From contig JAEHOE010000028.1 of assembly GCA_016858145.1 (NCBI GenBank), positions 806,001 through 870,000 of the forward strand: a stretch of 64,000 nucleotides of DNA, read 5' to 3'. Positions within the stretch are counted from its first letter, which is position 1. Each line of letters starts with the position of its first letter. Positions 1 to 64,000 of this stretch are shown here, in pieces. Below the pieces are notes generated by a model. The model saw nothing but the letters and a program-made list of their open reading frames with translations. It had not been told where the DNA came from and did not search any database. The stretch is from Edaphochlamys debaryana. Its lineage: Eukaryota > Chlorophyta > Chlorophyceae > Chlamydomonadales. Made by a program: the position numbers and the translations under genes.

Positions 1-579
1 GTTGGGGACATAGCAGAGCACGGTCAAAGCCGTGGGGGCAGGCGGCCCTTTGGCCGCGGGGCCAACTACCCGCATCGCAGCACGGACGCCGACCGCTCGT
101 GAGCGCCAGCCGCGAGGGGAAGAGAAGTATCTGCTCGGTAGCTGCGGGCTAGTGCGGGCTCGAGTGGTGTAGTCGCGGCAGATGCTAATTTGCATGAGCG
201 TTGGCAGCGAGCGAGTTGAGCTGGAGAGGCCGATCAGGCGAGCATCAATGGCGCTGTCGTGGACAGACTGAGTGAGTGTGTGGCTGACGAGAGCTGGCTC
301 GAGCCAGCGGGCGTTGCTCGACGCCGTGTGTGACGTAATACCCCACGCGAAACCCCTCCGCCCCCGCCACCCAACGGCGAGGCCTAGCGGCTCGCTCAAC
401 CCTTCCCCCCTTCAGACTGAAGCACGAGTGAAGGGTCGGGCCAGAAGGTGGCTGATCGCTTACAAGAGGGCAGGCCGAGGCCCAACGCAGGCAGCCCAGC
501 CGCCATCATGCCTTCGCCGAGTACCGGTACCTTGCCGGACCACCAGCTACAGCTCACGGCACGCGATCCAACCAGACAG
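1..579. other. Intergenic / 3' flank, no gene seen
   Basis: No exon with good splice sites or a recognisable protein was found here. It is the 3' flank of the HNH gene on the minus strand. Open frames crossing it are explained by high GC content. Confidence 0.5.
460..464 (-). terminator. Candidate TGTAA polyadenylation signal of the HNH gene
   Basis: TTACA on the plus strand reads TGTAA on the minus strand, about 115 bp downstream of the HNH stop. TGTAA is the usual poly(A) signal in chlamydomonadalean algae. A 5-mer can occur by chance. Confidence 0.4.
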
Positions 580-1214
580 CTAGTACGGCATCCGGTCGGC
601 CTTCTTGGCGTTGCATGGGAAGCAGGAGACGACCATGTTGGAGGGGTGGTCGGGGCCGCCGCGGGCGACGGGGATCACGTGGTCAACGGTGGCCTGTGGG
701 GTGTGGGGGTTGGAAGGTCGGATGGGGCAGGCCAGGAAGGTCAGCCCAGGGGGGTCAGAATCGGGGAGAGGAGCACGGTGAGGCAAGGTGGGTTAGGCGG
801 GTACAAGGGGCCTCGGTGAACAACCAGGCGAGGAGCGCCGACCAGGGGTCTACCGGGGTTCTGTGCCTAGCGTGGACTGGCGCCCCTTGGAACACACACA
901 CACAAATTGACACACACGGCCTGTTGGCACCGCAGCGCCTTATCTCTCCACGCGCCCCGCTCCCCGGCCCCGGTCTGGAGGGCCTCTACACGCGCGCGTC
1001 ACTCTTCCTACGGTGAATTGGCGCCCACCTTGTAGGGTTCGTTGGGCGGGGCCGACCAGTGCACGATGCGCAGAGGCGACACGCCGCAGTAGTGGCAAGA
1101 GAGCACGCCGCGGCTGCGCTCCTGGTCGCGAAGGAAGGCGTTGCTGTTCTGCAGCCGCTGCCATCGATCCCGGTTCGCGGGCGTGTCGTTCCACTGCGAC
1201 GGGAACGGCTCCAT
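580..1214 (-). CDS. HNH endonuclease domain protein
   Basis: Two exons, 1214-1029 and 693-580, joined by a GTGGGC...CACAG intron in phase 0, give a 99-residue protein that is almost only an HNH nuclease domain. It shows a first zinc-ribbon pair at C40/C43 (SCHYCG), the core VDHVIPVARGG with D66-H67, N81 in the N position, and a second pair at C86/C89 (CFPCNAKK). Such domains cut or nick DNA using one metal ion held by the beta-beta-alpha fold; in algae and plants single-domain forms are of unknown role and several are organellar. The start is the first ATG of exon 1, and no transit peptide precedes it. A longer N-terminus from exons upstream, where a basic, Ala-rich open frame lies at about 1.4-1.9 kb, cannot be excluded. 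It is divergent from SEN54. Confidence 0.8.
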
Positions 1215-1944
1215 GGCTATTGTGGGGTCAAGAGCGTTGCGGGTAATAATAGAGGGTCACGAGACTAGGGAAGCGGAAACATGGGAGCGCAGCTTATGTA
1301 GGGTGTGATGGAGATGCGATCTCTGGCGGGGGCTCACGGGCGGATCACGGGCAGCTCAGGGGTGCTGACTATTGTGTTCGCTGCTCGGACTGAAACTGCG
1401 TCAGGAATGAGGATACCGGTATGAGTATGTGTCATCATTATAAGTGTCACAGCCGTATGTGGCTCGCGGTCGGGTACGGTTGCGTCGACCCTACGTGTGT
1501 CGCCCGATGAAGGCCCGAGAGGTCGAGGAGCGGCGCAGCAGCCAGAGCTGGCGCACTTGCCTTGCCTTACCAAAGCGAGTTCTGAGCCGGCAAGTCGCGA
1601 GGGGCCCGTCGCGAGGGGCCCGCGGGAGAACATGGATGGCGGCAGGGTTTCGGCACGTCGGTTGACCGTTGCGGCGGCACGGCGGGCACCCTCGCGGGTG
1701 CTACCCGACGCGTCTCGCACTGCAGTCCAAACTCCTACGCGTGTGAAGGGACGCATACTTCTTTGAAACGGGGCGCCCAGCGCCAAGCACTCACGTCGAT
1801 AGGCTTGCAAGAACGCAAACGATGTCGCTCTAGCAGCTGCTGTTATGGGATGCAAATAAGCTAGTTCCTTTGTCATCATATTCATAGCCGCCAGCGTTGC
1901 GCACCGACAGCCGGCATCCTTCCTTGCGACGTGCCTGCATCCCA
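1215..1944. promoter_or_regulatory. Divergent intergenic region between HNH gene and SEN54
   Basis: About 730 bp separate the divergent start codons of the HNH and SEN54 genes, so it should hold both promoters and 5' UTRs. I see no clear TATA box or motif that I can assign. Confidence 0.45.
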
Positions 1945-4912
1945 ATGCCCCTATCCGCCTCCATCTTTCGGAGGGGAGGCCCAAAGAAGGAGCTATTTGA
2001 CGTGACCAACGAGGAGGTCGACGATGCAAAGGAGCTCGATGAGAAGCTCGCGGAGCTCGACGAGCTGCTGCACGCCGACAAGATAGGGTGAATACTCAAC
2101 ACACATGCAAGCCATGTCGACCGCTGCTTGTTCGGTCATGCTGGGGGACCTGCGCCGAGCACGGATGTCCCCCGCCGACGTCCCTCGCCCCCGCTCGTGC
2201 ACTCTCGCCTGCGCAGTCGCGAGGTGTCTGCGGCTCTTTGGCGCCCCCACGTGTGCGCCGCTGAGGTGCTGAGGCACCGCAAGCAGACAGCGCGTGACAT
2301 GGGTGGGGCGGGACGGTGTGGGGGCGGGGGTCGAGTGAGGGGGCGGCGAGGGAGGGGGCACGGGAGCACTCGTGAGGTGGGGACGCTGGGAAGGTCAACC
2401 CACGTGGCACCCATAGCGTGCTGCAACGCCAAAAGGCCACCCCACCGCCACCTGTCCCTCAACACTCTTGTCTTGCCACCACTGCAGGGTTCATCCGGTG
2501 TCGCCGGGCCTACCTCCAGATCGAGGAGGCCGTGTGAGCGCCTGTGGGGGCGGGGCTGGCCAGGGGGCCCAGTGCTCCGGGGCCCCGGACGCTCGAGCAC
2601 TATCGCACTAGTGGCGTGCCTTGCGATGACTCTCACAGCGGTCCAATGGACAAAACCACGAGTCTGGAGCACTAGTCTGAAGCACTAGTCCTGGGCGGGC
2701 CTAGCGATACCTCCCGCAGCGGTCCACAAATGCGCTGGGGCACGACTAGCTGGGGCCGTAGTCCGGGGGGGAGGGAGGGCCCTTGTACCACCTCTCTTGA
2801 CGGTCCCTTCGATATGCCCACGAGGATATCCACATCAGCTTGAGCCCATGTCCTCTTATAGTATCAATCTGTATCCTGACCTGCAGCTTCCTGGTGGATC
2901 GAGGCGACCTGCTGCTGTTCATCGAAGAGTCAGCGCCGGGGGCCTCGGGGCCCGGGGGCAGGGGCGCAGGGGAGGCAGGAGGCGAGGCGGACGATGCCGG
3001 GGGCGGCGCGGGGGAGGACGGCGGCGACGGCGGCGGCGAGGGCGGCGCGCGGCGGCGGCGCGGCGGCGGGCGGCAGCGGCTGCTGTCCATCCAGGAGGCC
3101 TTTGACCTCATGGTGAGCCGCGTGCTGTGGGGCGCATGCTGTGCAATGCGTGCTGTGCGATGCGTGCTGTGCAGAGCGTGCTGTTCCAGGGCATGATGCG
3201 CGCAGCTGCGGCTGACCTCACGCGGGGCGCGTGCTGTGGGGCGTTTGCTGCCCTGGCGCCAGTCCCCACAAGCCCCGGACAGCAGGGCGATGCCCGCCCC
3301 CCTGGTCCCACCCGCACCCCCTCGGTCCGCCCCCCTTGCCACCCCTACCCTTGCCCAACTGCCCCCCCACCCTCTCCCTCTTCCGCCCCCCCCAGATGTC
3401 CGTGGGTGTGCCCCTGGAGCGCTTCCTGCTCTTCTCCGCGCTCTCCCGCAGCGGCTACTTGGTGCAGCGGCACCCCTCGCGCTGGCTGCTGGAGCGGGGG
3501 GAGGAGCCGGGGCAGGTGGGGAGGTGTCGTTGTGGGGGGCCTGAGGGGGGAAGGCTAAGTGGGGGATATGGTCCGCGGACACGGGGAGGGATGGGGTGGT
3601 GTCATTTGGGGCGTGGGCTGAGGCCTTGAGGGGGAGGGGAGCGAGGTGGGGGATTAGGGGGAAGAGGTAGGGGGTGGAGGGGGCTGGTACCGGTCAGGCC
3701 ATGTTGGCGTCGAGGTGATGGTGCTGGCGTGGACGGGTGAGGAGGCGGGAGTGGGGCTGGCTTCGTGGAGAATGTTGAGGGAGCCAAAAGGGTAGGATAG
3801 GGCAGCCCGGGTGGGGACACGAGAGTTGAGCGGGAAGAGATTGTGTTGGTGTCGAGGTGCTGGCGCTGGCGTGAACGTGGCGGCCCCTGGTCTGATCGCA
3901 GGTGTGGGGCGGCGGCGCATGGGCTCAGTGCTACGGCCTGGCGGTGCCCGTGCCCGGAGCGGCGCCGCCGCAGCCCATGCAGCAGCAGCTGGCGGCGCGG
4001 GCCGCCGCCGCGGCGCCGTCAGCGGCAGCGGCAGTGGCATCGCCGGCGGCGGCTCCCATGGATCTGGACGGCCCGGCGGAGCCCAGGCCGGCGTCAACGG
4101 CGGCGGCGGCAGGGGCAGCGGCGGCGGCGCCGGGCGTCGGCACCTCGTCCTCAGCCCCGGCGGCAGGGCCGGCGGCGGCGGCGGCGGCGGCGGGAGGGGC
4201 CAGGTCGCGCGGGTGGTGGCGCGCGGCTGACTCCACGCACCCCCACCTGGCGGGGGTGGACGACAACTGGTTCGAGGACCTGCCACCGTGAGGGGGGCCG
4301 CGGGGAAGGCATGGCGGGAATGGGCGCGCCGCTTGCTCCTCATAACCCCGTCCCAAGCTCCCAACGGTGGCACGCAGCTCGCCCCGGCGCCCTCCGCGCC
4401 CCTAGCCCGCATGCCTAGGCCTGACTCCTGCCGTCATCCTTGCGTTCTGCGCATCATGGCATGACGAGGTTCCCGTGCTTGCCCCGGCATCCCGCAGGGC
4501 GGTGGTGGACGAACGTATCGCCACGGCCCTCCGCGCCGTCTGCCCCAACCTCCAGCCCCTGCCCAGCGTGCGGTCAGCCCTCGCGTCGGCGGCCGCCGAG
4601 GCAGGGGCCGGCGGCGGCGGCGGTTGGGCGCTGGCGGCGCCGGGGCCCAGCGCGCACCTCGTGTACGACGTGTACAAGCCGGGTTCGTACGTGAGCCGCA
4701 ACAAGGGGCACTTTCCTGCCGTACAAACGCACGTGGCGATCTCGAGCGATGCGCCGCCGGGGCTGGCGGAGCTCCGGGCCGCGGACGCTCAGGCGGCGGC
4801 GGCGGCGGGGGCCGAGGGGGGGGTCCCGGCGGGGGTGTCTTGGGCAGCGGTGCTGAATGGGGACATTGCTTTTTACACGATGGGCGAGGCGGAGCTGCTG
4901 AGCCTCATCTAG
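1945..4912 (+). CDS. SEN54: tRNA-splicing endonuclease subunit Sen54
   Basis: Seven exons (1945-2087, 2217-2302, 2488-2533, 2887-3112, 3396-3515, 3902-4287, 4498-4912) join without a frame break to 473 residues. Sen54 is a structural subunit of the SEN complex that excises introns from nuclear pre-tRNAs. The N-terminal Sen54 domain shows ALWRPHV, a RDMG step, YLQIEEAVFLVDRGDLLLF, then LLSIQEAFDLM and FLLFSALSRSGYLVQRH, matching the EEA-L-E-G and LSIQEA-YQVF-LKRLGY-V-R pattern of the family. The C-terminal nuclease-fold domain has LVYDVYKPGSYVSR, and the ending VLNGDIAFYTMGEAEL matches the F-V-D-G-I-FY ending of human TSEN54. Between them lies a long Ala/Gly linker (exon 6), and a Gly/Ala/Arg-rich insertion interrupts the N-domain in exon 4. 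The ATG at 1945 is the first in frame. The first exon is acidic and helical. Confidence 0.9.
2618..2726. repeat. Two diverged direct repeats in SEN54 intron 3
   Basis: A stretch of about 27 bp ending CAGCGGTCCA at 2618-2645 recurs at 2700-2726 with several mismatches; short CACTAGT repeats lie between. No function is evident. Confidence 0.5.
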
Positions 4913-5417
4913 CCGATACCGGTGAGGCGAAGGAGGATATCGTCGGATGCTTGGCCCAGGCGCACCTGCGGGCAGGGAACTCCGCGCTTTGGAGGGCGAG
5001 AGAGGCAAGCAAAGCGGCGGACAATGTGTACCGTGCTGTGTGCGGGAGCGGCTGAGTAAGAAGGTGGTGAAGGAGGTGGGGTTGACTGTGGCCGAGGGTG
5101 AGGCTGTGGGCCCTCGCAGGCTGCAGGGGGCGGAGGGGGCTCGGAAGGTTCGGCGCAGGTATCGCACACGCTTGCTCGGACAGGCTGTCAATATCCTCCG
5201 CGCTCAAACACAAGTCATCAGCTTCTTCACATTGTCACCATCGCTGTGCGTTTTCATACTCCAGCCGCTCACGACTAACGCCTGCAAATCGCACGTCGAT
5301 CCCTCGGGCCCAGCCGCAGCTGCCAACGCTACCCTTACACTGTTTTTCGTTGTCCCCTACTGTTCATCAGGGCACCCAGCGACCTAGATTACCCTCAGCC
5401 GACCCGGGCCCGCCGCA
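4913..5417. other. Intergenic region between SEN54 and GET3
   Basis: Holds the SEN54 3' UTR and the GET3 promoter/5' UTR, both on the plus strand. I see no additional exon and no TGTAA signal. Confidence 0.5.
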
Positions 5418-8400
5418 ATGGCGGACGATGCGCCCGAGCCATCGCTGCAGAACGTGCTAGACCAGAAGGAGCTAAAGTGGATCTTCGTGGGCGGTAAAGG
5501 AGGCGTGGGCAAGACCACCACCTCATCCAGTCTTGCGGTCGCGCTCGCTGAGCGGGGCGACCGCGACAAGGTGCTCATCATCTCTACAGACCCGGCCCAC
5601 AACCTATCCGATGCTTTCCGCCAAAAGTTCACAAAGACTCCCACGCTGGTGAACGGCTTCACCAACCTGTTCGCCATGGTGGGATAGGAGCCTGGCGCGC
5701 GCCTAGGGGGAGGGGAAGAGGGGGGGGGCGGGGGGGGGAGAAGCGGAGGACGGAGGATGGCGCGGAGGCGGAAGGAGTGCTGGAGAGCTGCAACGAGGCC
5801 CCAGACACGCAGACCCGGCCAATCAACGGCGTCCCGAAGGAGACCGGGACGGGGTTCAGAGGCTATGGGTGTGTATGTGGCAAACCCCGTGAGAGGCCAC
5901 CCGGCCACAAAGGGAAGCTTCGCCCGCCACCACCATTACCACCACCACCCACTCCCCCCGTTCACCCGTCCCCAACTTCCCCAACTCCCTCGACTCCCAA
6001 CCGCCACGACCCTCAACTCCCAACCGCCAACTCCTAACCGCAGGAGGTGGACCCCACGCCCGACCTGGGAGACATGGAGCAGCTGGAGTGGGCGCAGGAC
6101 TCGTTCCTCACGGAGCTGGCCGGGTCCATCCCCGGTATCGATGAGGCCATGTCCTTCGCCGAGGTCATGAAGCAGGTACGACACCGTTACTAATGGGCGA
6201 CGGTTGGCCGTTGGGCGGTGGGGGTGGTTGGGCGGTTGGGTGGTCAGGGGCGGCGGGCAAGCTGGGGAGCTTGTAGCCGACTCTCACTCTACCCGCTCCT
6301 CCCCCCTATCTCTCCTCCCCCCTTACCTTACCTCCCCCCCTGACAGGTCCAGACAATGGACTACAACACCATCGTGTTCGACACCGCCCCCACGGGCCAC
6401 ACGCTGCGGCTGCTCAACTTCCCGACCATCCTGGAGAAGGGGCTGTCCAAGCTCATGGCGCTCAAGGGGGCCATGGGGGGCATGATGGGACAGGTGCGGG
6501 AAGCTGGGTGGAAGCTGGGGGGAGGCTGGGGGGAGGCTGCGGGGAAGCTGGGGGGAAGCTGGGGGGATGGGCCGGGGGGTGAGGGTGGTGGGGTGCCCGC
6601 GCTTGGAGTGTGTAGGACACGGATGGCTGGGAGCCTGTTGGCTGCTCGGCACGTTCTCCCTGGCCTCCCTTCCAAGTCTCCACCGACACAGCATTACCTT
6701 GCGCCCCTCTCCGCCCTTGGATGCTGTTCTCTACCCTCTCCCTCCCCCCCAGATGACCCGTATGATGGGCATGGGAGCCGAGGGGGCCGACAATCTGCCT
6801 GACCAGCTGTTGGGCAAGGTGGAGGGCATGCTGGAGGTGGTGCGCAAGGTGGGGGGTGGGGGGGGAGGGGGGGAGGGGGGAGGGGGAGAGCGTGTGTGTT
6901 TTGGCGGCACGGGTGAGGGCATGCTGGAAGTGGTGCGCAAGGTTGGGGGGGGGGGGAGGGGAGAGGCGGAGATCGTGCGTACTTGGGTTGGGAGGCGTCT
7001 GGAGCCGGCACCTGAGGATGCGAAGCTCTTGAGCGGCTTGTGACCCATCCGTGACCGCCAAACCGAGCACCCCGTGGCGTTGCGGCTTCATTGCACCAGC
7101 TATGCACCATGTTGTCAGGTCTGGCGTTACTCACAAGAGTACAGGCACTGACACAGGAACACGCGTGCTGGTGGGGAGAATGACTTGAGCTGAGCTCTCT
7201 CCCCCCCTCTCGCCCCCCCCCTCTCGCCCTCCCGTCTCCCCACTCCTCTCCTCGTCAAAGATCCTCCTCCTCTCCCCCTCCCTCCCTGCCCCCCCAGGTC
7301 TCTGCCCAGTTCAAGGACCCCCTGCTGACCACCTTTGTGGCGGTCTGCATCCCAGAGTTCCTGTCCCTCTACGAGACCGAGCGCCTGGTGCAGGTGGGGC
7401 GGGCGTGTGTGAAGGGCGTGTGTGTGTGTGGGGGGGGGGGGTAGGCTAGGTTTGGACCGTCGGTTGGGTGGGTTGGGTCTGGTCTGGGTCTGGGTCTGGG
7501 TGAGGGTGAGGGTCGTGGGGGGGGGGGGCATGCCCGGCATGGCCTTACCAGCTGGGGCTGGGGGCGGGTTGCGTGAGCGCTGGATAAATGAGTGGGCATG
7601 CGTCGATGAGGTCTTGCTAGGGGACCCCCATATCCCTTCCCGAGTTCTTGTGTGGTGCTGCGCTCGGAGCTGCGCCGGGGGTGGCAGAGCGCCTAGCTCC
7701 CACCTTCCTTCCCCTCAACCCCCTCTCCCTGCCACCTCCCGCTCCCCCCGCCCTCTCAGGAGCTGGCCAAGTTCGAGATCGACTGCCGTAACATCGTGAT
7801 CAACCAGGTTATCTTCCCGGAGTCAGGTGCGGTACAGAAATGTGGACGTGTCTAGCTATTGTGGGAAAGGTGGCACTGGGAACGGTGCGGCGGGCATGTG
7901 GGGCATGCCCGGGCAAAGGGCGTGGGCCGAGGGTGCCTCTCACTGCACCCCAAACTGTGCGTGTGGTTCAGCCTCCTCGTCATACCGACTCCTTCCTTCC
8001 CCATGCTCGTGCACCTCCAAGCTCCTGGACGCCCGTGTGCCCACGCACGTCCTGCAGTACACACCCGTTCCTTATTCGCTACCCCCTCCTCCCACCCCCT
8101 CCTCCCACCCCCTCCTCCCACCCCTCCTCCCACCCCTTCCTCCCACCCCCCTCCCCTTCGCAGTGGGCGCCTCCAAGCTGCTGGACGCCCGTGTGCGCAT
8201 GCAGAGCAAGTACCTGGACCAGTTCTACGAGCTGTACGAGGACTTCCACATCCTCAAGCTGCCGCTGCTGGAGGAGGAGGTGCGCGGGCCGGAGGCGCTG
8301 AGGGCCTTCGCCGTCAACCTGCTGCAGGTGGGGCGGGGGAGGGAGGAGGGTGGGGGGAGTGAGTGGAGGGTGGGGAGAGGGGACGGGGAGGGGAGGAAGG

Positions 8401-8896
8401 GATGGGAGGGGGAAGGGAATGCGAGCGGGGAGGGGGACAGTGGATGGGCTCATGTTTGCTAGGGGAGGTGCTTGGGGAGGGGCACTTGGGGGCGCTGGCG
8501 GCAACCGTGCATGGATGGGAAGGGAGTGGCAGGGCGGGCGGTTGGTGGCAGGGGGAAGCAGTCTTAAGGGGGAAGAGGGAGAGTGGAGGGGACAGGCGCG
8601 GGGTCCCCGGGGCTGGTGGGGCCGTTTGCACATCTCCACGTCCCTCCGCAGCCCTGTCCTGCCTCCCCTTCCGCCCCCTTCCGCCCCCTTCCGCCCATGC
8701 CCACCGACACGCCCCATCGCTTCCCCTCCCGCCCCGCTTCCCTCCCCGACCCCTCTTCTGCCCCCAGCCCTACGTCCCGCCGCCCGCGCTGCCCGCCCCC
8801 GGCACCAGCGGGCGGGAGGCGGTGCTGGAGGCGGAGGTGGCGGAGCTCCGAAAGAAGGTGGCGGAGCTGGAGGGACAGCTACTGGCGAAGAAGTAA
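5418..8896 (+). CDS. GET3: GET3/ArsA-type ATPase (tail-anchored protein targeting factor)
   Basis: Eight exons (5418-5678, 6044-6175, 6347-6493, 6753-6848, 7298-7393, 7760-7826, 8164-8327, 8768-8896) give 363 residues with all phases consistent. GET3/TRC40 is a cytosolic ATPase dimer that captures tail-anchored proteins and hands them to ER or organelle receptors. Visible motifs are the deviant Walker [11 protein letters not shown] (25-34), switch [11 protein letters not shown] with catalytic D58, switch [12 protein letters not shown] (143-152), a Met/Gly-rich hydrophobic segment ([15 protein letters not shown]) suited to binding transmembrane helices, and the [13 protein letters not shown] block. 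The zinc-binding CxxC that bridges dimers in animal and fungal GET3 is replaced by SKLL just before [13 protein letters not shown]. The protein ends with an extra heptad-like coiled coil ([18 protein letters not shown]). Chlamydomonas has two ArsA homologues; the missing CxxC suggests this is the one linked to chloroplast outer-membrane targeting, but I cannot test that. Confidence 0.95.
6819..6950 (+). repeat. Duplication of GET3 exon 4 end and its donor inside intron 4
   Basis: Exon 4's last bases plus donor (6819-6856, GAGGGCATGCTGGAGGTGG onward) are repeated almost exactly at 6911-6950 in the following intron, including a second usable donor (GTTGGG). See findings. Confidence 0.75.
8012..8050 (+). 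repeat. Partial copy of GET3 exon 7 start inside intron 6
   Basis: The stretch CACCTCCAAGCTCCTGGACG and the bases after it nearly duplicate the beginning of exon 7 (8166-8203), about 155 bp upstream of the real exon. A possible acceptor is not obvious before the copy. Confidence 0.7.
8085..8163 (+). repeat. Pyrimidine tandem repeat (CCACCCCCTCCT)n before GET3 exon 7
   Basis: A C-rich 12-bp-type repeat runs directly into the TTCGCAG acceptor of exon 7 and forms an unusually long polypyrimidine tract; the opposite strand is G-rich and could form quadruplexes. Confidence 0.7.
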
Positions 8897-10065
8897 GGTG
8901 GCTTGGGACGCGGGCCCCTGCCTGCCTGCCTGGACGGCTGGCCGTCTGCAGCGGACCCTCCTAGGTGGAGCCATCCTGGCGATGCAAGGTGCTGTGAGCT
9001 TGGGGCCCCTGGCGGCCTGCCCCTTGAGGCCTGCCTCTGGGGCCTTCGGGGAGGCCGCCAGGCGTTGGGAGTTATCGCAGCAAGAAGAAAGTTGGGGTGC
9101 CTTGTGCTCAGTGCGCAGATTGATCACACACCGGCGGATTCGCGTCGCTGCCGGGCTTCGATGCTGGCTGGGCCAGTAGCCATGTACTGGTAGGCTTGGC
9201 GTGGCGTGGCGTGGGCTGAAGAGCAGTATCGGCGCGATGGAGTGGGTTTCCAAGCAAGCGAAAGAGCGGGGTGTGGGTGGGTGGGGGTGGCACAGGCCGT
9301 CCGACCGCACTGTGCGGTAATGCGGGGGGAAGCAGGGGTGGAGCGGGGTGGAAGCGCGTTGGCACGCGGCAGACCCGCGCACTGTGCGCGGAGCAGGACG
9401 GAAAGTGGCAGAGTTGACGTCCTTGACGAGTTTGGGCCAAGGGTCGCGTGCCGAGAACGAGGAGGGGAAGAACAGCATGGCCGCCGCGCACCCGTGGCGT
9501 TTCCCTGTCGGTAACTCCTTCGTAGAAGGCACTGCTGCTGTCACACAGCCCACCGCGAGGGTGCCGCCGCGAGAGGCCATTTCGCGCGACAGCTGCACCC
9601 GACAGCTCCGCAGCTACAAGCCCCAGCCAGTTTCCAGGCACTGTATGCTTCTGCTCTACAGATATCAGAATTAACGGCACACCGGGCGGCTTCTCTGCCG
9701 GTCGGCAGCTCATCATCGCGCGGGCTAGCGGTCTGCCTAGTAGCCTAGTAGCTCTATAGAATTGTACTCATCAATGCGTGTCGTGTTGTGCGACGAACTT
9801 CCGACCCGACCCGCAGGCCGCAGTGCTGCCGACCTCAATCACCTCATCACTTCATCCCCCTCCCGGCCTTCCCCAGTTGCCAGTTCCCCTCATCGGATGG
9901 GCTCATCCCCCGCCCCGTCCATTTCACCTGCCCCACGCGCACTTACACCCCAGTATGCCATGGCATGCCTCGATGGTGGAGGCCATATGAACGGCCACAA
10001 GATCCGTCCGGTCTAGTCTGCCACTCTGTACACCCGCGCGGCTGTGCCCTCCCATGCCCTCTTGC
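8897..10065. other. 3' flank of GET3, no gene seen
   Basis: No exon with recognisable protein or good splice pairing. GET3 and the papain-like gene are convergent, so 3' UTRs may extend here. Confidence 0.45.
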
Positions 10066-10560
10066 CCGCAGCTGCCCACGCAGCCGCACCACCTGACCGC
10101 CTACCTCCTTGACCTCCTCTCAGCTCTCGCCCGACGGAGGCAGAGCGCTGATGCGTGCGGTGGCGGGTGGGCTGCTCCTATCAGTCCTGTGGGCCCCCGG
10201 GCCGCACAAGGTCATGCATGTGCCCGCCCCGTTAGTTGAGATCTGCGATACAGGGGTCGGTCACGTGCCGTACTAGGCGCTCGATGGCCAGACCGGGGCC
10301 GCGTGGCGTGCGGCAGGCGGGAGCCGGGGATGCGGGACTCTGCAGAAGCACACACTAGGCTTGCTAACACACAGTCAGCACACACCAAGGTCTGGGTAAG
10401 AACACCTGCCGTCTGCCGCTCACCCAAAACGTTTGCCGCGCCCCCTTGCCCCCTGCGCCTGCTATCGCGGGCGGTCCACATCCCGCCCTTCACCGGGCCG
10501 CAGGCTGCTCCCTACCGCAAATCTCCCCTTGGGCCTTGGGGGTGGGTGGGTCCCCTCGGT
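10066..10560 (+). repeat. Dispersed copy of an exonuclease exon plus intron flank
   Basis: After a CCCGCAG acceptor-like site, 10070-10165 resembles exon 13 of the 3'-5' exonuclease gene (30393-30273, minus strand): it keeps TAYLLDLLS-type coding and GCGCTGATGCGTG, but the frame is broken by an insertion in the SPDG part. Similarity continues into intron-like sequence and is shared with a second copy at 19345-20060, including the CAGGCTGCTCCC block at about 10500. It is a DNA-level, intron-containing duplication, not a retrocopy. Confidence 0.65.
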
Positions 10561-11267
10561 GGGCTCAGCGGGCTGAGTGTTGGGTGCTCGAGGGCCTTGC
10601 AGCAAGCAAGGGACCAAAGGTGTCGAGGTGCGCATGACGGCACAAGCTAGCTAGCTGCCTGGGGCACGTGCCGGCGGCTTGGGCAGGACGACTTGGGACT
10701 GGCGAGCAGGCAAGAGCGCAAGACGAGGGCTCGAGGGACAGGGCTCGAGGGCCGGGGGATGTCACGCTTGGGTGGTAGCGCGTAGGTCTCTGGTCTGTTA
10801 CAAGCTACCTACCTGTGGCGACATAAACAACAGAACTTGCCGGCCTTCGCTTCAACACCTCTCAGCGTCGTCAACGTCGCCACAACCAGAGCTTGCAGCC
10901 ACAAAATAAACGTGCCTGGCAGACCCTCACATTTTACGGTGATAGATATGCCCTCCACGGAATCTACTCTCGCTCAACAGCATCAGCACCTAGATGGGGC
11001 CCGGACTCTCCCGGCTCTACTAAAGACGGCACACTCCAGACCACTGACTGGCCTAGACAGACAACTCATGGGCGCAATCCCCACATGATCAATGGCTCCC
11101 CGACATTGCAGGGAGCGATGACACTCTACATAGTAATGCACTACGGGCTGTCTCACATCGCAGGGAGATAGACGCACGGCCCTCCATCCCACGCACGCAC
11201 TCAGTAACTCCCCCTTATTGTACGGAGCACGCACAGCTGCGCCGGTGCGTGATGGAAGACTTCAGAT
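10561..11267. other. 3' flank of the papain-like gene, no gene seen
   Basis: No supported exon. A TTACA (minus TGTAA) near 10799 is a weak candidate poly(A) signal for the minus-strand papain-like gene, about 470 bp past its stop. Confidence 0.35.
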
Positions 11268-14200
11268 CTACCACTTCTTGCCGTACGCCACAATTCCGCA
11301 GGAGTAGGCGGACAGGCCCCGTGCCGTGGCGTTCTGGGGGAAGGGATGGGGATGGAGCAAGGGTTCGGCGGGTTGAGAGGTTGACCGGGTCTACGACCGG
11401 GGGATGAGCGTGCAAGGCACGCAAGCACTCGGCTGTTGCCGTGGCTAGTAGACAGCTCCACGTGCCGCAGGGTGCGACAAGCATTCTCGAAGGGGTAGCA
11501 AGTAACCCGCCACGCCCGTAGGCTTGCACTGAGTTTCGCTGCTTACGTTGTTGCACGTGGTGAGCCCAGTGGCGGCCTTGACCGCGTCCTCCGAGGCGTA
11601 GTTGTAGCTGGGGGGTGGGGTGGGGTTGGGGGCAGGGGGACCAGATGGGGACATGAGTCGACCAGTGTGCCCTAGCCCAAGCCTGGCCGCTGCTGGCTCC
11701 CAGTACCCGCCCCCGCCCCCGCGCACCTGTACCAGCGGTAGGTGCACAGCTTGTCAGAAAACACGGCCCAGTACTTCCTGAGGGGGGGCAAAGCGAGGGG
11801 GAGGATCAGTTGGGGTCGTGAGCGTATTGGCGCCCGGGGCCCGCCCGACTTCACAACGCGCATTCACCCATGCCCGCACACCGGCCCGCCCGCACCCCGA
11901 GCTCGTCTTGTCCTTGGCGAGCACCAGGGCGTTCTGCCAGGTGGTCGAGTCGGTGCACTGGGCCGTTCCGAAGTCCACCACGGAGCAGGCGTTGGCGCCG
12001 AACGTGGGGGCGGCGGCGGCGTTGCACTTGTCGGGGTAGTAGTTCTTGGCCTGGTGGGGAGGACGGACGGGGAGGGCGGCATGGGAGGCGGGTAAGGGTG
12101 TGCGAGAGGGAAGGAGCAGGGTGGGAGGCCAACCCTAAGGCATGAGGGGGGCAGAGGATACCGAGCCATCAGGCAAGGCCGATCGAAGGGCATGGCTGCT
12201 GACTGCTCGGCTTCACGCCCTCACCGCGTCGAGGGTGGGCTGGTTGTAGGTGTACCACTGGTTGCCGCAGCGGGGGTCGGTGGTCACAGCCCACGAGTAG
12301 CCTGCGAAGGCGGGGAGGGAGGGAGGAAGGGAGGGAGGGAGAGTCAGCCTGGTGTGGTGCCCAAGCCGGCCAGCGGGATAGCTGGGAGCCCATTCCGCCT
12401 CGCAGCAGCGGAGCAAGGGCCCGCAGTCACTGCTTGGTACTCAGCAGCTGTGACTGGCATGCTCCGACTCTCCACCCTGTTGCCTTCATGTACCCGCATT
12501 CACCCTTGAGCTGATGAGGGCCACGTCCTCTGCCCCACGCCCTCCCCCTAACCAAGGCACCCCCCCTCCCTCTACTCCCTCCCTCCCCCGACCCCCGCCC
12601 ACCCCAGTAGGTGTTGCTGATGGCCGCCGTCCGGGAGGTCTGCCACTTGCTGGAGTCGGTGCACTTGGTGACGGCGGCCGGCTTCTTGCCAGACAGGATG
12701 ATGCCGCAGGCGGGCGACGCGGAAGTGCCGTACTTGGCGAGCATGTCAGCATTGCAGTCCTTGACTACGTCATTGACGTACGACCAGTCCTGCGGGGCAT
12801 CGAGGGCGGGGAGGGTACAGAGTCGGACAAGGCGCTTCTCGCCTGGCATGGCCGGCAGCAGTACACACAGGGCATGCCGTACTCCCGTACGCTTGCTGCC
12901 GTACGTGCTCACCGAGCTGCTCCAGCGGCCGTAGCCGGTGCCGCACGTGCCGTTGATTGCAACCGCGTAGATCTGGCCGGGCTGTGCCTTGGCCTCGACC
13001 CACGCCTTGAGGTCAGCGATGCGGGTCGCGTTGGTGCACGTGGCCTGGCCGGACCGCATGATGGCGCACGGCACCTTGAAGCCCGCCGTGCACGCATCCA
13101 GGGCGCTCTTCTCAGCCGAAGCCTTGTCAGCCGCGTTGTAAGAGTAGCTGCAGGCGGCGGGACAGGGGCGGAGCAGGACTCGGTTGGATGCTTGGGTTGC
13201 TGTGTTGGGGCTGGGCACCCAGCCGTCGGGGAGGATTGGCCCTGGCCCCAAGCCAGCAGACCCTAGTTGCAGCACCCCATGCCACCTGGGCAGGGTAGGC
13301 CGTCCGACCATGCACTGCCGCCCCCCACCTCCCCGCCATCGCCACATGCGGTGAGCACCCCTCCACGCACCCGTACTGGTTGCACGCCCCCGTGGCCGCC
13401 ACGCTCCAGTACTTGTTGTAGATCGTCTTCTTCCAAGCGCTGTACACGCCGGGGGTCCAGGCGGTCGAGGTGGTGCACTTGGACGCAGCTGAAGCGGGTG
13501 CAGAACACACAGGGGGGTTTGATTGAAGAGGGTTGTGGGAATCGAAGGACGTGGGGAGCAGGTGCCAGGGAGCCAGGTGCGGGTGTGTGGGCTAGCACGC
13601 TGCTGCAGGCTATGCGGGCTAACACAGCAGGATTAACGGTGTAGAGCGTCCGCGGGGGATGCGTCCAGAGAGCACACAGATCCCTGCTTGCACACCGCGG
13701 CCCCGCTCCCGGCCTGCTGGCTCACATGACTTGAGGGAGACGCTCTTGATGGTGAGTGGGTTGAACGTAATGCCGGCAAGACCCGCGCCCCTCTGCGCGG
13801 AGGAGGGAAAGAAAGCGAGCGAGGCGCGTTGGTACCGGCACTGTCAACCAGGGAAGCCCAGCAGGCGGTGCGCTGTGTGTGCAAGCGCGTACGGCAGTGT
13901 CGTACAGGTGCACACACCTTGATGCGGAAGTGGCCGGGGTACGACGAGTCGCCCCAGCTGGAGCCCCATGCGGCGCGGACCAGCCAGTACGGCACGCTCT
14001 TGCCGCTGACGGTGGCGGAGCCGTACCCGACGATGGCGAAAGGCAGCTGTGGGGTCAAGGGGCGTGTGGGGGGGGGGGGGGCTCAGGGCTGCAATGTTGA
14101 GCTAGCCTGTAGCAAGCCCCGCTGGGATGCTAGATGCCTGCCGCCCGCCACATGTTCCCTTGGCCATGAGCTCCGTCCAGAGCCCTGCACGAGGCCTTCC

Positions 14201-17108
14201 CGGCTCCCGTTCGTACCACGTTGTTGTCGAACGGCTCGTCGCTGTACGACTCGTACAGGCAGTCCGACGTCAGGATGCCGCCCTTGTAGCTGAACAGCGC
14301 ATCGCACGTGTTCATCTCAACCAGGATCGCGCCGGCCTGCCCAGAGCACAGTGCCTGCAGTTGAGGGCCAGAGACGGGGTAGGCGTGAGCTGGGTGAAGG
14401 GGCCGGGCCCATGTGCGCACAGCTGGCCATGTAGACAGAGCACGCAAGCCCGCCCGTAACCGAAGGGCGCCCCGGAAACCTATCCGCTATTTAATCTCGC
14501 TCTGCTCACCATGCGCATCTCCTCCTCGTCGTGGTTGAGGTAGTTGAAGCCAGAGATGGTGTAGCGCTTGGAAGAGGTCTTGGAGCTGGCGCGGCAGGTC
14601 TTGCGCGGGCTGTCGGTGAAGGGGCGGTACGAAGACATCTCGTACGGGTAGTCAGACTCGGCCATCACACCTGGGCGGACAGATGCGACGGCGGGTATGG
14701 ACAGGGCGTGAGGGATGGAGGGGTCAGGGTTGGAAACGGCAAGGCCCTGCTGAAAGGACGGGCCGGTGCATGCTGTGCCGCCGACGCCAGAGGCAAGAAG
14801 AGGGTTGTGCTTGCAGCGGGGCACGCTAGCTGCAGGCCCTCACCCAACAAGAGCCCGGGACCTGCCCCGCTCGCGTGCTCACCCTCCCTCTGCGCATAGT
14901 CGAGGGCAATGTCCACCTGGCCACCGTCGCACCCCAGGTTCTCGCCTGCATCAGGAAGGGAGGAATGTGCCGATGCATAGTGACACGACCGCAGACATGA
15001 CAAACTAGGGCGCTAGCGTGTCAATCAATACCTGTCGGCGTAAGGTCTAGTTACTGCCCGGCCCCGGCCCCGCGCCGTGAACGACACACAGCAGGCGTAT
15101 GCGCCCGCCCCGCGCAAGGCGCATCCTGCTCAGTACCCACCGCCGTACGAGGAGCTCGTGACAGCGCAGTCCACCAGCTGCTGGTTGCTCAGGTTGGGGA
15201 GCAGCGTGCCAGTGGAGAGGTACGACTGGGCTTGCATGGCGGCGGTCACGGCGAAGGCCCAATCCGCAAAGCATTTCTGTGGTTGGGGCAGCAGGAGCGG
15301 CGAGGTCGGTGGGGACAGGCGGATGGTGTCCTCTCATACGTTCTTGTTCCTGACTCAGTTATGCGTGATGGGGACTTGCTGCACACGCGCAGAGGTCCCA
15401 TTCCGGCGGACCCCGCCCTTGCTGATGGGACCCTGACTAGGATGAGCCCAACGTCATGTACGGTCGCAGTGCGGCCTGCAGCCCGACTCACGCTCCCCGT
15501 GTTCTGAGCGGCGTTGAGCGTGTTGCGGTTGTCGATCAGCGAGTAGCTGCAGGTGGCCGGGGTCGACTTGGGCGCAGATGAGAAGAGAGAACGGGCGGAG
15601 CGGCGGTGCGAGGTGGGCGGGCGGCCGTCGAGGCCGCGGTCCAGCTGGCTCGTCAGGCCCACCTGGGTTGGGTCAGGCGGGGTGCGGAGCAGCACAGGGG
15701 CGGTGAGGCTAGCGGGGGTCGGGGCAACAAGATGCAGGGCAGCGTAGGTGGACCGCACCGGGGCCCTTCACTCCTTGCATACGAGGGACGCAGCAGCAGA
15801 TGAGGGGACATGGAGTGCAGCGTGAATCGGCCCGGGGGGGCAGCACTCACGGCGTAGAGGGTCGCCGGGTCGCTGTTGTGCTTGATGCCGCTCTCAATGA
15901 CCTCAAGGAAGCGGGCGAACACGCGCTTGCCCTGGGCGGGGAGGGAAGCGGGCGGGGAGGGGGAGGGAACGGTAAGGAGGGGCGGTGGCGCAAGGAGGGG
16001 CGTGTAGCACCCACGCAAGCACGCTACGTAAAGCCGGACAACTGCCCTTGGTGTATCCCTTCATGCGTCCGCTCACCTCCTCAGAGTCTGCCGTGTAGCC
16101 CTTCTTGTTGTCAGCGAGCCACTTGGCGAAGGCGGCCAGGGGGTTGGCCTGGAGGGCGGGGAAAGCACGGGTCGGGGGTCGGGGCCGGCGGGCCTACGGC
16201 ATGCGCCAAGGTCTGTCTGTCTCCCTGGCGGCATGCCCCAACCCCAATCATCAGCAGCCCCTGGCTTGTTCACACCCCTCCACTGCCCCAGCCCCCAGGC
16301 CCTCCCCCTCACACCTTGGCTTCCTGCAGCTGCTTTAGGGCGGCGGCCTTGGCCTCATCGATGCTCATGTAGCGGCTGGCGTCGTCGGGGCCCAGGCCGG
16401 CACCGCCATCAGCGGCGGCGGCCGCGGCACGCGTGGCGGCGGGGGCTTGCTGCTGGCAGCTGCCGAGGCCGGTGCGCTTGGCAGCGTCCACAGTGTCGCT
16501 GCAGACTGCGCGGGAGGGGAGGAGCGGAAAGGAGGGGGTTGATTGTGGTTTATTGCGAGGCCCGGCAGGACTGATTAGTGTTGGTTAGTGTATTGTTGCA
16601 ATGTTTCCCCGCAAACTGCGTCCCTCGGCTCCCCAATGTCAGCAAAACACAAACGCCTGCTGCCCGCACAGCACGGTCGGCCCTGCTGCTCGGTATCCCT
16701 GTGCTAACTCACGAGGCTCGTCGCCATTGTCGCCATCGGCATCCTCAAGCATGTGAGCGACCAGCTCAGCGCCCTGCTGCGCCTTGCCGGCGTCGATGCC
16801 GGGGGTCGGGACAGCAGCCTCCTCGGCCTGGGGCACCTGTCGTCACAAGCAACGGGAGGGGCCAAAACAAAACGTTTTTTGGTATCTCGTGCGACGCCAC
16901 TGATCGACAGTCGCGCTCAGAACGCTGGAACCTTGAAAGAGCCGAAAATTCTGGCTGGGTCCTTTCTGCAAGGCTGGACATGCGGGAGGATGGAAGATGG
17001 CGAGCGACCCTTCCCGCGACTCACAGTTTTCGCCTGGGCTAGGCCGCAAGCCAGCAGCACAAGAACACTAGCGAGCGCCCATCGGGCGCGCGGGGACATG
17101 TTCGCCAT
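11268..17108 (-). CDS. Secreted papain-fold protein with lost catalytic triad and Cys-rich C-terminal repeats
   Basis: Twenty exons (17108-17025, 16836-16713, 16505-16315, 16148-16077, 15931-15851, 15662-15492, 15276-15141, 14945-14883, 14670-14510, 14354-14217, 14046-13918, 13792-13726, 13488-13371, 13147-12913, 12789-12603, 12301-12225, 12050-11896, 11777-11727, 11607-11547, 11333-11268) give 788 residues with consistent phases. Order: signal peptide (WALASVLVLLACGLAQA), acidic linker, I29-like propeptide (FAKWLADNKKGYTADSEE), papain C1 domain (about 220-450) with NQQLVDC, LGCDGGQ, SDYPY and IVGYG landmarks, then about 340 residues of repeated Cys-rich units (A-x-C...C-x-I/V...C...W) resembling DUF4189-like repeats. 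The catalytic Cys is Asp (D246 in CFADWAF), His is Leu (L408 before PFAIVGYG) and Asn is Ala (A432 in VRAAWGSSWG). It therefore looks like a non-catalytic, secreted binding protein. Conserved fold residues and intact splicing argue against a simple pseudogene. Confidence 0.85.
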
Positions 17109-18049
17109 GCGTGGCAGGCAGGCGCCGGCGCGCTGTGGTGGGGTGGAAACACAATGGAGCAGTAGTCGTCGGGCCAGGCGATGCTGTTTCGCGAGGGCGG
17201 CCAGCCCACAGGCCATAACAAGCATCCAAGTCGTTGACGTCTGTGACTTTACCAGTGCGATGGAGCGACTGGTCGACCTCGAATGTGGAGCGCGCAATTG
17301 GAGCGCGCAGAGATGTCCGCGGCAGCAACGCGACCGGCAGACCTGTGCTATGACTCGTGTCTGTCCCACTAGCTGGGCTCTGCGGATTCAATGCCGCGTG
17401 GGGCCTTTTAGCCAAGCGCTGAACCTCCGCCGTACTCCCGTACGGCGAGTGATGGATGCCCGACGTCGTTTTGCCCGCGCCTCTCATGGCACAACAGCAC
17501 CGAACCGCAACCACAGCGACTCAGGTGTCTCTGTGATTGAAGCCGTGGGGCGCGCGAGGGTTGCCGCGGATGTCCATAAGGTAGGTAAAACCACTGGTGG
17601 GCGGGGGCGAAAACTCGCTGTCGTCCCCGATGTGAGGACGATAAAACGGTCGTAAGTCTGCAGGGCGTTTCCGCATGATGACGCTCGCACACTTCGAATG
17701 CCTGTAAGGTGTGGAGCATCCGTCGGGGAAGCAAGCATAAGCGGGGCGCTGAGATAGAGAAGTGGTGCGTGCTGGTGCGTGCAACAAGTGACGCCGCTGC
17801 TGGGGAGATGTAGAGGCTTAAAGGTACCATAATGAATTATCAAGACTATCGCGGAGCTGACTTGGAAGCCAGCTTGCGTCCCGAGTCTTGCGTCCACGCA
17901 CGGCCGTGCCTCGCCGTGCCCTCCCGGCAGCAGCAGAGACAAGCGACACGAGTTGTGCGCTGGTGCTGGTCAGTAGACAGACATAGACCAGCACGCGAAG
18001 AAGACATGCCGATGATGACGGTATAGGCTTGCCTGCACCCCTGGCGACT
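17109..18049. other. Upstream region of the papain-like gene
   Basis: Holds the minus-strand promoter and 5' UTR. Frames crossing it on either strand lack recognisable domains or splice support. Confidence 0.4.
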
Positions 18050-18840
18050 TCGGCGAATGCCGCTTCCCAGCCCATGCTCGCGGTTCGGCCGCACTGCCTT
18101 CTGCACTGCCAGCGCACCTTCAGAAGTTCCTGACGATCAGTCTCCTTGTTCGGGAGGGGGAACGGAGACATGGAGGTTTGTCGCGGTTTGCCGCAGGGGT
18201 GACAGCCAGCACACCATCGGAAACATATGCCGGTTAAACTTCTTGTTTAGGGCGGGGAAAGGTAGAGACATTGAGGTCTGCCTGAGGGGACTGAGCGGGG
18301 GTCAGCGGGGTGACCGTGGGGGGTAGACCGTGTGCAATCACACCTCAGCGGCCGGTCGGCACGGCGCTTCTCCGTGACAGTTGCACCGATGACCTTGAGG
18401 CTGGTTCCTGCTTTTGCACCAGGAATACGTGAGCCGCGGGCAGCGAACACTGCTGACAGCTGCACACACACAGTGTCGACAGCTCCGCTTGCGTATGCTT
18501 TCGCCTCGCTACGCCACATAGCATAGTGCCTGTAGGGGTCATTTTGTGTAGCGTGTGGGTGTAGTTGTGCAGGCCGCGGCAAGCTTCCACCTCCCGGGTC
18601 TGCCCGATCCCGCCCTCCATCGCGGAAGGACAGCGCTTCTCGTCTACTGCATCCCGTCATAACAACTGTTTGTGCCATCTGACCGTACTAGGCGCTGTGC
18701 TACGTGCAATACCACCGAGGATGCTGTTGCAGTTGCAGTTCCCTTCCATTTATGCTGTGGCAGCCTGCTTTTACCAGGCAGTCAACGTACCCATAGCGAG
18801 CGCTGCTGCGAAGTCTTGCCTTCTTAACCAGACATCCATC
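18050..18840 (+). repeat. Inverted copy of the exostosin gene's 5' flank
   Basis: Reads in inverse orientation to 26000-26680: shared blocks include AACATATGCC/GGCATATGTT with the GTTTAGGGCGGGGAAAGGTA stretch, CGCGGGCAGCGAACACTGCT, and CGCGGAAGGACAGCGCT. It directly precedes the truncated exostosin copy, as the real flank precedes the real gene. Confidence 0.75.
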
Positions 18841-19200
18841 ATGCTGTGGGCATCTCCAGGAGCGCGGCTACCAGCTAGCCTGGTGACGGTGGCACTGGCA
18901 TCGGTGACCGTGGCGCGCGATGAGGCGTGAGGGGGTCCGGGAGGAGGTCAGTGTGACTGAGAGCAGACTGAGGGCCATGGCGCGTCATGGCGTGCTCGCA
19001 CAAGCTCCTCCTCCGGAAATCCGGAAGCTCCCTTTCGTCCCCCTGCGGCTGCTGCAGCTGCACAGTCTGGCGCAGGAGCGTGCGGGGCCACTGGCGTGGA
19101 GGGTGGGCACGAGGGGGCCTCCTGCTTGCAACGGAAGTGTCCCCTGGTGGCGCCTCCACAGAGGTCCACAGCAAGCACTTCACCAGGAAGCGCCCCACCG
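18841..19200 (+). pseudogene. Truncated exostosin pseudogene (exons 1-2)
   Basis: Exon 1 copy 18841-18903 encodes MLWASPGARLPASLVTVALA, near identical to the start of the functional gene at 25984, but the donor GTGAGG has become GTGACC. Exon 2 copy starts at 19058 after GCTGCTGCAG (LHSLAQERAG) and has lost one base relative to the functional copy (about 19083), shifting out of the frame that would give EGGHEGASCLQRK. Homology fades near 19200, where the remaining 17 exons are missing. It lies in opposite orientation to its parent. Confidence 0.8.
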
Positions 19201-19344
19201 CAAGACGCGTTGGCAGAATTGCATGGCTTTCTGTCCGAGACCTCAACTTTTGCGGGGTTCGGGGGCTGACGTGAATCCCCATGAGTTGGCGGGGTGCAGT
19301 ACTGTGCACCTCACTGTGGCCGTGCTCTTGCCCTTCAGATGCAG

Positions 19345-20060
19345 CTGACTCCCTTGGCGGACCGCAGCCATCCCCGCAGCACCTATCTACGGGACCTCCT
19401 ATTGCCCGACGGAGCCCACGGAGGCAGAGCGCTGATGCGTGCAGTGGGCCGCAATAGTCATGCACGCGCCCGCACTGTGTGGATCTGCCGTACAGAGGCC
19501 ATACACGGGCCGTACTGAGCCGATGCCGATGCCGTTCTGAGGCCGCACAACTGCCATACTGGGGCCGCAGCTGCTGGGAGCGGGCCGCAACTCTGCGTAG
19601 GCACACCCGCTACGCTTGCTACGCTTGCTAATATACGGTCAGCACAAGGCTGTGTGTAAGAATGCCTGCCGTCCGCCTGTCTCTCTGATCCCGTCTCAGG
19701 CCTACCCTACCGCCGCGGACCCAAACACGCCTTCATCCGGTCAGGCACCATAACATGTTGCAATGACCCATGCTGCAATGCACCGAATCACGCTGCACGT
19801 CGCACACTACCCGTCTTTCTATGCAGATAGGCCAGACTGCCTCCAAGCAACCAAGCTGCGCCCCACGACTAAATAGTGATCAGCCCGCGTACATAAAGCC
19901 CCCCGAGCGCTGGCCACTGCCACCGGCCCAAAGCTGCTTAGCTACCTTCTACCTACGTACGAGGTACCTCCAGCAGGTCGCTGGCTGACCACATGCGGCC
20001 CTTCACCTGGCCCCAGGCTGCTCCCCAACGCCAACGGCCAACCCCCCCTGGGCCACTCCT
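19345..20060 (+). repeat. Second dispersed copy of an exonuclease exon plus intron flank
   Basis: DRSHP-RSTYLRDLLLPDG coding at 19360-19430 matches exon 13 of the exonuclease fusion gene, and the following bases match its intron (CACGCGCCCGC, GATCTGCCG) and the copy at 10066-10560 (CTTGCTAA...GTCAGCACA; CAGGCTGCTCCC). A small in-frame difference and lack of neighbouring exons mark it as a fragment. Confidence 0.65.
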
Positions 20061-20164
20061 TCCAGGCGCTCGAACGAGGCTGTACACCTACCCTTTCCGA
20101 CCCATGCATCACGCAACAGTCCAACAGCAAATACAGACCAGACCGGCCCCCCTCCTGCAACACA

Positions 20165-23100
20165 TCACCCTCTCGTGTACGGTATCCGCGAGTGCAGCCA
20201 TTGCATGATTGTGCTGAAGGCGTCATCTACTGTGTCGTCGCCCTTGAAGGGCCGCGGCAGGTGGAGTGCGCCGTCCGAGGGGGCCGCTGAGGGGTCATCG
20301 GTGTTCTTTTGTCGCAGCGCCAGCAATTCCGTGGCCAGGCCCGGGAGCGAGGCGTAGCGGAACCTGGGGTTTGGCACCCACGAGCAAGGAGCGGTAATGA
20401 GCAACAGTATGCCAGTTGCGATGCAAAGTTCAGGGTCCCCGCTGAGTGTACTACAAGCGTGCCCGGCCCGGCAGCGCCAGGTGGGCCCGGCAGGCCAGGT
20501 GTCGCAGCACCCCGCGTCTATGCCCCTTGCCCTGCGCTTGGGTCAAGCATCATGCCCTCATGCCCTGCCCTTGAGGTGTGCCCCTCGAGCCCTGCCCTCG
20601 GGTTGCAGCTGCGCCATGCCCTGGGACCGCGCCTCTGGGCCTGGGCCCCCTGCTATGCCTCCGTGTTATGCCTCCGCGCCCTGCCCACGTGACCAGCATC
20701 GCAACCCGAGCTCAGCTCACCTGTGCCACACGTGCCCCAGGTGAGCCTGCTTGGCCTTTATTTTGCGCTCCGGCAGGGCCTTCAGGATGTCGAGGATCTT
20801 TTCCACGTCAGCCTCCGCGATCCGCACCGAGAACGAATCCAGATCCAGGATGGATTCGAAGACGGCGTGCACGCGGTCAAAGATGATGACGGGGATGCAG
20901 CCGTGCAGTACGGCATCCTCGAGACGCGCGGACCAGCCGTCACCTGGAGGGTGCGCGGTGGGCGGGTCTCGTCAGCAAAGGGGATCTGGGCCGGCGGGCA
21001 TCCGCTCAGGGAGCACTGTGCATGAGAGGCTTCCAGGGCATGCCCACAACAACTGGCGTCATCCAGGCAGCGCCTTGCCACCCCTCCCCCACGCGCGCAC
21101 CTCCAGTCACCAGGCAGAAGGTCGCGCGCGACAGCATCTCGCTGTAGTCCCCGTGCACGTGTTCGTCATCGTTCCCGCCGATAAAGAACTTGTGCTCCTC
21201 GTGCCACTTGCCTGCCTTGGCCAGTTGGTAGATCTGCGGGGACGTCATCAACAAGAAGTTCATCACGGCCAGAGCCAGGGCCTGGGCCAGGGCATGCTAG
21301 CCTTTACCCCAAGCGACGCCAGGTGAATGGTAGCCCTGGGCTTGAGCCATCCTGCCAGCGTAGGATGGCGTAAGAGCCAACAAGTGCTGCATGGCTTCCT
21401 GGCCCGTCAACGTTCCTTGCTCCCCCCAGCTCGCACCTTCTGCCGTACGCCGCGGCTGTACTGCGGCGCTCGGTGCTTGCCCACGTCACCTTTGAAGAAG
21501 AAGAACAGATCTGCGCAGGGCCGGAGCCGGGGAGAGATGTTGTTACGTAATCTCCGCACCAGTCACTCCTCTGCGAGGGCTCCAAGCGCTTGGCTTGGTC
21601 GTTGTGGAGATCGGCACGCACCTCGGGGCTTGGAGGGCGCGCCCAGCAGCGGGCTGTGAATGTAATGCTTGGGTTGCTTGAAGGCGGGGATGACTAGGTC
21701 CTGGGGAGGGACACGATCGGCAACGTGTCACCGTGGTCGTCCGCAGCCTCGGCCCTTGCCAGGGCAAGGGCGAGCACTACAACCAGTACGCCCCGCCTTC
21801 TGCGCTCCACAATAGATCTCAGCACCCAGGGGCCCCCACCCCACGGCCCCATCCCCAGCGGCTGCTTCACCTATACGATGCGGCTTCTTGCCACGTTGTT
21901 CTCGTCAAACCCCATCCCCAGCCCCACCTTCTCCGGGTTGTAGCACGCGTGGCCCTTGGTGTGCACAAGCCAGCCCTCGGGCTGGTGGGGGGACTTGGCC
22001 TCCATGTCGTAGATGTCCTGCCAGAATGCGGTCTGGGACCTGCGGCCGGAAGCAACGGGGAGGCGGTAGGGATGGATGAAACGCTGTAGCGCTGCGGGTG
22101 GAGCTATCGGTAGGGGCCGCAGGCAGGCTTGAGCATGCGCCTGGGTTTCAGGGGCTCAGGAAGGAAGTCGGGTCCACACGCAAGCTGCGAATGCCTGTGC
22201 GCAAACTCACTTGTGGTCAAGCCCCATGCGCCCCCAGTGCGTGAGCCATATGGAGTTGTTGAGCACGTTGGGCGCCCAGCACGCGCCCTCGTCGTGCGTG
22301 AACAGGAACACGTGGTCGCGGCCGCCGCGGCGCTGCCAGAACGGGTGCGTGGCGTTGATCCACTCCACCGTGTCCATCAGCATGTTGGCCATCTGACGTG
22401 GCCGGGGGCCTGTGGGGTTGTAAGAATGGGCTCAACGACGCGCGCGTGTTCTCGGGAGCGGGTAAGAACTTGTGCATGACGTGAATCGTACGCAGACATG
22501 TTGTATGTCACCCCCACGGCGTACACGCGGCTCACCCCCGGGGCCCCTGAACCAGGGCCAGTCCGCCCACGAGCCAATGGGGAACGGCAGACAGGAGGCC
22601 TGGTGGGGGACGAAGAAGAAGTCGGCCTGGGGGGGCGGGCGCATTTGGGGGCGGGGGGTGGAAAGAGCGGAGGCCAAGGTGGGGGCAGGAAGAGCAGGAT
22701 GTCGGTGCAGGGGAGGAGACGCTCACCGATTGTTCTGGCAGAGGAACACACCGGTTAGCGGTGCCGGTATCACCGGTGCCACTCCTTTGACACGCACCCA
22801 ACGGGGATGCCATTCCGAACTCCATGTGTGGTGCCCTGCCCTTGCAAGGGCCCACACGTGCGCTTCGCCCGCCCGCCCCAGCCACTCCATCCGCTCCTCG
22901 CACCTCTTCCGGATCAAACGTGCGGTGCTCGCTAAGTAGCAGGGACTCGTGCAGCATGCCGTCCGCCGCGTACACCCACATGTCGGACCACACGGTGTGG
23001 TTTCCGGGCAGGTCGTGGCGGCGATGCACGCACCAGGGCGGGGAGATCCTGGGAAGGGGCAAGGGAAAAAGGGGTTCAATGGGCTTGATGGCTCAACTGA

Positions 23101-25984
23101 GGGCTAGAACGTTGGGCTCAGTTGAGAATCTAATTCAGAGCAGCAACAAAGGCCGAGCGATCAAAACGCTGGAACTGTCTCAAATGCAGGCTCGGCAAGT
23201 ACCAGGGCCGTTGTAATTGCAATGTGTAAGGTCTGGGTCGGCACTCCGTGGATAGAGAGCTTACCACGTCCCACCTGTACTGCAGCAGCCGCGCCTGGAA
23301 GAGCGGCTCCAGGTCGTACACGTAGACCAGCGGCCGCCTGCGAGTGGCCCGGGGCGGGGGCTCCAGGGCCGCGGGCGGCTCCCGCACCACGGACGCCAGC
23401 CAGGGGGTGGTGGGGATGCGGCTGGGCAGCAGCGGGAGGCCGGCCTTGCGCCGGGAGCAGTCGTGGCCGTAGTAGCCGTCGTCGCAGCTGGGAGGGGCGA
23501 GGAGGGTGAGGGCAAGTAAGAAGCACGGCTGAAGCAGGCCGTCTGGTGCCCACATACATCCTCCCCATGCATGAGACAGTGCCGCATAAAGCAGATACCT
23601 CTGAGCCCAGGGTGGCTTCCAGACGCAAGCAGCGCGGAGCCGGGCGCAGGTCCGCGCATTGCGAGGCCCTTTGATAATCAGCTGTACAACATGCAGCGTC
23701 TACGAAGGCCGCTGCATGCAGGCCAACCCTCACCCTCATCACCCGCACTCACAAGCAGAACCCCAAGTTGCAGCGGCCGTGCCCGCTGCAGGCCCCGGGG
23801 CAGAAGGGCTCCAAAGGCTCATCGCAGTTCTGTCCAGCCAGGTCATCAAGGCCACAGCTGTGGGAAAACGGAGGCACATTCGTGGTGACATGAAGGACAT
23901 GCATGACGCTTCACAATGACGGGGGGCCTGCTGGTCTGCAATGACAGGATGACACCACAGGGGCACAACCCCCTAACTGCCCTCCCCCTCGCATTGAGCC
24001 TCAACTCACTTGGGCATCCAGATGGGTTCCGTGACATTGCAGTACCCTGTCCGTGGACGGGTTGGGATGGAGAAGGGCCCCGGGCGATGCTTGGCAGCAT
24101 CAGCGAGGGACATCCCTTTGGCCATGCCCCCCAACGCTGCCCCCCGTGTTGCCGTACGTGCACGTCGTGCAGTACTACCTAACCGTTCCCACGCCCTAGG
24201 CAGCGCCTTGCCTTGCGGTCCGTACACAAGGTGGTATTCATGCTCGCCGAATGCCGGCTTCTTGTCCCATGTCTGTGGGGCGCAACGATCGGGGCAGGCT
24301 CAGCCGAAGCACCGTCAACTGCGTGCCACTTTGCACGGCCCCAGCCCCAGCCCCCGTCCAAGACCAAGACCAAGACCCCAACGAAGGTAGATACTTTCCG
24401 ATATCGGGAAACCCGGACCAGTGACCCACATGAGGTACCGCTCGACGGTATCCATGGCACCAATGCGCACAGCCAACGTCAGCACGAGCCTCACCGTGGT
24501 GGGTGCCATGTGGAAGGTGACCAGCGGCCGCCCCCGCCTGATGGGGGGCGTGCCGGGCGGGGAGCCCTCGGGCGCCGGGATGCGACCCATGGGACCGTCT
24601 GGGGGCGCCGATACGGTGAGTTATCAGGAGGTTTTGAGTGCATGGGCAAGTCCCCTGCATGCATCCAGCATCCCACGGCCCCCCGTGTGGCCGCCCCTCC
24701 CCACCGCAGTAGCAAATGGCGACGTCGTCGTCGCACACGCCTGGTGGGGAGGGCCGAGGGAGCATTTTCAGAGGGACAGAGTGCACGCGTGCGGCGAGTT
24801 ACGTCCCACGCGGCCCTAGCAGCACGCTGGAGAGTAGACAGTACGCCCACGTGTCCGGTACGGCCGGTACGACCCACCTCCGCATCTGCTGTACACCTTG
24901 GCCATGTTGGTCCAGTCCAGGTCCCGCTTGTCCGGGCCTATGAAGGAGGTGGGCTCCTTCCGCGGGTCCGCAATCGTCCTGCGGGAGGGCACATCGACGG
25001 GTCTCCGTCTTATAAGCAGGTCGGAAATCCCTTAGGCGTTGCCGCTTTGCAAGCCAGTGCCCACACGTCGTCTACCCCCGGACTTGTCTGCTCCTGTGGC
25101 CTTGCCCGGGAGTCACGTGTGTGCAAATCGACGGGTCTGCCTCACCCATTGCCACCGTCAGTGCCCACACGTCATCATGCCCCCGGACTCTTCTGATGCC
25201 CTGACCTTGCCTCAGAGAAGCGCGGGGCTAATGACTGAGAGCTTGTCATAGATGCTCCGTGCCCGTCTCACCGCTGTTTGTTGGTGCAGGGCCGCTTCTG
25301 GGGCGTGGCACAATCCGACCCGGTCCACCCCGCCGTGCACTCGCACAGGCCAGTGTCGTAGTTGCAGCGGCCAGCGTTGTTGCAGTCAGCCGGGGAGCAG
25401 TCCTTGCTACCACGCGGCGCAGTCCGCCAAGGTATCGGCTGCACACGGGGATTGCGGTTGGGGCTGGTTTGCACAGTCGCGCAGCTCAGCCGCAGCGCCA
25501 ACTCCTCACTACCGGTCCCCCCACCACCCAGCCGGGGAAGAAGTGCCCTGCATCCCTGCTCATGCGAGCCACACACCTCCTGCTTGAGTGCTTTCTGGCA
25601 CCAATCCCCTGCTGTGGCCGAGCAGCGCAGCTGAAGGGGGGCGTTCTCCGTCAGGGGGTACTTGCGCTCTAAGTGGGAGGCCCCCTCGTGCCCCCCCTCC
25701 GCGCCAGTTGCCCCTGCATGCTCCTGGGCGACACTGTGCAGCTGCAGCAGCCGCAGGGGAACGGAAGGGAAGGCTCAGGAGGAAGGCTCCGCGAGGGGGG
25801 CTTGCGCGAACACGCCATGGCCCTGAGTGACACGAGTGCTCGCAACCCAGACGGCCGAGGTGCCCCGGGCACCGTGAGCTCCTCCCGACCCCCCTCGCAC
25901 CCCATCGCGCGAAGCCCTCACCGATGTGAGGGCCACCGTCACCAGGATGGCAGGCAGCCGCGCTCCCCGAGATGCCCACAGCAT
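20165..25984 (-). CDS. Exostosin-like GT47 glycosyltransferase with EGF-like segments
   Basis: Nineteen exons (25984-25922, 25741-25577, 25402-25272, 24978-24878, 24740-24705, 24598-24495, 24272-24212, 24046-24010, 23857-23753, 23487-23275, 23048-22904, 22626-22536, 22409-22211, 22039-21928, 21700-21622, 21510-21437, 21233-21101, 20943-20721, 20363-20165) give 756 residues. GT47 enzymes sit in the Golgi as type II proteins and build cell-wall or matrix polysaccharides. Visible parts: N-terminal hydrophobic anchor (ARLPAILVTVALTS), an EGF-like CNYDTGLCECTAGWTG, a second CSGHGRCNLGFCF-CDDGYYGHDC, then the exostosin domain starting LVYVYDLEPLF with CVHRRHD, SEHRTFDPEEADFFFVP, FTHDEGACWAP, HTKGHACYNPEKD, FFKGDVG...YSRGVRQK, and the nucleotide-sugar region RATFCLVTGGDGWSARLEDA followed by LHGCIPVIIFD. 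Intron 7 uses a GC donor (AAG|GCAAGG), confirmed by phase. Acceptor sugar is unknown. Confidence 0.92.
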
Positions 25985-26700
25985 GATGGATGTCTGGTTA
26001 GGAAGGCGAGGCTTCGCAGCAGCGCCCGCTATGGGTAGCTGGACTGCACACTAATAGCGGTCACAGCATTAACGGAACGGGAGCGAAACTGCAACAGCAT
26101 CCTGGCCGAGGACTTGCGCAGGCAGCACAGCGAAGCCTAGTATGGTCAGATGACACAAACAGTGGTCTTGAAGGGATGCAGTAGACGAGGAGCGCTGTCC
26201 TTCCGCGATGAAGGGCGGGATCGGGGAGGCCCTGCTGGCCTGCACACTACACCCACACGCTACACAAAGAGATACGTACACAAGTATTATCCCATGTGAC
26301 ATAGCGTGGCGCAAGCTTGCACAAGCGGAGCTGTCGACGTTGTGCGTGCAGCTGTCAGCAGTGTTCGCTGCCCGCGGCTCACGCATTCCTGGAGCAAGAG
26401 CAAAGAATCAACCTCGGATCATCGGTTGGCAACTGTCGGGGTGGAGTGGCTGGCCGACCGGGCCGCTGAGGTGTGTTTGCACACGGTCTACCCCCACGGT
26501 CACCCCGCTGACCCCCGCTCCGGGACGGTCTCCCCTCAGGCAGACCTCAATGTCTCTACCTTTCCCCGCCCTAAACAAGAAGTTTGATCGGCATATGTTT
26601 CCGATGGTGTGCTGGCTGTGCAGAAGGCAGTGCGGCCGAACGGCGAGCAGGGCTGCCACGTGACGCGGCATTCGCTGCGAAATGCCCAGGGCAAGTCAAC
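25985..26700 (-). promoter_or_regulatory. 5' flank of the exostosin gene, duplicated inverted at 18050-18840
   Basis: Contains the promoter and 5' UTR of the minus-strand exostosin gene. Patches of high similarity to the inverted copy suggest duplication more than selection. No coding exon is supported. Confidence 0.55.
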
Positions 26701-26763
26701 TGCGAATGTTCTTCTTCGCGATCTTTGAAGAGTGCTGATCTTTGTCGGCGAACACACAAGCAA

Positions 26764-27541
26764 CTTCGGAACGGCCCAGTGCACCGACTCGACCACCTGG
26801 CAGAACGCCCTGGTGCTGGCCAAGGACAAGACGAGCTCGGGGTGCGTACGTGTGCCAGGGACTTCGCCCCGGCACCCAAGTCAACAGTGCCTCTTGTGTT
26901 ACAGCGTGCCGGGCTGTGGGCGAGCGCGGGCGTCGTTTTTGTAAATTAGCCCCGGGAGCCGAGGGGTACAGTAGATGCGCGCATTCCTCGCTGAAGACCC
27001 TCCCCGCCCGCTTGCTTTGGGCCCCCCAGGAAGTACTTTGCCGTGTTCACCGACAAGCTCTGCACCTACCGCTGGTACAGGTGGGCGGGGACAGGGGCGG
27101 GACACGGTGTGGGATCAGGTAGAATTTACGTAGGGGCTTCGCGGGCCAGCAGCAGTCGGTTTTCACACGCCTGCCGGCACGCGAGCTCATTACATGGGGG
27201 GCACTCCATCCAACTCATCCCTCACAATCCCGCCCCCACCCCAACCCGCCCTCAGCTACAACTATGCCACTGAGGAGTCGGTCAAGGTAGCCACTGGTCT
27301 CACCACCTGCAACACCGTAAGCAGCGGGTGGAGGGCCTTGCAACCGTATCGTTGACATTCGTGGGCGTGTCAACTACTTGCCCACACTCGAGTCATACTC
27401 TGCGGCCACGGCTGTACCAGACGCCCAGTCACCCCCTCAACACGCGCCTCCCTCGAATTCCATCCAATCCCCCAGAATGCCACGGCGCGGGGCATGTCTG
27501 CCAACTCTTGCGGGGTTGTGGCGTACGGCAAGAAGTGGTAG
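26764..27541 (+). pseudogene. 3' fragment of the papain-like gene (last four exons)
   Basis: Four exon copies, 26764-26841, 27030-27080, 27256-27316 and 27476-27541, correspond to exons 17 (partial), 18, 19 and 20 of the gene at 11268-17108, in the same order, with the same intron phases, working splice sites and the same stop (CGVVAYGKKW*). The first exon is cut inside (begins NFGTAQCTDSTTW). Exons 1-16 are absent and no start ATG precedes it. Because reading frame and splice sites are intact, the copy is young or still spliced as part of a transcript. Confidence 0.85.
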
Positions 27542-28945
27542 ACCCAAGCAGCGCTCTTATCACCAGCGCAGCTGCAAGCGCTGCGTGTGATGCAGAACGT
27601 GAGTCAACGTCAGGACTGAATAACGAGTTTGAGTGAAAGAGAGATGTCGCCTGATCCCGTACGGAGTACGGATTCATGGTGAGGCTACTCCCTGCAATGA
27701 CGGGAGTCCATTGATGCTGTTGAGCTGGCACCCTTGGTGCGGTAGGTCAGGCAGTTGCCCGGCGTGTTACGGACGTCTTCCAGCAGGAGAGTCCGGGCCC
27801 GGTCTTGGGTGCTGATGCGTGCTGAGGGTAGATTGCGTGAATGGCAGGTGACCGTATTATTTCTTCCTTGTGATACGTGTCTGCCCAGGCAGGTCATGTG
27901 GCTGCAGGCCTCGGATACGGCGCTGTGCCATGAGAGTGTATGTGGTGTTAGGCGCCCGTCAGCCGGTGTGTCCTGGCTGGTTGGAGTCATGAGCGATCTA
28001 CCGTATCGCCATGGCTAGATTCATAGATTGTAACAGACCAGATCCACCCAAGCGGCGACAGCCACCGGCCCTCCGGCCCTCTCCCCGACTCGACAGGTCT
28101 CGCCCGCTCGCCGATCCCCAACTTGTAGTTGGGCCCAAGTCTGGGCCCATCCATCCAAGACAGTTGGCGTCCATGTATAGTGTTATAGGCCCGTGCCCCT
28201 CCCCCCTCGCTCCCTTGTCTTGCCGCCGCTTGGCTTGCGCCAAGGCCCATCAAGTGTTCAACTTCAGGCATCCACGTGGCCAGCCTCAGCCAGTGGCCCC
28301 AACAGCGTGCATCCCCTTTGCCCCAACCCAACGTCCCAACCAGAAGGTTCCGGCAGGGGCGCAGGGCCGACACGATTGTACGGTTCGTGCTCTACTCATG
28401 GAAGCAAGCACGGGTAATGGGGCGACGTCCATCGTCCATGCCTTGGCTACCTTGGCCGCTGCCCACTGCACCCCCTCCAATGCCGGTCCTCTATCCGGTG
28501 ACAAAGTCTGCCCTCTGCACGCCCTGCTTAGGACAACCCTAGCCAGCGACGCATGTGCCCTACCCCGCACCCCCGCCGTGAGGCTCCCTGGCCTGAGCCC
28601 AGCCATCTGACGGCCCTTGCACGACGGGCAAGGTGCGGTCAGGTGCGGTAGAACCATCGCACCATCCACCTCTTGCTTGCTCGCCGAGACCCTTACTCTG
28701 CTGCACCCTCGGCCCTCAACGCCAACAAGGCCCGCTCCCGCCAAGCCCTGGTGCGCCTCACTACCTTGACGACGTCGCTGTGCGCCGGGCCGACCCGGCC
28801 CGGGCTCGCCACCCATCCGACTCTGCCCCCTCGGCCCTCCGCGCCAACAGGCCCTGGTGCCAAAGCTCTTTGCCGTCTTCGGTGTTGGCTCTGCTGAGCG
28901 CTGCCCCGGCCCGGGCTCGCCGCCGCCCCCCATCCGCCCTTCGCG
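27542..28945. other. Intergenic, imperfect GC-rich repeats
   Basis: No supported gene. 28700-28930 contains repeated CCCTCGGCCCTC-GCGCCAACA-GGCCC blocks (about 28708 and 28829), downstream of the exonuclease fusion gene's stop. A long open frame at 28.0-28.6 kb has no domain and no splice support. Confidence 0.4.
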
Positions 28946-31900
28946 CTACACGCCCTCCTCACGCCGCTCCCCGTCACCGCCACCGCCTCCGCCACCGCTC
29001 CCGTCCAGGCCCAGCAGCCGTGCCCCTCCCGGGCGGCTCAGGATGCGGCGCAGCAGCGCCCGGTAGGCGTCGGGGAGCGCCGCCACGTCCTGCGGATGGG
29101 GTGTGGTGGGCAGGAGGGAAGGGAGGACGGGGGGTTGCCGAGGTTGGCGATTGCCAAGGGCACGGCTTGGCGATGGTGGCGCAGCTCGGGGGGGTGGGCT
29201 GGGCCGCCACCGACGTCGTGAGGAGGGGGTGCAGCGGGCTAGGGGGCGAGGAGTGGTCGAGGGCACAAAACTCGACTCTGCAGCTGCCAGGAGTGCGCCC
29301 TCGTTGCCGCGCCAAGCACCCGAGCCCACGCCCTCCCCACGTGCATCCGATACCCACCCCCACGGCGTATCGGATCATCTCTGGGGTCAGGGGCCGCTTG
29401 GCCCAGACGTGCGGGTTGCTGCGGAGGAGGGCGGGAGTGGCAGCCGGAGGTCCAGGAGAATCAGGACCTGAGGCAACCCGGCTCGCGCTTGCTACGTAGC
29501 CCTCCGGGCACACGCACCAGAAGCGGCGCCACCGCTAAACCCCACGCCACCCACGCGACCCCACCCGCCCCGCCCTGCACCGCTAACGTGCGGGATTTGC
29601 TCCGTGCAACCGCCGAGACCACGTACGGCAGGTAACGGTAGATACCTGAACATGGCAATGCGCCGATACGATCCCACTCACGTGCGGAACAGTTGCTTAT
29701 ACTTGTCCTTGAGGTCGTGTCGAAGCCCGACGGACTCCAACACCACGCCCAGCCCCACCCGCTTGCGCGCCAGCTGCCGGGGGCTGACCTCCGCCACCCC
29801 CGCCTCTGCCGCCAGCGCGAGGGCGAACACGCTCTGTGGGGCCGAGGGAGGGAGGCGCGGTAAAGCCAGGGTAGCGGTAACGGACAGGCGGGTGGGCGAG
29901 GCGACCCTGCTGAGAACGACCGGGATACGGTACTGCGCGAGAAAGCTCGGTGTTGCTTGCCTGCGTGTTGACTAGGGGCGGCCCAAGCGTCAGGCCGTAG
30001 GCAGACCGCAGCAAGCTCTTGTCCTGGGGAGAAAAGGGGCGAGAGCAATAGACGTCAGACGGCGTCGATAACACGGCCTGCGATCTTTGCCTTCGAGAGG
30101 ACCCGGACCGAGCCTCCACCTGCCTCGCCTTTACGGTCCCAGTACGGCTGACGCCACAAGCGTAAGCGGTTGCCAAAATGTGACAGAGCACCAACGAATC
30201 CCTGGTCCCATTTCGGTACTGCCCCTGGCCACGTATCGCAGTACGGTGCGGCCCCTATGCGGCAGATCTCACCATCGCGGGGGCGTGCAGGATCTTGAGC
30301 AGCCCCGGGCTCTGCAGGAGATGCCCCACACGCATCAGCGCCGCGCTGCCGTCGGGGGAGAGCAGGTCCAGGAGGTAGGCGGTGCGGGGGTGGCTGCGGT
30401 CAAGGGGGCACGGGGAAGCAGGATTATGGTGGTGCATGGTACAGATACGGCGGTGTAGGGTACGGAACAGGTTCGGCAATGGGCCAGTGGTGCGTGCAGC
30501 GCATACGGATGTCCTTGCAGAGGCGCAAATCCAGGGGCGCAATCCACCAAGTCTCTCAGCAGAGCCCAGAGGGGGCGCCCAGGCGCGAGTTCGCGCGCCA
30601 GCCTGCCAGATACGGTGATCGGCGGGCGGCGACCACATGTTCCACGGATGGAGTCGCCAGGCGCACTCACTCTCCAACTGCCGGTGCCAGAAGCTGCAGG
30701 AGCGCCAGCCTGGGAGTCCCTTGCGGCTCGGCCCCCCCGGCGCCCGCCGCCCCTGCCGCCCGCGTCCTTCCGCCGGGGGCTCCCGTCCGCGTCATCTCGC
30801 AGTCAATCGCCACCGCCTCGCACGCCCCCAGATGCAGGATCAGCCGTTCAAGCTCGGGGCTGGGGGACCGCGTGACAATGACGACCTCCGGCTGCGCCCA
30901 GTCCTCCAGGGCCGGCGATGACGCAATCTCCGACCCAGCCGCATCCGGGGCTGCTGGTGCCGAGGCCCCAGCCCCGGCGGGTTCCTTCTCGGCCCCGATG
31001 GCACCGGCTGCCTCCACTACGCTTGCGCCGTCGGCGAGCCCTGCCGCGCCGGAGGCCGCGTCTCTGACCACCGCCGACCCCGCTGCCGGCACCGCCGCCT
31101 CGGCCTCGTCAGAGTCATCGCTGGCGGAAGCGGAGGGCGCTGCGGCGGCAAGCGCCCGGGCGTCTGCCGTGGGATCGGGGACCCAAGCGACGCGGAGCGA
31201 CCGCACGACTTCCACATTGCGTGCCGGCTGGCCCGGCTCCCCCGGCGGGGCCGAGGCCTCGCCGGGCCGCGGCTCCGCCGCCTCCCGTAGCGCCCTCAGC
31301 ACTGCGCCCCAGCCCTCCGCCTCCGCCTCCGCCTCCCCGTCCCCGCTGCCGCCGCCGCTGACGGGGGCGGCGGCAGCGGATTCGTCCGGGGTAGCGACGG
31401 CTACGGCAGGGGGCGCTGGCGAGGAGGCTGCGCTGCGCGCCACGGAACGGGGAGCGGACGGGTGCCCCAGGAGGATCCCCGCCAGGCGCTCGGGTGCGAG
31501 CGGCCTGAGGACGTCGGGCAGGGCAGCGACGAAAGGCTGAAGGCTGAGGGCTTAAGAGGACAGAAGGACGGTTCTACAGCCGTGGTATTGCTCCATTGCG
31601 CGCGCGAGAGAGCAGCCACCTTGCAGTGACACGGGCGCGGCCAGCTCTCATCCCCCGTCCCCGTCCCCGCTCCCGTTGCCCCTGCCCGCTCACCGCGTTG
31701 TGGCGCCCACCCAGGGGGGCGTGGGGTCGGGTCGGAGCCCGGCCTTGGCCGCTGCCGCCAGCTGTCCAACCAACAGCACGACATCGTCGCCTCCGCCGTC
31801 CGCAGCCGCGTCTGGCAGAGCTTTTGGCCAAGAGGGAGCTGGGCCGGTGGGCGAGAGTGCCGGGGCTACGGCGAACCGTGGGTCGGCCTCGATCAGCTGC

Positions 31901-34900
31901 CGTACGTGGCAGATCCGCTCCACGTGGCCCGGCGGGCCCTGCGGGTACTGCTCCTGGCTACGGTAGGCCTTCAGGAGCATGGCGTCTGGGGCCACGGGGG
32001 AAAGGGAGGTGAGGAGGAAGGCAGGATGGCGGATGGTCGGGGCCGGGGCGGTCAGGACAGGAGGGAGGCTGCACGCAGGGACAGCTCCTGGCGTTGCCAA
32101 GGCACGCGCGTTTGGTTGAGCACCCCGGCTTTGCAGACGAATATCTTGCTCACAGGCTCTGTTGATGGGCAGCGAGAGGGCCGGCTCAGGCGCGCCAGCG
32201 CCGGGGGCGTCGCCGCCGCTCGCTTGCGGCGCGGGCCTGGGCTGCCCGTGCGCCGCCAGGAGGTGGGCGAGTTGGTGCTTGAGCCAGGCGAAGTGACCCC
32301 CGTCTGGGGGATGAGGCAGCGGTTGGTGAAGAGGCGCATACTGTAAGGACACAGGCACTCGAAGGCACCAACGGGCAAGGCCCCCGGACACCCAGCGAGG
32401 CCGCACCAGGGGGATACACGGCGTCGGCGTCGCGTGGCGCCGTCACTCGCATCACCTCCGCAGCCGCCGCCAGCAGGGCCCGCGGGGACGGCCGAGGCGG
32501 CTCTGTAACCTGCGTCGAGACGAACGGGCGGGTGGATGGGCGTGTAGTAGTCCCGACACATGTCCAGTGCCGGAGCCCTGCCGACGAACAAACGCCTTTT
32601 CTGCGGTGCAGGCCCCGCTTTCCCCAAGTGCGAGCTCCAGGTCCGCACCCATCTCGAAGACCCACCCGCAGGCGTTGCGACACCTCTTGCTGCAGCGACC
32701 GGCGGCGGGAGCCTCCGTCGCCCGCCTCCGCCGGCCCGGTCGGCGGCAGGGCCCGCGCCGCCGCTGCGGCGGCCCCGCCTGATGACGATGATGGCGACGA
32801 GGGCGAGGGCGAGGGTGAGGGCGAGGAAGCACAAGCCTGAGGCACTAGCTCCTGCCCCAGCGCCTCCGCTGCCTCCGCTGCCGTACGGGCCACGCGGACC
32901 AGCGACTGCACCGCCTCGGCCTCAGCCTCCGCCTTCTGCCCAGCACCAGCTTCCGCCGCCGCCCCGGTCCGTCCGGGCTCCATCGCCTCTGGCGCCGCCG
33001 CTCCCATCGCTCCGAGCACACGCGCCGCCGCCGCGCTGAGCTGCCCAGCCGCGGCGCCCAGGGCCGTGATGGCGGCCCTCAGGTCCGCCAGGGCTGCCTC
33101 TGGTACCGAGAGGACGCCCCGTGCCCCGCTGGCGACGCCTGCTGCCGCTGCCCCGGCCTCGGTCCCCGCAATGGAAGCGTCTCCCAGCGCCCCGCCGGGC
33201 CCCGCGAGTTCGGCCGTCGCGGACGGCCTGCCGCGGCCGAGGGAGGGGTCCAGAAGGCCGAGGTTTAGGCGTACCAGGCCGCGTCGGGCGCGGCCGGGAG
33301 CGCTTGGTGGCACGGCGGAGAGGATAAAGAGGGGGTCGCGCGACAGCAGGCGGTGCAAGGACACGCCGCCCCTGCTCGGCCCCGGCTTGGGCGGGTGCAG
33401 GGCCTGAGCTTCCTCCACGAACCGCACGTGCACGCCTGCGGTGCAGAGTCGGATTGAGCGGGATTGATCGTGGGGCCGACAGCATGAATACGGCGGTGTG
33501 CATCAGGGGCTGCGCCTAGAAGCGGAGGAAACATGTCAGGCGCAGTGCAGAGAGTAGGCTGGCCCTAAGGCGTGCGAGTGACAACACCAAAACAGCAGGC
33601 GCTGCACAGCCTAGAGCACTGAGGGCCCTGGCAGCCATGGGAGCATGCGATCGGTCCCGCCACCCACCGATCATGCTCAGCATGTCCATGCTGCGCGTCA
33701 CGATCTGGCCCCGAGATCCCTGGATCCTGATTAGCAGCAGCGCCGCCTGCCCACGCAGCAGGTCCCCGAGGCTCCTGGAGGGCGGGAAGCGCTCCAGAAT
33801 GGCGCCCACCAGGTGCTCGTGCGCCACCGGCACGCCGGCCTGCACCCCCCTACTGCGGAGCCCCGCCTCCGGGGGGCCTGCGTGGGTCAGGACCGACGGC
33901 GCGTCTGACCCCGGCCGCCACACGCCCGCAGCCGTTGCCAGTGCCTCGGCCCGGGCGATCGCCTCCGCATGCTGCGCCTCCCAGGCCCTAGCCTGGGCCT
34001 CCGTTTCCTCTGCTGACGTGGACGTACTCGCCTGCACCCCCGCCGCAGGCTGCGGCCCCGCCCCGGCCTCGGGCAGGGCCAAGGAGGTGGCGGCGCCTGG
34101 CCCGGCGTCGGCCGCCGCCTCGGCAGAAGGCGGCGCCTCGGCAGACGCGTCAGGGGCCTCCACGGGGGGCCAGGGCTGCCGGCTGAGCATGGCTTGCACG
34201 GCCGCCTCAGCCTGCAGGTCGGAGGAAGCCGCGCCCTCGGGCCAGGGCCGCATCAGCTGCGCCGCAGTCGCGGTCTCCGGTGACGCCACGGCCGGCTGCA
34301 GCAGCTCCTCACCCAGCGCTGCGGTCAGGGAGGTGGCGGGTTGCTGGAAGGGCTCTCCGCCGCCGGCCTGCTCCGCCGGTGCCGTGCCAGCCTCCTCGAG
34401 CTCGGCCAACCGCTGGGCCGGGGCCGGGCCCGCGGCTGGGTCCGGTGCGGGGGCGGGAGCCGGCGGAGGGGCCTGGGCCCAGTTCAGCCTCAGCCGCACT
34501 TGGGTGGCGCTTCCACTCGCGCTCCGGGGCACGATCTGCGCGGGGCGCAAGAGGAACATGCCAAGGAACGGATTGTCCAAGGACATCAACGGGCTTTCCG
34601 GCCAAGCGTCCGATGGCAACCGCGAACAGGGTGTGTGGTTCGCAGGAGACCGGTCGCATCAAGCCTTACTAAGCTGTTACTCACCTCGAAGGCGGGGTCG
34701 CGATCCAGAAGCTTCTCCCAGTTGAAGGGAATGGCGTGTGAGCCTGGGTACAACGTCTGCTCAGCCCATACCCGCTGCAGGTACGATCCTGGCAACCGAG
34801 GAGAAGGATGCGGCACGCCACGTCAGCAGCCCGGCCCTAGCCCAAGGCCCAGGGGCAGCCATGGCCCCCACGCACCCGACCTGCGCCTCTCGCGCCCCCG

Positions 34901-37900
34901 CCGAAGCGCAACCAGAAGTTCAACCATAACCGTAACTGTAACCGTGACCGTAACCGTAACCGTAACCGAACACCGCCTCACCGATCGCGCCCGTCGTGTG
35001 ACACTTGGCGCTCGCTGCCGGGTCCAGTTCCTGTAGCCTCAGGAGGAGCTTGGCGGCCAGATAACGGACATAGTCCTCTGGGCTCCGCTGTGGGGGGTAC
35101 CGGGCCTTTGCGGCGGCCAAGAGGTGCTGAATCGAGGTCGACGGCTGGACAGACACGCCCCAGCTTCTGAGCAGCGCCTGGGACAGTGGCAGGGGGCGCT
35201 GGGGCACGGGCGCAACGTCGGGCGGCGACCGGAACTGCGCAGCCTGTGCCGGCTGCGCTGCCTTCGCCGGTGCAGCTGCCTTCACCGGTGGAGCTGCGCG
35301 CACGGTCGGGGCGGCCTCCGCCGGCTGCGCTGGCTGGTCCCAGTCTGGCCGGAGCCGCAGCGGGGCGGCCCCAGGTCCTGACCCGACCTCGAAGGCCGGG
35401 TCGGAGCGCAAGGCCTTATCGATCCAGCTGCTGGGCAGGGAGCCGCACATTGCGCGAAGGTAGATGCCTGCACATGCACAGGTGTGGAGCACCGCACAGT
35501 TAGGAAGGGTCAAGGCGTCCAACGCCTGGCTGCGCCTCAGGGGTCCTGGCACGAGGCATGCGGCGCTGCAACAACCCCTACTGACCAAAGTTAGAGACGA
35601 GGCCGAACTTCTTGAGCTTTTCCGGCCCGTTGGCCTCCAGTCGAAGCAAGACCTTGGCGGCAGCGTTCCGAATTCCGTCCTCGGGGCTCCGCCCTTGGGG
35701 GAATCGCCGGTCCGCAACCGCCAGCTGCGACGCCAGCTCGGGCGGAGGCGGCGACGGGACGCCCCAGGCCCGCAGCAGCCTCTCCGGGTCGGGCACCCAG
35801 TGCGGCGAGGGCGGCTGTGGCGGCTTGGGGGCCACAGCCTCGACCGTGTCTGCTGGGGCTTGCAGGGCCGGGGCGTCCGCCTCCGCCTTGCCCGTGCCCT
35901 CAGCCGCCGGGTCCACTGGAGGAGGAGGCGGCGGCAGCGGCGGCTGTTCCAGGTGCAGTGGGGGCCCCAGCTGCGCCGGTGAGGAGGTGGGCGACGAGGG
36001 GGAGGAGGAGATGGAGGAGGAGGCCGGGGAGGAAGGAGTCGCTGCTGGAGGGGCTGATGTCCCGGCCGAGAGGGAAGGAGACGCCGCAGCTTTGGGCGCC
36101 GGCGGGAGGACGGGCGGCGGTCGGGGCGCGAGCGGGGGCGGGGGAGGGATGGCTTTGCCGCCGTTGAGGAGGACTGTGAGGTGAAGCGTGGCAGGAGTGG
36201 CCGGCTGCAACGTAAAGCCTGGATCTGATTTCAGTACGATTTGCGTCCACGAAGGCCTCCGTAACATAGCTCGGTCGTCGGCCCAGCCCAGCGAAGCGTC
36301 GCGCCGGCTCCACGCATGCATCAAGTACGGCCCTGCGTGCGTGGTCGAAGGCGTGTGGCGTCAGGTATGTGTGGCAGACGGGCTCTTCAGGAGTGGCCCA
36401 CACCGAGCGCGGACTCACAGAGGATGCCCGTAGTTAGAGGGCCGGTCAGCGTGAGTGCCTTGGCCGCTGCGTTTCGTAGGTAGTACTCCGGACTGTGCCC
36501 AGGGGGGTACCGGGCATCGACCGCCGCCATGCGGGTTTCTAAACACGGCGGCGGCTGTGACGCGGTCTTCCAGAGGTGCCGTGCCAGCTCCCGCACGCCG
36601 GGTGCACTCACGCTTGCCGGCCGCACTCCCGCCGCCAAGTCCGCGGCGCCGGTGCGCGACCCCTCGGTGCCCTGCCCACTCGGCCCCCTCTCCTCCGCGC
36701 TCCGCCCTGCTGATGCCTCCCCGTCCCTTCCAGCGTCCGGCCGCAGCGCTTCCGCATCCAGCCGTCGCCCCGCGGAACCTTCCGCAGCGTCCCCCGCCCT
36801 GGGCCCCCGCCTGCGCCCGGGGTTGCGCGCGGGCTGTGCGGCCATCTCGGGTGGCCAATCGCTGCTGAGGGACGCCTGAGTTGCACGGCAGCCCCGGTTG
36901 ACAGTGAAGAAGGGGTCGGGTGCCAGCAGGTTCTCCCACCAGATGGGCCCCGCCGTTGGGTCCCCTGCCCCCAGGTGGTCTCGCCGGCGGCGCCAGGCAA
37001 GCTTGGCGTAGCCCTCTGCAGGCGGAAGGGTGCGATCAGCAAGAGACAGACGGGAGGCAGTGGCCATAAACATGAAGCAGAGCGGACGTCACAGCGCTAA
37101 AAGAGGGACCTCGAGCCGGCTAGGCAGCCTGGTCCGCCCAGGCTACCACCATACGGCTGCCTCATGCCGGGGGCGCCCTTTCCCATACCGGTACTCACGC
37201 AGCCGGCTCAATCGGTTCAGCTCGTTCCGTCGCTCCGGCTCTACAGATTCCATCCGCAACAGCGCCTTGGCGACTGCGTTCCGCACAAAGTCCTCGGGGC
37301 TACGCTTCGGGGGGTAGCGCGCCTCCACCGCCGCCAACAACGGCTCCAGCGCCGGCGGCGGCTGAGCCGGGACCCCCCAGGACCGCAGCAGCTGCTCGGC
37401 CTCGTCGGCCACGTCATCCCTGGATCCAGATCGCGCTGAATCATCGGCCCATGCAGATCCAGATGGACGAGACGCGGAGCTGCTCGCACCCGGCGGGCCC
37501 CCGCCGCCGGCTGCGGCAGCCGCCTCGGTGGATAGGGCCCGCCGCCACAACCCGGACTGCGCCCGGAGCAGGGAGACGTGCGAGCGCGGCGCGCGGCCGG
37601 GGCGGTCGAGGCCTACAACTGTGACGTAACGAGTTTGGGAGGGGAATGGGGCGTCAGGAGCGTCGGAGGCGAGGGCACCTGTGGAGCGGGCCAGGGGTTG
37701 TCTTGAGGGGCGCAGCGTGCGCTCCCGAACCCGGGGGCCCTCCGCGCAGCCTACGTCTGCCTCTCAACCCTATCCCCTGGTATTGGCAGCAGCCTATACC
37801 TTCCACTGAGGACACTGTCAGACTCCCCCACGCGGGCTCTCACCGTTGAGCAGGCGAGGCTCCTCCCCCCGGGGCCCCGTGCTCGGGGCCAGGGCCGGCA

Positions 37901-38033
37901 CCCCGGTGGCAGCGAGCGCCGCTACTCCGGCACCGCCGCGCCCGGCCGCAGTCGCGAGTAGGCGCTGCAGCAGAGAACCAGCAGGGACATGCTCGGCCCC
38001 ACGCGCGAGCAGCCCCAGGCCGACGCTGGCCAT
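28946..38033 (-). CDS. AB-repeat protein fused to an RNase D/EXD1-like 3'-5' exonuclease
   Basis: Seventeen exons (38033-37844, 37618-37199, 37015-36419, 36332-35586, 35467-34982, 34788-34685, 34535-33668, 33435-32666, 32509-32420, 32340-32154, 31985-31694, 31543-30671, 30393-30273, 30023-29961, 29833-29682, 29418-29358, 29089-28946) give about 2,054 residues. Exon 1 encodes an Arg/Ala/Leu-rich likely targeting peptide. Exons 2-8 carry alternating modules I do not recognise: A (YL-x-AW...W...LL-x-DPAF...LRL-x-W) and B (LLRSWGV...PPxRSPEDFVRN-AAKALLR), five of each, ending in an Ala-rich coiled coil. Exons 12-17 encode the exonuclease: VAIDCEMT (D, E), LHAPAMD (third acid, made across a splice), PLVNTQ, VWAKRPL and YAVGDV (Tyr and fourth Asp). 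Such enzymes trim RNA 3' ends. The exon 8 donor is uncertain (32666 or 32684), but no in-frame stop separates the parts. Intron 14 has a GC donor. Confidence 0.75.
34921..34970 (-). repeat. TTACGG hexamer tandem array in intron 5
   Basis: Seven to eight imperfect units of TTACGG (minus strand) follow the exon 5 donor of the fusion gene. It is one base away from the TTAGGG telomere unit, but short and intronic. Confidence 0.75.
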
Positions 38034-38793
38034 GGATGGGCTTCAGGATGGGAGTATCTCGAAAACGCGACCAGAGCCTGTCGGCTACTTGCAAGCTATT
38101 GTTGAACGAGACATGCTCTGGCGCTCCGGGTCAGGAGGCTCAGCGAGTGTTGCAGCAAGCGATGCACGCTGTGGCCTTTCGGAGCCGCGACTATGCTGTG
38201 CAGCGGTGTGCAAAAGCAGAACGATACTGTGCTGGCATGGCACTTTGATAGGTAAGGGCACGGGTCGTGATGCAGCAATGCGGCGCGAAACCAAGGCTTT
38301 TGCCATTCGCTCCAGGTGGACTGTGATTTATTGAAATCCGGTGGTAGCGTACGAGTAAGCCGAGGGGGCGCGCAGTGGTGAGAACGGGGACCGTGGGCGT
38401 GGGCGTGGGAGTGGGCGGGGCGGGGCGGGGGTTGGGACGCGACTACGCGGCAGTCGGCACGTTTGCAGCAAGCGCGACATCGACCTCCCCTTCTAGTCCC
38501 GATAAAGCCAGCCCTGCGGCAGAGATTCAAATCAGCTTTACTTCCGCACTGTCTTAGGGTTGAACTCCACACTTGCCAAACTTTTTGCTGGCAGCAGCTG
38601 GTCGCAGTCGGGACCGCAGAAAGCTCAGGACAAGCTCATTGCCGCGCCGAGTGGTGCTCTAGCGAAGCGCTTGCTTGAATAGCACGCCCTTAACGCGATA
38701 GGCGGCGTTGGGGCGCGACGGTCGATGCAGTTGGTCTGACCGGACGGTGTGGCGCCAAACGGAGGAAGGAAGGAGCACATAGGAGGCATCGGG
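38034..38793. promoter_or_regulatory. Divergent intergenic region, AB-exonuclease gene and SGNH hydrolase
   Basis: 760 bp between divergent start codons. It contains the AB-family core element at 38060-38088. Around 38370-38420 a GGGCGTGGGCGTGGGAGTGGGCG tract could bind GC-box factors or form a quadruplex. Confidence 0.45.
38060..38088 (-). promoter_or_regulatory. Conserved AB-family start-proximal element
   Basis: GTAGCCGAYAGGCTCTGGTC followed by GCGTT is found 27 bp before the start codon here and at the same place in the paralogue (50236-50264) and the relic (60219-60247). It may be a core promoter/5' UTR element, or simply part of the duplicated unit. Confidence 0.55.
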
Positions 38794-41700
38794 ATGATGA
38801 TGGACACCCTGCGGCGATTCGAGGGGCGCTGTGTTACCGTCAGGTCGTGGCGATGCCGTTTGCTTGGAGCTTTGCTGAAGGTGTGGACGGGTTGTTCCCA
38901 CGAGCCGACGCCCTGAACATCAAGAGTTGTCTCAAATCAACTACACGCACTGGGGCCGCGAAACTGCGAGTCGGCAAGCAGGCGAATGCATCCGGACGCC
39001 GAGGTGCACGCTGAGGAGCAATCGCAGCCATCACAGCCACCCGGCAGCCATACCTTACATAGTTCAGCAATCTCGCTGCTGGACCGCTCCCGGTCTGCGT
39101 CTGGGAAACCGCGACTCGGCGCCCGAGTCGCCCGCCACGCCCCGGGCCGCCTCGACACGAACAGCCCTGCACGGCGGCCTCCGACGGCCCCCCGGCCCGG
39201 CCCGACTCCCATCCCAAACCCATGCTCTGCAGGTGGGCTTCCTTGCCGTCGCGCTCGCCGTGCGCGACCTGCCAGGCGCCCGTGAGCAGGTTCGCATCCA
39301 CCCGAAGGCATCCGCTACAAGGGCCCCTGGCGACAGCGCCAGCGTCCAGCACCTGCTGGAGTCAATCAGGGAGCAGCGGACGGCTAACCGGGCCAAGCAG
39401 CTGCTACAGCCGCACCAGGTAAGGCCACCCTCTGAGCACTACGGTAAGGGCAGGGCAGGTTGCGGAGGTTGCAGAAGGCACCGGACGTCACCAGCAGGGC
39501 CGCCGCAGACAGGCGCTCCAGCGCTGCAGCGCCGCCCTCCCTACTAACCGTTTGATCCCTGTTACCCCGCATCATCGACTGCCTCTCTTTGTCAAGGTGC
39601 ACCGCGCGCTGTACCCCGGAGACCTGGAGCGTCTGCGGAGCTTCATGCGGCGGATGGCCAAGGGTGCGAGCCGGTGTCAGCTTGCGTTTGACGGGGCCTG
39701 CCAGGCTCCGCTTCCGTTTGATGGGGCCTGCATCTAAGCACCAGCGGGCAGCCGTTTGCCGGCACGACCTGGGGCTCGCCGCTGCAGGCCGCCCCTTTCT
39801 GACAGCACGCGCGCATCCGACGCCTGGACCACTCAACCCTCACGTGTGGGCCGCCCTGCGTTCTTTGCCGCTGCCATCACCGCAGGCGAGGACCTCAACA
39901 TTGCGCTAGTGGGCGGCTCCATCTCGTACGGCATGGGCGCCGTGGAGGGCGAGCCCAGCTTCGGCAGGTGGCTCTCCGACTGGCTGGCCGCCGTCGCGCC
40001 GCTCAATCCCGGGCCCCCGCCCGAGTACGGCCCGCCCGACGCACCCGCCGCGGTGCAGCCGACGGATAGCATCGGCGCCGCCGGCGGTGCCGACACTCAC
40101 GGCGCATTTTCGCCATCTGGGTCGGCGGTTGGTGCCGTGGATCGATCTGGGTCGGGCGCCGCCAGCCGCCGTAGCGCCGTGGAGGGGGCCGCCGGCTTTC
40201 AGCGGAGCTCGACGCGGACCATTGCGTCCGGCATGGCCAACGGCACTGTGGTGGGCGGCGAGGGGCGGTCCCGCGTGCGCGTCATCAACGCCGCCTGCCC
40301 CGCCACCACCTCTGCCTACATGAACATCTGCCTCAGGGTGCGTGGTGCCTGGGCTGGGCTGTGTCTACGTGCCGCCGGCCTGGGCCGGGCTTGCGTGTTC
40401 ACGCGGACTGGGGTACAGCGTCGGGGCCAAGAGCGCGCGGCAGCATAGTGCTGGTGTCGGTAGCCAGCGGCAAAGTTGCACGGGTTGGGGCCCCTGCGCC
40501 GCCCCCGGCCTTCCTCCCACACGCCACAGGAGTACTTGCCCCCCGAGCTGCCGGTGCACCTCGTGTTGGTGGAGTATGCCGTCAACGACGACCCCGCGCC
40601 CTCCCCCGCCATGAACAACGAGGCGCGCAAGAGGTGGGTGGCGCCGGCAATGCGTCGTGGCCGGCGACGATGCGGGGCGTGCTGGTGCCTGCCTCAAAGC
40701 ATGTAACAGATGCGCTGCCTGGGTGACACGATTAGGCAGAGGGCGCTGGGGCCCCTGCCGCGCGCAAGCAGGGCTACAAGCCGGCCCCTCATTCCCACAC
40801 AACGTCCAACCGCCGGCCCGCTACAACCCCCCCCTGCAGCATGGAGCTGCTCCTGCGCAAGATCCTGTCCCTGCCCGACCGACCCGCGGTCGTCCTGCTC
40901 AACGCCTTCAGCTGGTTCTCGCGCTATGGCTACAAACCCGACGACGGAGTGTGAGTGCAGCTGGCTGGGGCGATGAACCTGGTCGTGCCGTCCAGGCAAT
41001 GCGTGCTCGGGCTGAAGCGCGCTGTTGAGTACTGTTGATCCCCTGGCTGTGCCTCCCTAACGCTCCATCGCTTGGGCCCCGCCCATCCGACTGCACACCC
41101 CCCATCCTTCCAGGTACTACCTGAACGCAGGTGAGGGGGCATGGAGTAGTAGGCCCTTTGCAGAGCTGTGCTCGTCGCTCGCTATCCCGGCATGCGGTGC
41201 CCGTTCACGTGCAACGGCGTGCCTTGTGTGGCAAACACCTGGCTGACCCCTTGCATTGTCCCGTGCGCAGAGGCTCAGCTGTTTGACTTTGCCACGTACT
41301 ATGGCTTGCCCATGCTCTCGGTCAAGGTGGGAATCCCTCGTTGGCCGGGCGTGCCAGCAGCGCCGTTTCATGGCGCTTTGCTAGCGGGCTTCACCTTATT
41401 GCTGTACACAAGGGCAAAGTCCATCCCTCTCACCCTTTCCTCACCTGCAGGCGGCTGCCTATCATCAAATGGCTGCGGGGGTACAGGGCTTCAAGGTCAG
41501 GCAGAGCTGCTGGTAACAACAACCTGTTGAGCGATGGGCTTGCACGCGTGAATAGCATGCGCCTCGCCATCGCAGCCTGTCTAGCTGGCCTGTCTCAGCC
41601 TCGCTGCCCCCACGCCCCATGCCCCAGGTCGACACGCTGAGGCACCAGCACCGATACAACATGACGGCCGACCCGGTGAGCTGCCGTACTCCCGTGATCT

Positions 41701-43985
41701 CGCTTGGGGCATCTCACTTGGGGCACGCAGTCCCGTCTTGGAGGCAAGATTTTGGAAACCGTAGTCTGGCATGAGGTCAGCAGGGCTCCTAGCCCATGGA
41801 GGCGACGACGTCACTTGTCACTTCCGCCTACGGCAAAAACAGCGTCTGGCAACCGCGGTCCTGTCCCCGCTCCTCGCTCCCCGCTTCCTGCCACCACCCC
41901 GCAGGAGGCCCAGTTCTATGAAGACCCCATGCACCCTTCGGGTGAGAGCGGAGAGCCGGGCCGGGGCAGGTCTCGGGCGCTGTGGCAGTTCTGGCGAGTC
42001 ACGCGCGCAGAAGGGGTGGTCGATCTACCTCACCAGGCAGGGAATCCTCGCTCGCTCGCTCGCTCGCTCGCCCAACGATCCCTGCCCTGCCCCGCCCTCT
42101 GCGCCTGCGCCCTGAACCCCTGCAGGCCTCACTGGGCACAAGTGAGCCAGGGGCCAGGCGGCAGGCGCAGCCCAAACGCGGTCACGGCCAGCAGGCTCTC
42201 GGCTTGCAGCGTGCCTAGGGATGGGGCTCTGGTGCAGCGCTCGTGGGGGCCCCGATCGCAACTGTGCCGTGCCCGCCCCTGCGCAGGGTCATTGCGGAGC
42301 TTATCATCGGCCTCTTCACGCACGCAGCCAAGACCCTGCAGCGCAGAAGCTGGAACGAGGCGAGCCGTGGGTTAATGGTATCGGGTTCACGCGAAGCAAG
42401 TGCCAGTCCCAAAGCTCGTGCTCTCTACCTGTACCTACGGTAGCCTTAGCATTGCAGCCACGCTCACCACCGTTCCGGCCCTCCCGCCCCCCGGCCCTCG
42501 CCCACACAGGCCGTCGAGGGGCCTCTCGTGTCCGCGCCCCTGCCCCGCCCCATGATCCCCGGCAACGCAGACTCGGCCTCAGACCACTGCCTCCTGGGCG
42601 ACAAGCTGAGGGGCATCGTGGCGGAGGCACGGGTACGAACGGGTGCTGTGCAGTGCCGTACCAGTACGACGGCTGCAGCGGCATGGGCGTACGGCGCACA
42701 GTGCTGCAAGTTGACCCGCCTCTGGTGTGTGCGCCGCAGGGCTTTGAGTGGGTGAACGAGGGCAGGAGCCCGCTGGCGCCCAAGTGGGGGTTCACGGCCA
42801 CCACCCCTGGGTCCACCATCGCTTTCGTCGCGGAGCCACCCGCTGCTGCTGTAGCCGCCCCGCCCGCAGCCTCCAGCCCGGCGGTCCGCCCCGGCCTCGA
42901 TCCGTACGCCGTCGGTCTTCCCTCGGCGGCGGAGGGCGGGCCACGGCTCGTAACCCTCATCCTGGCTTACCTCAGGTACGCGAGCTGTACATCACACTAG
43001 CCAACCAGAGTACGAATCGTCTGGCCGCGCTTGCTTCGCTTCCTTGCGCGTCGCACGGTCAAGTGCTCTAACACCTATCTTGGGAAGCGTGGCCCTCAAC
43101 CGGACGGGTCGTCCACTTTTTGTGTCCCCAACCGCCCAACCGCCGCTCCACGTCAGGTCGTATGAGAACATGGGCGTGGGCCTGGTGACCTGCGAGGGCT
43201 GCCTCTGTGGCGAACGCGCCCGCATCTGGATAAAGATGATGGCTGCGGGGAGCGCAGCCTTCGCGAACAAGCCACCGCGTGAGTCGGGCTGGCACCCCTA
43301 CGGGCCTGGCTCCGCATCTCCATTGCCCGCCGTTTGCCGTACGGCTGACGTACATCACAACGTACACCATGCCGCTCGATTGCTTTGGAAGAAGCCACTC
43401 TCTGTCTCTGGCCAAACTCCAAACACGTGCCTATCATTCATCCGCCCCCCTCCCCCTCCCCTGGCCTTCGTCCTCAGTCGACCCAGAGGAGGTGGTGTTG
43501 CGGTTGGAGGGGCACTGGGACACGCGCACCTCACAGCTGCAGCTGGCGTGTTTCCCAGCCATTATGGAGCCTGGGTGCCGTGTGCGGGTCACGGTGGGGT
43601 CAGAGACATTGAGCGGGAAGCACAAGGTGCGTGAGGGCTGAGGCGGCGGTGGGCGGGGTGCCTTCCGGGGGCCAAGAAGAAGAAAGGATTGGGTCTTCCC
43701 GACGCCCTCAGGTTTCCCTGCCCCTTAACCTCGACAGCGCCATGCGTCTCTAGCACACTCGTGTCGTACCTGAAACGGCATGGTGGCACCCCTGGCCTTA
43801 TCCCTTGCCTAATCCTCTCCAGCATGTTTGTTTCCTTCGCGCCGCCCTCCGCTCAGGTCAAGCTGGGCGGTCTGCTGGCGTCGGAGGCGGCCCCCAACAT
43901 GGCCGCAGAGATGTGCGCACACAACCTGGAGGCGGCGCAGAGGGCAGCGGGGTACATTGACCTGCCCAACGTCGGCAAGCCGTAG
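38794..43985 (+). CDS. Membrane-anchored SGNH hydrolase (GDSL-like esterase)
   Basis: Eighteen exons (38794-38880, 39233-39418, 39597-39663, 39886-40337, 40530-40633, 40840-40950, 41114-41130, 41271-41326, 41451-41495, 41628-41675, 41905-41941, 42126-42141, 42287-42377, 42510-42632, 42740-42975, 43157-43278, 43478-43626, 43857-43985) give 691 residues. Residues 23-39 form a signal-anchor (LLGALLK-VGFLAVALAV), so the catalytic part should face the secretory lumen. SGNH features: block I LVGGSISYGMG with likely nucleophile S125, block III VEYAVND (N283), and block V EDPMHPS with D398/H401. This family removes acyl or acetyl groups from lipids and polysaccharides; the substrate here is unknown. 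The C-terminal third (CEGCLCGERARIWIK, EEVVLRLEGHWDTRTSQ) is a beta-rich extension I cannot name. Exons 7 (17 nt) and 12 (16 nt) are microexons. Confidence 0.85.
42047..42072 (+). repeat. CTCG microsatellite in SGNH intron 11
   Basis: Six to seven perfect CTCG units immediately before exon 12, a microexon. Confidence 0.9.
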
Positions 43986-45616
43986 CTAGGTGGGCTGGCG
44001 GCGGAGTGGCGAAGTGATCTTGCAGTGGCGACGGCCCACACAGGCAGCGTGCTGCAGATCCTGCGCGAGCTGATCATTACCGGTAGATCGGGTGGCCCAG
44101 GGTTTCTCACAGGCCTGGGCGGCGCTCATTGGAGATCCCGATTGGGCGATAGCACCCTTAATAATTTGACACGGGTTTTGACGGACCGACGGCGTCGTTA
44201 AGCGGGGAGGGACCCCCGGCTCTGCAATAGTGCGTGGGATGGTTGCAAGACTTTTGGGTTCCCCGGGTGAGTTCATGCCTGATTGAGACGTCCGTTACGG
44301 TTCAGCTGTATGGCTGAGTGTAGGCTGGGCGCTTTTGCCCTGCTGACATTTGGGCAGCAACCCTTTAGCAGGCGTTCGGGACTAGCATATTCTTACCTCA
44401 GGACAGTCCTTGAAAGAACGGTCGTAGTACGGCAGGACGTAGGGCCCTACTCGACAGGAGGGCTATGATTAGCAGTCCATCCTTGGACGGCGTGTCAAGC
44501 TGACATTGTTTATGCTTCACGGATCCTTGCACGCAGGATGGGTAGACGCCTTAGTTGCCGGCATTCGTTTAGCAGTGATTGGTAATGATGGTACGCAGGT
44601 GCCCTCGGCCTAAAGGGTAAAGTAGGCTGCAGATAGCTTGTGCCTGCGTTGGTTGGGAAGTGGACCGAAGCGGTCCAGGCACAGGCCTATGCCACTTGGC
44701 ACGCACGCAGGGCATTAACCTAGTAATAATCGTGATCAGGTTTGGACGGACAACAACAGCCGAGTGGTGGATGGGTGGATAGACGGGGGGCAGGCGGGGG
44801 GCCAAGGGTATTCGTGCACCGGGACGGCTTGCATGACTGACTGTGCGGAACGCTGTGCATGAGGATTGTTTGTGTTGCCGTACGTGCCAGCGTGGCAGCT
44901 GGTGCTCAATCAGACTATTGTGATTGTGGTGGACTCACTTGAAGGCGTGAAGCATGTGGCCGTGCCCAGCCGCCTTGGCCCCCTCCGGCTTTCCGCACAA
45001 GCAGCGCCCCGTCTGGACCCGCGGCTTCCTGACACGAGAGAGGCAGGGTCCGAATCGTCCGATGCGCAGTGCTGCTGGTGAGTTGAGGGCAGTTAGTGGA
45101 GAGGCGCATGTCTGTTCGGGCACCTGTCAAAACAAGTAATGTGGTAGGGTTTCGGAGCAAGGACGCCAATCCGGTGTGCGGGGTATTGCTGAGCACGCCG
45201 CATGCACAAGGCCGCGCCGCTGACTCACCGCCCGCCTCCTCCGCCCCCTCAGTTCTTGCCAACCCCGTCTCGCATCCCAACACCCGCCAGACGGGGTCCT
45301 GAGCTGAAAGGGGAGCGGCCATAGCGAGTGAGTGGCTGGGCGAGGTTCCAGGTCCGCCGGTTGGGCTGACGTAATGGCGGCAACCGCTAAACTTACCCAT
45401 CTTCCCATCTTTATTCGTGCGCACCGCCAGCTCGCCTTGACGCCGATGAGCAGCTGTAACTTTTTTTGAGCAATTCCTGTGGCTTGCAGGCAGCTTCCGG
45501 GGTTTTGCAAAGGTGTATCCCACAATCGCAGCGTGTCTAGTTTTGCGTCGTTGCGTGCGTTCTTTGCTTACGCCTCGTTCTTGATTGATACTTACGCAAT
45601 ACAATCACACTGCGCT
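43986..45616. other. Intergenic between SGNH gene and lectin copy 1
   Basis: 1.6 kb without a supported exon; it contains the SGNH 3' UTR and the lectin promoter. Composition is less GC-rich than the genes. Confidence 0.45.
45512..45540 (+). promoter_or_regulatory. Lectin-family upstream block, copy 1
   Basis: GGTGTATC-CAATCGC-GCGTGTCTAG about 80 bp before the start codon is shared with copy 2 (55315-55345) and partly copy 3 (61741-61780), while the sequence between it and the ATG has diverged. Confidence 0.5.
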
Positions 45617-48600
45617 ATGTCCCCGCGTGTTTCACTGCGTTCTATGGCGCGTCGCGAGCGTACCGCATGTGCTGCGCGACTCGCGCTGACCGCTTCCATA
45701 CTGCTAATCGTCATGTTAATGTCGTGCTCTGTGTTGGGTGAGCTGCGGACCGACCGGCTTCGCTTTTCCTGCTCGGCGCGTCTCGCTCGGCGCATTCGCT
45801 TTCCGTCGCCAAACTTGCTTACGCGCACGGTGCTGTGGTATGACAAGACTTGCCTCCATCTTCAACCCTACGTGCAGCTGACACCGTTACCTGGTTGGGC
45901 CGGCGTCTGCGTGGCGGAGCCGTCGACATTGCCGCCGACCCTGCCGACCCGGCAGTTACGGGGTCCGAGGATGGTCCCGACGAGCGCCTTTGCACGTACA
46001 ACGACAGTTCTCTCCCTATCGAGCCTGCTGACCGTGAGTTAACCTTCGGTATCGATTGTGTTGCGATTGTCCCACGCGGGCTCTTGCGGGTCGTGCCTCC
46101 GCCTAGGGGACCGCCGGGACGGAACGCTGCCAGGTCGTGCCCCCCTCCTTGCGGGGCGGGTGTGCACGCTGCCCCCCCGTTCCATGCTTCCTCGCTCTCA
46201 GCAGTTCCGCTTGCCCTCTCTGCCAGTACCGGTACCGTGTAACCACGCCACGTGTGCCCCTGCCCCCTGCAGCGGCCCTGCTGAACCCGCTGGTCATTCA
46301 GGAGGGAGCGGAGTGTCCGCGCTGGATCTCGAATCCGCACGCCTGCACGCAGCCCGAGAGATGCGGACTGTACCAGAAGTGCAAGAGATGTGAGTGACCT
46401 GAAGCGGCTGGCTCTGTAGGTCGCAGGGGGGGCGTGATGGCACGGGCGGGTTTGTTACTCTCAGCCGTGCGCTACAGAACTCAGGCACGGGGATGGCACA
46501 AACCAGCGCACTTCGGAACTATGCTCGTGCCTTTCACATTGTCTTTCACCTTGTTTATATATGTTACGCTTCCATCTGCCCTCGCAGGCAGCGCCCTGGC
46601 CTATGCTGAGAACCTGGCCGGCTGGCTCCTGCTACAGCCCAACGGGTGAGGCCCTCATAACACTGGTCAGTCCGCACTCGAGGTCCCTGCTCAAGAGACC
46701 CTCTGCCCGTGCCCCAACCGCCCCGCCGCCCCGCCGCCCCGCCGCCCCTCTAACCCCAGGGACCTGCAGCTGTACACCGTGCGTCCCTCTTACATCAATG
46801 ACGAGGCCGAAACTGGATGGGGCCGCATCGTCCTGACATGGTCCACGAAGACCAACCAGACCAAGGCTTCCAAGTGGGTGTTCAACGGCTTTAGGCCACG
46901 GCTCACTTGGCAAGTCCTCATGCATAATGATCGTCCTCCTTCAAACCACTCGATAAACTGACCCAACCGCCTCCCACTCGGCCCCAGGTTCGGCTTCGTC
47001 CTCCTCAAGGACGGCACGTGGGAGCTGTGGGGCGGCAGCAAGGACGTGCCGTACGGCGTGCGCGCCACGTCAGCCGGATCTTTCTTCGGAATGGAGGGCG
47101 GGAGCCCCAACAGCCACACGTATCCCGAGAATGCCGGCGAGGCCAATGCACCCTTCAAGCTGCGCGTGTTTGATTTCGGCGTGCACAGGTGGTATTGGTC
47201 CTATGCAGCCATCGAGAACAAGCATGGCCTGCCCGCGTGGTCCACCCTGGATGGTGAGCCAGGGGTTCAGGGGTGGGTCCGCAAGACACGGGTGCAGAAC
47301 GGGTAACACAGGCCCTTCGCAGGCCCCGTGCAGGCATAAGTAGCCATGGTGTATGCCCTGGATCCCACTCGACATACCTGCGTACTTGCCATGCTGATCC
47401 TGAGTTCCTGACCCCGTGTACTGCGTGCCATCCGGCGACGTGCTCCCTCGCAGTCAACCCCTGCACCAACCAGGCGGTCTGCCCCGGTGACCCCCTGGCG
47501 CTCTGCCGCCCCACCGCCGACTGGACCGGACAGGACTGTACCGCGTGCAAGCCTCCATACTTCAAGGATGCCAACGGCAAATGCGTTGGTAAGCAAACGG
47601 TTGTTTCGCTCAAGCATGCAAGGGGGCCGAGTGGCGCATCCTCACCGCAACGGAACGACGTCCCCGTTTCCGGGGCAGGATGGCGGGGCGTGGGAGAACA
47701 CGCAAGACGGGCGATGGATACGCAATGCCGTACACTGGAGCACGTGACACTCAGGCCTGACGGTTCAGAATGGCAGGGCCTGACGTTCATTCCGCCCCTA
47801 CCAATTTCTTCCCTTTGCGCAGGCCACAACCTTGCCTTCGGAAGTAAGTGCCTGATACTATCGTAGGTCATCGGCTTCAAAGGGGCGTATCTGCGAATAG
47901 AGCTGGTGTGCGGCTCTGCCAGTGGGCTCTGCCAGTGTCTGGGCGAGTGGGCTGATTCAAGGCTGTGGCCTGTGAACAGACACCAGGCATCCAACTGCTG
48001 CCCCTGCCTCCGCCTCACGCCCTCCCCCCCATGCACCATCGGCCCGCACGCCGGCTGCCCGCAGGTCCCACGAGCATCCATGACATGTCGCCGCAGCAGT
48101 CGACTTCTCCCAGCGCCGCAGTGGACGGAAACACGGCCACGAGCTTTGTGGGCCTCGCCTGGTACGTGTACCCACAGCCGGCGGCCTACTGGCAGGTGGG
48201 CGGAGCGAACATGCTGAGGGGCATGCACTCAGTGAACCTGGGATACCTCTAGGGCTCGCTCTGCTCGTGCATGTGCTTGCAACGGGTGGAGTTTGCGTCG
48301 TAGGGCTGGTCGTGCAGCTATCGCAAGATTCGCAGCCGCGTCTCGAACGAGGCTGAGGCTGCGCACACGCCTACGCTAAGCCTTGATGGCGCTGCTGCAG
48401 GTGGATCTGGGCCCTACCAACATAGCCCATGTCGAGGTGATTGGCAGGTGAGAGTGCGTGCAATTTTGTTCCGAACAAACAGCTGGCCACCTTTCATTCG
48501 GCCAGCGTAAACTTCCATAAGCAGCACGCAATGTGGGATCCTGGCTGTGGGGAATGGGGGCTATGATGTGCTTCGTCCCCTTGACAGTGCCCTGTCCATC

Positions 48601-48962
48601 TCAATTCCCGCGCCTAGCTTCAACTTCAACACGCTGTACGTCGATGTGGGCTCGGCTCAGTACACTCCACCCAACGACTGGTCCAACCCTACTCCCAGCT
48701 TTGAACGCAGGTAGGTCTAGGATAATCCCCCGCCGAGTACTCCACCTTCCACGGCGATCAATGAGGCCTTTTCCGCACAAGCATGCCTCTCATCGCTGTC
48801 ACTCTCCTACCCCTGCCCCCTGTCAGGGTCCTGGACCTCGACCCCCCCGTCCTTGCCTCCTACATTCGGGTCCACGCCCAAACCCCGTTCAGCTACTACC
48901 CGACGCCCATGCAGCTGTCGCTGGCAGAGGTGATCGTGTACGGCACCTTTCCATCCACCTAG
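45617..48962 (+). CDS. Secreted EGF / F5/8C-lectin-like protein, copy 1
   Basis: Twelve exons (45617-45737, 45878-46033, 46273-46389, 46588-46645, 46760-46873, 46988-47253, 47454-47588, 47823-47843, 48065-48195, 48401-48447, 48618-48710, 48827-48962) give 464 residues. Signal peptide (ALTASILLIVMLMSCSVLA), a Cys-rich ECPRW...CGLYQKCKRC region, a central beta-rich part (WGRIVLTWSTKT, FVLLKDGTWELWGG), an EGF-like segment VNPCTNQAVC...DWTGQDCTAC, then a galactose-binding-like domain with the F5/8C or fucolectin signature SPSAAVDGNTATSFVG and YWQVDLGPTNIAHVEVIGR, ending LAEVIVYGTFPST. Such domains bind sugars or cell surfaces, so an extracellular-matrix or recognition role is likely but inferred. 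This is the intact member of a local three-copy family. Confidence 0.85.
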
Positions 48963-50290
48963 GCGCCAGAGACTGCCATGATGAGGGCTGTGCTCTGGCA
49001 GGCCGGAGGCTTTGCAGCGTCCCATTCCCTAGGCTAGGGATACCGTACCGGCCCCGGTGGGGCACCCTCGCTCCTCCCCGAGCAGGGGGCATGAGGGTGG
49101 GGCATGCGGCGCAGGAGGCAGAAGCTTTCCCTGAGGGTGTGATGTGCGGGGTCTGCTGGGTGAGGCCCAGCGAAGAGACAGTTGCATGTTGCAAGCAAGG
49201 CTGGATGGTGGGTGCTAGGAACGGCATCCCTTGAAGGTGGATCCATTTTGTACATCGCGTTTTATAGAGCCAGCCTGCTTGCTGTCATCCCGGTCCCAGT
49301 GTGTGGGGCGGCCTCCCCTGGATGGGTCAGAAGGCTGGCGTTGAGAATAGTCAGGTGCAACGCTGGGCTGGTGAGAGGCTGAGAGCTGCGGGGGTCGTTC
49401 ATGCATAGCAACTCCCTTGCCAGCGCAAGGCATACGGTACATACATGGTAGTACACGGCAGTACATATATAAAGTCCAATTCTGCACATGGCTGGCATGA
49501 CATAATACGCACGTGGCTCGAGGGTGTCGTGCATGCCTCCGTGTCCTTATCCGCTGCTGGGTTGGGCGGGCGAGTTGTTGGTGCCGTACCGAGATACCTG
49601 TTGTTGGGCTGTTATATGATTGATAGAGTGGCCTCCAGTAGACAACTTGAAGCTGCAACTTGGAGCTGGTTTGAGGGCTTGGACCGGGTGACATCCCTCC
49701 ATCGGAGGACAGTGTAGGTGCCATCCCCGGCGTCATCCCCGGGGGCCCCCGCCCACAATCCTCCTGCACAACGGAGCGACGTGCAAACTGTGATTCTCAT
49801 CTCGCTGCATCGCGCTCGTTTCCATAGCCTAAGAGTAAGGGTGCCCGCCTGCCCGGAAACCCCGGGTGCCGCGTGCCGGGAGGTCCTACCCCATCCCCCG
49901 CCATCCCCCGCCCCCGTCCACCCTCTTGGCTACGGTCACAGCATCCACCGCACCCGAGGGTTAAGCAACTCGCCTACCTGGCCTGTTGCGGAGCCGGATC
50001 GTGTTGGACTTCATTCGCGCGCATCGCTGCACCGACAGCTCGTGCCAATTGCCTTGGTGAGGAGTCGTCTCTTCTTGCATTACCAGAATAGCCCTGCTAT
50101 CATTGTAGCGCACCGCAATAATCGGTTGCATCTCTAGCGTGAAAGGCCTCAGCAGCGTGCATCGCTCATTGCAACACAAGCCAAGCCTCCGGAATCCTCA
50201 GCTCTAGTCATGCCACATGCATATATCAGTTGCAAGTAGCCGATAGGCTCTGGTCGCGTTCTCGGGGTACTCGCATCCTGCAGCCTATCC
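48963..50290. other. Lectin 3' flank and AB paralogue promoter
   Basis: Its last 400 bp (about 49860-50280) are closely similar to 59830-60270, including CATCCCCCGCCATCCCCCGC, CACCGCACCCGAGGGT and GCATCGCTGCACCGACAGCT. No extra gene seen. Confidence 0.55.
50236..50264 (+). promoter_or_regulatory. Conserved AB-family start-proximal element, paralogue
   Basis: Same 29-bp element as at 38060-38088, differing by a T/C and a base near the end, located 27 bp before the ATG at 50291. Confidence 0.55.
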
Positions 50291-53200
50291 ATGGCCAGCG
50301 TCGGCCTGGGGCTGCTTGCGCGTGGGGCCGAGCATGTCCCTGCTGGATCTCTGCTGCAGCGCCTACTCGCGACTGCGGCCGGGCGCGGCGGTGTCGGAGT
50401 AGCGGCGCTCGCTGCCACCGCGGTGCCGGCCCTGGCCCCAAGCACGGGGCCCCGGGAGGAGGAGCCTCGCCTGCTCAGCGGTGCGAATGAACAGGCGTGT
50501 GGGTGTGCGAGGGCCAGTCTTCAGGGGGAGACGGGTCGGGTCAGGGGATAGGGCTTCCAGGCACCCGAATCAAGGGCGGAAGCTTGAAGCGTCGAAGCAC
50601 ACGGGAAACCCCGCATCTGCATCCTCACCACCCGGTCCCCCTGGCCCCGGCCGGCTACCCCATGCAGGCTTGTCAACATCATCTCAAGCGGGGCCGGCCC
50701 CGGCTCCTTTTCTTCCTCGCAACGGGCTCCATGCGAGCTATCAGGGCCGCCTCCCCCGAGGCTTGCGCCCCCCGCGCAACCCCAGCGGCGGGCCGCACCT
50801 TCCCCGCCACCCCTGGGTCTGGGCCCCACCCGGCCAGGGCATTCGGCCGCTCTCGGCTTCAGCCGCATTGGCTAGCAGTGGCGCGGGCCTGAGCGAGCCT
50901 TTTCCAGCCGAAGGGTCGACCGGCGGTGCACCGACGGCGCAAGGCGCGGCTGCCAGCGCCTCACCGACCCGCGCAGGGGGTGGGCTGGCCGCGACTCAGC
51001 CTCAGGAGGCAGGAGGCACGGAGGAGGGCTCGCCGGCCGGCGCCGGGGTGTTGGGCTCGAGTGACTTGGTCCAGTCCGGGGCCCTGGATGAGGCGGCTTC
51101 CTCTGCAGCCCCGCAATCGGCGAAGCCCAGCATGGGCCGAACAAAGCAGCCTCAGCCCAGGCCGGCGGCGGAGGCGCTGCTGCGTTCCTGGGGCGTGCCG
51201 TCGCCGGCCCCACCCGAGCTGACGGGCCAGTTCCAGGCCGCGGACCGTCTGTACCCGCCCCAGCGAAGCCCCGAGGACTTTCTGCGGAACGCGACTGTCA
51301 GGGCACTGCTGCGGATGGAGTCGGCGCTGGATGCAGAGGCGCAGCGGAGATGCGCGACCGTCGGCAGCTTTGGTGGGTGTTGCGACTCTGGGAGACGGGG
51401 CCACCAGCCTGTCATGTGTTTGTGTACCAGGGCGGGCAGCTGAAGATCGGCGACTCACAGTGATTATGCCGCACGTGCTGGTTGCTTGCCGCCTCGCAGG
51501 GATCTACCTCCACTTCGTGTGGAGTGAGCAGCGGTGCCACCCGCAGGAGCCCTGTCCCTTGGCCGAGGGCTGGTCCGGTCCCCTACTCGCAAACCAGCCC
51601 GCTTTCTTGGTGGAGAGCGGCCGAAACGCACTCGTGCGACTGCGTCCCGATTGGGCGGCGGAGCGGCCCCACAGGCCGCGACTCCGCCCCAAGCCCAAGC
51701 CCTCGTCGGAAGCGGAGAGGCTGCTGCGGGCCTGGGGCGTGCCCTCGCCGCCTCCACCCGACCTGGCCTCCAAGCTGGAGGCCGTGGACCACTGCCTGCC
51801 TCCCGAGCGAAGCCCAATCGAGTTTGTTAAGAACGCCAAAGTCAAAGCCCTCTTGCGGATGGAGGCCTTACCGCTGGAGCAGCAGGAGAAGTTCACGAGG
51901 GCCTCAGCGCTCGGTGCGTTGACTGGGGGTTGCGCACGCTTGAGACCCAGCCAAGGGTTGTGGTGTAAGGCGTGGCCGGGCTAGCTGGGCCGGTCGACGC
52001 AGGGTGCGCGCCACTGGCGGCGCTGGAATCGATGACTCCGCCCGTCGGAGTGTGCTCTGCCACACAGATCTGGCAATTATATCCCCACCCTTCGAAAGCA
52101 GGAAATCACCTGCGCTTTGCATGGCGCGAGCAGGAGTACCACCCCCGGAGTCCCAGCCCCTTCGCCGACATACAAATGGGCCGACCAACTGTCCGGCCCC
52201 ATCACCGTCGCTACTTCGCCCAGGCCCGACGACTTCTGTCTGAGACTTAATGCAGAATGGGTGCAGCAGCACCTGAGGCCGCCGAGGTCCGAGGGGCTGC
52301 TCCTCACGTGGGGCCTTCCTGAGCACCCGTCCGCTCACATGCAGCCGCTTTTGGACCGCGCGGACGGCGTGTTCCCGCCCGACCGCAGCCCGGCAGACTT
52401 TGTCCGCAACCGGGTCCTGAGGGTCCTGTTGCGGCTGCAAGAGCTGGAACCAGCAGAGCGGCAGCTTAGGTATCAGCGCGCCGGTGCGCTCGGTGAGGCC
52501 CGTGCGCACCGTATGTACGGTCCCGGCATGCAGTTGACGCATGCGGCGCCATCAGTATGGGCGCGTCTGCCGTACAGAGTCGTAAAGACCGGCGCTTGCA
52601 TACGGATGTACGTGGAGCAAACAGGATGAGCCCGTCGCAGGGTGACACGGATGGGCTCAATGATAGCCGTCAGCTACATACTTGCTAACCTCCTTCTGAG
52701 CCTGCGCCGCGCGCCTTGATCCGGCAGGGCCATACCTGCGGCTGGCGTGGGCCGAGCGGCAGCTGCTTCACCCTGAGCAAGCCAAGTTGCCCTCGCCCTG
52801 GTGGAGGCTAGCCGCCAGTGACCCGGCGTTCACGGTGAGGAGGACTGGGGAACCCATAAACCAGTTTGTTTACGCGCAAAGACAGGGGGCCTGCTTCTGT
52901 CAGTCAGTACACTTTCACCGTGCCCCTCAACCAGCCTATCCCTGTGTGCCCCGCCCAGATCGTGCCGAGCACCGTCAAGCACGGCTCGCCCTCCGTGCTC
53001 CTGGGGCGGAAGTGGGCGCAGGCGCTGTCAAGGGCGCGGGCCGGGGAGTCGAAGGCGGCCCCACAAGCGGTAGACGCGCCGCCTCCACACGCGACCCGGC
53101 CGGACCCCGTCAACCTGACGAAGGTTGCCGCTGACCCGCCGGAGGCCGAGGCGGCTGTGGTGGCCGCCGGCGAAACCCCGGTCGCGGCTGGCGTGGCGGC

Positions 53201-53750
53201 CGAGGGCTGGAGCTCGGGCGAGGCGGCGGAGGCTAGCGCCGGCCGCGGCGCCCCCCAACCCAACCTCACGGACGTTTGGGCTGGCGCCAAGGCCCAGGCG
53301 GGCCTGGAAGCGCGGGCCCAGGCCGGCCCCAGGCCGGGGGCCCAGGCGGGAGCCCAGCTTGGAGCCTCGGCCGTCGTGCAGGCGGGGGGCGAGGCGGAGA
53401 AGGAGGCGGGGGCGGACGCGCGGGCGGATCAGCAGGAGGCGCTGGAAGCGCTGCGGGCGGCTGTCACGGACCTAGAGGCGGCGTCCAAGCGGCTGGAGGC
53501 AGCTGCGGCGAGGGCGCTGGCGGAGCTGTCGAGGTTGGAGCAGCAGCTCGGGTCGGGTGGCGAGGGCCGGGCTGCGGCGGTGCCCAGAGGCACAGAGGCA
53601 GCCGCAGCGCTGGCGGAGGCAGTGGCAGAGGCGGAGGCGGTGCGGGCGCTGGCGGCAGGGGCCCTGGACACAGCTCGGGGGCCGCAGGTGGAGGGGCGGG
53701 GGCCACGTGGTGTCGAAGCCCGAAGCCCAACGGATCTCAGCTTGGCCTAG
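50291..53750 (+). CDS. AB-repeat protein without exonuclease, one-base frameshift
   Basis: Six exons (50291-50480, 50668-51372, 51500-51913, 52102-52492, 52728-52834, 52959-53750), about 865 codons. Exon 1 is almost identical to exon 1 of the fusion gene (MASVGLGLLARGAEHVPAGS). It contains three B modules (for example LLRSWGVPSPAPPELTG with SPEDFLRNATVRALLR) and three A modules (YLHFVWSEQRCHP...LRPDWAAE), then an Ala-rich coiled coil, and stops with SPTDLSLA; no exonuclease exons follow. The intron after DPAF and the resumption IVP match the fusion gene exactly. Exon 4 has one base too many at about 52165-52175 (AAATGG run): the frame of PSPFAD is lost and a stop at 52248-52250 would follow, while all downstream modules continue in the other frame. 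Recent inactivation or a sequencing error are both possible. Confidence 0.75.
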
Positions 53751-54160
53751 GCGGCCGGGGCTGCGACGGCGGCGCACATCTTCACCAGAAGCAGGTGGGG
53801 TGGTGATGGCTCGGCTTCTGATCGCTCTGTTGCTTTTTCTTAGTAGGACTGCATCGTTCTGCCCGTTATGCCCTTCAATCCTCCACCATTCTGACGCCAT
53901 CCGTGGCCATCACCCGCAGGGTCCGCCCAATGCGGCCAGCGCTTGACGGATGTGGCGGCTACTGCGCCGGAGGCGTGTCGCTCTCAGCGGCTGGGCGCTC
54001 CTCGGCACCTACCGCCGGCGGCCGCCGCGCAGGAGCAGGGTTCCGTCCTGGCGGCTGCGGCAGCAGCGGCGGCGGTGGCGTCTGCCGGGGCGCCTGGGAG
54101 GCCGAGGCGTGGGGCACAGTGCTGGTTGCTCAGCCGGCCGAGGCCGGCCAGCGGGCTCCA

Positions 54161-54370
54161 CCACCTCCGCCAGTGCCTGCGCCCCGGCTTTCCACCGCCG
54201 CAGCGCTCTCCGCCGCCGCCCTGGCTGGCCGCCGCCCTGGCTGGCGTGCATTCTGCGCCATCTACAGCTGCCCCGCCGCCTTTCGCCGCAGCGGGCTCGG
54301 CCGCCTCCGCCAACGCCGGTGCCCCGGCTTTCCGGCGCCGCAGCGCTGTCCGCCGCCGCCCCTCTCTGGC
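54161..54370 (+). repeat. Imperfect duplication, 140-bp spacing
   Basis: About 70 bp at 54161-54230 (GCCCCGGCTTTCC-CCGCAGCGCT-TCCGCCGCCGCC) recurs at 54301-54370. Confidence 0.7.
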
Positions 54371-55314
54371 GGCGGCGAGGAGGCCGCCGCCGGCTAGGAT
54401 GCGCTGTCCGTCGCTGCCTGGCCCGCCAAAGTGCCAACACTGCTCGATCTGTGACGATGCCAAGGGCATCGTCGCCGGCAGCGCAGACGTACGTACCCAA
54501 GGCGGCGGTAGTGGCGGTGGTTGCAGATGCGGCCTCCGGCGCTGCGTGGCGGCGGAGGCCAGCACTGGGACCGGGACTGGGGCCTCGGAGCGGCCCCTTG
54601 CGCTGGCATGCAGACGACATGGCCGATGGGTAAGGAGCCCTCGCCGGGGACTGGCGTGCGGCGCTGTTGGACCAGGCGCCTGCAGCCTTAGCTCGCGGCA
54701 GCAGCGTGCGTGCGGCTCGGGAGGATTGGCCGCCAGCAGCCTTGAGTCAGCGGGGCGTGGCGGCTGAGGCACGCGCTGTCGGGGGCAGCACGGGATGCCG
54801 TCGGGCGTGAGAAGGCCTGAGCGTGCCAACACCGCCGGCTGATGCATGCGCAGGTGGGCAGCGGCGTGGGGTACCGGTGAGCGGAGCATTAGGTATGGGG
54901 TCGTACAACAAGGTCGGGGTGTTGCTAGGTAACGGAAGCGACTAGGCGCGGCGGGACACGCGGGGGCCTGCGTGTGCAGCGGAGCAGAGACTACGGCGCT
55001 TTGCATGGGGCGCTCTGGGCATTGGCATTTGCATGCAGGGCACCGAAAACGGTAGCAACTCCAGGTGGCGTTGTAAGGGCTGTTGCGGCCGAGGGTGAAA
55101 GACATCAGGGCCACTTGGCTGAGTGCACCCTGCGCTCCGCTGTGGGGCGCTTGTACCGTAGGAACGGCAACCGCTTGCTCACCGAAAGCCCTCGACACCG
55201 CTGGTGTGCACCAGAAGCTCGCGTGACCGCAAGTTGCTGATCTCTGCATACACTGTTAGCAGGGCCTTACTTCCTGGGCGCTCGGAAGCAGCTTTAGGGT
55301 CCCGGGGTGTACCG

Positions 55315-55345
55315 CCGGTGTATCATGCAATCACGGCGTGTCTAG
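55315..55345 (+). promoter_or_regulatory. Lectin-family upstream block, copy 2
   Basis: CCGGTGTATCATGCAATCAC then GGCGTGTCTAG, 90 bp before the start codon, matching copies 1 and 3. Confidence 0.5.
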
Positions 55346-55434
55346 TTATACCGCCGCCTCAGGACAGTTCTCGACCAAAGCAAGCTGGCTCCTGATTACT
55401 GTAAGCTTTCAACACCGCGTCAAAGTCATACAAC

Positions 55435-58400
55435 ATGTCCCCGCGTGTTTCGCTGTGTTCTATGGCGCGTCGCGAGCGCACCGCATGTGCTGCGCGACTC
55501 GCGCCTTCCGAGCTCACCGTCTGCATAATGCTCATTGCTATGGTGATGTCGTGCGCTGTGTCGGGTGAGCTCCGCGGGCCGGCTTCGCTGTTTTCCCGCG
55601 CGGAACGACTCGGAGCGCTTCGCTTCGCTTCCGTCGCCAAACTTGCTCACGGGCGCGATGCTGTGGTATGAAAAGACTTGTCACCATCTTTGTCCCTACG
55701 TGCAGCTGACGTCGTTACCTGGTCGGGCCGGCGTCTGCGTGGCGGGGCACTCGACCCCGCCGCCGACCCCGCCGACCCGGCAGTGGCAGGATCCGAGAAT
55801 GGTCCCGCGGAGCACCTTTGCACGTACAACGACACCGATGTCCCCACTGCACCTGCTGACCGTGAGTACCATAACCTGGCTTTCCTTTCCAACAGCCCGG
55901 CAAGGGAAGTGCGGACGGAATGGAACGCTGCACCTCATTCCTTGCTTCCCCGTGACCCAGCAGTTCCGCTTGCCCTCTCTGCCAGTACCGGTACCGTGTA
56001 ACCACGCCACGTGTGCCCCTGCCCCCTGCAGCGGCCCTGCTGAACCCGCTGGTCATTCAGGAGGGAGCGGAGTGTCCGCGCTGGATCTCAAACCCGAACG
56101 CCTGCACGGAGCCCGAGAGGTGCGGGCTGTACCAGAAGTGCAAGAGATGTGAGTGACCTGAAGCAGGAGTGAAGCGGCTGGCTCTTAAGTAAAGCCACTG
56201 GCCGGTGTAAAGGCGCGGGCGGGTTTAATGTTCTCAGCCGTGCACTACAGAACTCAGGCACGGGGATGGCGCAAACCAGCGCACTTCGGAACGAACTATG
56301 CTCGTGCCTTGCACATTGTCTTTCACCTTGTTTATGTCACGCTCCGCCTCCCATCTGCCCTCGCAGGCAGCGCCCTGGTCTATGCCGAGAACCTGACCGG
56401 CTGGCTCCTGCTACAGCCCAACGGGTAGGTGCTCTCACCCGCCAGGCACGCCCCTGGCGGCGCACGCCCGTGTGCCTCGGAACCCGCTCCGCCGCCCCGC
56501 TCTGTGGGACGCCCATCCCGTAACTCACCCGCTTGGATACCTCCATCCCTGAATGCTCTAAGCACCCCAATGCCATTATGGTTATTGATGCCTTTTCTTT
56601 TTTTGACGTTTAAACCTCCACCCCCACTCCGACCTCCCGCTGTCCCGCACCACCAACCGCTTCTGTGCACCCCCCAGGGACCTGCAGCTGTACACCGTGC
56701 GACCCGAGTACATGCCGCCGGTCCCCTCTCTGGGCTGGGGCCGTATCGTCCTGACCTGGTCCACACACACCAATCTGACCAAGGCTTCCGAGTGAGGGCA
56801 GGAGCCTAGGGCAGGGGTGCGTACGCATCAAATGCTGTCTCTCTAGTTCGCTCTGAAACCAAACGTTTAACCAGCCCCCTGCTCCCGGCCCGGCTCCAGG
56901 TTTGCCCTTATTCTCCTCAAGGACGGCACGTGGGAGCTGTGGGGAGGCAGCAAGACCGTGCCGTATGGCGTGCGCGCCACGTCAGCCGGATCTTTCTTCG
57001 GGCTAATGGAGGACGACGGGAGCCCCAACAGTTACACGTACCCCGAGAATGCCGGCGAGGCCAATGCGCCCTTCAAGCTGCGCGTGTTTGACTACGGAGT
57101 GCACAGGATTGGATGGTCGTACGCTGTGATTGAGAACAAAGATCGTCGACCGGCGTGGTCCACCCTGGATGGTGAGCCCGCAAGCGGACACGGGTGCAGG
57201 TTGGGAACGACACGCCCTTTTCAATATTCGCAGGCCCCACGCAGGCACCGATAGCTCATGCCTTGCGTCGAGCCCCTAAGCCCTCAACCCCGATCCCCGC
57301 TTGCATCGCGTGCTTCTCCCCTGGCGCAGTCAACCCCTGCACCAACCAGGCGGTCTGCCCCGGTGACCCCCTGGCGCTCTGCCGGCCCACCGCCGACTGG
57401 ACTGGACAAATGCGTAGGTGAGCAAGCCTACGTTGCGCTCAAGGAGCTTCACGCGAGTGCCGGGTGTTGGAGCCGTGAAGGGGCATGTTTTGTGGGGAAG
57501 TAGAAGTGGGCAGTGGTAAGGCAGTGCGTGCTAAGGCAGGCCGGCTGCCCTGGGGTCATTCCTTGAAGCCTGGCGGCGGAGCGTGTTTTGACCTACCGCC
57601 CCTGCCGCTTTCCATCCGCCACCCCTGCGCGCAGGCACCGACCTCGCGCTCGGCCGTGAGTGTCTGACGGCGGTACCGTCATGCGTGGGGGAATGGGTGG
57701 TACGGCGAGCTAAGGCTCTAGCGTCAGCGTCGCCCGGGATCCCGAACAGTCCGGAGCAACGCTTGTCTGCTGCTTGAACGAACCAAAACTTGCACAGCTG
57801 AGCGAGCGAGCGAGAGCTGGAATTGTCAGCCCATCCGTAATACTCCCTCGGCTCTCCTGGACCATTATGATCGACTTTGCCTGCCTCCTCTTCCTGCTCC
57901 GTCCCCACTATGCCCGGACCCCAGGTCCCACCTCTCTGTACTACATGACCCCCGATCAGTCCACCCAGCCCGGTGACGCCGTAGACGGAAACCTGAACAC
58001 GGCCTTCCTTGGAAACGGCTTCTGGCCAGGACTCCCGCCGGCAACCCCTTACTGGCAGGCGCGTGGCCCATGGGCGGTAAAGACGCGACTCCGCCCGACC
58101 CCTTGAGTTCTGCATGGCTGGTATGATGACGGGTACCTCTAGGCATCGCTCGCGCACTGCGCCTCGACGACAATTAGGCGTAGCCTGCTGTGCGTGGGGC
58201 AGGCTGTGTGTGCGCGCTGTGCCTCCGGACGGAGATGAAGGCGGGTTGTCGGTTAATCTATGTTTTGGTCTGGACTGCTTGCTGCTGCCGCTGCTGAGTA
58301 AGGAGTGTTTCCGCGTGCCCATGCCTCTTGCAGGTGTATCTGGACAGTCTTACCAACATTGCCCACATCGAGGTCATCGGCAGGTGCGTGCTGTACTACA

Positions 58401-58970
58401 AAGCCTCGAAGGCGGTGCTTAGCCACTAGCAGCTGGGCGGCGCAAGCGGCTTGTCGCCTAGATAGGTTCTTGGGCCCCAAGTGGATTGGTTGATCATGCC
58501 CTGATCAGCCGACGCCCTCGTCCCGCAGTTTCAGTTACGGCTTTTCGTACGTGAATGTGGGTGGCACATTCTACAACCCAACCACCGACCACAGCAACCC
58601 AGCCGGCATTTATGAGCGCAGGTCGGTGCGTGTGGGCTGCGGAGGCGTATGAGTAGATAGTACGGCGCATCACGAAGCCGCATGTGTATTTCACGCGTGT
58701 GCCGTACACACACAATCCAGAGGATCAAAGCGTGTAGGAGATGCATCTGCCATGGATCTCATGACAGGCATGATGGCCTGCTTTGCATGGCTTTGCCCAA
58801 GACCCAAGAACCCCTCCCGTCCTGCCGCCCTCAGGGTCCTGGACTTCGATCCCCCCGTCGCCGCAAACTGGATCCAGGTCCACTCCCAAATCCAGATGAG
58901 CTACTATCAGACACCGCTCAAGCTGACGCTGGCGGAGGTGATCGTGTACGGCAACGCATCCGACAAGTAG
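55435..58970 (+). pseudogene. Secreted EGF / F5/8C-lectin-like protein, copy 2, with 47-bp exon deletion
   Basis: Twelve exon equivalents (55435-55564, 55706-55861, 56032-56148, 56367-56424, 56678-56791, 56900-57171, 57330-57417, 57635-57655, 57925-58058, 58334-58383, 58529-58621, 58835-58970) parallel copy 1 with the same phases and domains, ending LAEVIVYGNASDK. Exon 7 (EGF-like) lacks 47 bp compared with copies 1 and 3: GACTGGACA is joined directly to AATGCGTAG, removing most Cys of the EGF segment and shifting the frame for the lectin domain. Exon 9 ends in a GC donor (GGCAG|GCGCGT) where copy 1 has GT. All other exons are open, so inactivation is recent, or a shorter product is made that stops soon after the deletion. 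Confidence 0.75.
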
Positions 58971-59212
58971 GCGTCGCCAGAGTGCAGTGTCAGTCGGGCC
59001 GCCCTGGCCAGGGCAGGCGGAAGCAAGGTGCTGCAGCCTTCCGCCGACCCCTGTGCTTGGGAGTCATGAAGCTCCAGTGTTGCGGTCCGCCTTCCTGGTC
59101 CGCCTTCCTGGTCAGGAGGCGGGGGCCGGTTCAGGGTGGGAATTGAGTCGGCGGTTAGACCTTGGAGAGCCGGCAGATAGAGCCAAATTCATTACTATGT
59201 AGCATGCGTGTC

Positions 59213-59217
59213 TGTAA
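59213..59217 (+). terminator. Candidate TGTAA polyadenylation signal of lectin copy 2
   Basis: TGTAA lies about 240 bp beyond the lectin copy 2 stop. Short motif; chance occurrence is possible. Confidence 0.4.
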
Positions 59218-60218
59218 CCTTGGTATCATACATGAGGCATATAGTGCGTTGGGTTGCAATTGGGCACGGTATCGTGCGTGCGCCGTGTCTGGCCTTGTGG
59301 TTGTCCGGCACCCTGTTGCGTGTTGGCAGTGTTGCAGCCGGTTGCTTATGAGGTAGGCTGATTCATGACATCGTGGCGACCAGGCCCATTTCGATTGAGC
59401 GCCACTGACTTGGGCGTTGGGCCCTAGCCAGGGAAGGCGGAAGGTGCTGCAGCATGGCACCCCCTTCATCTGCTGGGCTTGCCGGATTTACATATTGAGG
59501 CGCGCGGGCCCCCCCTGGATGAGGGGCTGTTAGGGCCAGGAGCGCCTCCTCGCCAGGGAGGGGTTTTCTTGGTGAGCCCACCAGCTGTAAGGCTGGATGA
59601 TGGGGATTGTTGTTACATGTTATACATATGCTGCCGCACACGATTAATGACCGCCGCGCCGGGTGTTTCGCGAGGAGGTGCAGGCGTTGTTGGAGGTGTT
59701 CGGTGGTGGTGCCGTACGATCGTGGACACGCCACCTTACGACGTGGAGCTTGTTTGCGGATAGTGCGCGACAGGGGCTAGGGCCTAGGGCCTAGGTTGAA
59801 GCCCGAGGTCGTCGATGTCTCGGCCAAGCGTGCCGGAAATCCCGGGTGTCGGGTGCCGGGAAGTCGTGCCCCATCCCCCGCCATCCCCCGCCCACGTCCC
59901 CCTGCACGCCCTTCGCACCCCGTAGGCTTCGGCCACAGCTTCCACCGCACCCGAGGGTAAAGCAACTCGCCTGATGCGGAGCGGTTGGACCTTGGTCCGC
60001 GCGCATCGCTGCACCGACAGCTCGTGCCGATTGCCTTGGAGCAGAGCCGTCTTCTTGCATTACCAGATAGCCCTGCTATTATTGTAGCGCCCCGCAACAC
60101 GCACAGGTTGCATCTCTGAAACGTGAAAGGCCTTGCGTGCGTCGCTACATCGCTGTTTCAACGCCGAGCCTCCGGAATCCTCAGCTCTGCTCATGCCACA
60201 TGCACACATCACTTGAAA

Positions 60219-60247
60219 GTAGCCGATAGGCTCTGGTCGCGTTCCCG
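60219..60247 (+). promoter_or_regulatory. Conserved AB-family start-proximal element, relic
   Basis: Third copy of the 29-bp element, identical to the paralogue except near its end (TTCCCG for TTCTCG). Confidence 0.5.
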
Positions 60248-60274
60248 GGGTACTCGCATCCTTCAGCCCATCCA

Positions 60275-60469
60275 ATAGCCGACATCGGCCTGCGGCTGCT
60301 TGCTCGCGGGGCCGAGCATGTCCCTGCTGGCTCTTTGCTGCAGCGCCTAATCGCGACTGCGGCTGGGCGCGGCGGGGCCGGAGCAACAGCTGTCGCTGCC
60401 ACTGGGGTGCCGGCCTTGGCCCCGAGCACCGGGCCCCGGGAAGAGGAGCCTCGCCTGCTAGGCTGCTGA
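60275..60469 (+). pseudogene. AB-repeat gene relic, exon 1 only
   Basis: The frame beginning ATA GCC GAC reads IADIGLRLLARGAEHVPAGS and continues to PREEEPRLLGC, clearly exon 1 of the AB genes. The start ATG is ATA, and an 8-bp insertion (AGGCTGCT) before the donor creates a stop at 60467-60469. No A or B module exon follows. Third-position differences exceed amino-acid changes, so it may have been coding for a while before decay. Confidence 0.8.
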
Positions 60470-61859
60470 GCGGTGGGCCTTTTCCTCGCAGCGGCTGGGT
60501 GCTCCAGCGGCTGGGCGCGACAGCCGCGACTGCAGCTTTGCGAGGAGTGAGGCGTCGTACTGAGGGCACTGCAGGAGGCGGCCTCGGGCGTGGCGACGCC
60601 ACAGCCTTGGGATCCCGCAGCCTGAGGCCTCGCATTGTAGAGCTCAGTCGGTGGCATCAGCGCTGCGGGGTGCCCTGCGCCAAACACACTCGCCTTCTGC
60701 CGCAGCGGGCTCCGCCCCTGCGGCTATGACGCCGCAGCAGCAACCGCCGGTGGCTGTGCCGCCGCCGGCTGCCCTGACCAGCAGGGCTCTCTTTGGAACC
60801 GACGTACGGTACCGTATAAAGACTGAGAAGGCCGCGGCAGAGGCGTCTATTGGCCCCGGCTGCGGCTGATGAGTCTGAGGTGTCCCCTTCGGCCCTGGGG
60901 CCCCGGGCGCCGCTTGGCTGGGGCCTTGACCAGCACTCATACAGCTCCAAGCCAGGAGCGACAGCCGAGGGTTGCATGGCAGGGGCTGGGCACTGCTGCG
61001 GCACATGCGCTTGGGTATGCGGAGTGACAGGGGGCGGGGCCAGAGCCCGCGCCCTTGGCCGTGGCCGGACTGGTGCCGCCCGATGTGGCCCCAGTTGGGC
61101 GGGGGCCCCCAGCCCCGGACGCGGACTGTGATGCGGCGCCGCCCGCATGGGCTTGGGCCCGCCCTGCCAATGAGACGGTGAGAGACCGTGTGAGGCCTTG
61201 GGGTGCTGCTTGAGCCTATTCTTTGTGGCCGCAATGTCGGCTGCAGGCAAATTCTCGTGTGTCACCTCTACTTATTATGCCCCTCTGTCTCCGCCCCGGG
61301 CCACAGCAGCCCCTTGACCGCGCCTGTCTCCCGGGCCTGGGCAGAGGTTGCCTGGAGTTGGGAGGCCAGGTGAGCAGCGATTGCATGTCGGTGTCGTCGA
61401 TCCGGTAGTGAACGAGAGGGCGGGCGGGCACGTGCAGCTGATGTGTGCACGTGCAGGGTACCGGTACCGGCTTGCGTGGTTAGGCGGGGGGGAATCCGCT
61501 TCCTTGAAGAGAGCAGAGATAACTATTATAACTGGTGGGTGACTTGTTAAGGCTGCGGTCGCTGTTGAGGGCAGAGCCGGGGCGGCCAACTGTGCGGCAC
61601 GCAGCCAGCGGCGGCTGTACGTAATGGCTCCAACCGCTCGCTGACACGAGCGCGTGTGCACTGCTCTCAAGCTCGGAGGGTTGCCGCTTGACATACGTGC
61701 AATCATGCTCTGACGGCTTGCACGCTTGGGATGCGGCGTTCCGGGGTGTACCGCCGGTGTATCCCGATACTGCACCGTGTCAATTCCACCGTCGGGAGTG
61801 TCGTCAACTTACTTACTGTATACTATGAGCTGCCATAAACATCGCAACATCGATTAAGT
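60470..61859. other. Intergenic before lectin copy 3
   Basis: No supported exon. Some GC-rich sequence resembles the 53.9-54.4 kb flank in composition only. Confidence 0.4.
61741..61780 (+). promoter_or_regulatory. Lectin-family upstream block, copy 3
   Basis: CCGGGGTGTACCGCCGGTGT followed by ATC and CCGTGTC, strongly like copy 2 (55303-55345), about 80-120 bp before the start codon. Confidence 0.5.
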
Positions 61860-64000
61860 ATGTCCGCGCGTGTTTCGATGCGTTCCATGGCGCGTCGCGA
61901 GCGTGTTGTTTCTCCGCTGCGCGCGCCTTCCACACTGACCGTTTCCATACTGCTAATTGTGATGTTGATGTCGCGCTCTGTGTCGGGTGAGCTGCGGACC
62001 GACCGGCTTCGCTTGTCCCGCTCGGCGCGCCTCGCTCGGCGCATCTGCTTTCCGTCGCCAAACTTGCTCACGCGCACGGTGCTGTGATATGACAAGACTT
62101 GCCTCCAAATTCAACCCTACGTGCAGCTGACGTCGTTACCTGGTCGGGCCGGCGACTGCGTGGCGGAGCCGTCGACAAGGCCGCCGACCCCGCCGACCCG
62201 GCAGTTACGGGGTCCGAGGATGGTCCCGACGAGCGCCTTTGCACGTACAACGACAGTTCTCTCCCAATTGAGCCTGCTGACCGTGAGTTGACTAGCTTCG
62301 GTCTAGGCTGTGTTGCGATCGTCCCACGCGGGCTCGTGCGGGTCGTGCCTCATCAGCCTAGGGGACCGCCGGGACGGAACGCTGCGTGCCCGTCTCTTGT
62401 TCCCTCGATCGCGCCCCAGCAGTTTCGCTTCCCCCCTCTGCCAGTATCATGGTTTCACCATCAACCGTGTGCTCCTCCCCGCACCTGCAGCAACCCTGCT
62501 GAACCCGCTGGTCATTCAGGAGGGAGCGGAGTGTCCGCGCTGGATCTCGAATCCGCACGCCTGCACGGAGCCCGAGAGATGCGGATTGTACCAGAAGTGC
62601 AAGAAGTGTGAGTGGCTTGCAGCAGAAAGTGTGGCGGATGGCTCTTTAGGTCGCAGGCGGGCGTGATGGCACGGGCGGGTTTGTTGTTCTCAGCCGTGCG
62701 TGCATGACAGAACACAGGCACGGGGTTTCCGCAAACCAGGGTACGTCGGAACTCCGCTCTTGCCACCCCTGTCGTTGTCTCTTTCCCATCCAACCTCGCA
62801 GGCAGTGCCCTGGTCTATGCCGAGAACCTGACCGGCTGGCTCCTGCTTCAGCCCAACGGGTGAGGCCCTCACTAGTCAGTCCGCACTCGAGGTCCCACCC
62901 CGAGAGGCCCTCTGCCCGCGCCCCAACCGCCCCGCCGCCCCTCTAACCCCAGGGACCTGCAGCTGTACACCGTGCGTCCCTCTTACATCAATGACCAGGC
63001 CGAAACTGGATGGGGCCGCATCGTCCTGACATGGTCCACGAAGACCAACCAGACCAAGGCTTCCAAGTGGGTGTGTGCAGGGGTGCGCACGCTACCAGTC
63101 CCGGCCATCATGTTGATTGGTTTCCCTCAACCCATCTTAGAACCCACCTGCTCCCGGCCCGGCCCCAGGTTCGGCTTCGTCCTCCTCAAGGACGGCACGT
63201 GGGAGCTGTGGGGCGGCAGCAAGGATGTGCCGTACGGCGTGCGCGCCACGTCAGCCGGATCTTCCTTCGGAATGGAGAGCGACCTTAACAGCCACACGTA
63301 CCCCGAGAATGCCGGCGAGGCCAATGCGCCCTTCAAGCTGCGCGTGTTTGACTTCGGCGTGCACAGGTGGTATTGGTCCTATGCGGCCATCGAGAACAAG
63401 CATGGCCTGCCCGCGTGGTCCACCCTGGACGGTACCGATATGGCTTGTGGAACTTGCTTGGGGTGCAAAGCTCGCAGGCCTTGTGGTGCCACATTGCTGT
63501 AGGCATGGCGCAAACCAACCTCATTATCGAGACAGCGTCCGTGCATCCCCTACAACTCGTTCCTCCGCAGTCAACCCCTGCACCAACCAGGCGGTCTGCC
63601 CCGGTGACCCCCTGGCGCTATGCCGGCCCAACGCCGACTGGACTGGACAGGACTGCACGGCCTGCAAGCCGCCATACTTCAAGGATGCCAACGGCAAATG
63701 CGTAGGTGAGCCGGCAGTTGCTTCGCCCAAGCAGGGGGGCAGACTTGCGCGTCTGGGCCTCCACGCGACGGTTGGTGAAGCATAACGGTATTTGTTGAAT
63801 GGGCCGTTTCTCAACCGGTTCCAAGGACGTGTCAAGAGCGTCAGACCCGACGTCCTGCCGCCCCTGCCGCTTTCTCCACCCCTGCGCGCAGGCGTCAACC
63901 TTGCTCTCGGCCGTGAGTACCGTATCGGGGACCGTCGTGCGTGGGGGAATGGGTACTGCGGTGGTCCAGGTGCCCGGTTGTCAGGGCGGTTACGGTGGGC
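61860..64000 (+). CDS. Secreted EGF / F5/8C-lectin-like protein, copy 3 (cut by window end)
   Basis: Eight exons are visible (61860-61986, 62127-62282, 62491-62607, 62802-62859, 62953-63066, 63169-63431, 63571-63705, 63892-63912), all with the same phases as copy 1; the lectin-domain exons lie beyond the window. Signal peptide (STLTVSILLIVMLMSRSVSA), the Cys-rich CGLYQKCKKC region, WGRIVLTWSTKT, FVLLKDGTWELWGG, and an intact EGF-like segment DWTGQDCTACKPPYFKDANG. It is closer to copy 1 than to copy 2 over exons 5-6 (SYIND, WYWSYAAIENKHGLPAW). No disruption seen so far. Confidence 0.85.

Follow-up and report, generated by a model that had tools for sequence, protein, structure and literature searches.

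In the green alga Edaphochlamys debaryana, one nuclear gene (gene A) is proposed, with moderate confidence, to encode a leader, five repeat units each made of a B and an A module, followed by an Ala-rich coiled coil, then a degenerate sixth unit and finally an Egalitarian/EXD1-type DEDDy exonuclease, with the units capturing RNA and the exonuclease either trimming or degrading 3′ ends or serving in an RNA-binding pocket. The gene lies within a window of 64 000 nt, the whole stretch of DNA analysed (contig JAEHOE010000028.1, positions 806001–870000); the genome searched comprised 142 Mb in 502 contigs.

Gene organization

Placement by splice signals and reading frame yielded 17 exons between 38033 and 28946 on the reverse strand (Table 1). 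The coding sequence of 6201 nt encodes 2066 aa and leaves no remainder on division by three; splice phases are consistent throughout, with no internal stop and one terminal stop, and the open gene model of the preliminary description is thus upheld. GT-AG borders are found in 15 of the 16 introns, intron 14 being GC-AG. GC3 of the exons is 0.81 overall, with the introns at 0.59–0.71 (14 of the 16 at 0.61–0.67). A GGTTAC-type hexamer array is located in intron 5, just past the 5′ splice site (34925–34970, reverse strand).

The NCBI deposit HYH03_007099 (2033 aa) shares the architecture and is identical to gene A over the exonuclease part that was searched; it differs from the reconstruction only in later acceptors at exons 2 and 12 (20 and 13 residues fewer, respectively). 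The E. debaryana annotation is described as a BRAKER annotation with stranded RNA-seq on a genome of 142.14 Mb in 527 contigs (PMC8226300).

Exon 1 had been taken to encode an organelle-targeting signal. Its first 45 residues contain three Arg, no Lys and one acidic residue, and its best amphipathic segment is unremarkable, being equalled or exceeded by 38 % of 2000 shuffles; the assignment is not supported. Exons 2 to 5 are in phase 1 at both ends, and exons of this kind can thus be duplicated with the frame intact. The module exons were probably multiplied through duplication of such phase-1 exons.

Table 1. Exons of gene A and related copies within the window
Feature	Position	Strand	Content
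Exon 1	37844–38033	−	ATG at 38033; 63 aa leader; duplicated at 50291–50480 (+), relic near 60270–60470 (+)
Exon 2	37199–37678	−	B module copy 1; NCBI start 20 codons later
Exon 3	36419–37015	−	A copy 1, linker, B copy 2
Exon 4	35586–36332	−	A copy 2 (leave-one-out not significant), Pro/Ser-rich linker, B copy 3
Exon 5	34982–35467	−	A copy 3, linker, B copy 4
Exon 6	34685–34788	−	Start of A copy 4
Exon 7	33668–34535	−	Rest of A copy 4, long Ala/Pro linker, B copy 5
Exon 8	32666–33435	−	A copy 5 (leave-one-out not significant) and Ala-rich stretch, likely coiled coil
Exon 9	32407–32509	−	Degenerate B-like copy, first half, ending YPP; by eye, missed by B profile
Exon 10	32154–32303	−	Degenerate B-like copy, second half; by eye only
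Exon 11	31694–31985	−	Degenerate A-like copy; 6.2 bits, not significant
Exon 12	30671–31543	−	Acidic/Ala-rich linker; exonuclease motif I (D1843, E1845, near 30804–30796) at 3′ end; NCBI start 13 codons later
Exon 13	30273–30393	−	Exonuclease core
Exon 14	29961–30023	−	Motif II Asp D1928 is first codon; GC-AG intron follows
Exon 15	29682–29833	−	Exonuclease part with KDKYKQLFR
Exon 16	29358–29418	−	WAKRPLTPEM and motif III Tyr Y2016
Exon 17	28946–29089	−	Motif III Asp D2020 is first codon; Gly-rich tail; stop
Gene B, inverted paralogue	50291–53750	+	Three B and three A copies (one A split by frame shift), Ala-rich stretch, stop; no exonuclease
Exon 12 relic behind gene B	53998–54413	+	59 % over 425 columns; 58.3 bits, shuffle maximum 46.8; 0 of 200 shuffles as good
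Exon 12 relic, copy C	60542–60768	+	63 % over 245 columns; 61.1 bits, shuffle maximum 34.0; 0 of 200 shuffles as good

Repeat modules

The reality of the modules, which occupy exons 2–8 of gene A, is firmly established. As previously counted, there are eight B copies, five in gene A and three in its paralogue gene B. A profile trained on these copies scores them at 73–100 bits, and the next best of 717 ORFs in the window (≥60 aa) reaches 5.5 bits; a whole-unit profile adds the A copies in the same ORF set. In leave-one-out searches, whose rows came from an alignment that had been built on all members, six of the eight B copies returned E = 7.9e-29 to 2.1e-4; copies U3 and UB2, which the matching rule wrongly assigned to each other, are not counted. 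Five of the eight A copies returned E ≤ 8e-6, and three were weak (0.021, 0.43 and 1.1).

The gap from B to the following A is 19, 10, 19, 19 and 20 residues in gene A and 20, 19 and 20 in gene B (19–20 in seven of eight), whereas the five measured gaps from A to B vary widely (89, 129, 55 and 205 in gene A and 22 in gene B, for the gap that does not cross the frame shift). This steady versus variable spacing suggests that the folding unit is likely B then A, split by a phase-1 intron, with the A–B pair within an exon only loosely tethered. The earlier picture of seven exons of alternating A and B modules thus stands as to the modules, while the boundary of the repeating unit moves from the exon to the intron-spanning pair. 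The five B–A units of gene A are 107–124 residues each, and the B copies start 160–325 residues apart.

Structure prediction of an A and B pair had been proposed earlier as a check. For gene B, AlphaFold2 was run on the shortest exon of the A-linker-B type, together with 10 exon pieces from the window (mean pLDDT 75, pTM 0.58). In the gene B exon, B forms four helices, mostly at 84–91; in A, a helix at residues 25–30 (block mean 65) is followed by strands at 35–38 and 44–47 (77–80), but the first A helix stays below 50. In P0002, the NCBI model containing gene B, block means for B copy 1 are 86–94 over residues 581–630, B copy 2 is at 61–84, B copy 3 is low and two long Ala-rich helices are good. 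The models suggest a B–A unit whose helical body finishes with a helix and β-hairpin, a winged-helix-like shape. Fold searches with the predicted module structures gave no usable match.

The preliminary description recognized no known family in the modules, and no clear family match has emerged. Pfam scans at E ≤ 1 and E ≤ 10 returned sub-cut-off matches only, for example HEAT (0.08), Chol_subst-bind (0.014) and DUF1179 (0.17). The best PDB profile matches, uracil-DNA glycosylase (0.028) and RAD23 (0.072), were taken as chance. Genome-wide single-protein searches located the modules only in the window, in genes A and B, with E values elsewhere of 0.7 and 1.8 for B and 5 for A; these searches scored the best candidates only, and the module count is a lower bound.

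Two protein searches recovered no relatives outside E. debaryana among their best 7978 and 7980 candidates, lists that were probably filled by Ala-rich words. A cleaner query with the exonuclease stretch (7577 candidates; relatives of about 650–2070 aa) returned only HYH03_007099 and missed even Egalitarian itself, so that relatives elsewhere may exist. Outside subscription journals, no paper names either locus tag (HYH03_007099 or HYH03_007101). Likewise, nothing on the gene A protein was found in the open literature on Egalitarian/EXD1 or on OPR with RNase D, or among the matches listed for LOTUS with exonuclease or Chlamydomonas and for Egalitarian in plants or algae.

Exonuclease domain

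The C-terminal domain is, from its sequence, firmly a PF01612 DEDDy 3′–5′ exonuclease (E 3.1e-9; 37.3 bits for the domain and 27.8 in P0001, with a curated cut-off of 23.6). The complete DEDDy site claimed earlier is confirmed as D1843, E1845, D1928, Y2016 and D2020, with Y-x3-D kept, and the domain may have exonuclease activity. Following the last catalytic Asp are only 46 residues, about half of them Gly-rich tail.

The earlier RNase D/EXD1-like label was right as to a DEDDy exonuclease, but Egalitarian is far ahead of RNase D. Two Egalitarian chains were the best PDB matches (9.6e-9 and 8.2e-8), followed by NrnC (0.025), a putative 3′–5′ exonuclease (0.05), trypanosome RNase D (0.1), Escherichia coli RNase D (0.27) and Mut-7 (0.3). 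By sequence comparison, Egalitarian is the closest solved relative. The NCBIfam RNase D model gave 34 bits against a cut-off of 299. In the genome, the second half of the domain found five matches, all in gene A, while PF01612 found four, all of them outside gene A, which this exon-by-exon search missed.

Paralogous copies and locus history

Exon 1 differs between genes A and B at 7 of 189 sites (0, 4 and 3 at the first, second and third codon positions), and the fourth exon of gene B (52102–52492) is 391 nt long and shifts the frame. A further copy, C (near 60230–60770), consists of exon 1 without its ATG and then an exon 12 relic. In both copies the exon 12 match ends before exonuclease motif I; nonetheless, these matches suggest that exon 12, which bears motif I at its end, travelled with exon 1. 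No convincing exonuclease relics were found behind either copy: the best scores were 38.3 bits for gene B (2 of 200 shuffles as good) and 22.6 bits for copy C (146 of 200). A control stretch, one of two, reached 36.8 bits (1 of 200 shuffles), and values in that range are not trusted. A match to exons 9–11 in gene B, which beat 200 shuffles narrowly (42.5 versus 39.7 bits) and overlaps the coiled-coil match, was not used.

Three tandem blocks on the forward strand (45616–47616, 55435–57698 and 61859–63954) are interleaved with the copies that carry exon 1; the pieces that match between blocks are 78–98 % alike. The F5/8 type C part of P0002 appears to be encoded by the first block, of which the other two seem to be copies. 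P0002 (HYH03_007101, about 46 kb to 53750, forward strand) joins an F5/8C protein to gene B, probably through an annotation merge; it enters inside gene B exon 1, and an extra intron skips the frame shift. Elsewhere in the window there is an inverted repeat of 970 bases at about 80 % identity (18202–19146 and 25652–26619), and several short inverted matches with their order kept connect 11267–11974 and 26763–27542 (best 84 bases at 98.8 %).

Alternative explanations

A single transcript of gene A is likely, its joint at 32.7–32.4 kb resting on gene models; the converse, that two adjacent genes have been read as one, with a module gene that stops behind the coiled coil and an exonuclease gene starting in exons 9–12, is unlikely although by no means far-fetched. 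Gene B ends (53750) straight after its Ala-rich stretch, the exon 8 frame is open as far as 32186, so that several ends are possible, and P0002 appears to fuse gene B with an F5/8C gene, such that pipeline fusions may occur in the window. However, the RNA-seq-based NCBI model joins exons 8 to 11 at identical junctions and then exon 12 at a later acceptor, and degenerate B-like and A-like stretches go on, by eye, in exons 9–11. The poly(A) signal TGTAA is absent between exon 8 and the exonuclease exons and from the whole of 39059–27194 on the gene A strand (13 on that strand of the entire window), which is weak evidence because only about two would be expected there by chance. The exon 12 relics following the exon 1-bearing copies favour one gene, although duplication of a two-gene segment would also fit. 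It is rather improbable that gene A belongs to a young, lineage-restricted, fast-evolving locus of little conserved function whose copies B and C are in decay, with gene A perhaps to follow. Consistent with such decay, gene B is frameshifted, copy C has lost its ATG, the exon 1 differences by codon position give no sign of constraint and, among the matches listed, the protein searches returned only E. debaryana proteins; against it, the 6.2 kb frame of gene A runs stop-free through its 17 exons and retains the full set of five catalytic residues.

The octotricopeptide (OPR) is an RNA-binding repeat abundant in these algae, and B could in principle be a stray OPR hairpin and the protein an odd OPR nuclease, which is considered quite improbable. 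Chlamydomonas OPR proteins are nucleus-encoded helical repeat proteins in related algae; by eye, both they and B show PPP-helix-SP-helix hairpins, and hhalign against 220 OPR repeats of the same genome gave a weak hint (E 0.024 for the units, with 3 of 200 column shuffles as good, and 0.006 for the B part). OPR is described as a tandem repeat of 38–40 residues (PMC8635915). By contrast, B copies are separated by A and linkers over the far greater distances given above, and profile searches provide no link between B and OPR, with its LWALA motif: no B copy is among the 16 best hits of the OPR profile in 717 window ORFs, and OPR loci score no more than 6.5 bits with the B profile. Outside the window, the B query met nothing beyond E 0.7 and 1.8, whereas the OPR query found at least 113 places at E ≤ 0.001, with the best 150 of 354 candidates scored. 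A cluster of octotricopeptide-like reading frames is located on contig C12 at about 0.47–1.06 Mb.

Comparison with Egalitarian and other proteins

Drosophila Egalitarian (Egl) is described as having three LOTUS-like winged-helix domains connected through flexible linkers, behind which come the exonuclease homology domain and, last, a tetrahelical XAD; its putative catalytic residues are about 15 Å from the RNA and dispensable (PMC13186709). Tandem domains, flexible linkers and then a DEDD-type 3′–5′ exonuclease homology domain are common to Egalitarian and the algal protein, and the exonuclease halves share KD..KQ..R....WAKRPLT.EM..YA.GDV. The algal protein differs in lacking an XAD, in having five or six units rather than three, in the intervening Ala-rich coiled coil and in its length (2066 versus 1004 aa). 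The Egalitarian domains are LOTUS-like winged helices, and no such likeness was found by sequence for the algal units. The likeness of the whole protein to Egalitarian is offered as an analogy.

LOTUS membership was sought with several profiles and gained no significant support from sequence. OST-HTH (PF12872) matched none of the eight B–A units at E ≤ 10 with HMMER filters on, and its genome search, which reads exon by exon, was empty, with no control genome passing the cut-off either. With hhalign, the units aligned to bacterial LOTUS domains from 30 loci at E 0.11 in a sensible-looking register, but 25 of 300 column shuffles were as good, and non-LOTUS windows from the same proteins (23 of 30 ORFs) scored 13.0 versus 13.2; 40 thrA windows scored at most 11.4 and the reversed control 11.5. 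A PDB search with the bacterial LOTUS profile failed to retrieve Egalitarian. The secondary structure predicted for the module by AlphaFold2 would fit a wing, while PDB sequence and fold searches were without match. It seems doubtful, but conceivable, that the B–A units are highly diverged Egl/LOTUS-type winged helices, and the protein an algal Egalitarian-like RNA-recognition machine with an intact nuclease.

Other nucleases are also combined with additional domains. EXD1, an exonuclease-like protein of the piRNA pathway that is presumably of the same exonuclease subfamily as the gene A domain, has an Lsm-type N-terminus and an exonuclease that is degenerate in mouse. The plant MNU/DNE1 and animal MARF1 proteins have a nuclease of the NYN type and, not being DEDDy, differ from the algal protein. 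Their nuclease is accompanied by LOTUS domains (PMC9181182). The trypanosome mitochondrial RNase D, TbRND, is described as RNase D-like with tandem RNA-binding CCHC zinc fingers N-terminal to the nuclease (PMC9181182). Both TbRND and the algal protein have tandem modules before the nuclease, although those of TbRND are zinc fingers and the sequence match is weak (E 0.1).

Possible function and implications

A protein of 2033–2066 residues would be made from the single transcript, and each B–A unit may fold, as the models suggest, into a single helical domain that closes with a helix and β-hairpin. The units may bind RNA, such that a beads-on-a-string array on flexible low-complexity linkers would catch structured RNA; the Ala-rich coiled coil may dimerize the protein, and the exonuclease would trim or degrade the 3′ end of the caught RNA. 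Alternatively, by analogy with Egalitarian, the exonuclease may mainly form part of the RNA-binding pocket.

RNA binding by the units would mean that an alga with relatives much used in organelle RNA research combines a modular reader with an eraser. Should the units be Egl/LOTUS-like, the finding would bear on the origin of Egalitarian, a nuclease fold turned RNA-transport adaptor, and the architecture would either predate animals or have been assembled twice. If neither is the case, the modules would represent a domain family that is new, having arisen and multiplied within a single lineage through the duplication of exons.
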